Part shown: piece after piece, positions 1-64,000 of the stretch
Position numbering within the stretch: position 1 is the stretch's first letter
How the letters are laid out: each line of letters starts with the position of its first letter
Made by a program: the position numbers and the translations under genes
The notes under the pieces: generated by a model
Told to the model about the DNA's origin: nothing
Databases searched by the model: none
The model's input: the letters and a program-made list of their open reading frames with translations, nothing else
Source: Olsenella uli
Lineage (GTDB): Bacteria > Actinomycetota > Coriobacteriia > Coriobacteriales > Atopobiaceae
Reading direction: 5' to 3'
DNA length: 64,000 nt
NCBI RefSeq assembly: GCF_016899935.1
Contig: NZ_JACJJK010000001.1
Location: 1 to 64,000, forward strand

Positions 1-75
1 GGTGGAGATAAGGGGGTTCGAACCCCTGACCTCGTGACTGCCAGTCACGCGCTCTCCCAACTGAGCTATATCCCC
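1..75 (-). tRNA. tRNA-Ala (GGC anticodon), 3' end at window edge
   Basis: Reading the minus strand gives a full cloverleaf. The 7-bp acceptor stem has one G-U pair, the anticodon stem is CGTGA/TCACG, the anticodon loop CTGGCAG carries GGC, and the T arm contains TTCGAAC. GGC decodes GCC alanine codons. The discriminator A lies at base 3, and bases 1-2 (CC on the tRNA strand) suggest an encoded CCA cut by the window edge. A strong promoter lies just upstream. Confidence 0.95.
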
Positions 76-92
76 GCGTTGGTGCGAAAGCA

Positions 93-120
93 ACTATACC
101 AGACTCGGCGGTGGGGTCAA
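93..120 (-). promoter_or_regulatory. Promoter of tRNA-Ala
   Basis: On the minus strand TTGACC and TATAGT are separated by 16 bases. The -10 box ends 17 bases before the tRNA 5' end, as expected for a stable-RNA promoter. It lies between the tRNA and the stop codon of the upstream oxidase gene. Confidence 0.7.
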
Positions 121-142
121 CACCCAATTTGCGAAAGGTTCG

Positions 143-1168
143 CTAGTCGCGCAGCATCGCGCGCGTGACGTCGGCGACGCTCTCCGCACCGCACATCTCC
201 ATCGCGTCGGCGAGCTCGGCGCGCAGCTGAGCAAGGTAGGCGCGCACACCGTCGGCTCCCCCGCCGAAGGCCGCCACGACGAACGGGCGGCACACGAGGC
301 ACGCGTCCGCCCCGAGCGCGAGCGCGCGGAACACATCGAGGCCGCTCCTGATGCCGCCGTCCACGAGAACGCTCGCCCGGCCGCCCACGGCGTCCGCGAT
401 CTCGGGCAGGACCTCGGCGGTGGCCGGCGTGCCGTCGAGGACGCGCCCGCCGTGGTTGGAGACCACGATCGCGTCGACGCCCGCCTCGACGGCCCTCGCG
501 GCCGCAGCGGCCGTCATGACGCCCTTGAGGACGAACGGGACGCCCTCCTCGTGGCAGCGGGCCGCGATCGCAGCGACCTGGCCCGCGGACTTGGCGCCGG
601 CGGGCGGCTCCTGGCCGCGCAGGAACGGCAGGCCGGCGGCGTCGATGTCCATCGCGACGGCGACGGGCCGCGCGGCGAACGCCTCGTCGAGCTTCGCGGC
701 GAGGGTCCTCTCGTCCCAGGGCTTGACCGTGGGGACGCCGGCGCCGCCGAGCTCGCCGATCAGCGCGCAGGCCTCGCTCATGATCGAGGCGTCGAGGCCG
801 TCGCCCGTGAATGCGAGCGTGCCCTCCCCCGCCGCGGCGGTGAGCACGCAGCGGTTGTAGGAGACGGTGTCGTACTTCTCGCCGTAGTGGCGCTGCACGT
901 CGCCGACCGGGCCGATCATGACCGGCAGGGAGAGCTCGCGCCCGAGCACCTCGGCGCGCGTGTCGGCCGTCCAGCTCTCGTGCAGGGTGTCCATGTTCAC
1001 GCGGAGGCGCTGCCAGGCCTCCCAATTGCGGTGCGCGACGCGACCCACGCCCTTGTCGCCCGGGCCGGGCATGACGCCCGCGCACGCGCGCCCGTCGCAG
1101 ACGGGACACGCCCGGCAGAAGGGCCCGATGGTGCCGCGCGCGGCGGCCGCGAGATCCGCATAGCTCAT
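143..1168 (-). CDS. FMN-dependent alpha-hydroxy-acid oxidase/dehydrogenase (lactate oxidase-like)
   Basis: The 341-residue protein has the (beta/alpha)8 barrel motifs of the FMN alpha-hydroxy-acid dehydrogenase family: Lys215 in FVLKG, the catalytic histidine His239 in SNHGGR, and the flavin-phosphate loop DGGIRSG at 270-276. The family oxidises L-2-hydroxy acids such as lactate to 2-oxo acids; the substrate here cannot be read from the sequence. The N-terminus is odd: Cys18, Cys21, Cys24 and Cys29 lie ahead of the barrel and could bind a metal or Fe-S centre. The ATG at 1168 is preceded by AAAGGA at good spacing, which favours it over longer frames. A hairpin separates it from proS, so it may be transcribed on its own. 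Confidence 0.85.
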   Translation of the reverse strand: MSYADLAAAARGTIGPFCRACPVCDGRACAGVMPGPGDKGVGRVAHRNWEAWQRLRVNMDTLHESWTADTRAEVLGRELSLPVMIGPVGDVQRHYGEKYDTVSYNRCVLTAAAGEGTLAFTGDGLDASIMSEACALIGELGGAGVPTVKPWDERTLAAKLDEAFAARPVAVAMDIDAAGLPFLRGQEPPAGAKSAGQVAAIAARCHEEGVPFVLKGVMTAAAAARAVEAGVDAIVVSNHGGRVLDGTPATAEVLPEIADAVGGRASVLVDGGIRSGLDVFRALALGADACLVCRPFVVAAFGGGADGVRAYLAQLRAELADAMEMCGAESVADVTRAMLRD

Positions 1169-1182
1169 GGTCGTCCTTTCCA

Positions 1183-1216
1183 CACAAGGGCGCCCCGGCG
1201 AGAAGGGCCGGGGCGC
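1183..1216 (-). terminator. Possible terminator after proS
   Basis: A perfect 10-bp stem (GCGCCCCGGC and its complement) with a 7-base loop lies 12 bases past the proS stop codon. Only a weak CCTTGTGT tract follows, so termination may be partial and allow read-through into the oxidase gene. Confidence 0.5.
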
Positions 1217-1227
1217 ACGGGTTCGAC

Positions 1228-2943
1228 TTAGGCGCGGGCGGGAACCACGCGCTCGAGGAGCCAGGCGCAGAGATCGCCCATCGGCACGTCGAAGCGCTCC
1301 CCGGTCTCGCGGACCTTGACCTCGGCCATGCCGTTCGCGACGCCGCGCTTGCCCAGGATCACCTGGTACGGGATGCCGATGAGGTCGGCGTCGGCAAACT
1401 TCACGCCCGGGCGCTCCTTGCGGTCGTCGAGAAGGACCTCGAGGTCGGCGGCGGAGAGCTCCTCCACGACCTTCTCGGCAACCGGGGCCACCACGTCGTC
1501 GTTCACCGCGAGCGGAACGACCTCGACCTCGTAGGGCGCCACGCAGACGGGCCAGGAGATGCCGTGCTCGTCGTTGTGCTGCTCCACGACCGCCGCGAGC
1601 GTGCGGGAGACGCCGATGCCGTAGCAGCCCATGAGGAACGGGCGCTCCACGCCGTCCTCGTCCGCGAAGGTGGCCCCCATCGCCTCGGAGTACTTGGTGC
1701 CGAGCTGGAAGACCTGGGAGACCTCGATGCCGCGGGCGCTCTTGAGCGGAGCGCCGCAGTGCGGGCAGGGGTCGCCGGCCTTCACGCTCACGAGGTCGGC
1801 CCACTCGTCGACCGTGAAGTCGCGGCCGGGGCGGGCGCCCGTGAAGTGGTAGTCCACCTCGTTGGCACCGCAGGTCCAGCTGACGCTCTCGCGCAGGGAC
1901 TCGTCGCAGACCAGGCGCACGCCCTCGGGCAGCCCCACGGGCCCGATGAAGCCCTTGTGCAGGCCGCAGAGCTCGAGCTCCTCATCGGTCATTAGGTGGT
2001 AGGCGCCGAAGAGGTGGCTCGCCTTGATCTCGTTCAGCTCGTGGTCGCCGGGGACAATGGCCACGACGTTCGTGCCGTCCTCGGCGACGAGCGCGAGCGA
2101 CTTGCGCGTGCCGTTCTCCGGGAAGCCGAAGAAGTCCGCCACGGCCTCGATGGAGCCGAGGCCCGGCGTGTGGACCTTCGTGAGCGTGCCGTCGCCGGGG
2201 CCCTCGGTCACGGGCACCTTCGTGGACGCCGCCTCGACGTCCGCGGCGAACCCGCAGTCGCAGTAGACGAGCTCGGCCTCGCCGGAGTCAGCGAGCGCCA
2301 TGAACTCCACCGAGGTGTCGCCGCCGATCTGGCCGGAGTCCGCCACGACGGGCAGCGCGTAGAGGCCGCAGCGCTCGGCGATGCGCGCGTAGGCGGCCTT
2401 CTCCTGCTCGTAGCACTCCTGCAGCGACTCCTGGTCGGCGGAGAAGCTGTAGGCGTCCTTCATGATGAACTCGCGGCCGCGCATGAGGCCGAAGCGCGGG
2501 CGCATCTCGTCGCGGAACTTGTCCTGGATCTGGTAGAGCGTACAGGGCAGCTGCTTGTAGGAGCGCAGCTCGTTCTTCACGAGGTCGGTGAACGTCTCCT
2601 CGTGCGTGGGGCCGAGCGCGAACTCGCGGCCGTGGCGGTCGGCGATGCGCATGAGCTCGGGGCCGTAGGCGCTCCAGCGGCCGGACTCGTGCCAGAGCTC
2701 GGCGGGCGTGAGGATCGGCACCATCATCTCCTGGGCGCCGATCGCCTCCATCTCGTCGCGGATGACGGCCTCGATCTTGTGGATCGAGCGCCAGGCGAGC
2801 GGCAGGTAGCTGTAGAGACCGGCGGCCGTCTTGCGGATCATGCCGGCGCGCAGGAGCAGCCGGTGGCTCGCGAGCTCGGCCTCCGCCGGGTCCTCCTTGA
2901 GCGTGGGAGCATAGAGCTGGGACATCTTCTGGTAGCGCTTCAC
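1228..2943 (-). CDS. proS: Prolyl-tRNA synthetase (bacterial type)
   Basis: The enzyme charges tRNA-Pro with proline in the cytoplasm. Over 571 residues it shows the class II core: motif 2 from Phe143 (FRDEMRPRFG) and motif 3 GCYGIGVSR at 439-447. The YbaK-like editing insertion of bacterial-type ProRS lies at about 225-400 and contains the conserved lysine (near 281) and a CPHC pair at 393-396. An anticodon-binding domain closes the protein. The frame opens with GTG, preceded by GAAGGGA at 7 bases; an in-frame ATG six codons later (MSQLYAPTLKE) is the alternative start. A 250-base gap with a large palindromic repeat separates it from ispG upstream. Confidence 0.97.
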   Translation of the reverse strand: MKRYQKMSQLYAPTLKEDPAEAELASHRLLLRAGMIRKTAAGLYSYLPLAWRSIHKIEAVIRDEMEAIGAQEMMVPILTPAELWHESGRWSAYGPELMRIADRHGREFALGPTHEETFTDLVKNELRSYKQLPCTLYQIQDKFRDEMRPRFGLMRGREFIMKDAYSFSADQESLQECYEQEKAAYARIAERCGLYALPVVADSGQIGGDTSVEFMALADSGEAELVYCDCGFAADVEAASTKVPVTEGPGDGTLTKVHTPGLGSIEAVADFFGFPENGTRKSLALVAEDGTNVVAIVPGDHELNEIKASHLFGAYHLMTDEELELCGLHKGFIGPVGLPEGVRLVCDESLRESVSWTCGANEVDYHFTGARPGRDFTVDEWADLVSVKAGDPCPHCGAPLKSARGIEVSQVFQLGTKYSEAMGATFADEDGVERPFLMGCYGIGVSRTLAAVVEQHNDEHGISWPVCVAPYEVEVVPLAVNDDVVAPVAEKVVEELSAADLEVLLDDRKERPGVKFADADLIGIPYQVILGKRGVANGMAEVKVRETGERFDVPMGDLCAWLLERVVPARA

Positions 2944-3036
2944 GTGCGTTCCCTTCTGTGGGTCGTTGCAACGCCCACGATTCTACGCCATACGGACGAC
3001 AAGAACGGGCGAGGTCGCAAGCCAACCTCCGCCTCC

Positions 3037-3170
3037 CCGGCGGGGCGTATCTCCGGCGCTCAGACAGCTTGGCGCAGAGGGCGCGCCAAGAACTCGCGCC
3101 GGAGATACGCCCCGCCGCGAGTTCTTGCCGAGCGTCCTTCTCGGCAAGCTGTCCGAGCGCCGGAGCATAT
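3037..3170. repeat. Nested palindromic repeat (REPIN-like) between ispG and proS
   Basis: Two arms, 3051-3098 and 3116-3165, are reverse complements of each other apart from their loops. Each arm folds into its own hairpin: CTTGGCGC...GCGCCAAG on the left and CTTGCCGAG...CTCGGCAAG on the right. The centre, from about 3099, contains GGAGATACGCCCC, which also pairs with GGGGCGTATCTCC at 3042-3054. The result is two hairpins inside one long inverted repeat, like two REP units head to head. I saw no other copy in the window. It could also affect transcription between ispG and proS. Confidence 0.8.
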
Positions 3171-3194
3171 GCGGCCCGTGCGGGGCCGGACGGA

Positions 3195-4274
3195 TTAGGA
3201 GAAGCGACGGTCGATCTCGGCAAAGAGCTCGTCGACGGCGTCGGCCTCGTCGACGGTGCGGATCTTCTCGCCCGAGGCGAAGAGCACGGCCTTGCCGCGC
3301 CCGCCCGCGAGGCCGATGTCGGCGCCCTTGGCCTCGCCGGGGCCGTTCACCACGCACCCCATGACGGCCACGGTGATGGGCGCCCGCACGCCGGCCAGGC
3401 GCCGCTCGACCTCGGCGGCCACGCCCATGAGGTCCCACTGGCAGCGGCCGCAGGTGGGGCAGCTCACGAGCTCGGGGCGCAGGCGGCGCAGCCCCACGGC
3501 CGAGAGCAGGTCCCACGCCACGTTGACCTCCTCGACCGGGTCGGCCGTGAGCGAGAGGCGGATCGTGTCGCCGATGCCCTCCATGAGCAGCGCCCCCACG
3601 GCCGCCGCGTTCTTGACGGTCCCCTGGCGGGCCGTGCCGGCCTCGGTCACGCCGACGTGCAGTGGCACGTCCGGCAGCTCACGCGAGAGGGCGCGGTTGA
3701 CCTCCACCGTGGTGGGGACGCCGTGCGCCTTGGCGGAGAGGACGATGTCGGCAAAGCCGCGCTCGCGGAAGTGTGCCACGAAGGAGGTGGCCGAGCCCAC
3801 GAGCTTCTCGACGTGCGTGAGGTCGTCGCGCTCGGCGAAGGCGGGGTCGAGCGAGCCCGCATTCACGCCGATGCGGATCGGGACGCCCGCCGCACCGGCC
3901 TCGTCGATCACGGCGTCGACGCGCTCCCAGCTGCCGATGTTGCCGGGGTTCACGCGCAGCGCCGCAGCGCCGCGTCGGCACGCCTCGATGGCGAGGCGAT
4001 GGTCGAAGTGGATGTCGGCCACCACGGGCAGGGGCGATGCCGCGCAGACCTCCGCAAAGCCGTCGAGCGCCGCGGCGCTCGGGATCGCCACGCGCACGAT
4101 CTCGCAGCCGGCCTCGGCGAGCCGGCCGATCTGGGCGAGCGTGGCGGCGGCGTCGGCGGTGTCGGTCGTGCACATGGACTGCACGGAGACGGGCGCGCCG
4201 CCCCCCACCTGCACGTCCCCCACCCGTACGGGTCTGGTCAGCTCGCGCGGCGCACGCTCGGTTGTGGCTCCCAT
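3195..4274 (-). CDS. ispG: 4-hydroxy-3-methylbut-2-enyl diphosphate synthase (flavodoxin/ferredoxin-dependent)
   Basis: IspG carries out the penultimate step of the MEP isoprenoid pathway, converting methylerythritol cyclodiphosphate to HMBPP with a 4Fe-4S cluster. The 359-residue protein has an N-terminal TIM barrel starting near VSVQSMCTTDT and the C-terminal cluster domain. Its ligands are Cys272 and Cys275 (SCPTC), Cys307 (MGC) and Glu314 (NGPGE). The 7 bases between its ATG and the rseP stop codon suggest co-transcription with rseP-dxr-cdsA-uppS. The IspC homologue, an earlier step of the same pathway, is two genes upstream. Confidence 0.96.
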   Translation of the reverse strand: MGATTERAPRELTRPVRVGDVQVGGGAPVSVQSMCTTDTADAAATLAQIGRLAEAGCEIVRVAIPSAAALDGFAEVCAASPLPVVADIHFDHRLAIEACRRGAAALRVNPGNIGSWERVDAVIDEAGAAGVPIRIGVNAGSLDPAFAERDDLTHVEKLVGSATSFVAHFRERGFADIVLSAKAHGVPTTVEVNRALSRELPDVPLHVGVTEAGTARQGTVKNAAAVGALLMEGIGDTIRLSLTADPVEEVNVAWDLLSAVGLRRLRPELVSCPTCGRCQWDLMGVAAEVERRLAGVRAPITVAVMGCVVNGPGEAKGADIGLAGGRGKAVLFASGEKIRTVDEADAVDELFAEIDRRFS

Positions 4275-4281
4275 GGCGCTC

Positions 4282-5667
4282 CTATCCGATAACGAACCTG
4301 ACGATGTCGTTTCTCAGCACGACGACGAAGACGAAGATCAGAAACGCCATGCCGGCGTAGCTCAGGGCGTTCACGACCCTCGGGGAGAGCGGGCGGCGCA
4401 GGACGAGCTGCACGACCTCTATGAGGACCTTGCCGCCGTCGAAGGGCGGGATGGGCAGCAGGTTCATGAAGCCGATCGAGAGGGAGACGGCGGCGACGAT
4501 GACCGCGAGCTCGTAGGCGCCCGCAGAGGCGGCCTCCGACGTCATGACGGCGATGCCCACGACGGAGGAGGACTGGTCGAGGACCTCCATCGTGTGGCTC
4601 GGCTGGATGAGCTGGGCCACGTAGGAGGCGACCTGGCCGACGTAGTCGAACGTGGCCGCCGAGGCCTCGGGCAGCGTGAGGTGGTAGGTGCCCACGGTGG
4701 CCGAGACGCCCACGCGCTCCGTGGGCACGCCGTCGGGGAGGTCGACCGTGGTCGTGGCCTCGGCGCCGTCGCGCTCGTAGGTCACCTCGAAGTCACGTCC
4801 CTCCTCGAGCGGGCCCTCGAGCGCGGCGACGATCTCCTCCCAAGTCCCGACCGGGGTCCCGTCGACCGACGTGAGCGTGTCCCCGGCGCGGATGCCGGCC
4901 TCGTAGGCCGGCGAGCCCGCCTCCACGCCGCCCAGCGTGTTGACGTTGGAGACGTAGTCGACGCCGCGCACCATGAAGACGCCCGTCACGACCACAAAGG
5001 CGAGAAGGACGTTGACCAGCGGCCCCGCGACGAGGATCGCGCAGCGCTTGAGGAAGCCGACGCCCTGGTACGTCCGCGCGCGCTCCCGCGCGAGGAACTC
5101 CTCCGGGGTGAGCCCCGTCTCGCGGGGGCTGCCCGCCTCGCTCGACCCGGGGCGCGAAAAGTCGTGGCCACGGTCGAACTCGGTGAGGAGGTCGGCGTCG
5201 CGCGCGACGGACTCGAAGGCGGCGGGATAGGTCGACTGGTCGGGATGCTCGTCGAGCTCGGGGTCGTAGTAGGGCCTGATGGAGGCCCAGTCGCTCAGGG
5301 TGGCGAGCAGGTCGTAGGCGCGCTCGACGTCCACGTGCAGCTCGTCGGCGACCTCCTGGGCCCGCACCCTCCCCCGCCGCGTGACGAGGTCGAGCGCCGG
5401 GGCGAGAAGCTCGTCTCCCGCGCCCTCCATGCCGCAGATGCGGGTGTAGCCGCCCAGAAGCAGCGGGGTCACGCCGAACTCGGTGCCGACCTTGCGACTC
5501 CGGCGCGAGAGCTTGAGGCGGCAGGGCAGCCCCAGGAAGAACTCGGTCGCCCTCACGCGCAGGGCGCGGGCGACGAGGTAGTGCCCGCCCTCGTGAACGA
5601 AGACGAGCACGGAGAGGACGAGCACGCCCCAGAAGACCGTCCATATGACGCCGAGAAGACCGCTCAT
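4282..5667 (-). CDS. rseP: RIP metalloprotease (site-2 protease family, RseP-like)
   Basis: This is a membrane zinc protease of the site-2 family, which cuts transmembrane segments of anti-sigma factors or remnant signal peptides. The first transmembrane helix carries HEGGH at residues 25-29 (zinc site and catalytic Glu26). The second active-site motif, LLPIPPFDGGK, is near residue 411, close to the C-terminal helices. A PDZ domain lies roughly at 240-320. At 461 residues it is long for the family because of a soluble acidic insert at about 80-200. The ATG overlaps the dxr stop codon by ATGA, implying translational coupling. The substrate is not evident. Confidence 0.9.
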   Translation of the reverse strand: MSGLLGVIWTVFWGVLVLSVLVFVHEGGHYLVARALRVRATEFFLGLPCRLKLSRRSRKVGTEFGVTPLLLGGYTRICGMEGAGDELLAPALDLVTRRGRVRAQEVADELHVDVERAYDLLATLSDWASIRPYYDPELDEHPDQSTYPAAFESVARDADLLTEFDRGHDFSRPGSSEAGSPRETGLTPEEFLARERARTYQGVGFLKRCAILVAGPLVNVLLAFVVVTGVFMVRGVDYVSNVNTLGGVEAGSPAYEAGIRAGDTLTSVDGTPVGTWEEIVAALEGPLEEGRDFEVTYERDGAEATTTVDLPDGVPTERVGVSATVGTYHLTLPEASAATFDYVGQVASYVAQLIQPSHTMEVLDQSSSVVGIAVMTSEAASAGAYELAVIVAAVSLSIGFMNLLPIPPFDGGKVLIEVVQLVLRRPLSPRVVNALSYAGMAFLIFVFVVVLRNDIVRFVIG

Positions 5668-6860
5668 CCGCGAACCTCCGCGAGCATGGCGGCGGCGCGG
5701 GCGCGGGCGCGGGCGTCAACCTCGTCGAGCTGGGCGAGACTCTCCACGGGCTCGACGTCCGTCTCGTCCATGACGCGCGAGACGACGCGCTCGATGTCGA
5801 GGAAGCCGCAGGCCCCCGTGCGGAAGGCGGCGTTGGCGACCTCGTTGGCGGCGTTCATCGCACAGGGGAGCGTGCCGCCCGTCCTGCCGGCGTCGCAGGC
5901 GAGTCGCAGGCAGCCGAAAGTCTTGACGTCGGGCGCGTCGAAGGTGAGCGGGCCCTCGAGGCGCCAGTCGACGGTCTCGGCGACGGCCTCCCAGCGCTCG
6001 GGGTAGCTCAGGGCGTACTGGATGGGCGCGCGCATGTCCGAGGCGCCCAGCTGCGCCTTGACGACGCCGTCCGCGAACTCGACCATCGAGTGGATCTTGC
6101 TCTGCCGGTGGATGAGGACGCTGATCGCGTCGATCGGGACGCCGAAGAGGTGGTGCGCCTCGATGACCTCGAGGCCCTTGTTCATGAGCGTCGCGCAGTC
6201 GATCGTGATCTTGGCGCCCATCGTCCAGGTGGGGTGCGCAAGCGCGTCCGCCGCGGTGACCGAGGCGAGCTCCTCGCGGGACCTGCCGTAGAACGGCCCG
6301 CCCGAGCAGGTGAGCCAGATGCGCCGCAGGTCGGCGTCGCGCTCTCCCACCAGGCACTGGAAGATGGCGCTGTGCTCGGAGTCGACGGGGATGAGCCGGC
6401 CGGGGCGCACGAGCGGCATGAGCAGGTCGCCGCCGCAGACGATCGACTCCTTGTTGGCGTAGGCCAGGAGCTTGTCCGCCGCGAGGGCGGCGTAGCCGGC
6501 GTGCATCCCCGCGAAGCCGACGAGCGCGTTGACGACGACGTCGACGTCGGGAAGCGACGCGAGCGCGGTCACGGCGTCGGCGCCGAGGGTCAGCTCGCAG
6601 CGCTCGGGGAGCTCCCGCAGGACGGGGTCTCCGCCGTGCCCCGCGTTGGCGACCGCCACGTGGCTCGCGCCGAACTCGCGCGCGGCGGCGACGAGCGCGG
6701 AGGTGGAGGTGTCCACGGAGAGCGCGGTGACGCGGAGCCGGTCGGGGTGACGGCGGCACACGTCGAGCGTCTGCCGCCCGATCGAGCCCGAGCAGCCGAG
6801 GACCGCGACGCGCAGGGGCCCCTGCGGGCCGTCCGCGCGCGCGGGATCAGGGAGCGTCAT
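5664..6860 (-). CDS. dxr: 1-deoxy-D-xylulose 5-phosphate reductoisomerase
   Basis: Dxr (IspC) converts DXP to methylerythritol phosphate with NADPH, the first committed MEP step. The 398-residue protein has the nucleotide-binding motif GCSGSIGRQT at about 22-31, NKES in the substrate region (YANKESIVC), SEHSAIFQ, and a C-terminal helical domain including NAANE. The ATG at 6860 overlaps the cdsA stop codon (ATGA), and its own stop overlaps the rseP start the same way. This links it tightly to lipid-carrier synthesis genes. Confidence 0.96.
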   Translation of the reverse strand: MTLPDPARADGPQGPLRVAVLGCSGSIGRQTLDVCRRHPDRLRVTALSVDTSTSALVAAAREFGASHVAVANAGHGGDPVLRELPERCELTLGADAVTALASLPDVDVVVNALVGFAGMHAGYAALAADKLLAYANKESIVCGGDLLMPLVRPGRLIPVDSEHSAIFQCLVGERDADLRRIWLTCSGGPFYGRSREELASVTAADALAHPTWTMGAKITIDCATLMNKGLEVIEAHHLFGVPIDAISVLIHRQSKIHSMVEFADGVVKAQLGASDMRAPIQYALSYPERWEAVAETVDWRLEGPLTFDAPDVKTFGCLRLACDAGRTGGTLPCAMNAANEVANAAFRTGACGFLDIERVVSRVMDETDVEPVESLAQLDEVDARARARAAAMLAEVRG

Positions 6861-7807
6861 AGCATGCCTCCGAGAAAGAGTAGGAAGAGCGCGGCCGTGC
6901 CGCCGAAGAGCATCGAGTCGGAGCGGTCGAGCAGGCCGCCGTGCCCGGGCAGGACGTTGCCGGAGTCCTTGACGCCCGCGCCGCGCTTGAGACGCGACTC
7001 GAAGAGGTCGCCGAAGACCGAGACGGCGCCGACCACGAGGCCAAAGAGGGCGGCCGTCAGGGGGTCGAGCCCGTCGACGCCAAAGAGGGCGAGGAGGACC
7101 CATATGAGCACCGAGCCCACGAGGCCACCGAGGAAGCCCTCGACGCTCTTGTTGGGCGAGATGCGGGGCGCGAGCTTGTGGGAGCCAATCGCGGACCCGA
7201 CGAGGTAGGCGAACGCGTCGTTGGCCCAGATCGAGAACATGACGCCGAGGGTGAGGATCGCCCCGGGAAGGCCCGGGTCCGCCTTCCTGATCAGGATGAC
7301 GCTCGCGAAGGCGAGCGAGGTGTAGAGCGGCCCGAAAGCGGTGACGGAGACGTCGGCGATGTTGGCGCGCGGCGCGAACACGTACCAGCAGGCGCACGCC
7401 ACAAGCAGGAGCAGGACGATCAGCGCGCAGGCGACAAGTCCATGGACGTAGGCGGCCGCCGGGAAGAGCAGCGCGGCGGCGAGGCCCAGCGTCTCGTTGG
7501 GCATGCGCCCGCCCATGCGGCAGATCCTGAAGAACTCCGAGCAGCACAGCCAGGCCTCCGCCGTCACGAGGACCGCGGTGGGGATGGGGCCGGCGAGGAC
7601 GCAGGCGAGCGTCACGATGGCGTAGATGGCGCCCGAGGTGGTTCTCGTGAGGAGCTTCTCGGCGGAGCTGCGCGCCTTCTGCCCCCTGAGGTCGCCCGCC
7701 GCGCGGGCCTCCTCCTTGGAGGCGCGCCGCCCCTCGAGCCGGTCGATCTGTCGGTCGAGCCCGACGCCGCGCCCCTGCTCCCGGTCCCTGTCGGTGACGT
7801 CGCTCAC
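6857..7807 (-). CDS. cdsA: Phosphatidate cytidylyltransferase
   Basis: CdsA makes CDP-diacylglycerol from phosphatidic acid and CTP at the membrane. The 316-residue product has a charged soluble N-terminus of about 65 residues and then several hydrophobic segments. It ends with the CDP-diglyceride synthetase signature: LKRGAGVKDSG followed by PGHGGLLDRSDS. I place the start at the GTG at 7807 because it overlaps the uppS stop (GTGA), the coupling pattern used across this operon; the longer open frame has no better start. Confidence 0.93.
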   Translation of the reverse strand: MSDVTDRDREQGRGVGLDRQIDRLEGRRASKEEARAAGDLRGQKARSSAEKLLTRTTSGAIYAIVTLACVLAGPIPTAVLVTAEAWLCCSEFFRICRMGGRMPNETLGLAAALLFPAAAYVHGLVACALIVLLLLVACACWYVFAPRANIADVSVTAFGPLYTSLAFASVILIRKADPGLPGAILTLGVMFSIWANDAFAYLVGSAIGSHKLAPRISPNKSVEGFLGGLVGSVLIWVLLALFGVDGLDPLTAALFGLVVGAVSVFGDLFESRLKRGAGVKDSGNVLPGHGGLLDRSDSMLFGGTAALFLLFLGGML

Positions 7808-8589
7808 GAGCGGACCACACCCCCGAACCTGCGGGAGCGCCCCTGGTAGGCGACGACGGCGCGGAGGTAGTCCCACCGGTCGAAGTCGGGCCAGAGCGTG
7901 TCGGTGACGTAGAACTCAGTGTAGGCGAGCTGCCAGAGCAGGTAGTTGGAGAGGCGCATCTCGCCGGAGGTGCGGATGAGGAGGTCCGGGTCGGGCAGGC
8001 CGGCCGTGTAGAGGCGGCCCGCAAGGGCGTCCTCGTCGATCTGGTCCGGCTCGAGCGTCCCCGCCGCCACGTCGCGCGCGAGCGAGCGCGCCGCGCGGGC
8101 AATCTCCGCGCGCGAGCCGTAGTTCACGGCGAGGGCGAAGACCATCCCGGTGTGGTCGGCGGTCTCGTCCAGGCCGCGCTGGAAGACGACGCGGGTCCGC
8201 TCCGGGAGCGCGTCGAGGTCGCCGAGGAAGCGCAGGCGCACGTTCTCCTGGTGGAAGAGCGGGAGCTCCTTCACCAGCGTCGTCGCGAAGAGGTGCATGA
8301 GCAGGTCGACCTCGCGCTTGGGCCGGCGCCAGTTCTCCGTGGAGAACGCGTAGACGGTGAACACGTCGATCCCGAGCCGCACGCTGGTCGTGACGGCCTC
8401 GCGCAGCGCGTCCACGCCGGCGACGTGGCCCTTCGAGCGGTCGAGCCCGCGCGCGGTCGCCCAGCGGCCGTTGCCGTCCATGATGATGGAGACGTGGCGA
8501 GGGATCCGCTCGAGGTCGAGGTCCGCCAACGAGAGGTCGTCGGGGGCGTCGGCGTAGTAGGCGGCGAGCTTTTCGATGTCGCGCTGCAC
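7804..8589 (-). CDS. uppS: Isoprenyl (undecaprenyl) diphosphate synthase
   Basis: UppS elongates farnesyl diphosphate with IPP in the cis configuration to make the C55 carrier used for peptidoglycan and other wall polymers. The 261-residue protein has MDGNGRWA with the catalytic Asp near 38, FSTENWRRP, and the C-terminal RTSGEMRLSNY motif. The start is a GTG that shares one base with the frr stop codon (TAGTG). Its substrates come from the pathway containing dxr and ispG in the same operon. Confidence 0.95.
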   Translation of the reverse strand: MQRDIEKLAAYYADAPDDLSLADLDLERIPRHVSIIMDGNGRWATARGLDRSKGHVAGVDALREAVTTSVRLGIDVFTVYAFSTENWRRPKREVDLLMHLFATTLVKELPLFHQENVRLRFLGDLDALPERTRVVFQRGLDETADHTGMVFALAVNYGSRAEIARAARSLARDVAAGTLEPDQIDEDALAGRLYTAGLPDPDLLIRTSGEMRLSNYLLWQLAYTEFYVTDTLWPDFDRWDYLRAVVAYQGRSRRFGGVVRS

Positions 8590-9134
8590 TAGATCTCCAT
8601 GACCTCGGCGCTCTTGGCCTTGAGCAGCTCGTCGATCTTGGCGACGTAGGAGTCGGTGACCTTCTGGACGGCCTTCTTCTCGCGCGACTGCTCGTCGTCG
8701 GAGAGCTCCTCGTCGCGCTCGATCTTGCCGTTCACGTCGCGGCGGACGTTGCGGACGGCCACGCGGGCCTCCTCGGCGATCTCCTTGCACTCCTTGACGA
8801 GCTCCTTGCGGCGCTCCTCGGTGGGCTTGGGGAACGGCAGGCGGATCGAGACGCCGTCGTTGGACGGGGTGATGCCGAGGTCGGAGCTCTCGATGGCCTT
8901 CTCGATCGCGCGCAGGGCGCTCTTGTCCCACGGCTCCACGACGAGCATGGACGCCTCGGGGACCTTGATGCCCGCGAGCTGCGTGATGGGCGTGGGCTGG
9001 CCGTAGTAGTCGACCATGATGGGCGCGAGGATCTGCGCGTTGGCGCGGCCGGTGCGCACGCGGGCGAAGTTGGCCTTGAGCGTGTCGAGGCACTTGCCCA
9101 TGTTCTTCTCGGCGCGGTCGGTGTACTGGCTCAT
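8589..9134 (-). CDS. frr: Ribosome recycling factor
   Basis: Frr acts with EF-G to split post-termination ribosomes. At 181 residues it is close to the usual 185. The family sequence is recognisable from the N-terminal helix (AEKNMGKCLDTLKANFARVRTGRAN) through LAGIKVPEASMLVVEPWD to the C-terminal helices rich in charged residues. Its ATG lies just after the pyrH stop, giving the widespread order pyrH-frr-uppS-cdsA. Confidence 0.97.
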   Translation of the reverse strand: MSQYTDRAEKNMGKCLDTLKANFARVRTGRANAQILAPIMVDYYGQPTPITQLAGIKVPEASMLVVEPWDKSALRAIEKAIESSDLGITPSNDGVSIRLPFPKPTEERRKELVKECKEIAEEARVAVRNVRRDVNGKIERDEELSDDEQSREKKAVQKVTDSYVAKIDELLKAKSAEVMEI

Positions 9135-9136
9135 GT

Positions 9137-9859
9137 CTAGTCCTCCTCGACGACGGTCGTGCCAACGTTCTCTCCGCGCACGGCGCTCAGGAACACGCCG
9201 GGCTGCTTGATGTCAAAGACCATGATGGGCATGTGGTTGTCATGGCAGAGCGCCGTGGCGGTGGCGTCCATGACCTTGAGGTCGCGGTTCAGGACCTCGC
9301 GGTAGGTGATGGAGTCGAAGCGCCGGGCGTCGGGGTTGGTCCGGGGGTCGGCGTCGTAGATGCCGTCGACGTTGGTGGCCTTCATCAGGACCTCGGCGCC
9401 GATCTCGCAGGCGCGCAGCGCAGCGGCGGTGTCCGTGGTGAAGTAGGGGTTGCCGGTGCCGGCGGCGTAGATCGTGATGCGGCCCTTCTCGAGGTGGCGG
9501 ATCGCGCGACGGCGAATGTAGGGCTCGGCGATCTGGCGCATCTCGATCGCGCTCATGACGCGGCAGTCCATGCCGTTGCGCTCGAAGCAGTCCTGCAGCG
9601 CGAGCGAGTTGATGACCGTCGCGAGCATGCCCATGTTGTCTCCCTGGGCGCGGTCCATGCCCGCAGCGGCCCCGGTGAGCCCGCGGAAGATGTTGCCGCC
9701 GCCCACCACGATGGCGACCTGCACGCCCGCCTCCCAGACGGGCTTGATCTCCTCGGCGAGCCGCTGCGGGACGGCGGCGTCGATCCCGTAGGCCTGCTCG
9801 CCCATGAGCGCCTCGCCGGAGAGCTTGAGCAGGACGCGTCCGTACTTGACGTCTGACAC
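9137..9859 (-). CDS. pyrH: UMP kinase
   Basis: PyrH phosphorylates UMP to UDP with ATP and belongs to the amino acid kinase fold. The 240-residue protein shows [15 protein letters not shown] at the N-terminus (phosphate-binding Lys), [10 protein letters not shown], and the C-terminal [11 protein letters not shown] region. I choose the GTG at 9859, preceded by GAGGTC, because it gives the family's normal length. The upstream in-frame extension is low-complexity. It probably heads its own transcript, since a strong terminator lies between it and tsf. Confidence 0.96.
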
Positions 9860-9992
9860 TGGGACCTCGCTTTCGTCGGCCCCTCGCGTAAGGGGCGGGT
9901 AATGTCCTCCCGTGATTCTAGCAGAGCGCGGGCCGGGCGCGCCGGCGGCGTCACGTCTGCGGCCGGCCGAGAAGGACCGGGGTGCGTCCATG

Positions 9993-10024
9993 AAAAACGG
10001 GGCCGACGATCACTCGCCGGCCCC
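9993..10024 (-). terminator. Intrinsic terminator after tsf
   Basis: On the minus strand GGGGCCG pairs with CGGCCCC across a 12-base loop, followed by C and five T. It begins 23 bases after the tsf stop codon and should end the rpsB-tsf transcript. Confidence 0.85.
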
Positions 10025-10047
10025 GCGGGCTCGTGTGAGCTGTGATG

Positions 10048-10923
10048 CTACTCGGCGTCGCCGAAGGTGTAGCGGACGAAGCTCATGACCTCGATCGTGT
10101 CGTCGACGTCCTTGGAGACGTTCTTGGCGAGCTGGGCGATCGTGAGGGAGCTGTCCTTGACGAACTCCTGCTCGGTGAGGACACTCTCCTTGAAGTACTT
10201 CTCGAGGCGACCCTGGGCCATCTTCTCCTGGATGGCCTCGGGCTTGCCGGACTCGGCCGCCTGGGCCTTGTAGATGGAGAGCTCGTGCTCGATGACGTCG
10301 GCGGGGACGTCGTCGCGGCGCGCGGAGACGGGGGCGGCGGCGGCGACCTGCATGGCCACGTCGTGGGCAAAGGTCTTGAACTGCTCGCTCTCGGCGGTCT
10401 CGGGCTTGGTGAACTTGAAGGTCACGATGTCGGCGAGCTTGCCGCCCAGGTGGACGTAGCTGCCGAGCGCGCCGTCCTCGGCGGTGACGCGCTGGAAGCG
10501 GGCGACCTTCATGTTCTCGCCGATGACGTGGATCATCTCGGTGAGCTCGGCCTCGACGGTGGACTCGCCCATGGCACAGGCCTTGAGGGCGTCGACGTCG
10601 GCGGGGTCGTTCTCGGCGACGATCTTGGCGAGGTCGAGGGCGAAGCCGGTGAACTTGGGGTTGGTGCCCACGAAGTCGGTCTCGCAGGTGAGCTCGAGCA
10701 GGGCGCCCGTCTTGCCGTCCTCGGAGACGTAGACGGCGATGGTGCCCTCGTTGGTGTCGCGGCCGGCGCGCTTGACGGCCTTGGCGACGCCCATCGTGCG
10801 GAGGATGTCGACGGCCTTGTCGATGTCGCCGTCGGCCTCGACGAGGGCCTTCTTGCACTCCATCATCGGGGAGTCGGTCATCTCGCGGAGCTGCTTGACG
10901 AGGGCTGCGGTAACCTGAGCCAT
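10048..10923 (-). CDS. tsf: Elongation factor Ts
   Basis: EF-Ts is the guanine nucleotide exchange factor of EF-Tu. The 291-residue protein opens with the UBA-like domain (MAQVTAALVKQLREMT), then has TDSPMMECKKAL and the TDFVGTN region of the core. It lies 32 bases downstream of rpsB, the conserved rpsB-tsf operon, and is followed by a clear terminator. Confidence 0.97.
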   Translation of the reverse strand: MAQVTAALVKQLREMTDSPMMECKKALVEADGDIDKAVDILRTMGVAKAVKRAGRDTNEGTIAVYVSEDGKTGALLELTCETDFVGTNPKFTGFALDLAKIVAENDPADVDALKACAMGESTVEAELTEMIHVIGENMKVARFQRVTAEDGALGSYVHLGGKLADIVTFKFTKPETAESEQFKTFAHDVAMQVAAAAPVSARRDDVPADVIEHELSIYKAQAAESGKPEAIQEKMAQGRLEKYFKESVLTEQEFVKDSSLTIAQLAKNVSKDVDDTIEVMSFVRYTFGDAE

Positions 10924-10955
10924 GGTGAATCTCCTAACTGGTCGTGTGTGGTCGA

Positions 10956-11723
10956 CTACTCGGCGGCGGGGGCGTCGGCGGGAGCGGCCTGATCGGTCGC
11001 GGGCGCGGCCTCGCCGGCCATCTCCTCGGCGCTGATCTGCTCCTTGCCGGAGCCGGCGAGCACGGCGTCGGCCGCGAGCTCGCACATCAGGGAGACGGAG
11101 CGGATGGCGTCGTCGTTGGCGGGCACGCCGTAGTCGACGACGTCAGGGTCGGAGTTGGTGTCGAGCAGGCCGACGACCGGGATGTGGAGGCGGTTGGCCT
11201 CACGGATGGCGATCTCCTCGCGCTTGGTGTCCACGACGAAGATGGCCTGCGGCAGGGCGGTCATGGTGCGGACGCCGCCGAGGTTCTTCTGGAGCTTCTC
11301 GAGCTCCTTCGTGAGCAGCGCCTGCTCCTTCTTGGGCAGGGTGGCCATGCGGCCGTCCTCGACCATGGCCTCGAGCTCCTCCATGCGGGAGATGCGGGAG
11401 CGCATGGTCACGAAGTTGGTGAGCATGCCGCCGAGCCAGCGCTGGTTGATGTAGGGCATGCCGCAGCGCTCGGCCTGGGCCGCGATGGGCTCCTGGGCCT
11501 GCTTCTTGGTGCCGACGAACAGGATCGAGCCACCCTTGGCGGCCGTCTCCTTGAGGAAGGTGTAGGCGCGGTCGGCGCCGAGCATGGTCTGCTTGAGGTC
11601 GAGGATGTAGATGCCGTTGCGCTCGCCGAAGATGTACGGCTTCATCTTGGGGTTCCAGCGGCGGGTCTGGTGACCGTAGTGGCAGCCGGCGTCGAGCAGG
11701 GTCTGGATGGTGATCTTAGCCAT
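10956..11723 (-). CDS. rpsB: 30S ribosomal protein S2
   Basis: S2 is a small-subunit protein needed for S1/mRNA binding. The 255 residues start MAKITIQTLLDAGCHYGHQTRRWNPKM-like and contain the family blocks YIFGERNGIYILDL and VDTKREEIAIREA. The C-terminal 25 residues are an Ala/Glu-rich tail (AAPATDQAAPADAPAAE). The ATG follows AGGAGG at 11729-11734. A good promoter and a roughly 130-base leader with two palindromes precede it. Confidence 0.97.
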   Translation of the reverse strand: MAKITIQTLLDAGCHYGHQTRRWNPKMKPYIFGERNGIYILDLKQTMLGADRAYTFLKETAAKGGSILFVGTKKQAQEPIAAQAERCGMPYINQRWLGGMLTNFVTMRSRISRMEELEAMVEDGRMATLPKKEQALLTKELEKLQKNLGGVRTMTALPQAIFVVDTKREEIAIREANRLHIPVVGLLDTNSDPDVVDYGVPANDDAIRSVSLMCELAADAVLAGSGKEQISAEEMAGEAAPATDQAAPADAPAAE

Positions 11724-11752
11724 GGTAACCTCCTGTGGTTGATCCTCCGCGT

Positions 11753-11798
11753 GGGGTCGACCCCGACGCACCACCCGTGACCTGGCCTGAGCCACGGG
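11753..11798 (-). promoter_or_regulatory. Structured 5' leader of rpsB
   Basis: Between the predicted start of transcription (about 11854) and the ribosome site there are two palindromes. One is a stem CCCGTG/CACGGG with a 13-base loop (11774-11798); the other is the perfect palindrome GGGGTCGACCCC (11753-11764). S2 regulates its own operon through a leader in some bacteria. That it does so here is inference. Confidence 0.4.
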
Positions 11799-11860
11799 CA
11801 CCACGATGCGCGAGTAGCCACGCGTGTGACGTATGCCGTGCGGGCGCACAGCGAGTAGAA

Positions 11861-11889
11861 AGTATAGACGCTGCGTCCGGGCCTGTCGA
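11861..11889 (-). promoter_or_regulatory. Promoter of rpsB-tsf
   Basis: On the minus strand TCGACA and TATACT are separated by exactly 17 bases. It is the only strong sigma-70-type pair in the 206-base gap between xerC and rpsB, and gives a leader of about 130 bases. Confidence 0.75.
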
Positions 11890-11929
11890 GGGTTCACATC
11901 CTCACCATCGCGGCGGGCACGCGTCGGGC

Positions 11930-12868
11930 TCACGCGCGCGGGTGGGCGCTCCGGGCCGCCTCCTTGAGGCGATCGACCGAGAGGTGCGTGTAGACCTGGG
12001 TCGTGGCGAGGCTCTCGTGGCCGAGAAGCTCCTGCACGCTCCTGAGGTCGGCTCCCCCGCCGAGAAGCTCCGTCGCAAAGGTGTGGCGCATCGCGTGTGG
12101 GGTGAGGCTGGGGTCGAGGCGCGCCTCGGCCACCCGGCGCTCGAAGACGGTCCGCAGCGCGTCTGCGGACATGCGGTTGCCGCGCGTCGAGAGGAGGAGC
12201 GCCTCGGTGGGGCGGCCCGGCCGCACGAGCGCGCCTCTCCCCCGCTCCACGTAGGCCCGGACGCGCTCGAGGGCGCTGGGGTAGACGGGGACGACGCGCT
12301 CCTTCGACCCCTTGCCGAAGAGCCTGACCTGGCCCTGCGAGAAGTCCACGTCGAGGAGGGAGAGCCCGGATACCTCAGAGACGCGCGCGCCCGTCGCGTA
12401 GAGGAGCTCGAGGAAGGCGCGGTCCCTCAGACTCACGGGGTCGTCTCCCTCGCAGGTGGCGAGCAGGGCGTCCGCCTCGGCGGCGGACATCGTCTTGGGC
12501 AGGGTCCGCGAGAGCTTGGGGCTCGCCACCGCCGCCACGGCGGCCGAGTCGCAGCGCCCCTCGCGCAGCATCCAGCGGAAGAGGCCGCGCAGGGCGGAGA
12601 GATGGCGCGCCACCGTGCGCGTGGAGTAGCCCGCGCGGGAGAGCTCGAGGAGATAGGCGCGCAGGTCGCGGTGCGTGAGCCCTCCCGGCGAGACGCCCTC
12701 CCGCGCGCACCAGGCGAGAAACGCGAGAAGGTCCTCGCGGTACGCGCGGACGGTGTTCTCCGAGAGGTGGCGGACGCTCGCGAGGTGCGCCGCGTAGTCC
12801 TCGACGTCGCGCGCGAAGGCGGCGCGCTCCTCCTCGCGCCGGAGCGCCTGCTCCGTCCGCTCGGTCAT
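11930..12868 (-). CDS. xerC: Tyrosine recombinase, XerC/XerD type
   Basis: The 312-residue protein has the core-binding SAM-like domain (about 20-105) and a catalytic domain with all tyrosine-recombinase residues: Arg162 (GARVSE), Lys186/Lys189 (GKGSKER), His258 and Arg261 (HAMRHT), His284 (LLGHESL) and Tyr293 (VYTH). It probably resolves chromosome dimers at dif. No dif site was recognised nearby. Its ATG overlaps the trmFO stop codon (ATGA). The trmFO-xerC pairing is a known conserved order. Choosing XerC over XerD is by context only. Confidence 0.88.
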   Translation of the reverse strand: MTERTEQALRREEERAAFARDVEDYAAHLASVRHLSENTVRAYREDLLAFLAWCAREGVSPGGLTHRDLRAYLLELSRAGYSTRTVARHLSALRGLFRWMLREGRCDSAAVAAVASPKLSRTLPKTMSAAEADALLATCEGDDPVSLRDRAFLELLYATGARVSEVSGLSLLDVDFSQGQVRLFGKGSKERVVPVYPSALERVRAYVERGRGALVRPGRPTEALLLSTRGNRMSADALRTVFERRVAEARLDPSLTPHAMRHTFATELLGGGADLRSVQELLGHESLATTQVYTHLSVDRLKEAARSAHPRA

Positions 12869-14199
12869 GCGGGGTCGCTTATGAGCAGCTCGGGACGGGC
12901 CGCGAGATAGGCGTCGAGGTCGCGCCGCGCCCGGTCCACGAGCGCGGCGTGGCGCGCCGCCTTGTTGCGCGGCGCGTCCGGAAGCGGCGGGTAGAGGCCG
13001 AAGTTGACGTGCATGGGCTGGTAGTCGACCGTCGCGGGGTCGGTCGCGTAGGCGGCGAGCGAGCCGAGCGAGCCGGTCTGCGGGAGCAGCACCGGCTCGG
13101 CGCCGACGAGATCGGCGTAGACGTTGAGGGCGGCGAGCAGGCCGGAGGCGATGGCCTCGACGTAGCCCTCGGTCCCGGTGATCTGCCCGGCGAGGCGCAC
13201 GGAGGTGCCCGGCACGGCGAAGGTGCGGTCGAGCGCGTGCGGGGAGTCGACGAACGAGTTGCGGTGCATGACGCCGTAGCGCAGGAACTCCGCGGCCTCG
13301 AGGCCGGGGATCAGGCGCAGGACGCGGCGCTGCTCGCCCCAGGTCAGGTTGGTCTGGAAGCCGACAAGATTGTAGGCGGTGTGCGCGGCGTTCTCGGCGC
13401 GGAGCTGGACCACCGCCCACGGCCTTCTCCCGGTCCGGGGGTCGGCGATGCCGACCGGCTTGAGGGCGCCGTGGCGCAGCGTGTCGTGCCCGGTCCGGGC
13501 GACCTCCTCGACGGGCTGGCACGCACAGAAGAGGTCGCGCTGCTCGAAGTCGTGCGCGATGACACGGCGTGCGCCGACCAGCTCGTCGACGAGGAGGTCG
13601 TAGCGCTCGCGGTCGAGCGGGCAGTTGAGGTAGTCCCCCGTCGCCTCGGCCTCCTGGTAGCGGGACTGCTCGAAGACGACGGAGCGGTCGAGCGTGGTCG
13701 CGTCCACGATGGGCGCCGCCGCGTCGTAGAAGCTCATCCGGTCGCCGCCCACGGCGCGCGCCACCGCCTCGAAGAGCTCGCCCGAGCAGAGCGGTCCCGC
13801 CGCGACGACGGCGGGGCCCTCGGGCAGCTCGTCGACGCGCTCCCTGACGACCTCGATGCGTCCGTCGCCCTCGATCAGCGCCCCGACGCGCGCGGAGAAC
13901 TCGTCCCGGTCGACGGCCAGGGCGCCCCCGGCGGGCACCCGGGCCTCCCGGGCGCAGCGCAGAAGGGCGCTGCCCAGACGGTCCAGCTCCCACTTGAGCT
14001 GGCCGGCGGCCGTGTCCTCCTTGGTCGACTTGAGCGAGTTGGAGCACACCAGCTCGGCGAAGCCGGCCCCGTGATGGGCGGGCGAGGCGTGGGCGGGCCG
14101 CTGCTCGAAGAGCCGGACGCGGACCCCCCGCCGCGCGAGCTGCAGTGCGCACTCGCTGCCGGCGAGACCGCCTCCCACGACGCTAACCACGTGCTCCAT
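12865..14199 (-). CDS. trmFO: Methylenetetrahydrofolate-tRNA-(uracil-5-)-methyltransferase
   Basis: TrmFO makes ribothymidine at tRNA position 54 using methylene-THF and FADH2. The 444-residue protein begins VVSVVGGGLAGSE, the FAD dinucleotide-binding motif. It also carries FAELVCSNSLKS, YLNCPLDRE and GQITGTEGYVE, all typical of the GidA-like TrmFO family, and has the normal family length. The ATG at 14199 lies 25 bases after dprA. Confidence 0.95.
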   Translation of the reverse strand: MEHVVSVVGGGLAGSECALQLARRGVRVRLFEQRPAHASPAHHGAGFAELVCSNSLKSTKEDTAAGQLKWELDRLGSALLRCAREARVPAGGALAVDRDEFSARVGALIEGDGRIEVVRERVDELPEGPAVVAAGPLCSGELFEAVARAVGGDRMSFYDAAAPIVDATTLDRSVVFEQSRYQEAEATGDYLNCPLDRERYDLLVDELVGARRVIAHDFEQRDLFCACQPVEEVARTGHDTLRHGALKPVGIADPRTGRRPWAVVQLRAENAAHTAYNLVGFQTNLTWGEQRRVLRLIPGLEAAEFLRYGVMHRNSFVDSPHALDRTFAVPGTSVRLAGQITGTEGYVEAIASGLLAALNVYADLVGAEPVLLPQTGSLGSLAAYATDPATVDYQPMHVNFGLYPPLPDAPRNKAARHAALVDRARRDLDAYLAARPELLISDPA

Positions 14200-14225
14200 C
14201 GAATCCCCCGTCCTCGCTCGAAACG

Positions 14226-15125
14226 TCAGCTCGCTCCATTGTGCCCCAAGTAGTAGCTCCGCGTCGGCGCGTAGCGGCCGTCGGGGAGACGCTCCACGAT
14301 ACCTCTCGCCTCGTAGTCCGTCAGGGTCCGGATGACGGTCAGCACGCTCTCGTTGAGGCGCTCGGCGAGCTCGTCGGCGCGGGAGGGCGAGGCGACGAGG
14401 GCCGAGACGACCGGGCCGTACTCGCGCGCGACCCCTGCCGGCGCCATGCGCGCGAGCCCGTAGTCGAGCGCGAGGGAGACGGCGAGCGCCTGCTCGTCCG
14501 CGATGACGCGCGCGCCCTCCGCGATGAGGCGGTTCGTCCCCGCCGAGGTGGGCGAGAAGATCGAGCCCGGGACCGCGTAGACGATCCGGTCGAGCTCGCT
14601 CGCGGCGTCCGCCGTCGACATCGTCCCCGAGCGCAGGCCCGCCTCGGTGACGACGAGGACCTCGGAGAGCGCGGCGATGACGGCGTTTCTCCTCGGGAAG
14701 CTCCAGCGTCTCGGCCCCCTCCCCCACGGCTCCAGGGACACGACCGCGCCCCCGTGCGCGACCGCCCCGTCGAAGAGGTCGCGCGACGACTGCGGGTACA
14801 CGAGGTCGGCCCCGCACCCCGAAACGACGACGGTCCGTCCCCCGCCCCTGAGCGCCGCCATGCCTGCGGCGTGGTCGCACCCCAGCGCGCCGCCCGAGAC
14901 GACGGTGACGCCGCACTCCGCGGCCACCCGCGCGGCCATCTCGGCCACCGCCAGGCCGTAGGGCGTCGCCCTTCTCGCCCCCACGACCGAGAGGCAGGGG
15001 CCCTCGAGCGCCTCCGGGCTCCCGATCCCGAAGATGCGGTCGGGCGGCGCGGGGAGGTCCTCGAGACGGGCGGGATACCCCGCGTCCCCGCGCGCGAGCT
15101 CCCACCGTTCGCTGGCGTCACGCAT
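14226..15125 (-). CDS. dprA: DNA-processing protein DprA
   Basis: DprA protects incoming single-stranded DNA and loads RecA during transformation. The 299-residue protein has the Rossmann-like domain with SVVGARRATPYG, VVSGGALGCDHAAGMAAL, FPRRNAVIAALS and EAGLRSGTM. It ends with a winged-helix domain (LNESVLTVIRTLTDYEARGIVERLPDGRY). The ATG at 15125 has GAAGGGG at 8 bases; a GTG three codons earlier overlaps the comM stop and is the alternative. It sits directly after comM. Confidence 0.93.
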   Translation of the reverse strand: MRDASERWELARGDAGYPARLEDLPAPPDRIFGIGSPEALEGPCLSVVGARRATPYGLAVAEMAARVAAECGVTVVSGGALGCDHAAGMAALRGGGRTVVVSGCGADLVYPQSSRDLFDGAVAHGGAVVSLEPWGRGPRRWSFPRRNAVIAALSEVLVVTEAGLRSGTMSTADAASELDRIVYAVPGSIFSPTSAGTNRLIAEGARVIADEQALAVSLALDYGLARMAPAGVAREYGPVVSALVASPSRADELAERLNESVLTVIRTLTDYEARGIVERLPDGRYAPTRSYYLGHNGAS

Positions 15126-15130
15126 GTTTC

Positions 15131-16615
15131 TCACCCCTTCGCCCTCGGCCTGAACGCGAGCGCCTCGACGACGTCGTCCTCGCTCACGAGCTCGTGCTCG
15201 GCGATGTCCGCGATCGTGCGCGCGACGCGCGAGACGCGCACGATCGCCCGGCCGCCGAGCGAGAGGCCCCGCGCGAGCGACTCGAGCGCCCCTCTGGCCC
15301 GCACGTCCAGGTAGGCGGCGGGCGGGAGCGACTCCTGCTCCCCCGCACGCGTACGCCACGCGCGGAACTCCCGCGCCGCGCCCACGGTCTGGGCCATCTC
15401 GGCGGAGGTGGTCCCCGCGCGCCCGTCGATAACCTTGGCCGTCTCGGGGCGGGGCACGTCCACGACGACGTCGATGCGGTCCATGAGCGGGCCGCCGACG
15501 CGCGCCTGGTACGCGGCGATGCGCGACTGCGAGCACGTGCACTCGTGCCCGGGGTCCCCGAGGTGCCCGCAGGGGCAGGGGTTCGCCGCGGCGACGAGCT
15601 GGAAGTCACAGGGGAACGAGTAGGAGCCGTCCACCCGGACGATGCGCACGACGCGGTCCTCGAGCGGCTGGCGCAGCGCCTGCAGCGTCGCGTGGGAAAA
15701 CTCGGGGAGCTCGTCGAGGAAGAGCACCCCCTCGTGCGCGAGCGAGATCTCCCCGGGCAGGACCGGCCTGCCTCCCCCGACGAGCCCGCCCGTCGAGATG
15801 GAGTGGTGCGGCGCGCGGAAGGGCCTGAGCCCGGCCGCCAGGCGGTCGATCGGCTGGCCCGCGACCGAGTGGATGAGCATGGCCGAGGCCGCCTCGTCCT
15901 CCGAGAGCGGCGGCAGGATGGACGGCAGGCAGCGGGCGAGCATGGTCTTGCCCGATCCGGGCGGCCCGACCATGAGCACGCCGTGGCGGCCCACGGCGGC
16001 AATCGTCATCGCCCGCTTGGCGAGCTCCTGGTCGGCCACGTCGCCGAAGTCGGGCGCCTCGGGGGCCTCCGCCTCGTCCGCAGGGCGGCTCGCGAGGCTG
16101 GGCAGGGAGCGGACCCCGCCCTTGAGCTGGGCGAGCGCCCTGATGCCCCGGGCCCCCTCCGTCCAGCTGCCGACGAGCGGGCTCTCGGCGGAGACGACCA
16201 GCTCCACGCCGAGCTCGCGGGCCAGCAGCGCGTAGGCCATCTCGCCGCGGACGGGGCAGACCGACCCGTCGAGGGCGAGCTCGCCGGCGAACAGCAGGTC
16301 GTCGGCGACGGAGGGCGGGAGCTGCGCCGTGGCGATCAGGAGCGCGACCGCGATCGGCAGGTCGTAGGCCGTCCCGGTCTTGCGCAGGTCGCTCGGGGCG
16401 AGGTTGATCGTGACGTGCTCGCGCGGCTGCGCGAAGCCGCTCGCGCGCATCGCGCAGCGCACCCGGGAGCGCGCCTCGAGGACCGCCGGGTCGGGCATGC
16501 CGACGATGTCGAGCCCCGGCAGCCCGCCAGACAGGCTCACCTCCACGGTGACGGGCTCCGCCTCGACGCCGCGCAGCGACGCCGCCCGCACGACGGCGGT
16601 TCCCGCGCCCGTCAT
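15131..16615 (-). CDS. comM: ComM/YifB family Mg chelatase-like AAA+ helicase
   Basis: ComM is an AAA+ hexameric helicase that promotes branch migration during natural transformation. The 494 residues comprise an N-terminal Lon-like ChlI domain (to about 170) and the AAA+ core with Walker A GPPGSGKT at 217-224 and Walker B LFLDELPEF. A cysteine cluster NPCPCGHLGDPGHECTC may bind zinc, and a C-terminal lid domain follows. The start ATG overlaps the yraN stop (ATGA). The yraN-comM-dprA order is conserved in many bacteria. Confidence 0.94.
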   Translation of the reverse strand: MTGAGTAVVRAASLRGVEAEPVTVEVSLSGGLPGLDIVGMPDPAVLEARSRVRCAMRASGFAQPREHVTINLAPSDLRKTGTAYDLPIAVALLIATAQLPPSVADDLLFAGELALDGSVCPVRGEMAYALLARELGVELVVSAESPLVGSWTEGARGIRALAQLKGGVRSLPSLASRPADEAEAPEAPDFGDVADQELAKRAMTIAAVGRHGVLMVGPPGSGKTMLARCLPSILPPLSEDEAASAMLIHSVAGQPIDRLAAGLRPFRAPHHSISTGGLVGGGRPVLPGEISLAHEGVLFLDELPEFSHATLQALRQPLEDRVVRIVRVDGSYSFPCDFQLVAAANPCPCGHLGDPGHECTCSQSRIAAYQARVGGPLMDRIDVVVDVPRPETAKVIDGRAGTTSAEMAQTVGAAREFRAWRTRAGEQESLPPAAYLDVRARGALESLARGLSLGGRAIVRVSRVARTIADIAEHELVSEDDVVEALAFRPRAKG

Positions 16616-17052
16616 GGCCTGACCTCGTAGGCGCCGTTCAGCTGATGGAGGTGCCCCACGTCGTCGTCGGTCACGGTGATCGCGATGACGTCGAAGCGCA
16701 CGCGGCTCACCCACTCGTTCGCCTGGAGGAAGATGCGCGCCGCGTTGGTGTAGCGCTCCTGGCGCCGCTCGTCGACGGCCTCCTCCGGCATGACCTCCTG
16801 CGGGTCCGTGGCGAGGCGGGTCTTCACCTCGATCAGCGACACGACCGAGGACTCGGCCCGCGGGTCGAGCGCGATGATGTCGACCTCCCCGTAGCCCGAC
16901 CGCCAGTTTCTCCCGAGGATGGTCCATCCCCGCTCGGCCAGGCTCCTGACGGCGACCTCCTCGCCCCGGGCGCCGAGCGCGCGCCGGTCGCGCCTCCAGT
17001 CCCCCTCCGTCTGCGCCGGTGCGACCTGGGCCGCCGAGAGTTCCAGTTCCAT
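16612..17052 (-). CDS. yraN: YraN family (UPF0102) predicted endonuclease-fold protein
   Basis: The 146-residue protein has the restriction-endonuclease-like core of UPF0102: GARGEEVA, then GYGEVDIIALD and IEVKTR, which form the acidic/lysine active-site pattern. The biological role of the family is not established. The start ATG follows GGAGGAG. Its stop overlaps the comM start, so the two are likely translated together. Confidence 0.9.
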   Translation of the reverse strand: MELELSAAQVAPAQTEGDWRRDRRALGARGEEVAVRSLAERGWTILGRNWRSGYGEVDIIALDPRAESSVVSLIEVKTRLATDPQEVMPEEAVDERRQERYTNAARIFLQANEWVSRVRFDVIAITVTDDDVGHLHQLNGAYEVRP

Positions 17053-17103
17053 GGCTCCTCCTCTCACGTCGATGAGAAGAGGCTCCCAGAGGGGACTTGC
17101 ACG

Positions 17104-17141
17104 AAACGTCCCGATGCCGTCCACGGGCCCGTCACGGGACG
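17104..17141 (-). terminator. Possible weak terminator after rnhB
   Basis: CGTCCCG and CGGGACG (7 bp) enclose a secondary CCGT/ACGG stem, followed on the minus strand by TTTCGT. The short T run makes this uncertain. The rest of the 174-base gap (17053-17226) shows no other signal. Confidence 0.3.
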
Positions 17142-17226
17142 CTCACGAGCCTGACGCGCCCCGCGCGCGCCGGCACGGAACTCGTGCGAAGGTCGCGACG
17201 AGCCCGGACGAGCGATGTCGGGCGCG

Positions 17227-18018
17227 TCAGAAGAGACGGGGCTGCTCCACGAAGTTTCCACAGAACGAGGCGCGATGGATGGGGCTCAGGCCGAGCGCGC
17301 GGATCGCCGCCACGTGGTCGGCGGAGCCGTACCCCTTGCACTCCGCAAGGTGGTAGCCGGGATACTCGCGCTCGTAGGAGACCATGAGGGCGTCCCTCGT
17401 CACCTTGGCCACGATCGAGGCGGCCGCGATGCAGGCGACGCGGGCGTCACCCTTGACGATGCAGCGCTCGGCGGGATGCGCGCCGATGGGGTTGCCGTCG
17501 ATGAGCACGCGGTCGGGCTCGAGCCCGGTGTCGCGCACGGCGGCGGCCATCGCGTGGCGCAGGCAGGCCACGATGCCGAGCGCGTCGATCGACTCGGGCT
17601 CGACGTGCGCGATCCCGACCGCGACGGCGTGCTCCGCGACCAGCGAGGCGACGCGCTCGCGCTCCCGCGCGGTGAGCTGCTTGGAGTCGTTGAGCCCACA
17701 GATGCGGGGCTCGTCGGGCAGGCAGACGGCGGCGACGGTGAGCGGGCCGGCGAGCGCGCCACGGCCCACCTCGTCCACCCCGACGACCACCCCGTCGCCG
17801 CCGAGCTCCCGCTGGAGCGCGTACATGCCCTCGACGCGGCGTCGCTCGGCCTCCTCGCGCCCCAGCCTGCGGCGGGCGACCTCGACGGCGTGACGGACCT
17901 GCTTGCGCGGGTCCTCGGCGTAGCGCTCCGCGAGCGAGCGGGCCTCCTCGAACGACGCGCTCGCGAGGGTCGCCGCGATCTCGCGCGCCGTGGCCGGGCG
18001 CGTCCCCTCCGTCCCCAT
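17227..18018 (-). CDS. rnhB: Ribonuclease HII
   Basis: RNase HII removes ribonucleotides and RNA primers from RNA-DNA hybrids. The 263-residue protein carries GVDEVGRGALAGP with catalytic Asp82-Glu83 and the later acidic residues in the VLIDGNP and ASIVAKVTRD blocks. About 65 extra N-terminal residues form a charged helix. I use the ATG at 18018, with GGAGGT at 5 bases; the earlier in-frame ATG at 18033 has no ribosome site. The rplS terminator lies immediately upstream. Confidence 0.94.
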   Translation of the reverse strand: MGTEGTRPATAREIAATLASASFEEARSLAERYAEDPRKQVRHAVEVARRRLGREEAERRRVEGMYALQRELGGDGVVVGVDEVGRGALAGPLTVAAVCLPDEPRICGLNDSKQLTARERERVASLVAEHAVAVGIAHVEPESIDALGIVACLRHAMAAAVRDTGLEPDRVLIDGNPIGAHPAERCIVKGDARVACIAAASIVAKVTRDALMVSYEREYPGYHLAECKGYGSADHVAAIRALGLSPIHRASFCGNFVEQPRLF

Positions 18019-18034
18019 TCGTGACCTCCCCATA

Positions 18035-18061
18035 CAAGAAAGCCGCCCCGTGCGGGGCGGC
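18035..18061 (-). terminator. Intrinsic terminator after rplS
   Basis: A perfect 8-bp stem GCCGCCCC/GGGGCGGC with a GCAC tetraloop is followed by TTTCTT on the minus strand, 22 bases past the rplS stop. It separates rplS from rnhB, so rnhB transcription depends on read-through or a promoter of its own. Confidence 0.85.
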
Positions 18062-18083
18062 TCGGACGTGCGATGGACCGGCG

Positions 18084-18428
18084 CTAGTCGCGCTTCTCGC
18101 GAATGCGGGCGGCCTTGCCGACGCGGTCGCGGAGGTAGTACAGCTTGGCGCGACGGATGTCGCCGTGACGGACAACGTCGAGCTTGGCGATCTTGGGGCT
18201 GTGGAGCGGGAAGGTGCGCTCGACGCCCACGCCGAAGCTGATCTTGCGGACGGTGAAGGTCTCACGGGCACCGGCGCCGCTCATGCGGATGACGTCGCCC
18301 TCGAAGACCTGCTCGCGGGTGCGGTCGCCCTCGACGATGCGGTAGTGGACCTTGACGTGGTCACCGACCTTGACGGCGGGGATGTCCTCGCGAATCTGCT
18401 GACGCTCGATGGCACGAATGTAATCCAT
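18084..18428 (-). CDS. rplS: 50S ribosomal protein L19
   Basis: L19 sits at the subunit interface of the 50S particle. The 114-residue product matches the family throughout, with [33 protein letters not shown] and the basic [18 protein letters not shown] end. GGAAAGAG precedes the ATG. It is monocistronic here, with its own promoter and terminator, and is separated by about 9 kb from trmD, its common partner elsewhere. Confidence 0.97.
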
Positions 18429-18497
18429 GTTCTCTTTCCTGTCTCTAGAGGTGCCGACGCCGATGCGAGCGACACATAGGTTTACACACAAGCGAGC

Positions 18498-18526
18498 ATT
18501 ATAGGGCACTTGTCGCCCGCCGACAA
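18498..18526 (-). promoter_or_regulatory. Promoter of rplS
   Basis: On the minus strand TTGTCG and a perfect TATAAT are separated by 17 bases. The predicted transcript begins about 60 bases ahead of the rplS start. Confidence 0.8.
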
Positions 18527-18539
18527 GAACGCCACAAAA

Positions 18540-19496
18540 TCAGAGGCAGAGCCCCACGACGACGCCCGCCGGCTGGTCCGCCTGGCCGAGCGCGGACGGG
18601 TAGCCCGTCTCCATGGCCTGGTAGAAGTAGTAGGCGTCGTCACCGGTGAACGTGTAGGGATACGAGGTGCGGTACCACCAGCTCGTCGGGGCGCCGCCGT
18701 ACTCGAGCGCGAGCGCGCCCGACGAGTCCGAGAGGCAACTGACGCCCTTCTGGGCGAAGAGCGGGTACTGCTCCCCCTCGCCGGAGAGGAGCGCGTCGTA
18801 GACGGTGTAGTCGATGTAGTAGGTCCGCGCGCGGACCTGGTCGCCGTACTCGTTCGCAAAGAGGTCGATCGGCCCGCAGACCTCGGAGAGCGAGAAGAGC
18901 CACAGCGCGTCGTCGGTCTGCGTCACGGAGGCGGAGTCGGACGTGACGCCGACGTTGTTGGTCGACTTCGTGACCGTTCTCACCCGGGAGGCGAGCCCCT
19001 CGGGGAGGAGGTCGGCCCCCTCCGTGGCGAGCCACGAGCGAATCTGGCTCCCCTCCCAGCCGCCGGCGTTGGAGGCGGCGTCGTTCATCGGCTGGAGCGA
19101 GATCGGGGAGGTCATGAGCGTCAGCCCCGCCGTACCGGAGCCGTCCGCGAGCTGGTCGCAGCGTATCCCGACCACGGTGAGCGACGCCTGGCGGCCGTCA
19201 GAGAGCGGCAGCGGCCTCGTGTCCCCCACCGCGACGCCCCACTCGGCCGCGAGGGCCTCGCCCTCCTCGTCGGAGGGGGCGTCGGCGACCATCTGCGCGA
19301 CCTCGGCGAGCTCGTCCCAGTCGTACTCCGAGAAGCGCTTCGGCTCGAGCTCCCGCTCCTCGGGCGCGGCGGCCGCCCCCGGGGTCGCCGTCATGACGTA
19401 GTGGAGCGCGAAGGCCCCGGCCGCGCACACGCACAGCGAGAGCAGGATCAGAAGAAACGTCAGGACCCCGCCGCCGCGTCCGCCCCGTCTGCCCAT
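18540..19496 (-). CDS. Membrane-anchored protein with DUF6273-like domain
   Basis: The 318-residue protein starts with a basic stretch (MGRRGGRGGG) and one transmembrane or uncleaved signal segment at about 11-33. An extracytoplasmic region follows with Trp- and Tyr-rich blocks (GWEGSQIRSWL, APTSWWYRTSYPY), which resemble the DUF6273 family of actinobacteria and Firmicutes. No catalytic motif is recognised. The ATG at 19496 has GGAGGTG at good spacing; an upstream ATG gives only eight more residues. It follows dgt by 70 bases and may share its transcript. Function unknown. Confidence 0.75.
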   Translation of the reverse strand: MGRRGGRGGGVLTFLLILLSLCVCAAGAFALHYVMTATPGAAAAPEERELEPKRFSEYDWDELAEVAQMVADAPSDEEGEALAAEWGVAVGDTRPLPLSDGRQASLTVVGIRCDQLADGSGTAGLTLMTSPISLQPMNDAASNAGGWEGSQIRSWLATEGADLLPEGLASRVRTVTKSTNNVGVTSDSASVTQTDDALWLFSLSEVCGPIDLFANEYGDQVRARTYYIDYTVYDALLSGEGEQYPLFAQKGVSCLSDSSGALALEYGGAPTSWWYRTSYPYTFTGDDAYYFYQAMETGYPSALGQADQPAGVVVGLCL

Positions 19497-19566
19497 GCGA
19501 CACCTCCGTTCGTCGGCCACCCATCATACAACACGCCGCCGGGGGCGCGAGGGACGGGCCGACGCG

Positions 19567-20601
19567 CTAGCGTCGCTTCCAGGACTGGGGGATCTTGAGG
19601 TCCTCGTAGACGCACACGGCGTAGCGGTCCGTCATGCCCGAGACGAAGTCCGCGACCTGCACCTCGGGCTTGTCGCCGTCATGCACGCGGTACTCGTCCG
19701 GCACCTCGTCGAGGTGGGTGACGAAGTGGTCGAAGAGCTCTCCGAGCATGGCGTAGGCCTTGGGCTCCTCCCACTTGGCGTCGCCGCGCGAGTAGAGGTT
19801 CTCGAAGAGGAACGCCCTGAGGGACATCATCGCGCGCCACACGTCGTCGGACATGCGCACGTCGCCGGTCTCGGCGCTGCTGGAGACGACGTCGTGCACC
19901 ATCGTCTCGATGCGCTCCGAGGAGCTGCCGCCGAGGACGGCGCGCGGACCCTCGGGCAGGTCCTTCTCGGCGAGAAGCCCCGCGCGCTCCGCGTCGTCGA
20001 TGTCGTGGCACACGTAGGCGATGCGGTCCGAGAGGGCCACGACCCTGCCCTCCAGCGTGGCGGCCCTCTGCGCCCCCGTATGGCAGCGTATCCCGTCGAC
20101 GACCTCGCGCGAGAGGTTGAGGCCGCGCCCGTCGCGCTCCAGCAGCTCCACGATGCGGGCGCCCTGCTCGTTGTGGGCGAACTGCCGCCCCCGCCCGTCC
20201 GTGCCGCGATAGCGCGCGAGGGCGTTGGAGAGGGCGCGCTCCCCCACGTGCCCGAAGGGCGTGTGGCCGAGGTCGTGGGCGAGCGCGATCGCCTCGGTCA
20301 GGTCCTCGTTGAGGCCGAGGGGGCGCGCTATGGAGCGCGCGACCTGGGAGACCTCGAGGGTGTGGATCAGCCGGGTCCGGTAGTGGTCCCCCTCGGGGGC
20401 GAGAAACACCTGCGTCTTGTGGGCCAGGCGCCGGAAGCTCTTGCTGTGGAGGATGCGGTCCCGGTCGCACTGGAAGCAGGTCCTCAGGGCGTCCGGCTCC
20501 TCCGGCGTGCGCCGCCCGGCCGAGGCGTCGGCGAACGCGGCGTCCGGGGAGAGCCGCTCGTGCTCCGCCCGCTCCAGGTCGACGCGGCGTGTGACCCTCA
20601 T
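19567..20601 (-). CDS. dgt: dGTPase-like HD-domain triphosphohydrolase
   Basis: The family hydrolyses dNTPs to nucleosides and triphosphate. The 344-residue protein has the HD metal site: His in RLIHTLEVSQV, the His-Asp pair in ALAHDLGHTPFGH, and a distal Asp in LSDRIAYVCHDIDD. The length fits the shorter class-2 dGTPase-like proteins. AGGAGG precedes the ATG. In many genomes this gene precedes dnaG; here a DUF6273-like gene follows instead. A 29-base palindrome and the ppdK terminator lie just upstream. Confidence 0.9.
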   Translation of the reverse strand: MRVTRRVDLERAEHERLSPDAAFADASAGRRTPEEPDALRTCFQCDRDRILHSKSFRRLAHKTQVFLAPEGDHYRTRLIHTLEVSQVARSIARPLGLNEDLTEAIALAHDLGHTPFGHVGERALSNALARYRGTDGRGRQFAHNEQGARIVELLERDGRGLNLSREVVDGIRCHTGAQRAATLEGRVVALSDRIAYVCHDIDDAERAGLLAEKDLPEGPRAVLGGSSSERIETMVHDVVSSSAETGDVRMSDDVWRAMMSLRAFLFENLYSRGDAKWEEPKAYAMLGELFDHFVTHLDEVPDEYRVHDGDKPEVQVADFVSGMTDRYAVCVYEDLKIPQSWKRR

Positions 20602-20620
20602 GGCACCCTCCTCAGAACGT

Positions 20621-20649
20621 GCCTAAAAGGGGTCAGACCCCTTTTAGGC
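20621..20649. repeat. 29-base palindromic repeat, copy 1
   Basis: Arms GCCTAAAAGGGGTC and their exact complement flank a single A. It lies between dgt and ppdK and directly abuts the ppdK terminator on the high-coordinate side. The bases AGAACGT immediately before it (20614-20620) are shared with copy 4, so the conserved unit is a little longer than the palindrome. Confidence 0.95.
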
Positions 20650-20650
20650 G

Positions 20651-20683
20651 AAAGGGGGAGGAAGCCCGAAGGCCCCCTCCCCC
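20651..20683 (-). terminator. Intrinsic terminator after ppdK
   Basis: On the minus strand GGGGGAGG, GGGCC, a TTCG loop, GGC and CCTCCCCC form a long GC-rich hairpin with a small internal mismatch, followed by TTTC. It starts about 26 bases after the ppdK stop codon. Confidence 0.75.
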
Positions 20684-20709
20684 GTCAGCGACCGTGTCTC
20701 AGGACTCGG

Positions 20710-23469
<2,760 letters not shown>

Positions 23470-23544
23470 GGTACTCCCTTGCTTTCTCTATGCCCGACGC
23501 CCCCGAAGGGGCGCACTTACGACGCGTTCATTGCATCCGTGGTA

Positions 23545-23573
23545 ATCCTAGTCAGCGCCCGCTGAAAGCGCAA
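23545..23573 (-). promoter_or_regulatory. Promoter of ppdK
   Basis: On the minus strand TTGCGC and TAGGAT are separated by 17 bases. The roughly 70-base leader that follows contains a small GC hairpin (GCCCCTTCGGGGGC) before the ribosome site. Confidence 0.65.
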
Positions 23574-23612
23574 GGTCGAATTGGGCGACCGGACGCGGAC
23601 GGCGGGGCGGAC

Positions 23613-23645
23613 GCAAAGGGGGCGGCCGGAAACCCGGCCGCCCCC
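23613..23645 (-). terminator. Intrinsic terminator after the short PSRP-like gene
   Basis: A perfect 12-bp stem GGGGGCGGCCGG/CCGGCCGCCCCC with a 4-base loop, followed by TTTGCGT on the minus strand, lies 11 bases after the stop codon. It shows that the short gene ends naturally here. Confidence 0.8.
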
Positions 23646-23656
23646 AGACGGGCGCG

Positions 23657-24058
23657 CTACTCTGACACGATCGGCTTGTCGTAGACCGCGCCGATCTCGC
23701 GGGTCGGCTCCTCTCCGGTGAGCGTGGAGATGACGGTCACCGCCGGGCCGAGCAGGTCGATCGAGGGGATGCCGCGGCGGTCGAGCTCGCGGCGGATCTC
23801 GCGGCGCAGCGTCCCGTTGGCGAAGGTGTGGAAGACCGCGCACGGGCGCTCGGGGTCGTAATGCTCGTCGAAGTAGGAGCGGACCGTGTCCACGTCCTTG
23901 ACGTTGGAGAGGCGCTCGATGTCAACCGAGGCGTCGCCGAACTGGGCCGCAGCGGCCATGACGACGGTGTTGGCCGTCTCGCCTCGGGCGTCTGACAGCA
24001 CGTAGATGAGGGGGACGACGTGTCCGAAGATGTCGTCGTCCAGATCAAGCTTGTTCAT
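23657..24058 (-). CDS. Short homologue of PPDK regulatory protein (N-terminal domain only)
   Basis: The 133-residue product matches the N-terminal half of the PSRP/PpsR kinase-pyrophosphorylase family (DUF299): IYVLSDARGETANTVVMAAAAQF, a TFANGTLRREI block and IDLLGPAV. Full family members are about 270 residues and carry a P-loop (GVSRTSKTP-like) in the second half, which is absent here. A stop codon, a strong terminator and then ppdK follow, and no second-half remnant is visible. The ATG at 24058 has GGGAGG at 8 bases. Placement directly upstream of ppdK supports a role in PPDK control, but the known kinase chemistry cannot be assumed. Confidence 0.75.
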   Translation of the reverse strand: MNKLDLDDDIFGHVVPLIYVLSDARGETANTVVMAAAAQFGDASVDIERLSNVKDVDTVRSYFDEHYDPERPCAVFHTFANGTLRREIRRELDRRGIPSIDLLGPAVTVISTLTGEEPTREIGAVYDKPIVSE

Positions 24059-24115
24059 CTCGCATCCTCCCATGTCTCACGTGGCACTTCGGTCGAAACG
24101 CACCGAAAGCGTACC

Positions 24116-26212
24116 CTATTTCTTGCGGGAGAGCGCGCCGATGTCGGCGACGCCCACGAAGACCTCAACAAAGCGGTTGAGGAGGCGCAGGCGGTTCTCC
24201 CTTACCGCAGTATCCTCGTCCATGACAAGCACGTCGTCGAAGAATCGGTCGATGGGCGCTCTGAGTTCGGCAAGGGCGGTCAGCGCGGCGGCGTAGTCGT
24301 CCTTCTCGAGCGCCGCGCAGACGGCGGCCGAGCCCCGCTCGCAGGCCGCAAGCAGGCTCCGCTCGGCGTCGCCGAGAAGGGCCTCGTCCACGGCGGAGCC
24401 CAGGGAGGCGTCGGTCAGGTGGGCGGCGCGGGCGTAGGCGGTGGCGAGGTCGTCGAAGAGCTCCGGGCTCTGCGAGCGCGCATCCTCGAGGGCGTGCGCG
24501 CGGGCCATGAACTCGATCGGGTTGACGACGCCCACGGCCGAGACGGCCTCGATCGTGTCCGGGCGCAGCCCCTCGTCGCGCGCGATGGCCACGAGGCGCC
24601 CCTGGAAGAAGCGCGCGATCGCGGCGGAGACGGACGCGCGGTCGAACTCGAGCCCCTGGTCCGCGTAGGCGTCGAGCGCGAGGTCGATCAGGGACCGCAG
24701 GTCGCAGCCCGGCAGCGTGCGCAGCATCGCGATGACGCCGATGGCGGCGCGGCGCACGGCGTAGGGGTCGGAGGAGCCGGTGGGCGGCTCGTCGATCGCG
24801 AAGATGCCGCAGACGGTGTCCAGCTTGTCGGCGATGGCCACGCAGCGCCCGCAGGTGCCGCCCGGCAGCTCGTCGCCCGCGAAGCGCGGGCGGTAGTGCT
24901 CGCGGATCGCGGAGCAGACCTCGGGGGCCTCGCCGGCGGCCTGGGCGTAGTAGCCGCCCATCACGCCCTGCTGGTTGGTGAACTCGACGACGGCCTGGGA
25001 GACGAGGTCGGCCTTGGCCAGGTGCGCGGCGCGCGCGGCGGCCGCGACGCCAGCCTCGTCCTCCCCCGCCTGCTCGGCGACCGCGGCGGCCAGGCGCTCC
25101 ATGCGCGCGACCTTCTGGAGCATCGTGCCGAGGCGCTCCTGGAACGTGACCGAGCCCAGGCGCTCCACGAACTCCTCCATCGGGCGCTTGAGGTCCTCCT
25201 CGTAGAAGAACTTGGCGTCGTCCAGGCGGGCGCGCACCACGCGCTCGTTGCCGGAGACCACGGTCGCCGAGACGCGCGGGTCGGCGTTGGAGACCACCAC
25301 GAACTCGCGCGTCAGGTTGCCCTGGGCGTCGTAGACCGGGAAGTAGCGCTGGTTGGAGAGCATGGACTCGCAGATGATCTCGTGCGGGACCTCGAGGAAG
25401 GAGGCGTCGAAGGTGCCCACGAGGACCGTCGGCCACTCGCAGAGGTTCACGACCTCGTCGAAGATGCGCCGGGGGGTGTCCACGTGCGCCCCGTCGCGCT
25501 CCGCCTCGATCTTCTCGATGCCCGCGCGGATGACCTCGGCGCGGCGCTCGGCCGAGAGCACGAAGGCGCGCTCAAGGGTGGCCTCGTAGTCGGCGGGGCA
25601 GGCCACGACGTGCTCGCCGGGGGCCAGCACGCGGTGGCCGCGCGTGGTGTTGCCGGAGGTGACGTCGGCGTAGGTCACGGGGACCACGTCCGTGCCGAGA
25701 AGCGCGCAGATCCAGCGGATCGGCCGCACGAAGGTGGCGTGCTCGGAGCCCCAGCGCTGGCTGCGGTAGTTGGGCCACTGCAGGCCGCCGATCACGTCGG
25801 CGGAGAGCGCGGAGAGGATGGGGGCGGCGGGCTCGGAGGGGACGCTGCGCTCGGCGAAGACGTACTCGCTGCCGTCGGCGTCCACGCGGCGCACGAGGTC
25901 GGCGGCGTCGACGCCGCACTTGCGGGCGAAGCCGAGCGCGGCCTTGGTGGGCGCGCCGTCCGCGTCGAAGGCGATGCCGGCCTTGGGGCCGCGCTTGACC
26001 TCGTTGACCTCGTCGGTGGCCGTGGCCACGTCGGAGACCAGCGCGGCGAGGCGGCGCGGCGTGGAGATGACGCGCACCTCGCCGTGGGCGAGGCCGGCGG
26101 CGTCGAGCCCCTTGGCCACGAGGCCGCCGAGCTGCTGGGCGGCGTTCATGAGCGGCGCCGAGGGCATCTCCTCGGTGCCGATCTCGAGCAGGAAGTCACG
26201 GGTCTCGGCCAT
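24116..26212 (-). CDS. glyS: Glycyl-tRNA synthetase beta subunit
   Basis: The beta subunit of the alpha2-beta2 GlyRS binds tRNA-Gly. The 698-residue protein begins DFLLEIGTEEMPS and contains the HD-like region (CGRCVAIADKLDTVCGIFAI) and a C-terminal anticodon-binding domain ending VMDEDTAVRENRLRLLNRFVEV-like, as in the family. Its ATG immediately follows the glyQ stop codon, so the subunits are translated together. Confidence 0.96.
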   Translation of the reverse strand: MAETRDFLLEIGTEEMPSAPLMNAAQQLGGLVAKGLDAAGLAHGEVRVISTPRRLAALVSDVATATDEVNEVKRGPKAGIAFDADGAPTKAALGFARKCGVDAADLVRRVDADGSEYVFAERSVPSEPAAPILSALSADVIGGLQWPNYRSQRWGSEHATFVRPIRWICALLGTDVVPVTYADVTSGNTTRGHRVLAPGEHVVACPADYEATLERAFVLSAERRAEVIRAGIEKIEAERDGAHVDTPRRIFDEVVNLCEWPTVLVGTFDASFLEVPHEIICESMLSNQRYFPVYDAQGNLTREFVVVSNADPRVSATVVSGNERVVRARLDDAKFFYEEDLKRPMEEFVERLGSVTFQERLGTMLQKVARMERLAAAVAEQAGEDEAGVAAAARAAHLAKADLVSQAVVEFTNQQGVMGGYYAQAAGEAPEVCSAIREHYRPRFAGDELPGGTCGRCVAIADKLDTVCGIFAIDEPPTGSSDPYAVRRAAIGVIAMLRTLPGCDLRSLIDLALDAYADQGLEFDRASVSAAIARFFQGRLVAIARDEGLRPDTIEAVSAVGVVNPIEFMARAHALEDARSQSPELFDDLATAYARAAHLTDASLGSAVDEALLGDAERSLLAACERGSAAVCAALEKDDYAAALTALAELRAPIDRFFDDVLVMDEDTAVRENRLRLLNRFVEVFVGVADIGALSRKK

Positions 26213-27124
26213 CTAGGCCACCTCCCCCTTCTTGGCGGTGTCGTCGGTCCTGCCGGCCACCTCCGCGAGATAGGACTCGCAGCAGAGCTTGGCGATCGTG
26301 CGGACGCGCAGGATGTAGTTGGCGCGCTCGGTGGCAGAGATGGCGCCGCGGGCGTCCAGCAGGTTGAAGGCGTGCGAGCACTTCATGACGCAGTCGTAGG
26401 CCGGAAGCGGGAGCCTTCGGTCCAGACAGGAGTGGCACTCGGCCTCGTAGTCGTCGAACTTCTGGCGCATCATCTCGACGTTGGCGACCTCGAAGTTGTA
26501 CGTGGAGAACTCGCGCTCGTTCTCCTGGAAGACGTCGCCGTAGGTCATCGGCGTGCCGTCGGGCAGGTACGACCAGACGACGTCGTAGACGGAGTCGACG
26601 CCCTGGGCGTACATGGCGATGCGCTCCAGGCCGTAGGTGATCTCCACCGGGACCGGATCGCACTCGATGCCGCCGACCTGCTGGAAGTAGGTGTACTGGG
26701 TGACCTCCATGCCGTCCATCCAGACCTCCCAGCCAAGTCCCCAGGCGCCGAGGGTGGGGCTCTCCCAGTCGTCCTCGACGAAGCGGACGTCATGCTCGGC
26801 CGGGTCGAGCCCGATCGCGGCGAGCGAGCCCAGATAGAGCTCCTGGGAGTCCACCGGGCAGGGCTTGAGGATCACCTGGAACTGGTAGTAGTGCTGCATG
26901 CGGTTGGGATTCTCGCCGTAGCGCCCGTCCGCGGGCCGGCGGCACGGCTGCGGGTAGCAGGTGCGCCAGGGCGCGGGCCCCAGCGAGCGCAGCGTCGTGG
27001 CCGTGTGGAACGTGCCGGCGCCGACCTCGGAGTCGTAGGGCTGCATGACCGTGCACCCCTGGGCGGCCCAGTACCGCTCGAGCTCGAGGATCATGTCCTG
27101 GAAGGTCAGTTTCGTCTTGCCCAT
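26213..27124 (-). CDS. glyQ: Glycyl-tRNA synthetase alpha subunit
   Basis: The alpha subunit holds the class II aminoacylation site. The 303-residue protein starts with [19 protein letters not shown], has the typical [20 protein letters not shown] block and ends in helices rich in charged residues. Its length matches the family. It follows lepB by 29 bases on the same strand and overlaps nothing, so it may be read from the rpsP-lepB transcript or an unseen promoter. Confidence 0.97.
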
Positions 27125-27153
27125 CGTCGTCCTTCTCTCGCCCCCGGGCGCGC

Positions 27154-27717
27154 CTAGAGCAGGCGCGCGTCGGAGAGTGGCCAGTAGATCAGAATGGCCC
27201 TCGATGTTACGTCATCGACGCTCACGGGGCCAAAGTAGCGCGAGTCCTTCGAGTTGGTGCGGTTGTCCCCCATGACCCAGACGGTCCCCTCGGGGACGAC
27301 GTAGGGATAGGTTATCCCAGCGGAGCCGGAGAGGCCGGAGAGCGACTCGGTGGGCGCCCCGTCCACGTAGGGCTCCTCCAGCGTCTCCCCGTCGACCACG
27401 ACCGAGCCGTTCACGAGGTCGATCGTCTGCCCGCCCGTGGCGATCACGCGCTTCACGAGCGTCTCGCCCTCGTCGAGCGGGCTGTCGAACGTGACGATGT
27501 CGCCGGGCTCGGGGTCGCGGAACGCCAGCGAGACGCGCTCGCCGAGCAGCAGGTCGCCGATGCCGATCGTGTCGAGCATGGAGCCCGAGGGGACGTAGTA
27601 GGCGCCCACCACGAACAGGCGGAGCAGGACCGCGAGCGCGGCCGTGAGCGCGAGCGTCCCGAGAAGCCAGGAGAAGCGCCCGCGCGCTCGGGGCTCCCCC
27701 CTGAAGTGGGCGGCCAT
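27154..27717 (-). CDS. lepB: Signal peptidase I
   Basis: LepB cleaves signal peptides of secreted proteins outside the membrane. The 187-residue protein has one N-terminal transmembrane segment (about 16-40), the catalytic Ser46 in PSGSM, the general base Lys89 in [11 protein letters not shown], and the [11 protein letters not shown] box near the end. It is a compact Gram-positive type enzyme with a single anchor. It starts 3 bases after the trmD stop codon. Confidence 0.96.
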
Positions 27718-27720
27718 GGG

Positions 27721-28461
27721 CTAGCTCCTCCCGTCGTCGGTCAGGGAACGGACGTAGGCGCGCTCCTCCTCGGAGAGCGGCGCGCCGTCGAGCAGGTCGG
27801 GCCGCCAGCGCGCGGTGCGCTCGAGCGCGCTCAGCCGGCGCCACCGTGCGACGCGGGCGTGGTCGCCGGACAGCAGCACCTCGGGCACGTCCATCCCCCG
27901 GTAGCTGGCCGGGCGGGTGTACTGGGCGTACTCGAGCAGGCCGGCGTCCGGCGAGAAGGACTCGTCGACGGCGCTCATCTCGTCGCCGAGGGCGCCGGGA
28001 AGGAGGCGCACGACGGAGTCGATCACCACGAGCGCCGCGAGCTCGCCGCCCGTGAGCACGTAGTCCCCCAGCGAGAAGACGTCGTCGGCGAGGGCGTAGA
28101 CGCGCTCGTCCATGCCCTCGTAGCGCCCGCAGACGAGAAGGACCCGCTCCTCGCGGGCCAGGCGCTCGGCGGCGCGCTGGTCGTAGGGCGTCCCGCAGGG
28201 CGAGAAGAACACGACGTGCGGGCGCTCCCCGCGCGCGGCGAGGTCGTCGACCGCCTCGAAGACGGGCGCGGGCTTCATCAGCATGCCCTGCCCGCCGCCG
28301 AACGGGGCGTCGTCCACGGTCCGGTGGCGGTCGTGGGTCCAGTCGCGCAGGTTGTGGGCGACGAAGTCGAAGACGCCCGCGCGCCGCGCGCGCCCCATGA
28401 TCGAGGCGTCGAGGTAGGGCGCGAAGACGTCGGGGATGACGGAGAGGGTCTCGAACAGCAT
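27721..28461 (-). CDS. trmD: tRNA (guanine-N1)-methyltransferase
   Basis: TrmD methylates G37 of tRNAs with a G at position 36, preventing frameshifts. The 246-residue protein has the SPOUT trefoil-knot motifs LVCGRYEGMDERV, LGDYVLTGGELAALV and PPASYRGM-like (RPASYRGMDVPEVLLSG). The ATG at 28461 is preceded by GGGAG at 8 bases; a GTG overlapping rimM would add five residues. It lies between rimM and lepB. Confidence 0.96.
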   Translation of the reverse strand: MLFETLSVIPDVFAPYLDASIMGRARRAGVFDFVAHNLRDWTHDRHRTVDDAPFGGGQGMLMKPAPVFEAVDDLAARGERPHVVFFSPCGTPYDQRAAERLAREERVLLVCGRYEGMDERVYALADDVFSLGDYVLTGGELAALVVIDSVVRLLPGALGDEMSAVDESFSPDAGLLEYAQYTRPASYRGMDVPEVLLSGDHARVARWRRLSALERTARWRPDLLDGAPLSEEERAYVRSLTDDGRS

Positions 28462-28466
28462 GCGGC

Positions 28467-28982
28467 TCACTCCCACTCGAGCCCGGCGGGCACGCGCACG
28501 GGGATGGGGCCGTCCTCGGGGACGTCGGGCACGACCTCGTCCACGACGGGCAGGAGCAGCTCGCCGCGCGCGCCGCGCAGGACCCAGACGTCATTGGCCG
28601 GGCCGGTCATGACCTCAGCGATCCGGGCGGGCTCGCCGCTCTTCTCGTCGCGCACCTCGCGGCCCAGAAGGCGGTCGGGGTCGTGCCGGGCGAGGTCCGC
28701 CGGGAGGTCGGCCACGCGCGCGAGCAGGGTCCTGCCGACGAGGCGCTCGGCGGCGGAGAGGTCGTCCACGCCGCTCAGCGCGACGAGCGAGCCCGCGCGG
28801 CCGTCCGAGGCGCACGACAGGACGCGGTGCCAGCGGTCCCCACGCAGCTCGGGCGGCACCACGGCGACCTCGAGTCCCTCATGGACGAGCGGGGGAAGGC
28901 CGTGAACGGGAACCGTCACGACCTCCCCCCGCCTCCCGTGCGTCTTCTCGACACGGGCTATGCTCCTGAAGCGGTCTCGCAT
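28467..28982 (-). CDS. rimM: 16S rRNA maturation protein RimM
   Basis: RimM binds S19 and assists 30S maturation. The 171-residue protein has the N-terminal domain starting RFRSIARVEKTHGRRGEV, DDLSAAERLVGR in the middle and a PRC-barrel C-terminus ending LLLPVVDEVVPDV. Length is normal. It lies 6 bases after khpA and 5 before trmD in the usual rpsP-khpA-rimM-trmD order. Confidence 0.94.
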   Translation of the reverse strand: MRDRFRSIARVEKTHGRRGEVVTVPVHGLPPLVHEGLEVAVVPPELRGDRWHRVLSCASDGRAGSLVALSGVDDLSAAERLVGRTLLARVADLPADLARHDPDRLLGREVRDEKSGEPARIAEVMTGPANDVWVLRGARGELLLPVVDEVVPDVPEDGPIPVRVPAGLEWE

Positions 28983-28988
28983 GCGCCC

Positions 28989-29279
28989 CTAGCCCACGAC
29001 CTCGACCTCGACGGCCGTGCCGACGCGCTGCCCGAGCGCGCGGGCGAGGGTGCGGATCGCCTTGATGGTGCGGCCCTTGCGGCCGATCACGCGCCCGGCG
29101 TCCTCCTCCGAGCAACTCACCTCGATGAGCGCGCCCTCGTCGCCGTCCGTGACGTCGAGGGACACCGCAGTCTCGTCGTCGACGAGGCCGCAGACGATGT
29201 ACTCGACGAGGTCGGCCACGCGGTCGGAGGGAAGCTCCTGCTCAGCGGCCTCGGCAAGGGAGCCATCGGTGGTCCCCAT
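28989..29279 (-). CDS. khpA: KH-domain RNA-binding protein KhpA
   Basis: The 96-residue protein is a single KH domain with the GxxG loop GRVIGRKGRT and a C-terminal valine-rich strand. KhpA with KhpB binds RNA and influences cell division and elongation in Gram-positive bacteria. Two starts are possible: ATG at 29279, preceded by AGGTG, which I use, or GTG at 29288 directly after the rpsP stop. Its place between rpsP and rimM is conserved. Confidence 0.92.
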   Translation of the reverse strand: MGTTDGSLAEAAEQELPSDRVADLVEYIVCGLVDDETAVSLDVTDGDEGALIEVSCSEEDAGRVIGRKGRTIKAIRTLARALGQRVGTAVEVEVVG

Positions 29280-29288
29280 GGCGAGCAC

Positions 29289-29624
29289 CTACTCGGCGTC
29301 CGACTCGGCCTCGGCCTCAGCGGCGGCAGCGGCCTTGGCGGCGGCCTTCTTGGAGAGCTTCGTCTTCTTCTCGACGATGGGCTGGCCGTTGCGGGCGACG
29401 TCGATCAGGTGGGAGACGGCGTTGGTGGGCTGGGCGCCCTTGGCGACCCACTCGTCGACCTTCTCGAGGTTGATGTCGATGGTCTTGGGGTTGGTCAGCG
29501 GGTTGTAGCGGCCGACCTCCTCGATGTAGCGGCCGTCGCGCGGCATGCGGCCGTCAGCGACGACGACGCGGTAGTACGGACGCTTCTTGGCACCGTGACG
29601 GGCCAGGCGAATCTTGACTGCCAA
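29289..29624 (-). CDS. rpsP: 30S ribosomal protein S16
   Basis: S16 is an early-assembling 30S protein. The mature core [20 protein letters not shown] is unmistakable, followed by [14 protein letters not shown]. The start is TTG at 29624, with GGAGGAG six bases before; no ATG fits. The 111-residue product is longer than the usual 80-90 because of a C-terminal Lys/Ala/Glu-rich tail ([20 protein letters not shown]), as in other actinobacteria. It is the first gene of the rpsP-khpA-rimM-trmD-lepB run. In the 236-base divergent gap upstream, TTGCGG-N16-TAAACT is a possible promoter. Confidence 0.96.
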
Positions 29625-29860
29625 TGAACACTCCTCCATACGTGCGGTGCGCGTGGTCGGTTGGGTTGGCCGCACCGCGTGGCCACAAAACGACATATCA
29701 GTTTACGACTCTTTGCGCCGGCCGCAAGGTGCAGTTTTTGTGAAAGGGGCCGGAGAGGCCCGGATGGGCGGGCGCGTTCAGGAGAAATTCAGCCCCGCTG
29801 GGTAGGATACCCCACGTGCCCGCACGAGACGGTCGTGCGACATAAGGGAAGGAACGCTCC

Positions 29861-30535
29861 ATGAACATCCTCGTTGTCGAAGACGAACGCAACCTCGCGG
29901 ACGCGATCGTGCGCATCGTCTCTGACGCCTCCTGCCACGCCGAGGCCGCCTACGACGGCCGCTCGGGCCTGCGCGCCGCGCTCACCGGCTCCTTCGACGC
30001 GGTCGTGCTCGACGTCATGCTGCCGGGGATGGACGGGTGCGAGGTCGTCCACGAGATGCGCCGCCAGGGCGTCTCGACCCCCGTGCTCCTGCTCACCGCG
30101 CGCACCTCGACGGCCGACAAGGTCGAGGGGCTCGACGCCGGCGCCGACGACTACATGACCAAGCCGTTCGAGGCCGACGAGCTGCTCGCCCGCCTGCGCG
30201 CGCTCACGCGCCGGCGCGGCGACGTCATGCTCGACGACGTCACCTTCGCCGACGTGACGCTCGACCTCGCCACGCACGACCTGTCCTGCGGCGACGAGAC
30301 GGTCCATCTGTCCGGCAAGGAGTTCGAGGTCATGCGGATCCTGATGAGCTCGAGCCCGCGCGTCGTCTCCAAGCAGGACCTGCTCGCGCGCGTCTGGGGC
30401 GACACCGACGCCTCCGAGAACTCCGTCGAGGCCTACGTGTCCTTCCTGCGCAAGAAGCTCGCGCACATCGGCTCGTCGGTCCAGATCACCACGCTCCGGA
30501 TGCTCGGGTACCGCCTCGAGGCCTTCGACGCCTAG
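29861..30535 (+). CDS. OmpR-family response regulator
   Basis: The 224-residue protein has a receiver domain (1-120) with the acidic pair near Asp8, phospho-acceptor Asp51 in VVLDVMLPG, the Thr of LLTARTS and Lys in YMTKPFE. A winged-helix DNA-binding domain follows (about 128-220: LSGKEFEVMRILM...VEAYVSFLRKKL). GGAAGGAA precedes the ATG. It is 9 bases ahead of the histidine kinase gene, forming a two-component system. The signal and targets are unknown. Confidence 0.95.
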   Translation: MNILVVEDERNLADAIVRIVSDASCHAEAAYDGRSGLRAALTGSFDAVVLDVMLPGMDGCEVVHEMRRQGVSTPVLLLTARTSTADKVEGLDAGADDYMTKPFEADELLARLRALTRRRGDVMLDDVTFADVTLDLATHDLSCGDETVHLSGKEFEVMRILMSSSPRVVSKQDLLARVWGDTDASENSVEAYVSFLRKKLAHIGSSVQITTLRMLGYRLEAFDA

Positions 30536-30544
30536 GGCGCGCGC

Positions 30545-31774
30545 ATGCTCGCCCGGCTGCGCAGGGAGTTCATCGCGATCACGATGCTGCTCGTGGGCCT
30601 CGTGCTGCTCGGGGTCCTCGGCGCGGTCTTCGTGGGCAACGCGCTCACGCTGCACGCGGTGACCGCGCGGATCCTCGACCGGGCGATCGAGGGCGACATC
30701 ACCTCGGCCCAGATCGGCGACACGACGGGCGAGCAGAGCGCCGAGGTCATGCTCGCCGTGGTGGTGGAGATCGCCCCGGACGGGACCGCGCTCGCCGTGA
30801 GCGGGTCTCCGGTCTCCATCCCCGCCGACACCCTCGACGACGTGGTGGCGGAGGTGCTCGCCTCCCCCGCCGATGCCGGGGAGTGCGCGGACTACCCCAT
30901 CTCCTGGCGGCGCGCGGCGACGCCCTACGGCTGGCGGCTCGCCCTCGTGGACACCTACTCGCGCGACGCCGCGCTGCGCTCGCAGGCGCTGAACGGCCTC
31001 GTCGTGTTTCTCGTCTCGATGGGCGTCCTCTTCCTGGTCTCCTACGTGCTCTCAGGCTGGGCCCTGCGCCCCGTCGAGCGCGCCTGGGAGCAGCAGCGCC
31101 GCTTCGTCTCGGACGCCTCGCACGAGCTCAAGACGCCGCTCGCGGTCATTCTCGCCAACACGCAGATCTTGGAGCGGGAGCACCGCGTCGACGAGGAGTC
31201 CCTGCGCTGGGTTAAGAGCACGCGCGAGGAGGCCTCCCACATGAAGAGCCTCGTCGAGGACCTGCTCACCCTCGCCCGGGCCGACGAGGGGGCCGGCTCG
31301 GGCGGCTCCGGCGACGGCGCGCCGAAGGAGACGGTCGACCTGAGCGCGCTCGTCTCGGGGTGCTGCCTCGAGTTCGACGCCGTGGCGTTCGAGCGGGGCT
31401 GCTCAATCCGCCCCGAGCTCCTCCCCGGCGTCACGGCACGCGTCCGCCCGGACGACTACCGGCGCGTGGTCAGGACGCTGCTGGACAACGCGACCAAGTA
31501 CGCCCGCGCGGGCACCGCCGTGAGCGTGCGCCTGGACCGCGACGGCCGGCGCTCGAGGCTCGTGGTCGCCAACCTCGGCGACGTCATCTCCCCCGCTGAG
31601 CTCGAGCACCTCTTCGATCGCTTCTACCGCACCGACCGGGCGCGCGAGCGCTCCGCCGAGGGCGGCTTCGGCCTTGGCCTTGCCATCGCGAAGGCGCTGG
31701 TCGAGGGCGCCGGCGGCACGATCTCGGCCACCTCGGGCGAGCGCGAGGGCACCACCTTCACCGTCCTCCTCTGA
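30545..31774 (+). CDS. Sensor histidine kinase
   Basis: The 409-residue membrane kinase has transmembrane helices at about 10-32 and 150-172 enclosing a roughly 115-residue extracytoplasmic sensor. A short HAMP-like link is followed by the HisKA domain with phospho-His193 in DASHELKTPLAV. The HATPase domain has DNATKYA and GGFGLGLAIAKALVE. It partners the regulator just upstream. The sensor region has no domain I recognise. Its TGA is 1 base from a palindromic repeat that separates it from the convergent dinB. Confidence 0.94.
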   Translation: MLARLRREFIAITMLLVGLVLLGVLGAVFVGNALTLHAVTARILDRAIEGDITSAQIGDTTGEQSAEVMLAVVVEIAPDGTALAVSGSPVSIPADTLDDVVAEVLASPADAGECADYPISWRRAATPYGWRLALVDTYSRDAALRSQALNGLVVFLVSMGVLFLVSYVLSGWALRPVERAWEQQRRFVSDASHELKTPLAVILANTQILEREHRVDEESLRWVKSTREEASHMKSLVEDLLTLARADEGAGSGGSGDGAPKETVDLSALVSGCCLEFDAVAFERGCSIRPELLPGVTARVRPDDYRRVVRTLLDNATKYARAGTAVSVRLDRDGRRSRLVVANLGDVISPAELEHLFDRFYRTDRARERSAEGGFGLGLAIAKALVEGAGGTISATSGEREGTTFTVLL

Positions 31775-31775
31775 T

Positions 31776-31804
31776 GCCTAAAAGGGGTCAGACCCCTTTT
31801 AGGC
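31776..31804. repeat. 29-base palindromic repeat, copy 2
   Basis: A perfect copy (14-base arms around one A) lies between the convergent 3' ends of the histidine kinase gene and dinB, one base after the kinase stop codon. The right flank AACTTT is shared with copy 6. As a strong hairpin followed by AACTTTTC it might also end transcription of the kinase operon. Confidence 0.95.
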
Positions 31805-31811
31805 AACTTTT

Positions 31812-33095
31812 CTAGAAGTCGTCCTTGTTCATGGGGGCCGTGTCCGTGGTCGCGTCGACGAATCGCAGGTCGCGCCCGTAGCGGACCGCGCCCTCCCCGT
31901 AGCGCTCGCGCAGGGCGTCGGCCACGCGGCCAATCGCGCCGAGGTCGCGGCCCGGGCGCGCGGGGGCGCCGGCGCCGGCCTCGTCGAAGAGCGTGAGCTG
32001 CTCCTCCCCGGCGTCGAAGCCGGAGACGGCGACCCCCACCAGCCGCACGGCGAGCCCCTCGTGCCACGCCTCGCCCAGCAGGGCCACCGCGAGGTCGCCG
32101 ATCGTGCGGCCGTCGTCGGTCTCGCGCGCGAGGGCGCGCTGCGCGGTCCGCGCGTGGCTCACGTCGAACTTGAGCTTGAGGGTGACGGTCCGCCCCTTGA
32201 GCCCCTTGCGGCGCAGGCGGTGCGCGACCATCTCCGAGACGTGCCTGACCGCCGCCTCGAGCTCCTCGCGGTCGACGAGGTCGCGCGCGAAGGTGCGCTC
32301 GTTCGAGACGGACTTGGCGCGCTCCGTGGCCGCCGCCTCCGCGACGCGCCCGCGCTCGGCGCCCGCAGCGCGCAGCGCCATCCGGGGGCCGTTCACGCCG
32401 AAGGTATCCTCCAGCTCGCGGACGTCGGCCCGCGCGAGCTCGCCCAGGGTCCGCACGCCCATCTCGTGCAGGCGCGCCTCCGTCGCGGGGCCGACGCCGC
32501 TCATGGCCCCGACGGGCAGCGGGGCGAGAAACGCCGCCTCGGTCCCCGGGGGCACCACAGTGAGCCCGCGGGGCTTCTCGCGCTCCGAGGCAATCTTCGC
32601 GACGGTCTTGTTGACGCCGATGCCGATCGAGCACGTGACGCCAAGCTCGGCGACGCGCCGCTGCACGCGGCGGCAGATCTCCACGGGGCTCTCGTGCGAG
32701 AAGCGCCCGGGCGTCACGTCGAAGAAGGCCTCATCGATCGAGACCTGCTCGACGAGCGGCGTCTCGTCGACGAGGATCGCCATCACGGCGGCGCTCATCT
32801 CGCGGTAGCGGTCGAAGTGCCCGTGGGTCCATATCGCCCGCGGGCAGAGCCGCCGCGCAGTCGCTGCGGGCATGGCCGAGTGCACGCCGTAGCGGCGCGC
32901 CTCGTAGGACGCCGTCGAGACCACGCCGCGCCGCTCCGCTGAGCCGCCGACGATCACCGGCTTCCCGCGCCACTCCGGATGGTCGAGCTGCTCCACCGAG
33001 GCGAAGAACGCGTCGAGGTCGAGCAGGCCCACCGCCGGGCCCTCCCAGGCGAGCAGGTCGAGCGCAGGCGTCAGGCTGTCGTTCTTCTCGTCCAT
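31812..33095 (-). CDS. dinB: DNA polymerase IV (Y family)
   Basis: DinB performs error-prone translesion synthesis. The 427-residue protein has the palm motif LLDLDAFFASVEQ (metal-binding Asp near 26), RRYGVHSAMP-type finger residues, the catalytic SIDEAFFDV block, helix-hairpin-helix motifs (GVGPATEARL), and a little-finger domain. No beta-clamp peptide was clearly identified, although EEQLTLFDE near the C-terminus is a good QLxLF-type candidate. It is flanked on both sides by copies of the 29-base palindrome. Confidence 0.95.
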   Translation of the reverse strand: MDEKNDSLTPALDLLAWEGPAVGLLDLDAFFASVEQLDHPEWRGKPVIVGGSAERRGVVSTASYEARRYGVHSAMPAATARRLCPRAIWTHGHFDRYREMSAAVMAILVDETPLVEQVSIDEAFFDVTPGRFSHESPVEICRRVQRRVAELGVTCSIGIGVNKTVAKIASEREKPRGLTVVPPGTEAAFLAPLPVGAMSGVGPATEARLHEMGVRTLGELARADVRELEDTFGVNGPRMALRAAGAERGRVAEAAATERAKSVSNERTFARDLVDREELEAAVRHVSEMVAHRLRRKGLKGRTVTLKLKFDVSHARTAQRALARETDDGRTIGDLAVALLGEAWHEGLAVRLVGVAVSGFDAGEEQLTLFDEAGAGAPARPGRDLGAIGRVADALRERYGEGAVRYGRDLRFVDATTDTAPMNKDDF

Positions 33096-33111
33096 GTCCC
33101 CAGTATAGGTT

Positions 33112-33140
33112 GCCTAAAAGGGGTCAGACCCCTTTTAGGC
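33112..33140. repeat. 29-base palindromic repeat, copy 3
   Basis: A perfect copy lies between dinB and rsfS. On the minus strand its first six bases, GCCTAA, are read by rsfS as the last alanine codon and the stop codon, so the repeat forms the end of that gene. Confidence 0.95.
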
Positions 33141-33491
33141 AAGGTCAAGGGGGACGCGGGGGGCGTCGCCCCAGAGCGTCTCGAGCCGGTAGAAGTCGCG
33201 CGCCTCCTGGCGGAAGACGTGCACCACCACCGAGCCGTAGTCGACGAGCACCCACGAGAGGCCCTCCCGGCCCTCGCTCGAGATCGGGGACAGCCCGCAG
33301 TTGGCGCTCACCTTCTCCCGGACCTCGTCGACGATGGCGTCGACCTTGCGGGGGTTGTCCGCGGAGCAGATCAGGAAGTAGTCGCAGACGTCGGTCTTCT
33401 CGGTGAGATCGAGAAGGACGACGTCGTCGGCCTTCTTCGAGTCCGCCGCGAGGGCGGCGACCTTGGCGAGCTCGAGCGGGGTTACGGACAT
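33135..33491 (-). CDS. rsfS: Ribosomal silencing factor RsfS
   Basis: RsfS binds L14 and blocks subunit joining when nutrients are short. The 118-residue protein shows KADDVVLLDLTEKTDVCDYFLIC, the Ser/Asp-rich core and WVLVDYGSVVVHVF, a family signature. Its stop codon and last alanine codon come from a copy of the 29-base palindrome. The length is normal, so the repeat replaced only a few residues at most. It is the last gene of the nadD-yqeK-rsfS run. Confidence 0.95.
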   Translation of the reverse strand: MSVTPLELAKVAALAADSKKADDVVLLDLTEKTDVCDYFLICSADNPRKVDAIVDEVREKVSANCGLSPISSEGREGLSWVLVDYGSVVVHVFRQEARDFYRLETLWGDAPRVPLDLA

Positions 33492-33518
33492 GTGGTTCTC
33501 CTTCTGTGCAGGCGTGGG

Positions 33519-34244
33519 TCAGGCGTGCGCGCGGCCGGCGCGGCGCGCGGCGAGGGCGTTGTAGACGCCGATGGTACCCGGGTAGAGGTATCGGCCGCCC
33601 TCGAGGACGTACACGATGCCCCCGACGAACGACTCCCAGAATATGTCGTCGAGCGGGACCCTGCCGACGAGCGAGCGGGACCGCTTGATCCCGGGCGACG
33701 CGGGGCGCAGGGGCTCGATGCCGTCGGCGACGAAGAGCACCTCGTCGAGCGGGCACATGTCGGCGGAGGCGGAGGTGTGGACCGCGACGGCGTGCCACAC
33801 CGACGGCGGCAGCTCCGGGTAGCGCTCGGGCAGGACGCGCGCGGCGATCATGCCGTGGAGCACGGAGTGCACGAGCTCCAGCTCGACGCCGAGGTCGATC
33901 CCGAGCTCGCGGGCGTGGGCGAGCTGGTCGGAGACGGACGAGGCCTTCTCCCAGTCGTGCAGCAGGCCAGCCGCGCGGGCGAGGAAGGGGTCCACGCCGT
34001 AGGTGACGGCGAGCCGCTCGGCGGTGGCCGCCACCGAGAGCGAGTGCGCGAGACGCCGGGGCTTGCCGGCCAGGTGCTCGGAGACGTCCGTCGTGATCCG
34101 GGCGAGAAGGACCTGCTGCTCGGGGGTGTAGCTGACCTCCGGCCGCCCGACGAGGCCGTCCTTCTCGCGCAGCTTGGCCTTGCCGCCGGCCTTGGCCTTG
34201 GGCTTCTCGGCGCCCTTCTCCTTGGCCTTCCCCTTCTTCCCCAT
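33519..34244 (-). CDS. yqeK: YqeK-family HD-domain hydrolase
   Basis: YqeK proteins hydrolyse diadenosine tetraphosphate symmetrically. The 241-residue protein has the HD metal site with His in RLAHSLSVAATAE, the pair His-Asp in GLLHDWEK, His in LVHSVLHGMIAA and the AVHTSASADMCPLDEVLFVADGIEP block. A lysine-rich extension of about 35 residues (KKGKAKEKGAEKPKAKAGGKAK) precedes the domain and is unusual. Its start shares a base with the nadD stop (TGATG), a conserved pairing. Confidence 0.88.
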   Translation of the reverse strand: MGKKGKAKEKGAEKPKAKAGGKAKLREKDGLVGRPEVSYTPEQQVLLARITTDVSEHLAGKPRRLAHSLSVAATAERLAVTYGVDPFLARAAGLLHDWEKASSVSDQLAHARELGIDLGVELELVHSVLHGMIAARVLPERYPELPPSVWHAVAVHTSASADMCPLDEVLFVADGIEPLRPASPGIKRSRSLVGRVPLDDIFWESFVGGIVYVLEGGRYLYPGTIGVYNALAARRAGRAHA

Positions 34245-34951
34245 CAGTCCACCACCTCGCGCGTCTGGCCGTAGCGGCTGCGCGGCGCCCCGTAGAGGCC
34301 GTGCTTGTGGAGGTAGCCCGTCACCTGGTCGGGCGTCAGGTAGCGCAGGCTCTGCCCGGCGGCCACGCGCTCGCGCAGGTAGCTGGAGGAGATCGCGAGC
34401 GCGGGGACCGAGAGGTACGTCACGTCGAACTCGAGCCCGGAGGCGGCGATCGCGTCCCAGGCGCGGTCAAGGTCGTAGCCGGGGCGCGTCGCGGCCACCA
34501 GGTGCGCCAGGCGCGCGATGTCGGCGGCGTCGCGCCAGGAGACGATCTCGGTGATCGCGTCGGCGCCGGTGATGAAGTAGAACTCGACGTTGTCTGGGTA
34601 GAGCTCGCGGAGCAGCCGCAGCGTGTCGGCCGTGTAGGTGACCCCCGCGCGGTCGATCTCGAAGCGCGAGGCGACGAAGTGGGGGTTGTCGGCGGTCGCG
34701 AGCAGCGTCATCGCGAAGCGCTCCTCGCCCGAGGTGACGCGCTTGTTCTGCTTGAACGCGGGGCGGCCCGCCGGCATGAAGACCACGAGGTCGAGCCCGA
34801 GGTCGTCGAAGGCCTGCTCGGCGGCGACGAGGTGGCCGTTGTGGATGGGGTCGAAGGTGCCGCCCATGATGCCGAGGCGGTAGCGGCGCGACGCGTCGGC
34901 CCCCAGGACCGGCAGGTCGCTCTCCCTGAGACGGGCGACATCGACGCTCAT
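34244..34951 (-). CDS. nadD: Nicotinate-nucleotide adenylyltransferase
   Basis: NadD transfers AMP to nicotinate mononucleotide in NAD synthesis. The 235-residue protein carries GGTFDPIHNGH at 30-40, the nucleotidyltransferase (T/H)xGH motif, and the C-terminal ISSSYLRERV motif. The ATG at 34951 overlaps the proA stop codon (ATGA). About 25 residues precede the core. Confidence 0.95.
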   Translation of the reverse strand: MSVDVARLRESDLPVLGADASRRYRLGIMGGTFDPIHNGHLVAAEQAFDDLGLDLVVFMPAGRPAFKQNKRVTSGEERFAMTLLATADNPHFVASRFEIDRAGVTYTADTLRLLRELYPDNVEFYFITGADAITEIVSWRDAADIARLAHLVAATRPGYDLDRAWDAIAASGLEFDVTYLSVPALAISSSYLRERVAAGQSLRYLTPDQVTGYLHKHGLYGAPRSRYGQTREVVD

Positions 34952-36231
34952 CGCACCTGCCCGTCCCCGCGCGCGAGCCACTTGGTCGTGGTGAGGGCGG
35001 AGGCGCCCATGGGGCCGCGGGCGTGGAGCTTCTGGGTCGAGATGCCGATCTCGGCGCCGAGCCCGAAGACCCCGCCGTCCGTGAACCGCGTCGAGGCGTT
35101 GGCGTAGACCACGGCGGCGTCCACGCCGGCGAGAAACGCCTCGCAGGCCTCGTAGGAGTCGGCCACGATGGCCTCGGAGTGACCCGTCCCGTAGCGGTTG
35201 ACGTGCGCGACGGCCTCCTCGACGCCGTCCACGACGTGGCAGCTGATCTCCAGCGCGAGGTACTCCCGGCCCCAGTCGTCCTCGGTCGCGGGGGCGAGGT
35301 GCGCGGCGACCAGCCCGGCGTCGCCCTCCCCCACGCCGGAGGCGGCCGCGAGCGTCTCGGCGTCGCCGTGGACGAGCACGCCCGCGCGCGCGAGCTCGAC
35401 GAGCATGGCGGGGAGGAACGCCCCGGCGACCGCCCGGTCGACGAGCAGCGACTCGGCGGCGTTGCAGACGCCGACGCGCTGGGTCTTGGCGTTCATGACG
35501 ATGGCCCGCGCACGGTCGAGGTCGGCGGAGGCGTGGACGTAGACGTGGCAGTTGCCGGTGCCCGTCTCGATGACGGGAACCTTGGCGCCCTCGACGCACG
35601 CGCGGATCAGCGCCGCGCCGCCGCGCGGGATCAGCACGTCCACGAGGCCGGTCGCCTCGAGGAGCTCGGCGGTCTGGGTGTGGGCCGCGTCATCGTCGAC
35701 GTACTGGAGGGCGTCGGCGGGAAGGCCGGCGTCCTCGAGCGCCGCGCGGCAGAGCGCCACGATGGCCAGGCACGACTCGCGCGCCGCCGAGCCGCCCTTG
35801 AGGACGCAGGCGTTGCCGGAGCGCACGCACAGCCCGAAGGCGTCCGCCGTGACGTTGGGGCGCGCCTCGTAGATCATCGCCACCACGCCGAGCGGCACCG
35901 TGACCTGCTCGATGCGCAGGCCGCTGGCAAGCGTGGAGCCCCCGACCACCCGGCCGAGCGGGTCGGCCTGGCGGGCGATCTCCTCGAGGGAGTCCGCGAT
36001 CGCGCCCACGCGCGCCTCGTCGAGCATGAGGCGGTCCTGGAGCGCGACGCTCATGCCCGCCGCGCGGGCCCGCTCGAGGTCGCGGCGGTTGGCCTCGACG
36101 ACCGCGCCGGCCCCCTCGCGGATGCGGCTCGCGGCGCACTCGAGCGCGAGCTCGCGGGCGGACCTGGGGGCGCGGGCGAGCAGCGGGGCGCTGCCTCGCG
36201 CGAGCCTTGCCTTGTCTCTGGCCTCGGACAT
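34948..36231 (-). CDS. proA: Gamma-glutamyl phosphate reductase
   Basis: ProA reduces glutamyl-5-phosphate to the semialdehyde in proline synthesis. The 427-residue aldehyde-dehydrogenase-fold protein has YEARPNVTADAFGLCVRSGNA, the catalytic Cys in RVGVCNAAESLLV, and MGASALTTTKW near the end. It follows proB by 25 bases. No proC is present in this window. Confidence 0.96.
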   Translation of the reverse strand: MSEARDKARLARGSAPLLARAPRSARELALECAASRIREGAGAVVEANRRDLERARAAGMSVALQDRLMLDEARVGAIADSLEEIARQADPLGRVVGGSTLASGLRIEQVTVPLGVVAMIYEARPNVTADAFGLCVRSGNACVLKGGSAARESCLAIVALCRAALEDAGLPADALQYVDDDAAHTQTAELLEATGLVDVLIPRGGAALIRACVEGAKVPVIETGTGNCHVYVHASADLDRARAIVMNAKTQRVGVCNAAESLLVDRAVAGAFLPAMLVELARAGVLVHGDAETLAAASGVGEGDAGLVAAHLAPATEDDWGREYLALEISCHVVDGVEEAVAHVNRYGTGHSEAIVADSYEACEAFLAGVDAAVVYANASTRFTDGGVFGLGAEIGISTQKLHARGPMGASALTTTKWLARGDGQVR

Positions 36232-36256
36232 GGTGCTCTCCTTCCTGAAAGCCTTC

Positions 36257-37369
36257 CTAGAAGACGAGAAGATCGTCTCGGTGCACGGCGGGGCGCGCGC
36301 GGTCCGCGCCGAGGAAGCGGGCGATGACGTCGAGCTTGACCCCCCGGACGCGCATCATGTCCTCCGAGGAGTAGCGGGCGATGCCGCGCCCGATCACGTC
36401 CCCGGAGGCCGCGCGCACGTTCACGACGTCGCCCGCCTCGTAGGTGCCGCTCGAGGAGACGACGCCGACGGGCAGGATGGACGCCCCGCGCTCGAGCACG
36501 GCGCGGCTCGCGCCCTCGTCGAGCGTGATCGTGCCCCGGGGCACCTCGGCGAGGCCGATCCAGAGCTTGCGCCCGCCCTCGTGGGGCAGGCCGGCGGGGG
36601 GCTCGAAGCGCGTGCCCACGCTCGCGCCGCGCACGACGTCGACGAGGACGCGCTCGCGCCGCCCCCGGCAGATGACCGTGGGGATGCCGGCGGCGAGCAT
36701 CGCGCGGGCGGCCCTCAGCTTGGAGGACATGCCGCCGGTGCCGAACGACGTCCCCGCGCCGCCCGCCCGCGCGCTCAGCTCGTGGTCGACCTCCTCGACG
36801 CGCTCGATGAGCGTCGCCGTGGGGTCCTCCTGGGGATTCGCGGTGTAGAGGCCCTCGACGTCGGAGCAGATGACGTAGAGCTCGGCCCCGACGAGGGCCG
36901 AGACCAGGGCGCCGAGCATGTCGTTGTCGCCGAAGGCGAACTCGGCGGTCGAGAGGGTGTCGTTCTCGTTCACGACGGGGACCGCGCCGAGCTCGAGCAG
37001 GCGCGCGAGGGTCGTGCGCGCGTTGAGGAAGGCGTCGCGGTCCATGACGTCGCGCCGGGTGAGCAGGACCTGGCCGCAGGGGACGCCGCGCTCGGCGAGC
37101 ACGTCCGCGTAGGCCTGCGTGAGGCGCGCCTGGCCCGCCGAGGCGCAGGCCTGCAGCGACGCCATGTCGCTCGGACGCTCGGAGAAGCCGAGGACCTCGC
37201 GGCCGGCGGCGACGGCGCCGGAGGAGACGAGCACGACGCGGGTGCCGCCGTCGACGAGCTCGCACACCTGCTCGCAGAGGTCCCGCACGAAGTCGCGGTC
37301 GATCGCGCCCGTCGCGTCGACGAGCGTGGACGAGCCGACCTTGATGACGGCGAGCGACGGGCGGGCCAC
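36257..37369 (-). CDS. proB: Glutamate 5-kinase
   Basis: ProB phosphorylates glutamate, the first and usually proline-inhibited step of proline synthesis. The 370-residue protein has the amino acid kinase domain (VIKVGSSTL, VSSGAVAAG, NENDTLS, GTGGMSSKL) and a C-terminal PUA domain from about 275. The start is a GTG placed directly after the obg TAG stop codon, with GAGGAG just ahead, so translation is probably coupled to obg. Confidence 0.96.
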   Translation of the reverse strand: MARPSLAVIKVGSSTLVDATGAIDRDFVRDLCEQVCELVDGGTRVVLVSSGAVAAGREVLGFSERPSDMASLQACASAGQARLTQAYADVLAERGVPCGQVLLTRRDVMDRDAFLNARTTLARLLELGAVPVVNENDTLSTAEFAFGDNDMLGALVSALVGAELYVICSDVEGLYTANPQEDPTATLIERVEEVDHELSARAGGAGTSFGTGGMSSKLRAARAMLAAGIPTVICRGRRERVLVDVVRGASVGTRFEPPAGLPHEGGRKLWIGLAEVPRGTITLDEGASRAVLERGASILPVGVVSSSGTYEAGDVVNVRAASGDVIGRGIARYSSEDMMRVRGVKLDVIARFLGADRARPAVHRDDLLVF

Positions 37370-38836
<1,467 letters not shown>

Positions 38837-38865
38837 AAAAAGAGCCCCGGTCCGAGGACCGAGGC
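38837..38865 (-). terminator. Intrinsic terminator after rpmA
   Basis: On the minus strand GCCTCGGTC and GACCGGGGC form a stem with one G-T pair and a short loop, followed by CTC-like bases and five T. It is 25 bases beyond the rpmA stop codon and should largely separate rplU-rpmA from obg. Confidence 0.75.
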
Positions 38866-38890
38866 CCGAGTCGAACTGTGTGGGGCGCGC

Positions 38891-39139
38891 CTACGCCTCG
38901 CGCACGTGCACGCGGTGCTTGACGCCCTTGGTGAACTCGACGGTGCCGGCGGTGAGGGCGAACAGGGTGTCGTCCTTGCCGATGCCGACGTTGTCGCCGG
39001 GGTGGATGTGGGTGCCGCGCTGACGGACGAGGATCTCGCCGGCCTTCACGGTCTGGCCGCCGTAGCGCTTGGTGCCGAGGCGCTGGGCGTTGGAGTCACG
39101 GCCGTTGCGGGACGAGCCGAGGCCTTTCTTGTGAGCCAT
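38891..39139 (-). CDS. rpmA: 50S ribosomal protein L27
   Basis: L27 reaches into the peptidyl transferase centre. The 82-residue protein begins [21 protein letters not shown] and contains [19 protein letters not shown], matching the family fully. There is no N-terminal cleavable extension of the kind seen in Firmicutes. It follows rplU by 36 bases. Confidence 0.97.
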
Positions 39140-39175
39140 GGTATGACCTGCCTTCTCTAGAGCGAAAAACGAGAG

Positions 39176-39484
39176 CTACGCGGGGATCTCAACGACCTTG
39201 ATCTTCGTCAGGTTCTGACGGTGGCCGTTGGCGCGGTGATAGCGCTTGCGCTTCTTGAGCTTGAAGACGAGGACCTTCTCGCCCTTGAACTGCTCGACGA
39301 CCTCGGCGGTGACGGTCTTGCCCTCGAGGGGAGCAGAGCCAACGACGGTCTTGGTGCCGTCGTTCACGAGAAGGACGGGCAGCTCGACCTTGTCGCCAGG
39401 CTGCGCGTCGAGCTTCTCGACGTCGATGACGTCACCCTCGGCAACCTTATACTGCTTGCCACCAGTTGCTACGATTGCGTACAT
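39176..39484 (-). CDS. rplU: 50S ribosomal protein L21
   Basis: L21 binds 23S rRNA. The 102-residue protein starts MYAIVATGGKQYKVAEGDVI and ends with the basic KKRKRYHRANGHRQNLTKI region, both diagnostic. It is the first gene of the rplU-rpmA unit and has a near-consensus promoter 42 bases upstream. Confidence 0.97.
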   Translation of the reverse strand: MYAIVATGGKQYKVAEGDVIDVEKLDAQPGDKVELPVLLVNDGTKTVVGSAPLEGKTVTAEVVEQFKGEKVLVFKLKKRKRYHRANGHRQNLTKIKVVEIPA

Positions 39485-39525
39485 GTGCGAAACCCTTCAT
39501 TGCTGGCTGAATGCAACAGTTGCTT

Positions 39526-39554
39526 ATATTACAAGCAGCGCCTCGGCTCGTCAA
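39526..39554 (-). promoter_or_regulatory. Promoter of rplU-rpmA
   Basis: On the minus strand TTGACG and TAATAT are separated by exactly 17 bases, and an AT-rich CAACTTTTTG lies just upstream of the -35 box. The remainder of this 148-base gap shows only a 6-bp stem (39562-39598 area) before the T run, perhaps a weak terminator for the DUF2344 gene. Confidence 0.8.
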
Positions 39555-39632
39555 CAAAAAGTTGCCGTGACCTGCGGATACCGTAAGGGAAAAGACGGCA
39601 GCGCGGGCCGCGCCCAGACGATGCGACCTTGC

Positions 39633-40409
39633 TCAGGATAAAGGTGTCGCGCCCGGCTGGCACAAGGCGTCGAAAGGTTCCACAAGACGCCCATCTTCCT
39701 CGTGCCACTGGCCCGTGCGCCGCACGCTGACCGATGCCGGCTCGGAAAGCCCCGCCTCCCGGAGCGCGGCGGTGAGAAGAACGCTCGGGCGCAGCGCCGC
39801 AGACGCCGCCGTGCGCGTCTCGAGCGTGAGGCGCACGCCGTCCGCGCCCTCCCCCACGGAGAGCCCCACGAGGGTCGCGGAGAGGTCGACGCGCTTCTCC
39901 CGCTCCCCGCGCAGGTAGGTGAGCTCGCCCCTGGAGCGCAGGCGCCCCAGCGCGTCGGCCAGATCGGCGGCCGAGAAGGACGCGCCCGAGCAGACGACCT
40001 CCCACGACGCGCGGTCGAGCCACGCCTCGAGCGCCGGCAGGCGCCCGGCGACGTAGGCGGCGCGCGTCGGGGCGAGGGCGGGCGGGGTCGCCGCGCGCAG
40101 GCGCTCGAGGGCCTCGGCCTCCCCGACGGGCTCGTCGAGCCGCAGGTCGTAGTACTCGCACGACGAGCTCGCGCCGACCGGCAGCGCGCCGGAGAACTGC
40201 ACGCGCATGCGCCGGGCGAAGCCGTTGCCGATCGAGAAAGGCAGCGCCGCGCGGCGCACGCAGCGCTCGATGGTGGCGATGAGGTCGAGGTGGCCGAGGT
40301 AGGCCAGGCGGCTGTCCTTGACGTACTCCACGCGCAGCCGCGCGAGGTCGGCCTTCACCGGAAGGTCCTGCGGGCGCGCGCCGCAGGGCTGGGGCTGGGG
40401 GCGGCTCAC
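39633..40409 (-). CDS. TIGR03936-type radical SAM-linked protein (DUF2344)
   Basis: The 258-residue protein matches the DUF2344 family found next to, or fused to, TIGR03960 radical SAM proteins: RLRVEYVKDSRLAYLGHLDLIATIERCVRRAALPFS-like opening and RMRVQFSGALPVGASSSCEYYDL. The function is unknown. A link to tRNA or ribosome modification has been suggested from its neighbours. The GTG start overlaps the stop codon of the radical SAM gene (GTGA), so the two are probably made together. Confidence 0.85.
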   Translation of the reverse strand: MSRPQPQPCGARPQDLPVKADLARLRVEYVKDSRLAYLGHLDLIATIERCVRRAALPFSIGNGFARRMRVQFSGALPVGASSSCEYYDLRLDEPVGEAEALERLRAATPPALAPTRAAYVAGRLPALEAWLDRASWEVVCSGASFSAADLADALGRLRSRGELTYLRGEREKRVDLSATLVGLSVGEGADGVRLTLETRTAASAALRPSVLLTAALREAGLSEPASVSVRRTGQWHEEDGRLVEPFDALCQPGATPLS

Positions 40410-42283
40410 GACCTCACCCCCTGGATGACGTTGCGAACGCCGAGCGCGGGGCACACCCCGCACCCGGTGCAGCTCTCACGCGTGCAGTCGGGCGTCGTGA
40501 CGCCCTCGGTCGCCCGCAGCCACTCGCGCTGCAGGTAGCCCTTGTCGACCCCCGGCGAGGTGTGGTCCCACGGCAGCCGCGCGGAGAGCGGGAAGCCCTC
40601 ACAGGCGACGTCGACGAGGTCGAGCCCGCACGCGTGGGCGGCCTCCTGCCAGAGGTCGAAGCGAAACTCGCTCGTCCAGGCGTCGAAGCGGCAGCCGAGC
40701 TCCCAGGCCCGCCGCACGAGCGCGAAGCCGGCGCGCCCCATCTTGGAGAGCGCCCCCTCGACGAGCGAGACGTCGGCGTCGTGGTAGGAGACGCGAATCG
40801 CCTGGTCGCGCACCTCGTGGAGCAGCAGCTGCTGGCGGCGCCGAACCTCGTCCGGGTCGAGCTGGCCGACCCACTGGAAGGCGGTGTAGGCCTTGGGCAC
40901 GAGGACGGCCACCGAGATGGAGACCGAGACGCCGCTCTTGCGCCCGCGCCCCACGACCTCGCGGCCGATCTCGAGCACGCGCTCGGCGAGCCGCGCGATG
41001 CCCACCACGTCCTCGTCGGTCTCGGCGGGAAGTCCCATCATGAAGTAGAGCTTCATCCGGCGCCAGCCGGCCTCGTAGGCGTTTCTCGCGGCGCGCTCGA
41101 TGTCGTCCTCGGTCACGTTCTTGTTGATGACGTCGCGCAGCCGCTGGCTGCCGGCCTCGGGCGCGAAGGTGAGGCCGCCCCGCCGCGCGCCGGCCACGGC
41201 GGCGGCCATCTCTACGCCGAAGGAGTCGAGGCGCTGCGAGGGGATCGAGACGCGCACGCCCCTGCCCGCGAGCCGCCCGTTCAGGCCGCCCAGGATCTCC
41301 GCGCACTGGGAGTGGTCCGTCGTGGAGAGCGAGGAGAGCGAGATCTCGTTGTGCCCGCTCGCGAGAAGCCCCTCCGCCCCGCAGTCCACAACCTGCTCGG
41401 CCGGGCGCTCGCGGACCGGGCGGTACGTCATGCCCGCCTGGCAGAAGCGGCAGCCGCGCGCGCAGCCACGCAGCACCTCGAGCGAGAGGCGGTCCTGGAC
41501 GATCCCCGCGTACGGGACGATGCGCTGGGCCATCGCCTCCGTCGCGGCGAGGTCAGGGACGCAGCGCTTGAGCACGACCTCGGGGGCGTCCTCCCCCGCG
41601 CGCGGCACGGCGTAGCCCCAGCGCGTGGAGGTCTCGTCGACGCGCACCTCGTAGAGCGAGGGGACGTAGGTGCCGGGGACCCTGGCGAGGCGGCGCAGCA
41701 GCTCCGCGCGCGGCACGCCCTCGGCGCGCGCGTCGCGGATGCACGCGCAGGCCTCGACGATCGACTCCTCGCCGTCACCGAGCAGCACCGCGTCGAAGAC
41801 CTCCGCGAGCGGCTCGCAGTTCCAGGCCGAGGGCCCGCCCGCGAGCACGATCGGGTCGTCCTCGTCGCGCTCGGCGGAGGTGAGCGCGACGCCGGCCAAG
41901 TCGAGCGTCTCGAGGACGTTCGTGGCGATGAGCTCGTGCGCGAGCGTGAAGCCGATCGCGTCGAAGGAGGCGAGCGGCGCCGCGCCCTCGAGCGAGAGCA
42001 GCGGCACGCCCTTCTCGCGCATGAGGCCCGCCATGTCCTTCCACGGCAGGTAGCAGCGCTCGCAGCTCATGCCCTCCTGGGCGTTCACCTGATTGTAGAG
42101 GATCGCCATGCCGAGGTTGGGCTGGCCGACCTCGTAGACGTCCGCGTAGACCATGCAGAGGTGGAAGGGGCCGTCCTGCTCCTCGCAGGCGCCCCACTCG
42201 TGGTCGAGGTAGCGGGCCGGGTGCTCCACGTGCGCGAGCAGCGGCTCGATCAGATGGAAGAGGTTCTCGCGCCGCGCCCTCAT
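40406..42283 (-). CDS. B12-binding-like radical SAM protein (TIGR03960 family)
   Basis: The 625-residue protein has an N-terminal cobalamin-binding-like domain, then the radical SAM barrel with the 4Fe-4S cluster motif CARGCRFCQAG (CxxxCxxC). A C-terminal part ends in CTRESCTGCGVC, a possible extra cluster site. The substrate is unknown. It is coupled to the DUF2344 gene downstream (GTGA) and to the DUF697 gene upstream (ATGA). In many Gram-positive genomes this pair lies before rne/rng and rplU; here no ribonuclease gene is present. Confidence 0.88.
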   Translation of the reverse strand: MRARRENLFHLIEPLLAHVEHPARYLDHEWGACEEQDGPFHLCMVYADVYEVGQPNLGMAILYNQVNAQEGMSCERCYLPWKDMAGLMREKGVPLLSLEGAAPLASFDAIGFTLAHELIATNVLETLDLAGVALTSAERDEDDPIVLAGGPSAWNCEPLAEVFDAVLLGDGEESIVEACACIRDARAEGVPRAELLRRLARVPGTYVPSLYEVRVDETSTRWGYAVPRAGEDAPEVVLKRCVPDLAATEAMAQRIVPYAGIVQDRLSLEVLRGCARGCRFCQAGMTYRPVRERPAEQVVDCGAEGLLASGHNEISLSSLSTTDHSQCAEILGGLNGRLAGRGVRVSIPSQRLDSFGVEMAAAVAGARRGGLTFAPEAGSQRLRDVINKNVTEDDIERAARNAYEAGWRRMKLYFMMGLPAETDEDVVGIARLAERVLEIGREVVGRGRKSGVSVSISVAVLVPKAYTAFQWVGQLDPDEVRRRQQLLLHEVRDQAIRVSYHDADVSLVEGALSKMGRAGFALVRRAWELGCRFDAWTSEFRFDLWQEAAHACGLDLVDVACEGFPLSARLPWDHTSPGVDKGYLQREWLRATEGVTTPDCTRESCTGCGVCPALGVRNVIQGVRS

Positions 42284-43215
42284 GCCGGATCGCCCCCGAT
42301 CGTGACGTAGCCGTCCCCCTCGTCGCCCCGTGTGTCGAGAAGGACCTGCGGCCGCAGGTCCCCCTCCGTCGCGCCCGCAGGGCCGCCGGGACGGTCGGCG
42401 GCCTCGAACCTCAGGCGCAGGGCCGTGCCGGTCGCGAGGGTGCCCGCGTAGGCGACGCCCGCGCGCAGCGGCACCCCGAGCCCCGGCAGGGCGCCGAGCA
42501 GGGCCCGTGCGACGGAGCGCCAGCCGAGCGCGGCGCCGGTCACCCCGAGCAGCTCGGCGGCGCGGGCCGGCTCGAGCGGCCGGCCGTACGCGGCGGCAAC
42601 GTCCAGGGCGAGCCGGAGCTGGTTGGCGGTCATCACCGGCAGGTCGGAGCCGGGGATGAGCCGCACGGCGCCCACGGCGGCGTTCTCGAGCGCGCAGCGG
42701 GAGACGAGCGCGTCGACGACCGCGCGGCGGCAAAAGCGGAAGTTGGCGGCGAGCGCGAGGGGCTTGTCCGTGACGGAGGCGAGCCACGCCGCGAGCTTGT
42801 CGCCCAGCGCCTCCGTGCTCGAGGCGGCCACGACGTCGACCGACGCGGCGCCAAGCTCGTCCGGGGCCAGGCGCGGCGCCTCGAGCAGGCCCTCGACCAC
42901 GAGCGCGACGGGCGCCCCCGCGCGGGCGTGGGCGAGCAGGGGCTCCCGGGGCGAGTCGGGCCCCACGAGCGCCAGCACGGCGTCCGGCGCCTCCGGCCCC
43001 GGCGCGGCCCCGGCGAGCGGGAGCACCTCCACCACGGCCCCCGGGCGCTCCGGGACGAGGGCGTCCCTCACGGCGCACGTGAGCTCGCGCGGACACGCCG
43101 GGTCCACGAGCACGCGCACGAGCACGCGCTCGTCCCGCCCGCGCGAGGCGGCGCGCGCAAAGCCCGCGACCTCCGCGACCCTTCCGACCGACCAGACCCT
43201 GTGTGCCACGTTCAC
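42280..43215 (-). CDS. DUF697 (YcjF-like) domain protein
   Basis: The roughly 311-residue protein has a C-terminal DUF697-like region (about 165-290: VTDKPLALAANFRFCRRAVV, IPGSDLPVMTANQLRLALDVAAAYG) with hydrophobic, glycine-rich helices that may enter the membrane. The N-terminal half resembles a nucleotide-binding fold but has no P-loop. The function is unknown. The start is uncertain: GTG at 43215 with AGGA at 7 bases, or GTG two codons later. It sits between rodA and the radical SAM gene and overlaps the latter by ATGA. Confidence 0.7.
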   Translation of the reverse strand: MNVAHRVWSVGRVAEVAGFARAASRGRDERVLVRVLVDPACPRELTCAVRDALVPERPGAVVEVLPLAGAAPGPEAPDAVLALVGPDSPREPLLAHARAGAPVALVVEGLLEAPRLAPDELGAASVDVVAASSTEALGDKLAAWLASVTDKPLALAANFRFCRRAVVDALVSRCALENAAVGAVRLIPGSDLPVMTANQLRLALDVAAAYGRPLEPARAAELLGVTGAALGWRSVARALLGALPGLGVPLRAGVAYAGTLATGTALRLRFEAADRPGGPAGATEGDLRPQVLLDTRGDEGDGYVTIGGDPA

Positions 43216-43231
43216 GCTCCAATCCTGCGGC

Positions 43232-44431
43232 CTAGGCCGCCTTCTGCCGGTGCCTCCAGATGGACTGCACGATCCCCACCGACATGAGCTGGACCACCAT
43301 GGAGGACGAGCCATAGGTGACGAAGGGCAGCGGGATGCCCGTGATCGGCATGATGCCGAGGCACATGCCCACGTTCTCCAGCACCTGGAACGTCCACATG
43401 GCGACGCAGCCCACGAGCACGAGCTTGGTGAAGTGGTTCTCGGTCCTCATGGCGAGCAGGACCGTCGAGAGGATCATCCACGCGTAGAGCCCGAGCAGCA
43501 GCACGGACCCGACGAAGCCGAACTGCTCGGCGAACAGGGAGAACACGAAGTCCGTCTGTGCCTCGGGGACAAAGCCGTTCAGCGCCTGGGTGGCGTTGCC
43601 GAAGCCCTTGCCGAACAGGCCGCCCGAGCCGACGGCGATCATGGCCTGCTGGAGGTTGTAGCCGTCCCCGGTGGGGTCGACGCTCGGGTCCACGAAGACG
43701 ATGAGGCGCTTGAGCTGGTACTCCTTGAGGATGTGAGGCAGCCCGTCGATCATCGAGGTGACGACCACGAGCGCGGCGACGCCCACGATCAGCGCGATGG
43801 TGAGCAGCACCCAGGTGCGCGGCGCGCCGCTCACGATGATCACCGTGGCGCCGATGAAGAAGATGATGAGGCCGGTGCCCAGGTCGAGCGTCAGGATCAG
43901 CAGCAGCGGCACGAGCAGCGTCCCGCAGAGCCGCGCGTAGTCCCGGAACGACTCGATCTTGCCGTTGTACTGGGCGCAGGCGGAGGCCATGAGGAAGATG
44001 GTCACGATCTTGCCGGGCTCGGAGGGCTGAAAGCGGATGGGACCGAGCTTCACCCAGCCGACCATGCCGAGGCCGCCCTCGTAGCCGAGGCCCGGCACGC
44101 GGGGCAGCACCATCAGCACACAGGCGAGGACGAAGAGGGCCGTGGTCATGTTGGCGAGCGCGCGGCAGTCGTAGCGCCAGATCGCGACGGCCACGACGAG
44201 GCCGATCGCGATGCCGGCGAGGTGGCTCGGGAAGCTCGCCTCGGGGATGGAGAGCGAGGCCGAGAAGATCGTGATGACCCCGGCGATGACGATGAGCAGG
44301 GCCGGGATGAGCTGCGAGAGGTAGAGGTTGTCGAGCGGCCCGGCCGGGCGCCCCATCTTCGCCGCTCCGCGCGCGTGGCGCCCGCCAACCGCGGTCGCGG
44401 CGGAGGAAGCCTCGCTGACGATCGATGCCAT
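43232..44431 (-). CDS. rodA: Peptidoglycan glycosyltransferase RodA (SEDS family)
   Basis: RodA polymerises glycan strands from lipid II as part of the elongasome, with PBP2 as the crosslinking partner. The 399-residue protein has about ten transmembrane helices and SEDS motifs including WVKLGPIRFQPSEPGK and GIPLPFVTYGSSSMV near the end. A soluble N-terminal stretch of about 35 residues precedes the first helix. It starts 10 bases after the PBP2 stop codon. Confidence 0.95.
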   Translation of the reverse strand: MASIVSEASSAATAVGGRHARGAAKMGRPAGPLDNLYLSQLIPALLIVIAGVITIFSASLSIPEASFPSHLAGIAIGLVVAVAIWRYDCRALANMTTALFVLACVLMVLPRVPGLGYEGGLGMVGWVKLGPIRFQPSEPGKIVTIFLMASACAQYNGKIESFRDYARLCGTLLVPLLLILTLDLGTGLIIFFIGATVIIVSGAPRTWVLLTIALIVGVAALVVVTSMIDGLPHILKEYQLKRLIVFVDPSVDPTGDGYNLQQAMIAVGSGGLFGKGFGNATQALNGFVPEAQTDFVFSLFAEQFGFVGSVLLLGLYAWMILSTVLLAMRTENHFTKLVLVGCVAMWTFQVLENVGMCLGIMPITGIPLPFVTYGSSSMVVQLMSVGIVQSIWRHRQKAA

Positions 44432-44441
44432 GCCTGCCTCC

Positions 44442-46484
44442 CTAGTCCCCCGCCGCGTAGACGGACGTGGCGGTGTCCGGTTCGCCGTAGATCGCCCCGA
44501 GCGTGTCGCGCGCCACGAGCATGGCCGTCGAGGAGCCCCAGTCGCCGCCGTCCACGTTGGCGACGACGACGTACTTGGGGTCGTCGGAGGGGGCGTAGCA
44601 GGCGAACCAGCAGACGTTGCGGTCCGCGGCGATCTGCTCGGCCGTGCCGGTCTTGCCGGCCACGGACACGCTCATGTTGGTCCAGTGCTCCGTCTGGGAC
44701 GGCGACTCCTCGTAGATAACTCCCCACAGGCCCCGCTCGACGAGGTCGCGGTAGCTCTGGTCCTCCTCGACGTCGAGGATCTGCTCGGGCTTGTATTCCG
44801 AGACGAAGCCCTCCCCCACCTTGGCGCGGACGCCCCTGAGCACGTGGGGCTTCCAGACCGGGCCACGGTTGGCGATGCTCGCGTAGGCGTCGGCCATCTG
44901 CAGGCAGGTGACGAGCATGTCGCCCTGGCCGATGGCGATGTTGCAGTTGTCGCCGCCCTTCCAGGAGCTGTCCTCGTCCGAGTAGCCGAGCTCCTTGTAG
45001 TACTCGCGCTTCCACGCGGCGTCGGGCACGCGCCCGGCCGCCTCGCCGGAAAGGTCGATCCCGGAGACGGCGCCCAGGCCGTAGGCGCGGAAGGTCTCCT
45101 GCATGCCCTCGGGGTCGTCGGCGTAGTAGAACCCCTTGCCGATCTCGTAGAAGACGATGTCGCAGGAGTAGGTGATGCCGGAGACCAGGTTGACGGAGCC
45201 GTGGCCCGACTCCTGCCAGCACTTCATCACCGTGCCGTCCTCGGCGCTGCCCGTCCACGACCACCAGCCCGAGCAGTACCACGAGGAGTCGGCCGTCGCC
45301 ACGCCAAAGTTGAGCGCGGCGAAGGCCGTGAGCGGCTTGATGACGGAGCCGGAGGGGTACTGGCCGGAGATGGCGCGGTTCAGGAGCGGGTAGTTGGAGT
45401 CCTCGGCGGACAGGACGTCCCAGTCCGCCTGGGAGATGCCGCCGGTGAAGACGTTGGGCGAGAAGGTCGGGTAGCTCGCCATCGCGAGCACCTCGCCGTT
45501 GGTGCAGTCGAGCGCGACGACCGAGCCGGCGACGCAGTTCTGCCCCGCCTCGCGCTGCGTCGTCACGACCTTGTCGAGGGACTCCTCGGCGGCGCGCTGC
45601 ACCTCGGAGTCGATCGTGAGCACGACGTCCGAGCCGCTCTCGGGCTCGATGTTGGTCGAGTAGCCGAGGACGTTGCCCTCGGCGTCGACGAAGACCGTCT
45701 GCTCGCCGCGCGTCCCGGCGAGCACGTTCTCGTAGGAGAGCTCGACGCCGGACTGGCCCACGACGTCGCCCGAGCGGTAGGTGACCGCGCCGTCCGCGGC
45801 GTCGTCGCCCTTCTCGAGCTGCTCCTCGGTCACGGTGCCGACGTAGCCCACGACGTGCGCGGCGCGCGACCCCTGCGGGTAGGAGCGCTGCGTGCGCTGC
45901 TGCACGGAGACGCCGGGAAACGCCTCGGGGTGCTCGCCGATGAAGGCGACGACGCGGCGCGAGACGTCCACGGAGACCGTGCGCGGGCTCTGGTAGCCGT
46001 CCGTCGTGTCCTGGAGCTTGCGGCGGACCGCCTGCGCGGGCATGCCGATGAGGTTGGCGAGCAGCTGGACCTCCACGTCGTCGTCGATGACGTCGCCCTC
46101 GGCGACCACCGTCAGGCTCGCGCGGTTGCCGACGATCTCGACGCCGTTGCGGTCGAGAATGCGCCCGCGCGGGGCCTGCGTGTAGATCGTGCCCCGCCGG
46201 TTCTTCTCGGCCTGCTCGACGTAGTCCTCCGAGGAGACGAGCTGCATCGACCACAGACGGGCGAGCAGGACGCTGAAGACGGCGCCCACCCCGACGGCGA
46301 GTCCGACGAGCCGCGAGGAGGCGGTCTTCTCGCCCGAGGAGTCCGCGCCGCCCGAGGCGCGCGGGGCAGCGCCGCCGATGTCGAAGGTGAAGTTGGCCTC
46401 GGAGCGCCCGAAGATGAGAAACACCACGACGAGCGCAACCGCGAGCACCGCGCAGACGATGACGATGACGAGGGAGACGTCCAT
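44442..46484 (-). CDS. mrdA: Penicillin-binding protein 2 (class B transpeptidase, elongation)
   Basis: The 680-residue protein crosslinks lateral-wall peptidoglycan. The transpeptidase domain has SxxK as SVIK (in PSGSVIKP), SCD (in YSCDIVFYEIG) and KTGT (in AGKTGTAEQ), preceded by the pedestal dimerisation domain (GRILDRNGVEIV). Unusually there are two hydrophobic segments at the N-terminus, about 4-26 and 59-78, separated by a Ser/Gly/Ala-rich linker, where the family normally has one. It lies between mreD and rodA, the usual rod operon position. Confidence 0.95.
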   Translation of the reverse strand: MDVSLVIVIVCAVLAVALVVVFLIFGRSEANFTFDIGGAAPRASGGADSSGEKTASSRLVGLAVGVGAVFSVLLARLWSMQLVSSEDYVEQAEKNRRGTIYTQAPRGRILDRNGVEIVGNRASLTVVAEGDVIDDDVEVQLLANLIGMPAQAVRRKLQDTTDGYQSPRTVSVDVSRRVVAFIGEHPEAFPGVSVQQRTQRSYPQGSRAAHVVGYVGTVTEEQLEKGDDAADGAVTYRSGDVVGQSGVELSYENVLAGTRGEQTVFVDAEGNVLGYSTNIEPESGSDVVLTIDSEVQRAAEESLDKVVTTQREAGQNCVAGSVVALDCTNGEVLAMASYPTFSPNVFTGGISQADWDVLSAEDSNYPLLNRAISGQYPSGSVIKPLTAFAALNFGVATADSSWYCSGWWSWTGSAEDGTVMKCWQESGHGSVNLVSGITYSCDIVFYEIGKGFYYADDPEGMQETFRAYGLGAVSGIDLSGEAAGRVPDAAWKREYYKELGYSDEDSSWKGGDNCNIAIGQGDMLVTCLQMADAYASIANRGPVWKPHVLRGVRAKVGEGFVSEYKPEQILDVEEDQSYRDLVERGLWGVIYEESPSQTEHWTNMSVSVAGKTGTAEQIAADRNVCWFACYAPSDDPKYVVVANVDGGDWGSSTAMLVARDTLGAIYGEPDTATSVYAAGD

Positions 46485-46492
46485 GGGGGTCC

Positions 46493-47047
46493 CTACAGAC
46501 CGTGGCGGCCGAGCGAGCCGCCGCGCGGGCGCCCTCCGCCGAGCCCGGAGCCGTGCGTGCGCACGCGGGAGAAGTAGTAGGCGAACGGCAGGAAGAAGAC
46601 GACCGTGAGCAGGGCCGTGGGGAGGGCCCGCAGGAAGAGCACGTCAACGAGGGAGGACGCCTGGCCCACGAGGAGCATCGCGAGGTGGTAGACCACGGAG
46701 ACGCCGAGCGAGACGGCCGCCGCGTGGACGACCGAGGACGCGAGGTCGCCCGCGAGCCGCTCGCGCGCGCTCATGCCGAGCAGGGCGCCGGCGACCGTGA
46801 GGCAGAACGCCATGAGGCCGATCGGGCCCGTGGAGGAGAGGTCGAAGAGCAGGCCCGCGAGAAAGCCCGCCACCGGCGCGCCCCCGCGCCCGGAGAAGAG
46901 CGCGTAGCAGACCGTGAAGACGAGCGCGAAGTTGGCCCGCCCGTTGCCGAGCGCCACGTTGGGCGCCAGCGTGAGCTGGAAGACGAGGCAGAGCACGGCC
47001 ATCACGACCGTCGTGCGGGACTCGCGGCCCCGGTCCGCAACGCGCAT
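46493..47047 (-). CDS. mreD: Rod shape-determining protein MreD
   Basis: MreD is a small polytopic membrane subunit of the elongasome. The 184-residue protein has five or six hydrophobic helices and the family trace FLAGLLFDLSSTGPIGLMAF. It lies 12 bases after mreC and 8 before PBP2. Confidence 0.9.
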   Translation of the reverse strand: MRVADRGRESRTTVVMAVLCLVFQLTLAPNVALGNGRANFALVFTVCYALFSGRGGAPVAGFLAGLLFDLSSTGPIGLMAFCLTVAGALLGMSARERLAGDLASSVVHAAAVSLGVSVVYHLAMLLVGQASSLVDVLFLRALPTALLTVVFFLPFAYYFSRVRTHGSGLGGGRPRGGSLGRHGL

Positions 47048-47059
47048 GGCTCCCCCTCC

Positions 47060-48094
47060 CTACTCGCTCGCCGAGGCGTCGCCGGAGGCGGGGGCGTCGC
47101 CCTCGCCGTCATCGGCGCCCTGGTCCTGGCCCTCGTCATCGGAGCCGTCGTCCTGACCGGACGCGTCGGCGTCCGTGGTGTGCTCCTGGGCGTCCGCCTC
47201 GGCGATGTCCTCGGCGCTCGCCCGCTGGTCCTCCGTGATCGAGGTGATGACGAGCACCTCCTCCGAGCGGGTCGTGTCCGCGTAGAGCTCGACCACGATG
47301 TCGAGGTAGAGGTCGCCCGGGTTGCTGGTGACGCTCACCACCTCGCCGATGGGGAGCCCCTTGGGAAACACGCCGCCCAGGCCGCTCGTCACGACGACGT
47401 CGCCGGCGTTGACCTCCTGGCCGGTGGAGACGAGCTCGAGGTGGACCTCGCCGTCCGCCGAGCCGGAGAGCATGCCCTGCGCCCGGCTCGACTGTATCAT
47501 GGCCGAGATCGACGAGCTCTCGTCGGACAGGAGCCGCACCGTCGAGGTGGAGGCGCTGCAGGAGATGATCTGCCCGATGACGCCGCTCGAGGTGGTGACC
47601 GGCATGCCCGGGGTCAGGCCCGAGGACGAGCCCTTGTCGAGCGTCACCGTGGACGACCACGAGTCGGTCGAGCCGGAGATGATGCGCGCGGCGGTGGACT
47701 GGAGATTGTTGGAGTCGCGCAGGTCGAGAAGGTCCTGCAGCCGCTGGGCGGAGCCGGCGTCCTCCTCGAGCTCGGCGTTTCTCGCCCGCAGCTCGTCCAC
47801 CTCGGCCTGGAGCTCGGAGAGCGTCGCCTGGTCGGCGGTGAGGTTGGCGAAGACGTTCCCGAGGCCGCGGATCGGGGCGGTCACGGTAGCGCCGAGCGTG
47901 CGGACCGGCGCAGTCACGGTCTGGAACGCCCCGCGCACCGCCTCGAGCGGGCCGGTCCCGCCCGACTGGCAGCTGAGGGTGAACAGCGCGACGGAGAGGA
48001 CGAGGCACACGACGAGCTCGCGCCCGCCGCCAGATCGCTTCTTCGCTGTGCCAAGGGTCGGGGCCGCGCCGCGACCCTTCGAGGAGAGCGGCAC
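47060..48094 (-). CDS. mreC: Rod shape-determining protein MreC
   Basis: MreC is a bitopic scaffold activating PBP2-RodA. The 344-residue protein has a short cytoplasmic N-terminus, one transmembrane helix (about 25-45), a coiled coil (ATLSELQAEVDELRARNAELEE) and the paired beta-barrel domain with GMPVTTSSGVIGQI and VVTSGLGGVFPKGLPIGEV. The last 60 residues are a disordered Asp/Glu/Ser-rich tail, which is longer than usual. It starts 1 base after mreB. Confidence 0.94.
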   Translation of the reverse strand: MPLSSKGRGAAPTLGTAKKRSGGGRELVVCLVLSVALFTLSCQSGGTGPLEAVRGAFQTVTAPVRTLGATVTAPIRGLGNVFANLTADQATLSELQAEVDELRARNAELEEDAGSAQRLQDLLDLRDSNNLQSTAARIISGSTDSWSSTVTLDKGSSSGLTPGMPVTTSSGVIGQIISCSASTSTVRLLSDESSSISAMIQSSRAQGMLSGSADGEVHLELVSTGQEVNAGDVVVTSGLGGVFPKGLPIGEVVSVTSNPGDLYLDIVVELYADTTRSEEVLVITSITEDQRASAEDIAEADAQEHTTDADASGQDDGSDDEGQDQGADDGEGDAPASGDASASE

Positions 48095-48095
48095 C

Positions 48096-49139
48096 TTACT
48101 GGCCCGTGCTCTGGACGAAGCCGCCCGAGAGCGCGTTGGCCTCGAGGACCTTGGCGCAGCCGTTGACCACGTTCTCGAGGGCGGTGGGGCTGACGTTCAC
48201 CGGGACCCCGGTCTCCTCGCGCAGGCGCTGGTCGAGCCCGCGGAGAAGGCCGCCGCCGCCGGTGAGGAGGATGCCATAGTACATGAGGTCCGAGGCGAGG
48301 TCGGGAGGGGTGACGTCGAGCGCGTCCTTGACGGCCTTGGTGACCTCGTCGAGCGGGCGGTCGAGCGCGCGGCGGATCTCCTCGCTCTCGATGCGCACGG
48401 TCTTGGGCAGGCCGCTCATGACGTCGCGGCCGTTGACCTCGACGTCGAGCTCCTCGGCGAGCGGCGCCGCGGAGCCCACCTTGATCTTGATGTCCTCGGC
48501 GGTGCGCTCGCCGATGGAGAGGTTGTAGGCGTCGCGCACGTGCTGGAGGATCGTCTGGTCGAACTCGTCGCCGGCCGTGCGGATGGACTGCGAGACGACG
48601 ATGCCGCCCATCGAGATGACGGCGACCTCGGTGGTGCCGCCGCCGATGTCGACGACCATCGAGCCCGTGGGGTCCTCGATCGGCAGGTCGGCGCCGATCG
48701 CGGCGGCCATCGGCTCCTCGATGAGGTAGGCCTGGCGCGCGCCGGCCTGAATCGTCGCCTCGAAGACCGCGCGCTTCTCGACCGAGGTGACGCCCGAGGG
48801 GACGCACACGACGACGCGCGGGCGCGGCGACCAGGGGTAGCGGCGCTCGCGGGCCTTCTCGATGAAGTAGCGCAGCATGACCTCGGTGACGTCGAAGTCG
48901 GCGATGACGCCGTCCTTGAGCGGGCGCTCGGCGATGATCGAGCCAGGCGTGCGGCCGATCATGCGCTTGGCGTCGGCGCCGACGGCGAGCACGCGGCTCT
49001 CGCTCTTGTCGATCGCGACGACGGAGGGCTCGTTGATGACGATGCCCTGCCCGCGCACGGCGACGAGCGTGTTGGCGGTGCCGAGGTCGATGGCCAGGTC
49101 GCCGCCGTATTCGCCAAAGAGTGAGTCAATGATCGACAT
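48096..49139 (-). CDS. mreB: Rod shape-determining actin MreB
   Basis: MreB forms membrane filaments that direct the elongasome. The 347-residue actin-fold protein has DLAIDLGTANTLV (phosphate 1), VVDIGGGTTEVAVIS (phosphate 2) and ILLTGGGGLLRGLD (adenosine motif). I take the ATG at 49139, preceded by AGGA at 8 bases; upstream codons are only proline-rich read-through. It is followed directly by mreC-mreD-PBP2-rodA, implying rod-shaped or ovoid cells. Confidence 0.96.
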   Translation of the reverse strand: MSIIDSLFGEYGGDLAIDLGTANTLVAVRGQGIVINEPSVVAIDKSESRVLAVGADAKRMIGRTPGSIIAERPLKDGVIADFDVTEVMLRYFIEKARERRYPWSPRPRVVVCVPSGVTSVEKRAVFEATIQAGARQAYLIEEPMAAAIGADLPIEDPTGSMVVDIGGGTTEVAVISMGGIVVSQSIRTAGDEFDQTILQHVRDAYNLSIGERTAEDIKIKVGSAAPLAEELDVEVNGRDVMSGLPKTVRIESEEIRRALDRPLDEVTKAVKDALDVTPPDLASDLMYYGILLTGGGGLLRGLDQRLREETGVPVNVSPTALENVVNGCAKVLEANALSGGFVQSTGQ

Positions 49140-49149
49140 GGGCGAGGTC

Positions 49150-50649
49150 CTACTCGGTCGCGGCCGCTGCGTCGGAGCCCGTCGCGTCGGCGTTGGCAGG
49201 GGCTGCGGGCTCCTCGGGGGAGATGGTGGCGTCGGCGGAATCGGAATCGGTGCCGCTGGTGGCGTCGGTGCCCTCGGCGCCGTCGACGGCGTCATCGTGG
49301 GCGACGACGTCGGTCGTCGTGTCGGCCGGGGCGTCAGCGTTGTCGTTGGAGTCGTCCTGGGCGCCGTCGGGCTGGGAGAGGTAGACCGGGGTGACGGCGC
49401 TCACCTTCCAGCCGATGCCGTCGCGCGTCATGTCGATCGTGTAGTCCTGTTGCCCGCCGGAGGACAGCGTCGCCGTGACGTAGACCGTCGACTCCATCAT
49501 GGCGCGGTCGACGCCGGTGACGCTCACCTCGGCGCCAGAGGGCAGGATGTCGGACATCTCCTGAATCTGGGCCGTCGAGAGGTCGCTCACGACGTAGGCG
49601 GCCAGGTCGGAGCCCTGCGTCTTGGCGTCGAAGAGCTGCTCGGCCACGGCCTGCTGCGTCGGCCAGCCGTAGCCGTTGATGTAGGCGAAGGCCCCGCCGC
49701 CGGCGAGAAGCGCGAGCAGCAGGAAGATGACGAGAAAGACCTTGAGGCCGGTGTGGCGGTGCTTGCGCTTGACCTTGCGGTCCATGCGATCCTGCTGGAC
49801 GAGGTCCTCCTCGCTGACGGAGAAGAAGCCGGTGTCCTCGGGCGAGGGCATGAGCTCGCCGGAGGCCCCGGTCGGGTCGAGCGGATCGTAGGAGGCGCCG
49901 TAGCCGGCCGCCGCGAGGAAGGCGTCGGTCTCGGAGGGCTGACGGGCGCCGATGGAGGCCACCGCCTTGCGCGCCGCGTCGTAGGACGCCTGCGCCTCGG
50001 GCGAGAGCTCGTAGGTGCCGTCGGCGGTCGCGTGGGCGAAGGCGTCGACGGCCTCGTTCATGCGGTTGGCGGCGACGTAGGCCAGCGCGAGGTCGCACCA
50101 GATCCTGTTCTGGTCCTCGAGCGGCGTGGTGAAGTCGAGGGCCGTGCGGTAGGCCTCGACCGCGTCCACGGCGCGGCCGAGCCGCATGAAGCAGCTCCCC
50201 AGGTCGCTGAGGGCGAGCGCGGGGGCGGGGTTGGACTCGTCGATGGCGGCGCTGCGGTAGGCGATGCCGGCGTTGCGGACGTCGCCGATCTGCTCGTAGG
50301 CGCTGCCGAGCGCCATGTAGGCCTTGTACGGGGTGGCGTAGCCGGAGTCGGCGACGGCGTCGGTCAGGGCGGAGACGGCCTCCTGCGGGCGACCGGCGGC
50401 CAGCAGGGCGCGGCCGCGGTTGCAGGAGAGGGCCCCGCGCTTGCCGTAGGAGGCGTCGGCGAGCGCGGCCTCATACGCCTGGGCGGCGGCGTCGAACTGG
50501 CCGAGCTTCATGTAGGCGTTGCCGCGCAGGTGGTCGACCTCGCCAGCGAGCTCGCCGGGCTGCTTGGCGCCGTCGAGGAGGGTGACCGCGCGGAGCCAGT
50601 CGGCCTCCTGGTAGGCGCGCTTGCCGGATTCAAATGCCTGTTGATTCAC
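49150..50649 (-). CDS. TPR-repeat single-pass membrane protein next to mreB
   Basis: The 499-residue protein has about six tetratricopeptide repeats in its N-terminal 220 residues (for example YMKLGQFDAAAQAYEAAL). A linker and a very basic stretch RMDRKVKRKHRHTGLK follow, then one transmembrane helix (about 303-323). Beyond it is an extracytoplasmic domain of about 95 residues and a tail of Asp/Ala/Thr repeats from about 420. The topology is thus TPR inside and a small domain outside. It ends 10 bases before mreB and is probably co-transcribed with it. I do not recognise a named family for the whole protein; a scaffold or regulator of the rod complex is an inference from position. Confidence 0.7.
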   Translation of the reverse strand: MNQQAFESGKRAYQEADWLRAVTLLDGAKQPGELAGEVDHLRGNAYMKLGQFDAAAQAYEAALADASYGKRGALSCNRGRALLAAGRPQEAVSALTDAVADSGYATPYKAYMALGSAYEQIGDVRNAGIAYRSAAIDESNPAPALALSDLGSCFMRLGRAVDAVEAYRTALDFTTPLEDQNRIWCDLALAYVAANRMNEAVDAFAHATADGTYELSPEAQASYDAARKAVASIGARQPSETDAFLAAAGYGASYDPLDPTGASGELMPSPEDTGFFSVSEEDLVQQDRMDRKVKRKHRHTGLKVFLVIFLLLALLAGGGAFAYINGYGWPTQQAVAEQLFDAKTQGSDLAAYVVSDLSTAQIQEMSDILPSGAEVSVTGVDRAMMESTVYVTATLSSGGQQDYTIDMTRDGIGWKVSAVTPVYLSQPDGAQDDSNDNADAPADTTTDVVAHDDAVDGAEGTDATSGTDSDSADATISPEEPAAPANADATGSDAAAATE

Positions 50650-50676
50650 GATGTCCTCCTGAGTGGCTCTCGACGC

Positions 50677-51225
50677 CTAGGCGCCGGCGTGCTCGATGCG
50701 GATCGAGTTGATGACGTCGCCCGCCCTGAGCTCGCCGACGACGTCGGCCCCCTCAAGCGTGCGACCGAAGACAGTGTATCCCGAGTCGAGGCCGTGCTGC
50801 GCCCCGAGGCAGAAGTAGAACTGCGAGCCCGCCGAGTCCGGGTCGGCCGAGCGCGCCATCGCGAGGGCGCGGTCGACGTGGGAGTTGCGCGGGTTGGTCG
50901 TGAACTCCTGGCGGATGCGATAGCCGGGGCCGCCCGTGCCCGGGCGCCCGTGGGGGCCGACCTCGCCGCGCGCGACCTGTTCGGGCGTCATGTCACGCGT
51001 GTTGGGGCAGCCGCCCTGGATCACGAAGCCGGGGACGTAGCGATGGAACTTGAGGCCGTCATAGAACCCGCTCGAGGCGAGCTCGCAGAAGTTGGCCACA
51101 TGGACGGGCGCGCCCGCGCCGTCAAGGGCGACCCGGACGACGCCCTTCGAGGTGTCGAACACCGCGACCTCGTCGCCCGTGACGACGTAGTCCGGCATGT
51201 GGAGCGGGTCCTGAATGAATCCCAT
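50677..51225 (-). CDS. Cyclophilin-type peptidyl-prolyl cis-trans isomerase
   Basis: The 182-residue protein is a single cyclophilin domain: VANFCELASSGFYDGLKFHRYVPGFVIQGG, then GYRIRQEF, the AMARSADPDSAGSQFYFCLG core and VFGRTLEG. It has no signal peptide, so it acts in the cytoplasm. The start is the ATG at 51225, preceded by AGGAGGCGAC; an upstream in-frame ATG lies at the promoter -10 region. It heads the long run into the mre genes. Confidence 0.93.
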   Translation of the reverse strand: MGFIQDPLHMPDYVVTGDEVAVFDTSKGVVRVALDGAGAPVHVANFCELASSGFYDGLKFHRYVPGFVIQGGCPNTRDMTPEQVARGEVGPHGRPGTGGPGYRIRQEFTTNPRNSHVDRALAMARSADPDSAGSQFYFCLGAQHGLDSGYTVFGRTLEGADVVGELRAGDVINSIRIEHAGA

Positions 51226-51271
51226 GTCGCCTCCTGGTTCGAACGGCGGAGCGGTTTTCTTCAACTCCATG

Positions 51272-51300
51272 ATTCTAGCAGTATGCGATAGGTTTCACAT
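51272..51300 (-). promoter_or_regulatory. Possible promoter ahead of the cyclophilin-mre run
   Basis: On the minus strand TAGAAT (51272-51277) is a good -10 box; the matching -35 region (around GTGAAA/ATGTGA) is weak. It lies about 47 bases before the cyclophilin start and next to the paired palindromic repeats. Confidence 0.4.
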
Positions 51301-51304
51301 ATTC

Positions 51305-51343
51305 GGCATGCCTAAAAGGGGTCAGTCCCCTTTTAGGCATGCC
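51305..51343. repeat. 29-base palindromic repeat, copy 5 (extended arms, one substitution)
   Basis: The core 51310-51338 differs from the perfect copies by one base near the centre (GTCAGTCC instead of GTCAGACC). The arms extend symmetrically by five more bases (GGCAT...ATGCC), giving a 39-base inverted repeat. Confidence 0.9.
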
Positions 51344-51365
51344 ACAGACCGACTCTGCAAAACTT

Positions 51366-51394
51366 GCTAAAAAGGGGTCTGACCCCTTTTAGGC
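51366..51394. repeat. 29-base palindromic repeat, copy 6 (inverted, imperfect)
   Basis: This copy has centre T, so it is opposite in orientation to the other five. Its left arm starts GCTAAAAA, two substitutions from the perfect arm. It lies 27 bases from the end of copy 5 core. Its GCCTAA, read on the minus strand, is the last alanine codon and stop codon of the zinc-ribbon gene. Confidence 0.9.
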
Positions 51395-52378
51395 AACTTT
51401 CTGGGGACGCCAGGCGTCGTAGTTCTCGTCGAAGAGGCTCACGTAGTCGGAGGCGGCGTCGAGCGAGCCCGCGATCGCATCGGCGGAGGCGGCGAGGTCG
51501 TCCGCGTCCGCCGCGCGCTGCCACGCGTCGGTGAGGATGTCGCAGCGGTTGCGCAGCCAGCTGCCGAGGGTCTGCAGGTGCTCGAGGTCCTCCGCGTACG
51601 CCCCGTCGGCGTCGTCGAGCAGGCTCGCGTCGGAGATGAGGTTGGAGACGTCGATGGAGATCGACTGGGCCTGCGAGAGCCCGTCCGCGATCGCGCCCGT
51701 ATCTGCCGCCGAGCAGGCGTCGCGGAGCGCGTCCTCGCTCTCGGCGACCGCCTGCTCGAGCTCGCCGAGCCGCCCGTAGGCGTCGTCGATCAGCTCGAAG
51801 GGGTCGCTCGTCTGGGTCTTCTCGCCGTCCCCCTCGCCCTGCTCGTCGCGGTCCTGCCCGGTCAGCGACTCGACGATGCCCGGGAACCCGGACATCGAGG
51901 TGTCGGCGGGCTCGGAGGCGCGCGTCACCGAGGCGGAGGGGTCCCAGGGATGGGTGATGAGCAGCGCGGCGCCGCCCACGATCGCCACCGCGAAGAGCGC
52001 GGCGAAGGCGAAGGCGCGGGGCCGGGGCATGCGATCGCGCGCCGCCGCGGGGGACGACTCGTCGTCGGCGGGCGGGATGGCGCTCTCGATGCGCGTCATG
52101 ACGCCGGTCCTCGCCGAGGCGGCCTCGTCGTCGGCATCGTCGGCGATCTCGGGCAGGTCGAGCTGGCGCACGGGGCGCTCGGGCTCCTCCTCGACCACGG
52201 CGCGGCCGCACTTGGGACAGACCCGCTCCCCGGCGGGGACCAGCGCCCCGCAGCCGGGGCACCACGTCAGCTCGTCGAGGGAAATCCTCTGCGTGACCTC
52301 GGTCGAGGCGTGGCAGCGCGGGCAGGAGGCCGCGCCGTCGGGCATCGTCGCGCCGCATCTCGGACAGACCTGGGACAA
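51389..52378 (-). CDS. Double zinc-ribbon single-pass membrane protein
   Basis: The 329-residue protein has two N-terminal zinc ribbons (Cys5/8/19/22 and Cys40/43/54/57), an acidic linker, one transmembrane helix (about 121-142), and an extracytoplasmic helical region rich in Asp, Ala and Ser. There is no enzymatic motif and the function is unknown. The start appears to be TTG at 52378, with GAGGGG ahead, 11 bases after aconitase. The stop codon lies inside repeat copy 6. It shares its architecture, though not its sequence beyond the ribbons, with the protein at 57735-58511. Confidence 0.75.
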   Translation of the reverse strand: MSQVCPRCGATMPDGAASCPRCHASTEVTQRISLDELTWCPGCGALVPAGERVCPKCGRAVVEEEPERPVRQLDLPEIADDADDEAASARTGVMTRIESAIPPADDESSPAAARDRMPRPRAFAFAALFAVAIVGGAALLITHPWDPSASVTRASEPADTSMSGFPGIVESLTGQDRDEQGEGDGEKTQTSDPFELIDDAYGRLGELEQAVAESEDALRDACSAADTGAIADGLSQAQSISIDVSNLISDASLLDDADGAYAEDLEHLQTLGSWLRNRCDILTDAWQRAADADDLAASADAIAGSLDAASDYVSLFDENYDAWRPQKVA

Positions 52379-52389
52379 CTTCCGCCCCC

Positions 52390-55056
52390 TCAGACGAGCG
52401 AGTCAAGCACGTACGGGAGGATGCCGCCCCGGGCGAGGAAGGCGCCCTCCATGGGCGTGTCGACGCGCACCACGCAGCTAAAGCTCACCACGTCGCCGCC
52501 CGGGCGCGTGGCCCGCACGGTCACCGTGCGCGGCTCCGGGAGCCCCTCGGAGAGGTCAACCGGGTCCACGTCAAAGACCTCCGTGCCGAGAAGACCGAGC
52601 TTCTCGGCGCTCTGCCCCTCCTCGAACTGGAGCGGCAGCACGCCCATCTGCACCAGGTTGGAGCGGTGGATGCGCTCGAAGCTCTCCGCGATCACGGCGC
52701 GCACGCCCAGAAGCAGCGGCCCCTTGCCGGCCCAGTCGCGGCTCGAGCCGGAGCCGTAGAGCTTGCCGGCCACCACGACGAGCGGCACGCCGGCGGCGCG
52801 GTAGGCCTCGGCGGCGTCGAAGATGGGCTCGACCTCGCCGGTGAGCAGGTTCGTGGTCCAGCCGCCCACGCGGCCGCCCGCGAGGGCGTTCTTAAGCTTC
52901 ACGTTGGCGAAGGTGCCGCGCGCCATGACCTCGTGGTTGCCGCGCCGGGCGCCGTAGGTGTTGAAGTCCTCGCGCGCCACGCCGTGCGCCTCGAGGTAGC
53001 GCGCCGCCGGGGAGTCCGCCGCGATGGAGCCGGCGGGCGAGATGTGGTCGGTCGTCACGAAGTCGCCGAGCAGTGCGAGGGCGCGGGCCCCGCGCACCTC
53101 GACGACGTCCTGGGGCCGCGCGATGTCGAAGTAGGGCGCGCGGCGCACGTAGGTGGACGCGTCGTCCCACGGGAAGGTGGCGGACTCGCCGGACTCGATC
53201 GCGCGCCACGCCGCGCCGCCCTCGAGCAGGCCGCGCGCGCCCTCCGCAAAGAGGCTCGCGTCGAGGCTGCCGGCCAGGGCGGCCGCGACCTCGTCGTCGG
53301 TGGGCATGAGCTCGGAGAGCATGACCGGGGCCCCGTCGGCGCCGACGCCCACGGGCTCGCACGTGAGGTCCACGTCCACCGTGCCCGCGAGCGAGTAGGC
53401 GACGACGAGGGCGGGTGCGCAGAGGTAGTTCTGGCTCACGTCGGGCGAGATGCGCCCCTCGAAGTTGCGGTTGCCGGAGAGCACGCTCGTGAGCTCGAGC
53501 TCCTCGGCGTGCGCCTTGAGGCAGGCCTTGATCTCGCCGGAGTTGCCGATGCAGCTCATGCAGCCGAAGCCGCAGGTGAAGAAGCCGAGCTCGCGCAGCG
53601 GCTCGGAGAGGCCGCAGCGCTCGAGCAGAAGCTCGGTGGCGTGGCTGCCCGGCGCGAGGACCTTCTTGACCCAGGGCTTCGGCCTGAGGCCGCGCTCCAC
53701 GGCGTGGCGCGCGAGCAGGCCGGCGGCGACCATCATGGCCGGGTCCGTGGCGGTCGTGCAGCTGGTGATCGCCGCGATCGCGATGGCGCCGTGGCCGAGC
53801 GCGCCCGCGCCCTCGACCTCCACGCGCTCGTCGAGGGAACGGCCGTTCTCGCGCGCGGCGGTCTCGAAGCGCTCCTTGAGGCCGGAGACCGACACGCGGT
53901 CGTGCGGGCGGGAGGGACCGGCGAGCGAGGGCTCGACGGAGGCGAGGTCGAGCTCGAGGGTGCGCGCGTAGACGCGGCCGCAGCCGGTCCCGAACACGCC
54001 CTGGGCCTCGAGGTAGCTGCGGGCGAAGGCGAGCTCGGAGGCGTCGCGCCCGGCGAGCGCCAGGTAGTCGAGGGTCTTCTCGTCCACCGGGAAGAGCGTG
54101 GCCGTGGCGCCGTACTCGGGGGTCATGTTGGCCACGCAGGCGCGCTGCGTGGCGGTGAGCGCGCCTGCCCCCTCGCCCGTCACCTCGACGATGGTCCCGA
54201 CCACGCCCTCGGCGCGCAGGAGCTGGGCCACCGTGAGGGCCACGTCCATGCCCGAGACGCCCGGGCGCAGCGCGCCCGTGAGGCGCAGCTCCACGACCGG
54301 CGGCACGAGCATGGAGACCGGCTGGCCGAGCGCCGCCGCCTCCGCCTCGATGCCGCCGACGCCCCAGCCGAGCACGCCGACGCCGTTGGCGGTCGTGGTG
54401 TGGGAGTCGGTGCCCACGAGCGTGTCGAAGCAGGCCACCTCCCGGTCGCCGGTCGCGAGCGCGTCGGTCGTGACGACGTCGCAGAAGCGCTCGATGTTGA
54501 GCTGGTGGCAGATGCCGCCGCCGGGCGGCACGATCTCGACGTTGTCAAAGGAGCGGCTCGCCCACTTGAGGAAGGAGAAGCGCTCGCGGTTGCGCGCGGC
54601 CTCGAGCTCCTCGTTCTTCTCGGAGGCGCAGGGCGTCTCGGCCTCGTCGGCGATCACGGAGTGGTCGACGACCAGCGTGCAGGGGATCTGCGGGTTCACG
54701 CGCATCGGGTCGCCCCCGCGCTCGACCATGGCGTCGCGCATCGCGGCGAAGTCCACGAAGACCGGGACGCCGGTGAAGTCCTGGAAGAGCACGCGCGCGG
54801 GCATGAACTCTATCTCGTCGCCCGCGGAGCCGGAGAGCCCGGCGTCCAGGACGGCCGCGGCCATGCGGACGGCGTCCTCGTCCGTGCGCGCGCGGCGCAC
54901 GACGTTCTCGAGCAGGACGACGAGCGCGCGGGGCAGGCGGTCGGCGCCGGGGATGGCCGAGACGACGTGCGCGAGGCGGGAGACGCCCCCGGCCGAAAGG
55001 TCCACGGGACGGCGCGCCTCACGGACCGCCCCGGCGAGGTCACTGCTCTGCGTCAT
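52390..55056 (-). CDS. acnA: Aconitate hydratase A
   Basis: Aconitase interconverts citrate and isocitrate. The 888-residue protein has the AcnA/IRP-type layout with substrate and cluster motifs VGTDSHTTTANGVGVLGWGVGG, the Cys in AITSCTTATDP and the two Cys in GFGCMSCIGNSG that hold the 4Fe-4S cluster. The C-terminal swivel domain includes YGSGSSRDWA. I choose the ATG at 55056 with GGAGG at 6 bases over a GTG two codons earlier. Its start overlaps the end of the P-type ATPase gene by 17 bases. Confidence 0.95.
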   Translation of the reverse strand: MTQSSDLAGAVREARRPVDLSAGGVSRLAHVVSAIPGADRLPRALVVLLENVVRRARTDEDAVRMAAAVLDAGLSGSAGDEIEFMPARVLFQDFTGVPVFVDFAAMRDAMVERGGDPMRVNPQIPCTLVVDHSVIADEAETPCASEKNEELEAARNRERFSFLKWASRSFDNVEIVPPGGGICHQLNIERFCDVVTTDALATGDREVACFDTLVGTDSHTTTANGVGVLGWGVGGIEAEAAALGQPVSMLVPPVVELRLTGALRPGVSGMDVALTVAQLLRAEGVVGTIVEVTGEGAGALTATQRACVANMTPEYGATATLFPVDEKTLDYLALAGRDASELAFARSYLEAQGVFGTGCGRVYARTLELDLASVEPSLAGPSRPHDRVSVSGLKERFETAARENGRSLDERVEVEGAGALGHGAIAIAAITSCTTATDPAMMVAAGLLARHAVERGLRPKPWVKKVLAPGSHATELLLERCGLSEPLRELGFFTCGFGCMSCIGNSGEIKACLKAHAEELELTSVLSGNRNFEGRISPDVSQNYLCAPALVVAYSLAGTVDVDLTCEPVGVGADGAPVMLSELMPTDDEVAAALAGSLDASLFAEGARGLLEGGAAWRAIESGESATFPWDDASTYVRRAPYFDIARPQDVVEVRGARALALLGDFVTTDHISPAGSIAADSPAARYLEAHGVAREDFNTYGARRGNHEVMARGTFANVKLKNALAGGRVGGWTTNLLTGEVEPIFDAAEAYRAAGVPLVVVAGKLYGSGSSRDWAGKGPLLLGVRAVIAESFERIHRSNLVQMGVLPLQFEEGQSAEKLGLLGTEVFDVDPVDLSEGLPEPRTVTVRATRPGGDVVSFSCVVRVDTPMEGAFLARGGILPYVLDSLV

Positions 55057-57436
55057 GTCCACCCTCCACCTTTCTCACGATCTTGAGGAAGCGCTCGCTC
55101 GTCTCGAAGCCGGCGAGCGAACGGTCGTACAGCCAGTTGAAGAACGCCACCGCGACGACGCCGGCGGCGACGATCACGACCCCCATGCTACCCGTAAACG
55201 ACACGATCTCGAAGAACGGGGCCGCAACCGTACACCCAAGCGCAACAATGGCGACGATGACGGCGAGAAGGGCGGCGCGCAGCGGGGTCATCGGCTGCGA
55301 GATGCGCCAGATCAGCGCGATGCCGACGCAGGCGACGAGCACCGTGCACACCGACGAGATCTCCCCGAAGGAGTGGTCGAGGGCGCGCCCGGCGACGAGC
55401 TCGGCGAACAGCGCGCACACGATGGCGACCGAGGCGGGCAGCGAGCGCGCAAGCACGTTGGCGAGGAAGTCGCCGCGAACGCGCTCGTGGTTGGGCTCGA
55501 GCGCGAGCACGAACGACGGGATGCCGATCACGGCCGTGGAGAGCAGCGACATCTGAATCGGGATGAAGGGGTACGGCGGCATCACGATGCACACGAGGGC
55601 GAGCGCCGCCGTGAAGACGGTCTTCACGAGGAAGAGCGAGGCGGAGCGCTGCAGGTTGTTGATCGAGCGGCGGCCCTCGGCCACGACCTCCGGCATGTGC
55701 GCGAAGTCGTTGTCGGCGAGGACGATCTCGGAGACGTTGCGCGCGGCGGCCGACCCCGACGCCATGGCGACCGAGCAGTCGGCCTCGCGCAGGGCGAGCA
55801 CGTCGTTCACGCCGTCGCCCGTCATCGCGACGGTCCGGCCGCGACGATGCAGGGCCTGCACGAGCTCGCGCTTCTGCTGCGGCGTCACGCGACCGAAGAC
55901 GCGCGCCTCGTCGACGGCCGCGTCGAGCTTCTCGGGCGTGTCGAGCGTCGTGGCGTCGACGAAGCGATCGGCGAGCGGCACGCCGGCGCGCGCCGCGATG
56001 GCCGAGACGGTGCGCGGGTCGTCCCCCGAGATGACGCGCAGCTCGACGCCCTGGTCGAGAAAGAAGCGCATGGTCTGGGCGGCGGTGGGCCTGATCTCGT
56101 CGCGGATGGCCACGCAGCCGAGCAGGCGCACGTCGCCCTCGATGGCGTCGTCGGGCGAGAAGGACGCGCACTCCCCGACCACGAGCACGCGCTCGGTGGC
56201 GTCGAACCCCGAGGCAAGGGCGTCGGCCTCGGCGGCGCGCCCCGCCCCGAGCACGAAGGCGGCCGCGCCCATCACGAGCGCGCGGCCGTCAGCCGTCACG
56301 CAGCCCGAGTACTTGCGGGCGGACGAGAAGGGCACGGCGCGCGCGACGCCCCCCGCGACGAGGCCCCGCTCGTCCGCGTGACGCAGGATCGCGCGGGCGG
56401 TCTCGTTGGCGTCGGCCTCGTTGGCGCCCACGATCGTGGCGAGGTCGCCCGCCACGGCGGCCGGGTCGGCGCCGGGCGCGGCGACCACGCGCGCGACCTC
56501 CATCTCCCCGGTCGTGATGGTGCCGGTCTTGTCCAGGCAGAGCGTGTCCACGCGCGCGAGCGTCTCCACGCAGTAGGCCTGCTGCACGAGGACCATGCGC
56601 CGGCCCAGGCGGAAGGTCGCGATGGCGAGGACCGACGAGGTGAGCAGCACGAGCCCCTGCGGAATCATGCCGATGACCGCGGCGACCGACGTGAGGATCG
56701 CGTCGTTGAGGCTCCCGCCGTCCATGAGGTAGGACCGCGCGAAGAGCCCCAGGCCGAGCGGGACGAGCACGACGGTGCCCAGGCGGATGATCGCTCTGAG
56801 CGTGGCCTGAATCTCCGAGCGGACGGCCTTGACGTACTTGGCCTCGGCGTTGATGCGCGCGGCGTAGCCCTCGGCGCCCACGCGCGTCACGCGCGCGACC
56901 AGGCTGCCCGCGTCCACGAAGCTGCCCGAGAGCAGCTCGTCGCCGGGCCCCTTGGAGACGGGCGTGGACTCGCCCGTGAGCAGGCTCTCGTTCATGGAAA
57001 CGAAGCCCTCCACGATCACGGCGTCCGCCGGGACCTGGTCGCCGTGGGCGAGCCGCATGAGGTCGTCGGCGACGAGCTCGGAGGGGGGCAGCGCCCGCTC
57101 GCCCCCCGCGCGGATGACCGTGACCTCCTTCTGGGTGAGGATCGTCAGCTTGTCGACCATGCGCTTGGCGCGGATCTCCTGCGTCACGCCGATCAGCAGG
57201 TTGGCGCCCACCACGCCCATGAAGAGCATGTTTCGGTACTCGCCGGTGAGGAGCACGAGCACGGCGAGCGCGAGGTTCACGCCGTTGAAGAGCGTGAGCG
57301 CGTGCTCGGCGACGATCTGGCGGACCGACTTGGTCTTGACATCGGTGTTGGCGTTCGTGCGGCCGTCGGCCACGCGCTCGGCGACCTCGGCCTCCGTGAG
57401 GCCGCGCAGCTCGGGGTTCTTCTCGTCCAGCGTCAT
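55040..57436 (-). CDS. P-type cation-transporting ATPase (CtpE-like)
   Basis: The 798-residue pump has LTGES in the actuator domain, the phosphorylation motif CLDKTGTIT, TGDGVND in the hinge, and about ten hydrophobic segments. The sequence before the phosphorylation site (MIPQGLVLLTSSVLAIATFRLGRR) resembles actinobacterial CtpE, a calcium importer. There are no N-terminal metal-binding cysteines, which argues against a Cu/Zn-type pump. The ion is not certain. The ATG at 57436 has GGAGAGGGGAGAG ahead; an ATG nine codons upstream lacks a ribosome site. Confidence 0.88.
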   Translation of the reverse strand: MTLDEKNPELRGLTEAEVAERVADGRTNANTDVKTKSVRQIVAEHALTLFNGVNLALAVLVLLTGEYRNMLFMGVVGANLLIGVTQEIRAKRMVDKLTILTQKEVTVIRAGGERALPPSELVADDLMRLAHGDQVPADAVIVEGFVSMNESLLTGESTPVSKGPGDELLSGSFVDAGSLVARVTRVGAEGYAARINAEAKYVKAVRSEIQATLRAIIRLGTVVLVPLGLGLFARSYLMDGGSLNDAILTSVAAVIGMIPQGLVLLTSSVLAIATFRLGRRMVLVQQAYCVETLARVDTLCLDKTGTITTGEMEVARVVAAPGADPAAVAGDLATIVGANEADANETARAILRHADERGLVAGGVARAVPFSSARKYSGCVTADGRALVMGAAAFVLGAGRAAEADALASGFDATERVLVVGECASFSPDDAIEGDVRLLGCVAIRDEIRPTAAQTMRFFLDQGVELRVISGDDPRTVSAIAARAGVPLADRFVDATTLDTPEKLDAAVDEARVFGRVTPQQKRELVQALHRRGRTVAMTGDGVNDVLALREADCSVAMASGSAAARNVSEIVLADNDFAHMPEVVAEGRRSINNLQRSASLFLVKTVFTAALALVCIVMPPYPFIPIQMSLLSTAVIGIPSFVLALEPNHERVRGDFLANVLARSLPASVAIVCALFAELVAGRALDHSFGEISSVCTVLVACVGIALIWRISQPMTPLRAALLAVIVAIVALGCTVAAPFFEIVSFTGSMGVVIVAAGVVAVAFFNWLYDRSLAGFETSERFLKIVRKVEGGHDAEQ

Positions 57437-57528
57437 CTCTCCCCTCTCCTTCAAGGCGTCCATTGTGCCATGCGGCCGCGACACAAACGCAATCCTTACG
57501 AAAAAGAGAGAATGCCGGCGCACGCGCA

Positions 57529-57559
57529 AGAAAAGGCCCGGACCCCTGGGGGCCCGGGC
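57529..57559 (-). terminator. Intrinsic terminator after tRNA-Arg
   Basis: On the minus strand GCCCGG-CCCC and GGGG-CCGGGC pair with one mismatch around a short loop, followed by CTTTTCTT, about 11 bases past the tRNA 3' end. Confidence 0.75.
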
Positions 57560-57569
57560 GAAACGTGCG

Positions 57570-57646
57570 TGGTGCGCCCAGGGGGATTCGAACCCACGAC
57601 CTTCTGCTCCGGAGGCAGACGCTCTCATCCACTGAGCTATGGGCGC
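57570..57646 (-). tRNA. tRNA-Arg (CCG anticodon)
   Basis: The minus strand folds as a tRNA: acceptor GCGCCCA/TGGGCGC, anticodon stem TCTGC/GCAGA around CTCCGGA (anticodon CCG, decoding CGG), and TTCGAAT in the T loop. CCA is encoded (57570-57572). The T stem GTGGG/CCCCC has one U-C mismatch at the second pair. TATACT at about 57658-57663 on the same strand is a likely -10 box. Confidence 0.93.
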
Positions 57647-57734
57647 GTGCGCATGACAGTATAACCAATCGGAAACATCGCGGCACCCTCAATGGCGTAG
57701 AATCCGAGAAACACCCTCGGCGAGAGGAGCTCCC

Positions 57735-58511
57735 ATGTTCTGCCCCAAGTGCGGCGCCACCAACCCCGACGGCGCCAAGTTCTGTGCCGGCTGCGGCGCC
57801 ACGCTCGGCGGCGCGGCCGCGTCCGCCGCGACCACCGGCGCCGTCTCACAGGTCGGGCCCGTGTCCTCCAAGCACTCCAAGGGGCGTGTCGTGGGCATCG
57901 TCGTCGGCGTGGTCGCCGTCGTGGCCGTGGCGGCGGTCGTCGTCTACAACGTCTTCTTTGCCGAGCACGCCTTCCAGGGCGACCTCGGCATCGCCTCCCC
58001 CAGCAACCCCGGCGCCTCATACGGCCTCACCGTGAGCGGGGACACGATGACGGCCACGATGACGGGACCCGGAGGCTCCCTCACCGTCACGGCCCCCATC
58101 ACCTCCCGGGAGGCGCAGGACGGCGGGACCCTCTTCACCTGCGAGAACGTCACGTGGAACAACTTCAGCGCCACGGGCGACGCGTCCTCCGGCCTCGAGA
58201 GCCAGAAGCAGTCGACGGGCAACCTCGACGTCACGGCCCAGATCCTCATCCCCAACTCGACCTCGCGCGGCGGGGTCGACGGGCGCTGGTCGTTCACCGC
58301 GCGCGTGACGATGGACGACCCGTACAGCGGGCAGCGCAGGTCCGCGGAGTTCACCGGGTGGGCCGAGGTCCCCGAGGGCTCGACGCAGGCCGAGATCTGC
58401 GTGCCGAACGTCAACTACCTGCAGCAGTGCCTGATCACGGGCTCCAACGGCTCCTACACCCTCTCCGGTGACTACGTTGGCACCCTCACCCTCACCGTCC
58501 TGCCCAAGTAG
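57735..58511 (+). CDS. Zinc-ribbon single-pass membrane protein
   Basis: The 258-residue protein starts with one zinc ribbon (Cys3, Cys6, Cys17, Cys20), then a Ser/Ala/Gly linker, a transmembrane helix (about 51-74), and a roughly 180-residue extracytoplasmic beta-rich domain. No known fold was recognised. GAGAGGAG precedes the ATG, and TAGAAT about 25 bases further up may be its -10 box. It ends 15 bases before an ABC exporter gene and probably shares its transcript, so it may be an accessory of that transporter. Confidence 0.75.
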   Translation: MFCPKCGATNPDGAKFCAGCGATLGGAAASAATTGAVSQVGPVSSKHSKGRVVGIVVGVVAVVAVAAVVVYNVFFAEHAFQGDLGIASPSNPGASYGLTVSGDTMTATMTGPGGSLTVTAPITSREAQDGGTLFTCENVTWNNFSATGDASSGLESQKQSTGNLDVTAQILIPNSTSRGGVDGRWSFTARVTMDDPYSGQRRSAEFTGWAEVPEGSTQAEICVPNVNYLQQCLITGSNGSYTLSGDYVGTLTLTVLPK

Positions 58512-58526
58512 CGAGAAGAACCTCAC

Positions 58527-61202
58527 GTGGCGACCCTCGTCGCATCGCACATCAGCCGATCCTTCGGTGACGGAGCCGAGCGTCAGGTGGTCCTCGACGA
58601 CCTGACGCTCGAGCTCTCCTCCCCCGCGCTCGTGGCCGTGCTCGGCGAGAGCGGCTGTGGCAAGACGACCCTGCTCAACATCCTCGGCGGGCTCGACCAC
58701 AGCTTCCAGGGAGACCTCCTCGTCGACGGGAGGGACACGCGCGACTACGCGGAGCGCGACTGGGACCGCTACCGTGCGCGCGAGGTCGGCCTCGTCTTCC
58801 AGTCCCCCAACCTCATCGGACACCTGAACGTCATGGAGAACGTCCGGCTCGCGCAGAGCCTCGCGGGCGTCCCGACGCTCGAGGCCGCCCGGCTGCGCGA
58901 GCGCGCCCTCGAGCGCTGTGGCATCGCCGGACTGGCCGACAAGCGCCCCGCGACCCTCTCCGGCGGCCAGGCGCTGCGCGCGAGCGTCGCGCGCGCCCTC
59001 GCCAAGGACCCGACGATCCTGCTCGCGGACGAGCCCACGGGCTCCCTGGACGAGGGGAGCGGGCGGGACGTGATGGAGCTTCTCGCCGAGCTCGCGCGCG
59101 AGCGCCTCGTCATCGTGGTCACCCACAACGAGCGGCTCGCCCGCACCTACGCCACCCAGATCGTCCGCCTCGAGCACGGCCGCGCGGTCCGCGAGGCGCC
59201 CGCGCCGGCGGGCCGGCGGGAGGCGACCGGCGGGCGCAGGACGGCCGCGCGCTCGGCTCCTCGCCGGGGGATTGCGCAGCTCGCGCTGCGCCACCTCATG
59301 CGCCGCAAGGGACGCTCCCTCGTCACGGGCGTCGCCGTGACGCTCGCGGCGCTCTCGTCGATCCTCATGGTCGCGCTGGGACTGGGGAGCCACGACTTCC
59401 TCGAGCGGCTCGCGCTCGGCCTCACGCTCACCCATCCCCTCGTCGTCTCCACGGACCCCTCGCTCGACCTCTCCGTGGGCGCCGACGCCGCGGCCGGGGA
59501 CGCCCTGACCGTGAGCGACGCCGGCGCGCGGGCCCTCGGCGCGCTCGAGGGGGCGCAGACGGCGGAGGGCGCGCTCGGCGACCTCTACGGCTACCTCACC
59601 CTCTCCCATCCCGAGGTCGCAGGCGACGTCCTTGACATCCAGCGCGGCTACGACCTCGAGCTCAACCTCTACGACAGCGAGGGCGAGCAGCTCCTGCGCG
59701 CCGGGTCGCCGGTGCTCGGCGAGCGCCTGGCGAAGGCGGGGCTCGTGGAGCCCGAGATGCGCTCGGAGATCGAGGCGCGGATCCCGTCGACGGGCCTCAT
59801 GCAGGAGCTCGTGAGAAACGACGCGACCGGCACCGCGCCCTACGAGGTGCTCGCGGGCCGCCTCCCTGAGTCCGCCGACGAGGTCGTGCTCATCGTCGGG
59901 CGGGACGGCACGATGCTCGACCTCGTCGCCGCCGAGCTCGGCCTCGTGGGCACCGACGAGCTCGCCGAGCGCGCGGGCGAGGAGGACGCGCAACCCCTCG
60001 AGCTGCCCTACGAGGACCTTCTCGGCACCACCTATCGCATCGTCCCGACCGCGGACTACTACTACCGCAGCACCGACGGGTCACGCTGGCTGGACGCGCG
60101 CACCGAGGAGAGCTCCGTGAGGCTGCCGCAGATCATTGACGAGGCACGGCGGCTCACGGTCGTCGGGGTCGTGCGCCCCGAGGAGCGCTATGCGGACGCC
60201 TCCTTCACCGGGGCGATCGGCTATGACGCCGGCCTGGTCGAGGCCCTCGTGGGCGACGCCTGGGAGAGCGGCGTCGTTCGCGAGCAGGCGGCCCGCCCCG
60301 ACGTCGACGTCTTCTCGGGCAGGAGCTTCGAGGACGGCCTCGCGAGGGGCGACGTGGGCGCCGACGACCTGGTGGCGCTCGCGGGCGAGCTCGGGCTCTC
60401 GACGGGGAAGACGGAGGTCCTCGCCGCGCTTACGGACGAGCAGGCGGGCGCGCTCGCCACGCGGCTCGGCTACGACGGGGACCCCTCGCAGCTGGACGAT
60501 GGCGTCCTCGACGAGCTGCGCGCGCTCTCCGACGACGAGTTCTCCCGCCTGGTGGCGAGCTACGCGACGGCCGACCTCTCCGCGAGCTACGCCCAGAACA
60601 TGGCATGGCTCGGCGGCATCGACCTCGACGAGCCCACCGAGCTGCGCATCTACGTGAGCGACGCGGAGCAGTCCGACCTCGTGCGCGCCGCCGTCTCCGA
60701 CTACGCGCGGCTCCGGGGCCTGGGCGACGGCGGTCTGTCCTGCGCGAGCGACCTGCAGCAGCTCGTCGACCAGGCCAACGCCACCGTCGCGACGATCGAC
60801 CTCGTGCTCGTGGTCCTCTCGCTCGTCCTGGGAACGCTCTCGGTTTTTCTCGTCGCCTCGACGACCTCGATCTCCGCCCTCGAGCGCACCGGAGAGATCG
60901 CAGTGCTGCGCGCCCTCGGCGCCACGCGCGGCGACGTCACCGCGCTCTTCCTCGGGGAGAACCTGCTCATAGGCGTGGCGGCCGGAATCGCGGGCGGGCT
61001 TCTCGCCTGGGCGCTCGGGCCGTTCGTGAACTCCTACGTGACCATGTTCACCAACATGGGCTCGCTCGTCTCGATCGGCGCCTGGGCATGCCTGCCCGCA
61101 GCGGCGTGCTGCGGCGCGCTCACCGCGCTCGCCGGCCTCGTCCCAGCACGCAGGGCGGCGCGACGCGACCCGGCGGGGATCGTGCGCGACCTCACCGTCT
61201 GA
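58527..61202 (+). CDS. ABC transporter, ATPase fused to FtsX/MacB-type permease
   Basis: The 891-residue protein joins an ATPase domain (1-225: Walker A GESGCGKT at 40-47, signature LSGGQ at 144-148, Walker B ILLADEP ending at Asp168-Glu169) to a permease with one transmembrane helix at about 267-290. A large extracytoplasmic domain of about 450 residues and three C-terminal helices follow (LVLVVLSLVLGTLSVFLV, LLIGVAAGIAGGLLAWAL, and a last one). This is the MacB/LolCDE architecture, which uses ATP to move or act on substrates outside the membrane. The start is GTG at 58527 with a modest AGAAG site. The substrate is unknown. Confidence 0.85.
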   Translation: MATLVASHISRSFGDGAERQVVLDDLTLELSSPALVAVLGESGCGKTTLLNILGGLDHSFQGDLLVDGRDTRDYAERDWDRYRAREVGLVFQSPNLIGHLNVMENVRLAQSLAGVPTLEAARLRERALERCGIAGLADKRPATLSGGQALRASVARALAKDPTILLADEPTGSLDEGSGRDVMELLAELARERLVIVVTHNERLARTYATQIVRLEHGRAVREAPAPAGRREATGGRRTAARSAPRRGIAQLALRHLMRRKGRSLVTGVAVTLAALSSILMVALGLGSHDFLERLALGLTLTHPLVVSTDPSLDLSVGADAAAGDALTVSDAGARALGALEGAQTAEGALGDLYGYLTLSHPEVAGDVLDIQRGYDLELNLYDSEGEQLLRAGSPVLGERLAKAGLVEPEMRSEIEARIPSTGLMQELVRNDATGTAPYEVLAGRLPESADEVVLIVGRDGTMLDLVAAELGLVGTDELAERAGEEDAQPLELPYEDLLGTTYRIVPTADYYYRSTDGSRWLDARTEESSVRLPQIIDEARRLTVVGVVRPEERYADASFTGAIGYDAGLVEALVGDAWESGVVREQAARPDVDVFSGRSFEDGLARGDVGADDLVALAGELGLSTGKTEVLAALTDEQAGALATRLGYDGDPSQLDDGVLDELRALSDDEFSRLVASYATADLSASYAQNMAWLGGIDLDEPTELRIYVSDAEQSDLVRAAVSDYARLRGLGDGGLSCASDLQQLVDQANATVATIDLVLVVLSLVLGTLSVFLVASTTSISALERTGEIAVLRALGATRGDVTALFLGENLLIGVAAGIAGGLLAWALGPFVNSYVTMFTNMGSLVSIGAWACLPAAACCGALTALAGLVPARRAARRDPAGIVRDLTV

Positions 61203-61278
61203 GGCGCGCGACCGTAACCCGCCGGTCACATCCCCGTGGTATCATCGCGCGGAATCGTCAGCAACCACGGGAGCCCAC

Positions 61279-62304
61279 ATGATCGCAGTCGTCAAGGAGA
61301 CCGCCACCCCCGCACAGCTCGACCAGCTCGTCGGCTGGATCGAGGGGCGCGGCTTCAGAACCAACGTCTCCCAGGGAGACAACGAGACCATCATCGGCAT
61401 CATCGGCGACACCACGCGCATCGACCCCTTCATCCTCGAGAGCATGGACATCGTCGAGCGGGTGCAGCGCGTCTCCGAGCCCTACAAGCTCGCCAACCGC
61501 AAGTTCCACCCCGAGGACACGGTCGTCGACTGCGGCCACGGCGTGCTCGTGGGCGGCGGGAACTTCCAGGTCATCGCCGGACCGTGCTCGGTGGAGGGCA
61601 AAAACCTCATCCAGATCGCCCGTGCGGTCAAGGCCGCCGGCGCCACGATGCTGCGCGGCGGGGCCTTCAAGCCCCGCACCAGCCCCTACACCTCGCAGGG
61701 CATGGGCGCGCGCGGCCTCGACCTGCTCATGGAGGCGGGCGCCGAGCTGGACATGCCCGTCGTCTCCGAGGTCATGGACCCGCGCGACGTGCAGCTCTTC
61801 CTGGACAAGGGCGTTGACGTCCTGCAGATCGGCGCCCGCAACGCGCAGAACTTCCCGCTGCTGCGCGAGGTGGGCAAGACGGACGTGCCGGTCCTGCTCA
61901 AGCGCGGCATGTCCGAGACCATCGACGAGCTGCTCATGGGCGCAGAGTACGTGATGAGCGAGGGCAACGCCAACGTCATGCTCTGCGAGCGCGGCATCCG
62001 CACCTTCGAGACGCGCACGAGAAACACCTTCGACGTCAACGCGATCCCGGTCCTGCACCACCTCACCCACCTGCCCGTCGTCGGCGACCCAAGCCACGCC
62101 ACGGGCTACACCCGCTACGTCCGCCCCGGCGCCTACGCCGCCGTGGCCGCCGGCGCCGACGCGCTGGAGATCGAGGTCCACTCCTGCCCCGCCGAGGCGT
62201 GGTCGGACGGCGCCCAGGCGCTCACCCCCGACCAGTTCGCCGACGCCATGCGCCGCATCGCCCTCATCCGCGAGGCCGTGACCGCGTCCGTAGAGGAGGC
62301 CTAG
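61279..62304 (+). CDS. aroF: 3-deoxy-7-phosphoheptulonate synthase (DAHP synthase, AroF/AroA-beta type)
   Basis: The enzyme condenses PEP and erythrose-4-phosphate, the first shikimate step. The 341-residue protein has the N-terminal ferredoxin-like regulatory domain (about 1-70) of type I-beta enzymes, then the barrel with FQVIAGPCSVEG, RGGAFKPRTSPY, LLKRGMS and DPSHATG. The N-terminal domain usually gives feedback inhibition by aromatic amino acids. It is followed without a gap by tyrA and then aroB. A TATCAT at about 61240 may be part of its promoter. Confidence 0.95.
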   Translation: MIAVVKETATPAQLDQLVGWIEGRGFRTNVSQGDNETIIGIIGDTTRIDPFILESMDIVERVQRVSEPYKLANRKFHPEDTVVDCGHGVLVGGGNFQVIAGPCSVEGKNLIQIARAVKAAGATMLRGGAFKPRTSPYTSQGMGARGLDLLMEAGAELDMPVVSEVMDPRDVQLFLDKGVDVLQIGARNAQNFPLLREVGKTDVPVLLKRGMSETIDELLMGAEYVMSEGNANVMLCERGIRTFETRTRNTFDVNAIPVLHHLTHLPVVGDPSHATGYTRYVRPGAYAAVAAGADALEIEVHSCPAEAWSDGAQALTPDQFADAMRRIALIREAVTASVEEA

Positions 62305-63189
62305 GTGGCGGCCGAGAAGAACCAGGCGCCCGCACCGACCTACGTCGCGGGGCGCTGCGGCGTGGTGAGCCTCGGGCTCATGGGCGGCTCCTTCGCCAAG
62401 GCCTTCGCCGCCGCCGGGGTCGAGGTCTTCGCCTGGAACCGCACGCGCTCCACGCTCGAGCTCGCCATGATCGAGACCGTGACCGGCGAGCTCGACGAGA
62501 CGACGATCCCCACCTGCGAGCTCATCGTGCTCGCGGGCTACCCCGCCTCCACGGTTCAGTGGCTGGAGCGCTACGCGCCGCTCGTCTCGCCGGGCGCCAT
62601 CGTGATCGACACCGTGGGCGTCAAGCGCGTCATCTGCGAGCGCTGCGAGCAGATCTGCGCGCCATACCCGTTCACCTTCGTGGGCTGCCACCCCATGGCC
62701 GGCACGCAATACTCGGGCTTCGCCCGCGCGCGGGCCACGATGTTCAAGGGCGCCCCGATGGTCGTGGTGCCACCCGCGATGGACGACCTCGAGCGCGCCA
62801 CGGTGCTCGAGCGCCTGAAGCGGCTCCTCGAGCCCTGCCAGTTCGGCAGCTTCACGCTGGCCACGGCGGACGAGCACGACCGCAACATCGCCTTCACCTC
62901 GCAGCTCGCCCACGTGGTCTCCAACGCCTACGTGAAGAGCCCGACGGCCCGCGACCACCGGGGCTTCTCGGCGGGAAGCTACAAGGACCTCACCCGCGTG
63001 GCGCGCCTGAACGCGCCCATGTGGACCGAGCTCTTCCTGGACAACGCCGACTACCTCGGCGCGGAGCTGGACTGCATCATAGAGAACCTGACGGCCTACC
63101 GCGACGCCCTCGCGGCGCGCAACGCCGAGCGGCTCGAGGCCCTTCTCGCCGAGGGCGACCGCATCAAGAGAGAGATCGAGGGCAGGTAG
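62305..63189 (+). CDS. tyrA: Prephenate dehydrogenase
   Basis: TyrA oxidatively decarboxylates prephenate to 4-hydroxyphenylpyruvate for tyrosine. The 294-residue protein has the nucleotide-binding loop GLMGGSFAKAF, the DTVGVK segment and FVGCHPMAGTQYSGF, which contains the family's catalytic histidine region, then an all-helical dimerisation domain. No ACT domain is attached. It starts with GTG immediately after the aroF TAG stop codon. Arogenate as substrate cannot be excluded. Confidence 0.92.
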   Translation: MAAEKNQAPAPTYVAGRCGVVSLGLMGGSFAKAFAAAGVEVFAWNRTRSTLELAMIETVTGELDETTIPTCELIVLAGYPASTVQWLERYAPLVSPGAIVIDTVGVKRVICERCEQICAPYPFTFVGCHPMAGTQYSGFARARATMFKGAPMVVVPPAMDDLERATVLERLKRLLEPCQFGSFTLATADEHDRNIAFTSQLAHVVSNAYVKSPTARDHRGFSAGSYKDLTRVARLNAPMWTELFLDNADYLGAELDCIIENLTAYRDALAARNAERLEALLAEGDRIKREIEGR

Positions 63190-63190
63190 C

Positions 63191-64000
63191 ATGCGACGGA
63201 TTCACGTGGACACCCTCTCGCGCCCCTATGACGTGCTCGTAGGCGCCGGGCTTCTCGACGAGCTCGGCCGGCACGTGTGCGAGACGCTCGGACGTCCCCG
63301 CTGCTGCGTGGTGACCGAGACCACCGTGGGCCCGCTCTACGCGGAGCGGGCCGAGGCGGCGCTCGCCGCAGCGGGCCTCGAGGTCGCGCCGCGCGTCACG
63401 TTCCCGGCCGGCGAGGCCCACAAGACGCTCGCCACGCTCGGCGGCATCCTCGAGGGGCTGGCCGCGCGCGAGCTCACCCGCGACGACGCCGTGGTCGCGC
63501 TCGGCGGCGGCGTCACCGGCGACATGGCCGGGCTCGCCGCAGCCCTCTACCTGCGCGGCATTGCCGTCGTGCAGGTGCCCACGTCGCTGCTCGCCATGGT
63601 CGACTCCTCCGTGGGCGGCAAGACGGCCGTGGACCTGCCCTCGGGCAAGAACCTCGTCGGCGCGTTCTGGCAGCCCTCCCTCGTCGTGGCCGACGTGCGG
63701 ACGCTCTCGACCGTCCCCGCCAATCTCTTCCGCGACTCCTGCGGCGAGGTGGTCAAGCACGCCGTCCTCGCCGACGCCGCGCTGCTCGACGAGCTCAGCG
63801 AGCGGCCCCTCACCGGGGGCGTCAACGAGGGGCGCCTCGCCGACGTCGTCGCCCGCAACGTGGAGATCAAGCGCGACGTGGTGAGCGCCGACGAGCGCGA
63901 GCGGGGCCTGCGCCAGACGCTCAACCTTGGCCACACGCTCGGCCACGCGATCGAGGCGGCGAGCGACTTCGCGCTCGGGCACGGCTCGTGCGTGGCGGCC
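63191..64000 (+). CDS. aroB: 3-dehydroquinate synthase (partial, runs off the window)
   Basis: AroB cyclises DAHP to 3-dehydroquinate, the second shikimate step. The 270 residues visible include the NAD-binding GGGVTGDMAGLAAALYLRG, PTSLLAMVDSSVGGKTAVD, the zinc ligand region CGEVVKHAVL, and LNLGHTLGHAIE near the edge. The ATG lies 1 base after the tyrA stop codon. About 80-90 residues should remain beyond the window. Confidence 0.95.
   Translation, partial: MRRIHVDTLSRPYDVLVGAGLLDELGRHVCETLGRPRCCVVTETTVGPLYAERAEAALAAAGLEVAPRVTFPAGEAHKTLATLGGILEGLAARELTRDDAVVALGGGVTGDMAGLAAALYLRGIAVVQVPTSLLAMVDSSVGGKTAVDLPSGKNLVGAFWQPSLVVADVRTLSTVPANLFRDSCGEVVKHAVLADAALLDELSERPLTGGVNEGRLADVVARNVEIKRDVVSADERERGLRQTLNLGHTLGHAIEAASDFALGHGSCVAA

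Follow-up and report, generated by a model that had tools for sequence, protein, structure and literature searches.

In the window, that is the whole 64-kb stretch of DNA that was analysed (71% GC), the + strand at positions 12680-12740 reads GGCGAGAAACGCGAGAAGG, and the minus-strand gene lying over it, whose product belongs to the XerC family (79% identical to its counterpart in Atopobium sp. UBA1382, and 69% in the case of Olsenella profusa), contains the codon run CTT-CTC-GCG-TTT-CTC-GCC. These identities place the genome in the class Coriobacteriia, close to Atopobium/Olsenella and presumably in the Atopobiaceae. The sequence-only reading described this run correctly and proposed that the pairs CTT-CTC, TTT-CTC and AGA-AAC are over-used because a heptamer, selected for uptake, repair, segregation or methylation, overrides codon preference. 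One may ask if such a DNA word exists, and if so, what keeps it in the genome?

Codon choice in the genes of the window

Codons were counted on our own gene calls, which gave 58 genes in the window. Before CTC, CTT accounts for 30 of the 54 CTT and CTC codons, as compared with 85/1433 overall, and the earlier tally of eight CTT codons between 58 and 64 kb, five of them before CTC, was exact. On the sense strand CTTCTCG was found 44 times versus 10.2 under a codon-shuffled null, in which codons are permuted among synonymous positions inside each gene, and it has the top z of all 7-mers. The pair CTY-CTC-G is written with CTT in 28 of 38 cases, CTY-CTC-[ACT] in 2 of 16, and GTT before CTC was met once in 42. 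Since the bias needs G after CTC and GTT-CTC is rare, it concerns the word CTTCTCG, and a general NNT-before-CTC rule was rejected.

The other two pairs turned out to be weaker evidence than CTT-CTC-G. Both are raised in the window genes (TTT before CTC in 11/38 TTY codons vs 46/570 overall; AGA in 7/7 of the AGA and AGG codons before AAC vs 22/107). However, in a 482-kb sample of this genome (the window's own 407-kb contig, C49, together with C10; 54.5 kb called non-coding) TTT is no more frequent before CTC (67/256) than before GCC (82/289) or GGC (97/361), so that the Phe part is non-specific, and GGA is likewise raised before AAC (10/17 vs 376/2507), which makes AGA-AAC partly a separate effect. 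In the 482 kb CTT is also elevated before CCC (53/140) and CTG (53/167), which we put down to a distinct avoidance of CTCC; in the window genes CCTCC is found 128 times versus 254.8 expected and CTCCTC 42 times versus 95.5. This avoidance is real, but it was rejected as the whole cause, for it is insufficient where CTT is preferred only with G after CTC. What shows on the coding strand as over-used CTT-CTC is an interspersed DNA word.

The word and its excess over chance

The complement of CTTCTCG, CGAGAAG, occurs 156 times in the 54.5 kb of non-coding DNA versus 33 expected from a third-order model, and the aligned non-coding copies give a longer consensus, GSCGAGAAGRACG, with no larger conserved unit around it in the 20-bp flanks. 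This is the strong form of a word of 12–13 bp, whose core GNCGAGAARNNC, the part common to the compared genera, consists of CGAGAAR with G at −2 and C at +9 (the latter at a frequency of 0.90 in this genome and 0.71 in a relative of 45% GC). The heptamer proposed earlier is only the core of this longer word. The commonest exact 10-mer in the 482 kb of this 70% GC genome is CGAGAAGGAC, with 159 copies. In the window GNCGAGAARNNC has 68 exact copies, 34 per strand, versus 4 of the reversed control, and three of them lie between genes (Table 1); genome-wide (2.1 Mb) there are 2440 versus 132 of the reversed pattern, with a density of about 1.15 per kb over both strands.

Table 1. Copies of the word and other features in the window (word copies are exact GNCGAGAARNNC matches unless stated)
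Feature	Position	Strand	Basis
word copy GGCGAGAAACGC, the site in xerC first noticed	12713..12724	+	exact match
second bare core CGAGAAG, without G at −2, no full word	12724..12730	+	sequence
word copy	872..883	-	exact GNCGAGAARNNC
word copy, intergenic	1197..1208	+	
word copy	1426..1437	+	
word copy	1468..1479	-	
word copy, intergenic	3134..3145	-	
word copy	3261..3272	-	
word copy	3801..3812	-	
word copy, strong form GGCGAGAAGGAC	4999..5010	+	
word copy	5401..5412	+	
word copy	5650..5661	+	
word copy	7652..7663	-	
word copy	9102..9113	-	
word copy, intergenic, between pyrH and tsf	9966..9977	+	
word copy	12020..12031	+	
word copy	12059..12070	+	
dprA, DNA-processing protein of transformation; machinery candidate outside the word	14226..15125	-	NCBIfam TIGR00732
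word copy, in dprA	14551..14562	+	
word copy, in dprA	14968..14979	-	
word copy	19960..19971	-	
word copy	19969..19980	+	
word copy	20398..20409	+	
word copy	21406..21417	+	
word copy	21589..21600	-	
word copy	22840..22851	-	
word copy	22936..22947	-	
word copy	24371..24382	+	
word copy	25694..25705	+	
word copy, strong form	27950..27961	+	
word copy	28132..28143	+	
word copy, strong form	28199..28210	+	
word copy	28638..28649	-	
word copy	31004..31015	-	
word copy	32523..32534	+	
word copy	33081..33092	-	
word copy, strong form	34101..34112	+	
word copy	34200..34211	-	
word copy	35128..35139	+	
word copy	36263..36274	+	
word copy	38309..38320	-	
word copy	39272..39283	-	
word copy	39410..39421	-	
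word copy	39970..39981	+	
word copy	42334..42345	+	
word copy	44259..44270	+	
word copy	45457..45468	+	
word copy	46200..46211	-	
word copy	46323..46334	-	
word copy	47723..47734	+	
word copy	47775..47786	-	
word copy	48771..48782	-	
word copy	49702..49713	+	
word copy	49729..49740	+	
word copy	51815..51826	-	
word copy	52585..52596	+	
word copy	52597..52608	-	
word copy	54073..54084	-	
word copy	55262..55273	+	
word copy, strong form	56154..56165	+	
word copy	56322..56333	+	
word copy	57416..57427	-	
word copy	59076..59087	-	
word copy	60015..60026	-	
word copy	60843..60854	-	
word copy	60996..61007	-	
word copy	62311..62322	+	
word copy	62961..62972	-	
word copy	63139..63150	-	
word copy	63248..63259	-	

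The controls by codon shuffling and by words of equal composition both speak for a DNA word that prevails over codon choice. It occurs inside genes, where 234 exact antisense copies of GNCGAGAARNNC were counted versus 24.2 after codon shuffling, or 24.5 in the series with mismatches (81 vs 5.6 for CGAGAAGRAC), as well as between them, where 130 non-coding copies stand against 3.2 in an order-2 simulation, a 41-fold enrichment. One-mismatch forms are only slightly in excess (97 vs 52, 1.9-fold, in non-coding DNA; 433 vs 350 antisense in coding sequences) and two-mismatch forms are as frequent as expected (415 vs 416, 1.0-fold; 2404 vs 2424). A sharp excess of exact copies with a slight one-mismatch shoulder points to a word kept by a recognition process. 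In the sense direction 217 exact copies were found versus 125 under codon shuffling, and many of these are there because Glu-Lys (GAG-AAG) forces them. Among the 140 words of the same composition CGAGAAG ranks first in non-coding DNA (156 vs 15.1 from order 2, 10.3-fold; median ratio 0.84). Antisense in genes (312 vs 84.6) no other word exceeds its z of 31, and its ratio of 3.7 is second to that of GCGAGAA (3.8), which overlaps the same word; the next word reaches 2.9 and the median is 1.05. With the gene strands pooled its rank falls to 9th of the 140 (1.84-fold), since Glu-Lys constrains the sense strand. An unrelated 31-bp repeat family carrying GACAAGG was met during the motif search, and the position weight matrix that mixed it with the word was used for no claim.

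Placement, relatives and dialects

The placement of the word was followed in the 482 kb of the own genome and in 160 kb of the genome G006. In gaps between tandem genes CGAGAAGRRC runs 34 times with transcription and 35 times against it, divergent gaps hold 18 copies and convergent gaps 24, and the 273 of 384 copies that are genic divide into 133 sense and 140 antisense. Its density per kb is 1.96 in tandem, 1.48 in divergent and 3.62 in convergent gaps, and 0.64 in genes. Where 20-kb blocks of two same-genus genomes have a clear majority gene strand, the copies show no preference for it (294 on this strand vs 286 on the opposite one, p 0.77; origin and terminus unmapped). Forward and reverse counts are equal in the single-contig genomes G006 (901/927) and G186 (766/783), in which opposite skews of the two replichores could cancel. 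The mean number of copies per 10 kb (11.9) is close to the variance (10.0), and so the copies are dispersed about as by chance; spacing is near random too (gap CV 1.03 for CGAGAAGRRC and 0.91 for CGAGAAG), and pairs less than 60 bp apart are about as often direct (19) as inverted (18). An uptake word would be expected to be depleted in recently acquired DNA; words are fewer in low-GC windows, a weak tendency confounded with composition, and a search of 10 genomes for a phage portal gene gave none.

Relatives with GC contents from 45 to 70% carry the word, one genus has it in a dialect and some are without it. GNCGAGAARNNC was counted against the reversed control across the order, in 197 genomes. 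The same genus, with 12 genomes, gave 1128–2627 versus 113–178, and a comparable excess was found in the genera g23 (three genomes, 1549–1701 vs 141–158), g27 (four genomes, 1560–1914 vs 129–145), g18 (five genomes, 45% GC in the one sampled, 828–1116 vs 79–109), g17 (two genomes, 913–923 vs 120–151), g33 (1674 vs 106), g32 (991 vs 61) and g25 (793 and 1617 vs 77 and 177), as well as in g66 of another family (three genomes, 1270–1346 vs 107–143) and g3 of a third family (1265 vs 175). Counts at or near the control were obtained for g34 (67 vs 75), g21 (221–370 vs 147–203), g2 of family f2 (29 vs 47) and family f7 (13 vs 42), and the remaining genera have intermediate ratios. Ratios of about 2–4 in high-GC genomes and other families were not scored as the word, because Glu-Lys codons (GAG-AAG) alone inflate the sense-strand ratio. 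Genus g19 has 689 versus 54 and 533 versus 45, yet a 100-kb sample of it holds GGCGAGAAG at 2.1-fold and no outstanding word, and thus the reversed-control ratio is no clean divider of genera. In one genome of the own genus, G143, strong words are far fewer (255 vs 47).

In samples of 37–482 kb GGCGAGAAG is enriched 4.5- to 29-fold over order 2 in g1, g23, g27, g25, g33, g18 and g66 (family f10), and 1.0- to 3.1-fold in g17 (which has its own form), g26, g19, g21, g29, g35 (f10) and g50 (f2). The relative of 45% GC holds 19 copies versus 0.7 expected from order 2. The same core is prominent at 45% and at 70% GC, hence neither composition nor codon usage explains the word. For the low-GC relative G071 a GC3-based caller labels 74 of 100 kb as non-coding, and its non-coding counts were excluded. 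Outside the class the word is rare: 21 copies were counted in 209 kb of other Actinomycetota (12 loci; control 2; 0.10 per kb) and 52 in 996 kb of other or unnamed phyla (62 loci; control 33; 0.05 per kb).

Dialects were compared in a sample of 81 genomes of the family. Both g17 genomes use TGCCGAGAAR (681 and 679 vs 9 and 8 of the control) and merely 94 and 72 copies of GGCGAGAAR (control 67 and 61), whereas the own genome has 117 of the former (control 3) and 1223 of the latter (control 87). The dialect word has the form TGCCGAGAAG: the core is constant and the flank has changed, in one clear dialect genus of two genomes.

How are copies gained and lost? In the gap between pyrH and tsf, aligned for 27 of 30 loci from 30 of 31 genomes (L229, L250 and L251, cut or partial, were excluded), CGAGAAG is present in 10 of the 27 same-genus loci, our own included, and seven of the 10 are full words. 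The copies occupy four aligned positions, in three, four, one and two loci, all in one orientation, and the tsf terminator hairpin contains the three copies of the first position; some copies are therefore surely inherited from a common ancestor. At the word site the loci L228 and L225 differ in one base only, and this base decides whether the word is there; within genes several sites, one step from CGAGCAG, are filled in one or two species. In this small sample point mutation, rather than the insertion of a mobile unit, seems to be the way in which copies arise and disappear.

A putative uptake sequence and its rivals

Abundance, strand neutrality, copies both genic and intergenic, dialects with a constant core, wordless relatives and an apparatus of transformation are together the marks of the DNA uptake sequences DUS and USS. 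By this analogy we consider it about two-thirds probable that the word works like an uptake sequence, as an analogue of DUS and USS that we do not class as a member of either. A surface DNA-binding subunit of a Tad/Flp-like pilus, or a ComEA-type receptor, would bind the word in free DNA, which would enter via ComEA-ComEC, be protected by DprA and then recombine. If kin DNA with the word entered cells more often, point mutations giving rise to words would spread and copies would accumulate where they are tolerated; this could account for their being densest between genes and at free codon positions, on either strand. Dialects may in turn lead genera to prefer the DNA of their own kin. The word had earlier been called a selected one; the word is there, but biased transformation can also accumulate an uptake word.

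The genes for such a route are present. The DprA encoded in the window matches TIGR00732 with E 5.6e-54 and 182.7 bits, slightly below the curated cut-off of 191.15; elsewhere in the genome comEA adjoins comEC (G000:C131), and a pair of T2SSF proteins has a TadA-like ATPase as its neighbour; judged by eye from sequence and gene order, this group is read as a putative Tad/Flp-like system. ComEC was found in 188 of the 197 genomes of the order, ComEA in 20 of 20 and T2SSF in 15 of 15 tested, and the near-wordless genera g34, g21 and g29 retain all three. The word does not correlate with competence genes in these genomes, because ComEC is almost universal. When tad loci from 12 genomes were compared by eye, over 3.4 kb or less each and with our own cut at a contig end, no gene was seen to track the word; a conserved protein of 150–190 aa after the Flp pilin occurs in genera that bear the word and in genera that lack it. 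Machinery that is present with or without the word permits the uptake reading and does not prove it. Uptake words are absent from many competent bacteria, and we know of none reported for Micrococcus luteus. That actinobacterium, which is described as taking up DNA by means of ComEA, ComEC and Flp pili, without comG (PMC6370729), resembles the present case in having comEA, comEC and a Flp/Tad pilus, and the likeness rests on these gene types.

The Neisseriaceae belong to a different phylum from the present lineage, which is monoderm. Their DUS is described as a short word in thousands of copies, with eight dialects around an invariant CTG core and with some members of the family lacking it (PMC3630211). 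Another account portrays DUS and USS as lacking orientation bias and lying in and out of genes, which was argued against roles in transcription or replication (PMC1939737). The present word shares all these traits, but its sequence is unrelated, and the DUS is served by a type IV pilus with ComP, whereas here the genes are those of a Tad/Flp-like pilus and of ComEA-ComEC. The USS of Pasteurellaceae, as presented in a 2025 paper, is likewise a highly enriched word of about 9–12 nt that comes in types with a common inner core; it reads AAGTGCGGT or ACAAGCGGT with the core GCGG, in contrast to CGAGAAR with G at −2 and C at +9 (PMC12616744). DUS and USS are defined in part by the preferential binding and uptake of DNA that carries them, which for the present word is a prediction. 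According to the same 2025 paper uptake words are known from only Neisseriaceae and Pasteurellaceae (PMC12616744). On balance we favour the view that the word represents a third, independently evolved uptake-sequence system, the first outside Proteobacteria, in a monoderm, with a receptor on a Tad/Flp pilus and with dialects that differ by genus and set up mating barriers within the Coriobacteriia. As far as we found, it would be the first uptake word in Actinomycetota; among the matches listed there was no published report of one in Coriobacteriia and no paper on transformation in this group, in a search that left out most subscription papers and all bioRxiv preprints, so that prior notice is possible. 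Uptake words are a textbook example of self-recognition in bacterial sex. If the reading is true, an independent case tests how such words originate, by receptor bias and transformation drive or by selection; it opens a search for a sequence-reading receptor of a Tad/Flp pilus, and it predicts which Coriobacteriia are transformable and with what DNA, which would be useful for genetics in the group.

The main rival, which we regard as unlikely, is a binding site of an intracellular protein (nucleoid-associated, or serving compaction or partition) that needs sites chromosome-wide on both strands. It agrees with a word that is spread contig-wide with no strand bias, genus dialects could follow a co-evolving protein, and an idea of compaction or replication was once held for uptake words (PMC1939737). 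The near-random rather than regular spacing speaks against it, as does the occupancy of a given gap, which varies among congeners. The known numbers of parS, MatP and SlmA sites are far below the more than 2000 copies in 2.1 Mb.

Improbable in our view are two further explanations. The first is a word for recombination (Chi-like, for RecBCD/AddAB) or for segregation (KOPS/SRS-like, for FtsK/SpoIIIE). An orientation is expected of both kinds: KOPS and SRS favour one strand of each replichore, as does the SRS of Bacillus subtilis with its skew in the genome, and Chi is over-represented in the direction of replication. Orientation neutrality, both on majority gene strands and in the single-contig counts (whole-circle counts could hide replichore skews, with origin and terminus unmapped), makes a poor fit to Chi, KOPS or SRS, and equally to a promoter, a terminator or a translation signal. 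The core does overlap the B. subtilis SRS, GAGAAGGG (PMC5869595), with which it has GAGAAG in common; however, SRS directs a motor and should be oriented, while the word is strand-neutral, and SRS covers neither position −1, where the dialect changes, nor position +9 with its conserved C. The second is a regulatory element, a terminator or a repeat of REP/MITE type. Non-coding density does exceed genic density and peaks in convergent gaps, and in three of 27 congeners a copy sits in the tsf terminator hairpin, but orientations are equal with respect to transcription and most CGAGAAGRRC copies are inside genes; against a REP/MITE stand the flanks, without a longer conserved unit, and the even split of close pairs into direct and inverted.

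Hardly credible is an account at the codon level (codon-pair or translational bias, or context-dependent mutation), in which avoidance of CTCC/CCTCC, resembling an anti-Shine-Dalgarno sequence, leaves CTT-CTC as a by-product: the avoidance and the rise of CTT before CCC and CTG speak for it, but the dependence on a following G, the rarity of GTT-CTC, the enrichment in non-coding DNA, outside the reading frames to which such a bias would be confined, and the same word at 45% GC refute it as the whole explanation, though it still adds to the Leu-Leu counts. All these readings, like that of methylation, fit worse than an uptake sequence, so that among the functions listed at the outset uptake is the best fit; the absence of a strand bias speaks against segregation and Chi-like repair words, and from methylation no enrichment would follow. 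Non-palindromic sites do exist for Type I and III restriction-modification systems, and a degenerate site of 12–13 bp shared across many genera is unlike such a system. A recognition site for restriction-modification or other methylation is just as hard to believe, for restriction predicts avoidance, as may be seen for CCGCGG (446 copies vs 1032 expected), and not a 40-fold enrichment.

Short words avoided in genes and on the contig

The hexamer CCGCGG is strongly depleted on the 407-kb contig of this genome that includes the window (446 observed vs. 1032 expected, both strands), and also in the window genes (our own 58 gene calls), where 37 occurrences stand against 120.6 expected under a within-gene codon-shuffled null; the seven other GC-only palindromes tested were all close to expectation. 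Such a depletion is what the action of a restriction system might leave behind. Under the same null, the sense strand of the window genes is depleted of CCTCC (128 observed vs. 254.8 expected) and CTCCT (97 vs. 168.5), which are perhaps shunned as anti-Shine-Dalgarno-like words; CUCC avoidance in codon pairs is reminiscent of Tats et al. (2008; PMC2585594).

Repeated elements and prophage search

The window holds the palindromic repeat GCCTAAAAGGGGTCAGACCCCTTTTAGGC, a near-perfect inverted repeat, six times; in one copy just one arm is exact and in another the centre is altered. Additional copies are found elsewhere on the contig. The repeat may be REP/RAYT-like or a terminator. Outside the window, the contig carries arrays in which a unit of roughly 31 bp recurs imperfectly, with GACAAGGGC and GATTCC blocks; in the array at 79 kb, the only one inspected in detail, the orientation flips mid-array.

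Positions of the repeats
Feature	Coordinates	Remark
GCCTAAAAGGGGTCAGACCCCTTTTAGGC	window 20621-20649	
GCCTAAAAGGGGTCAGACCCCTTTTAGGC	window 31776-31804	
GCCTAAAAGGGGTCAGACCCCTTTTAGGC	window 33112-33140	
GCCTAAAAGGGGTCAGACCCCTTTTAGGC	window 38808-38836	
GCCTAAAAGGGGTCAGACCCCTTTTAGGC	window 51310-51338	
GCCTAAAAGGGGTCAGACCCCTTTTAGGC	window, end at 51394	degenerate
~31-bp array	contig about 78.98-79.4 kb	
~31-bp array	contig about 244.7-245.0 kb	
~31-bp array	contig about 251.1-251.5 kb	
~31-bp array	contig about 372.0-372.2 kb	

The Pfam phage portal PF04860 was found in none of 10 genomes of the order, this one included, so that prophages of that type may be few in these hosts.

A conserved neighbour of the Flp pilin

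In the tad (Tad/Flp-like pilus) loci L213, L212, L218, L221, L220, L210, L211 and L216, the Flp pilin is followed by a conserved protein, some 150-190 aa long, that carries a motif resembling GYLDLLGxxWxCxVxGxxWVD. This protein is present both in genera that bear the interspersed CGAGAAR-core word and in wordless ones.
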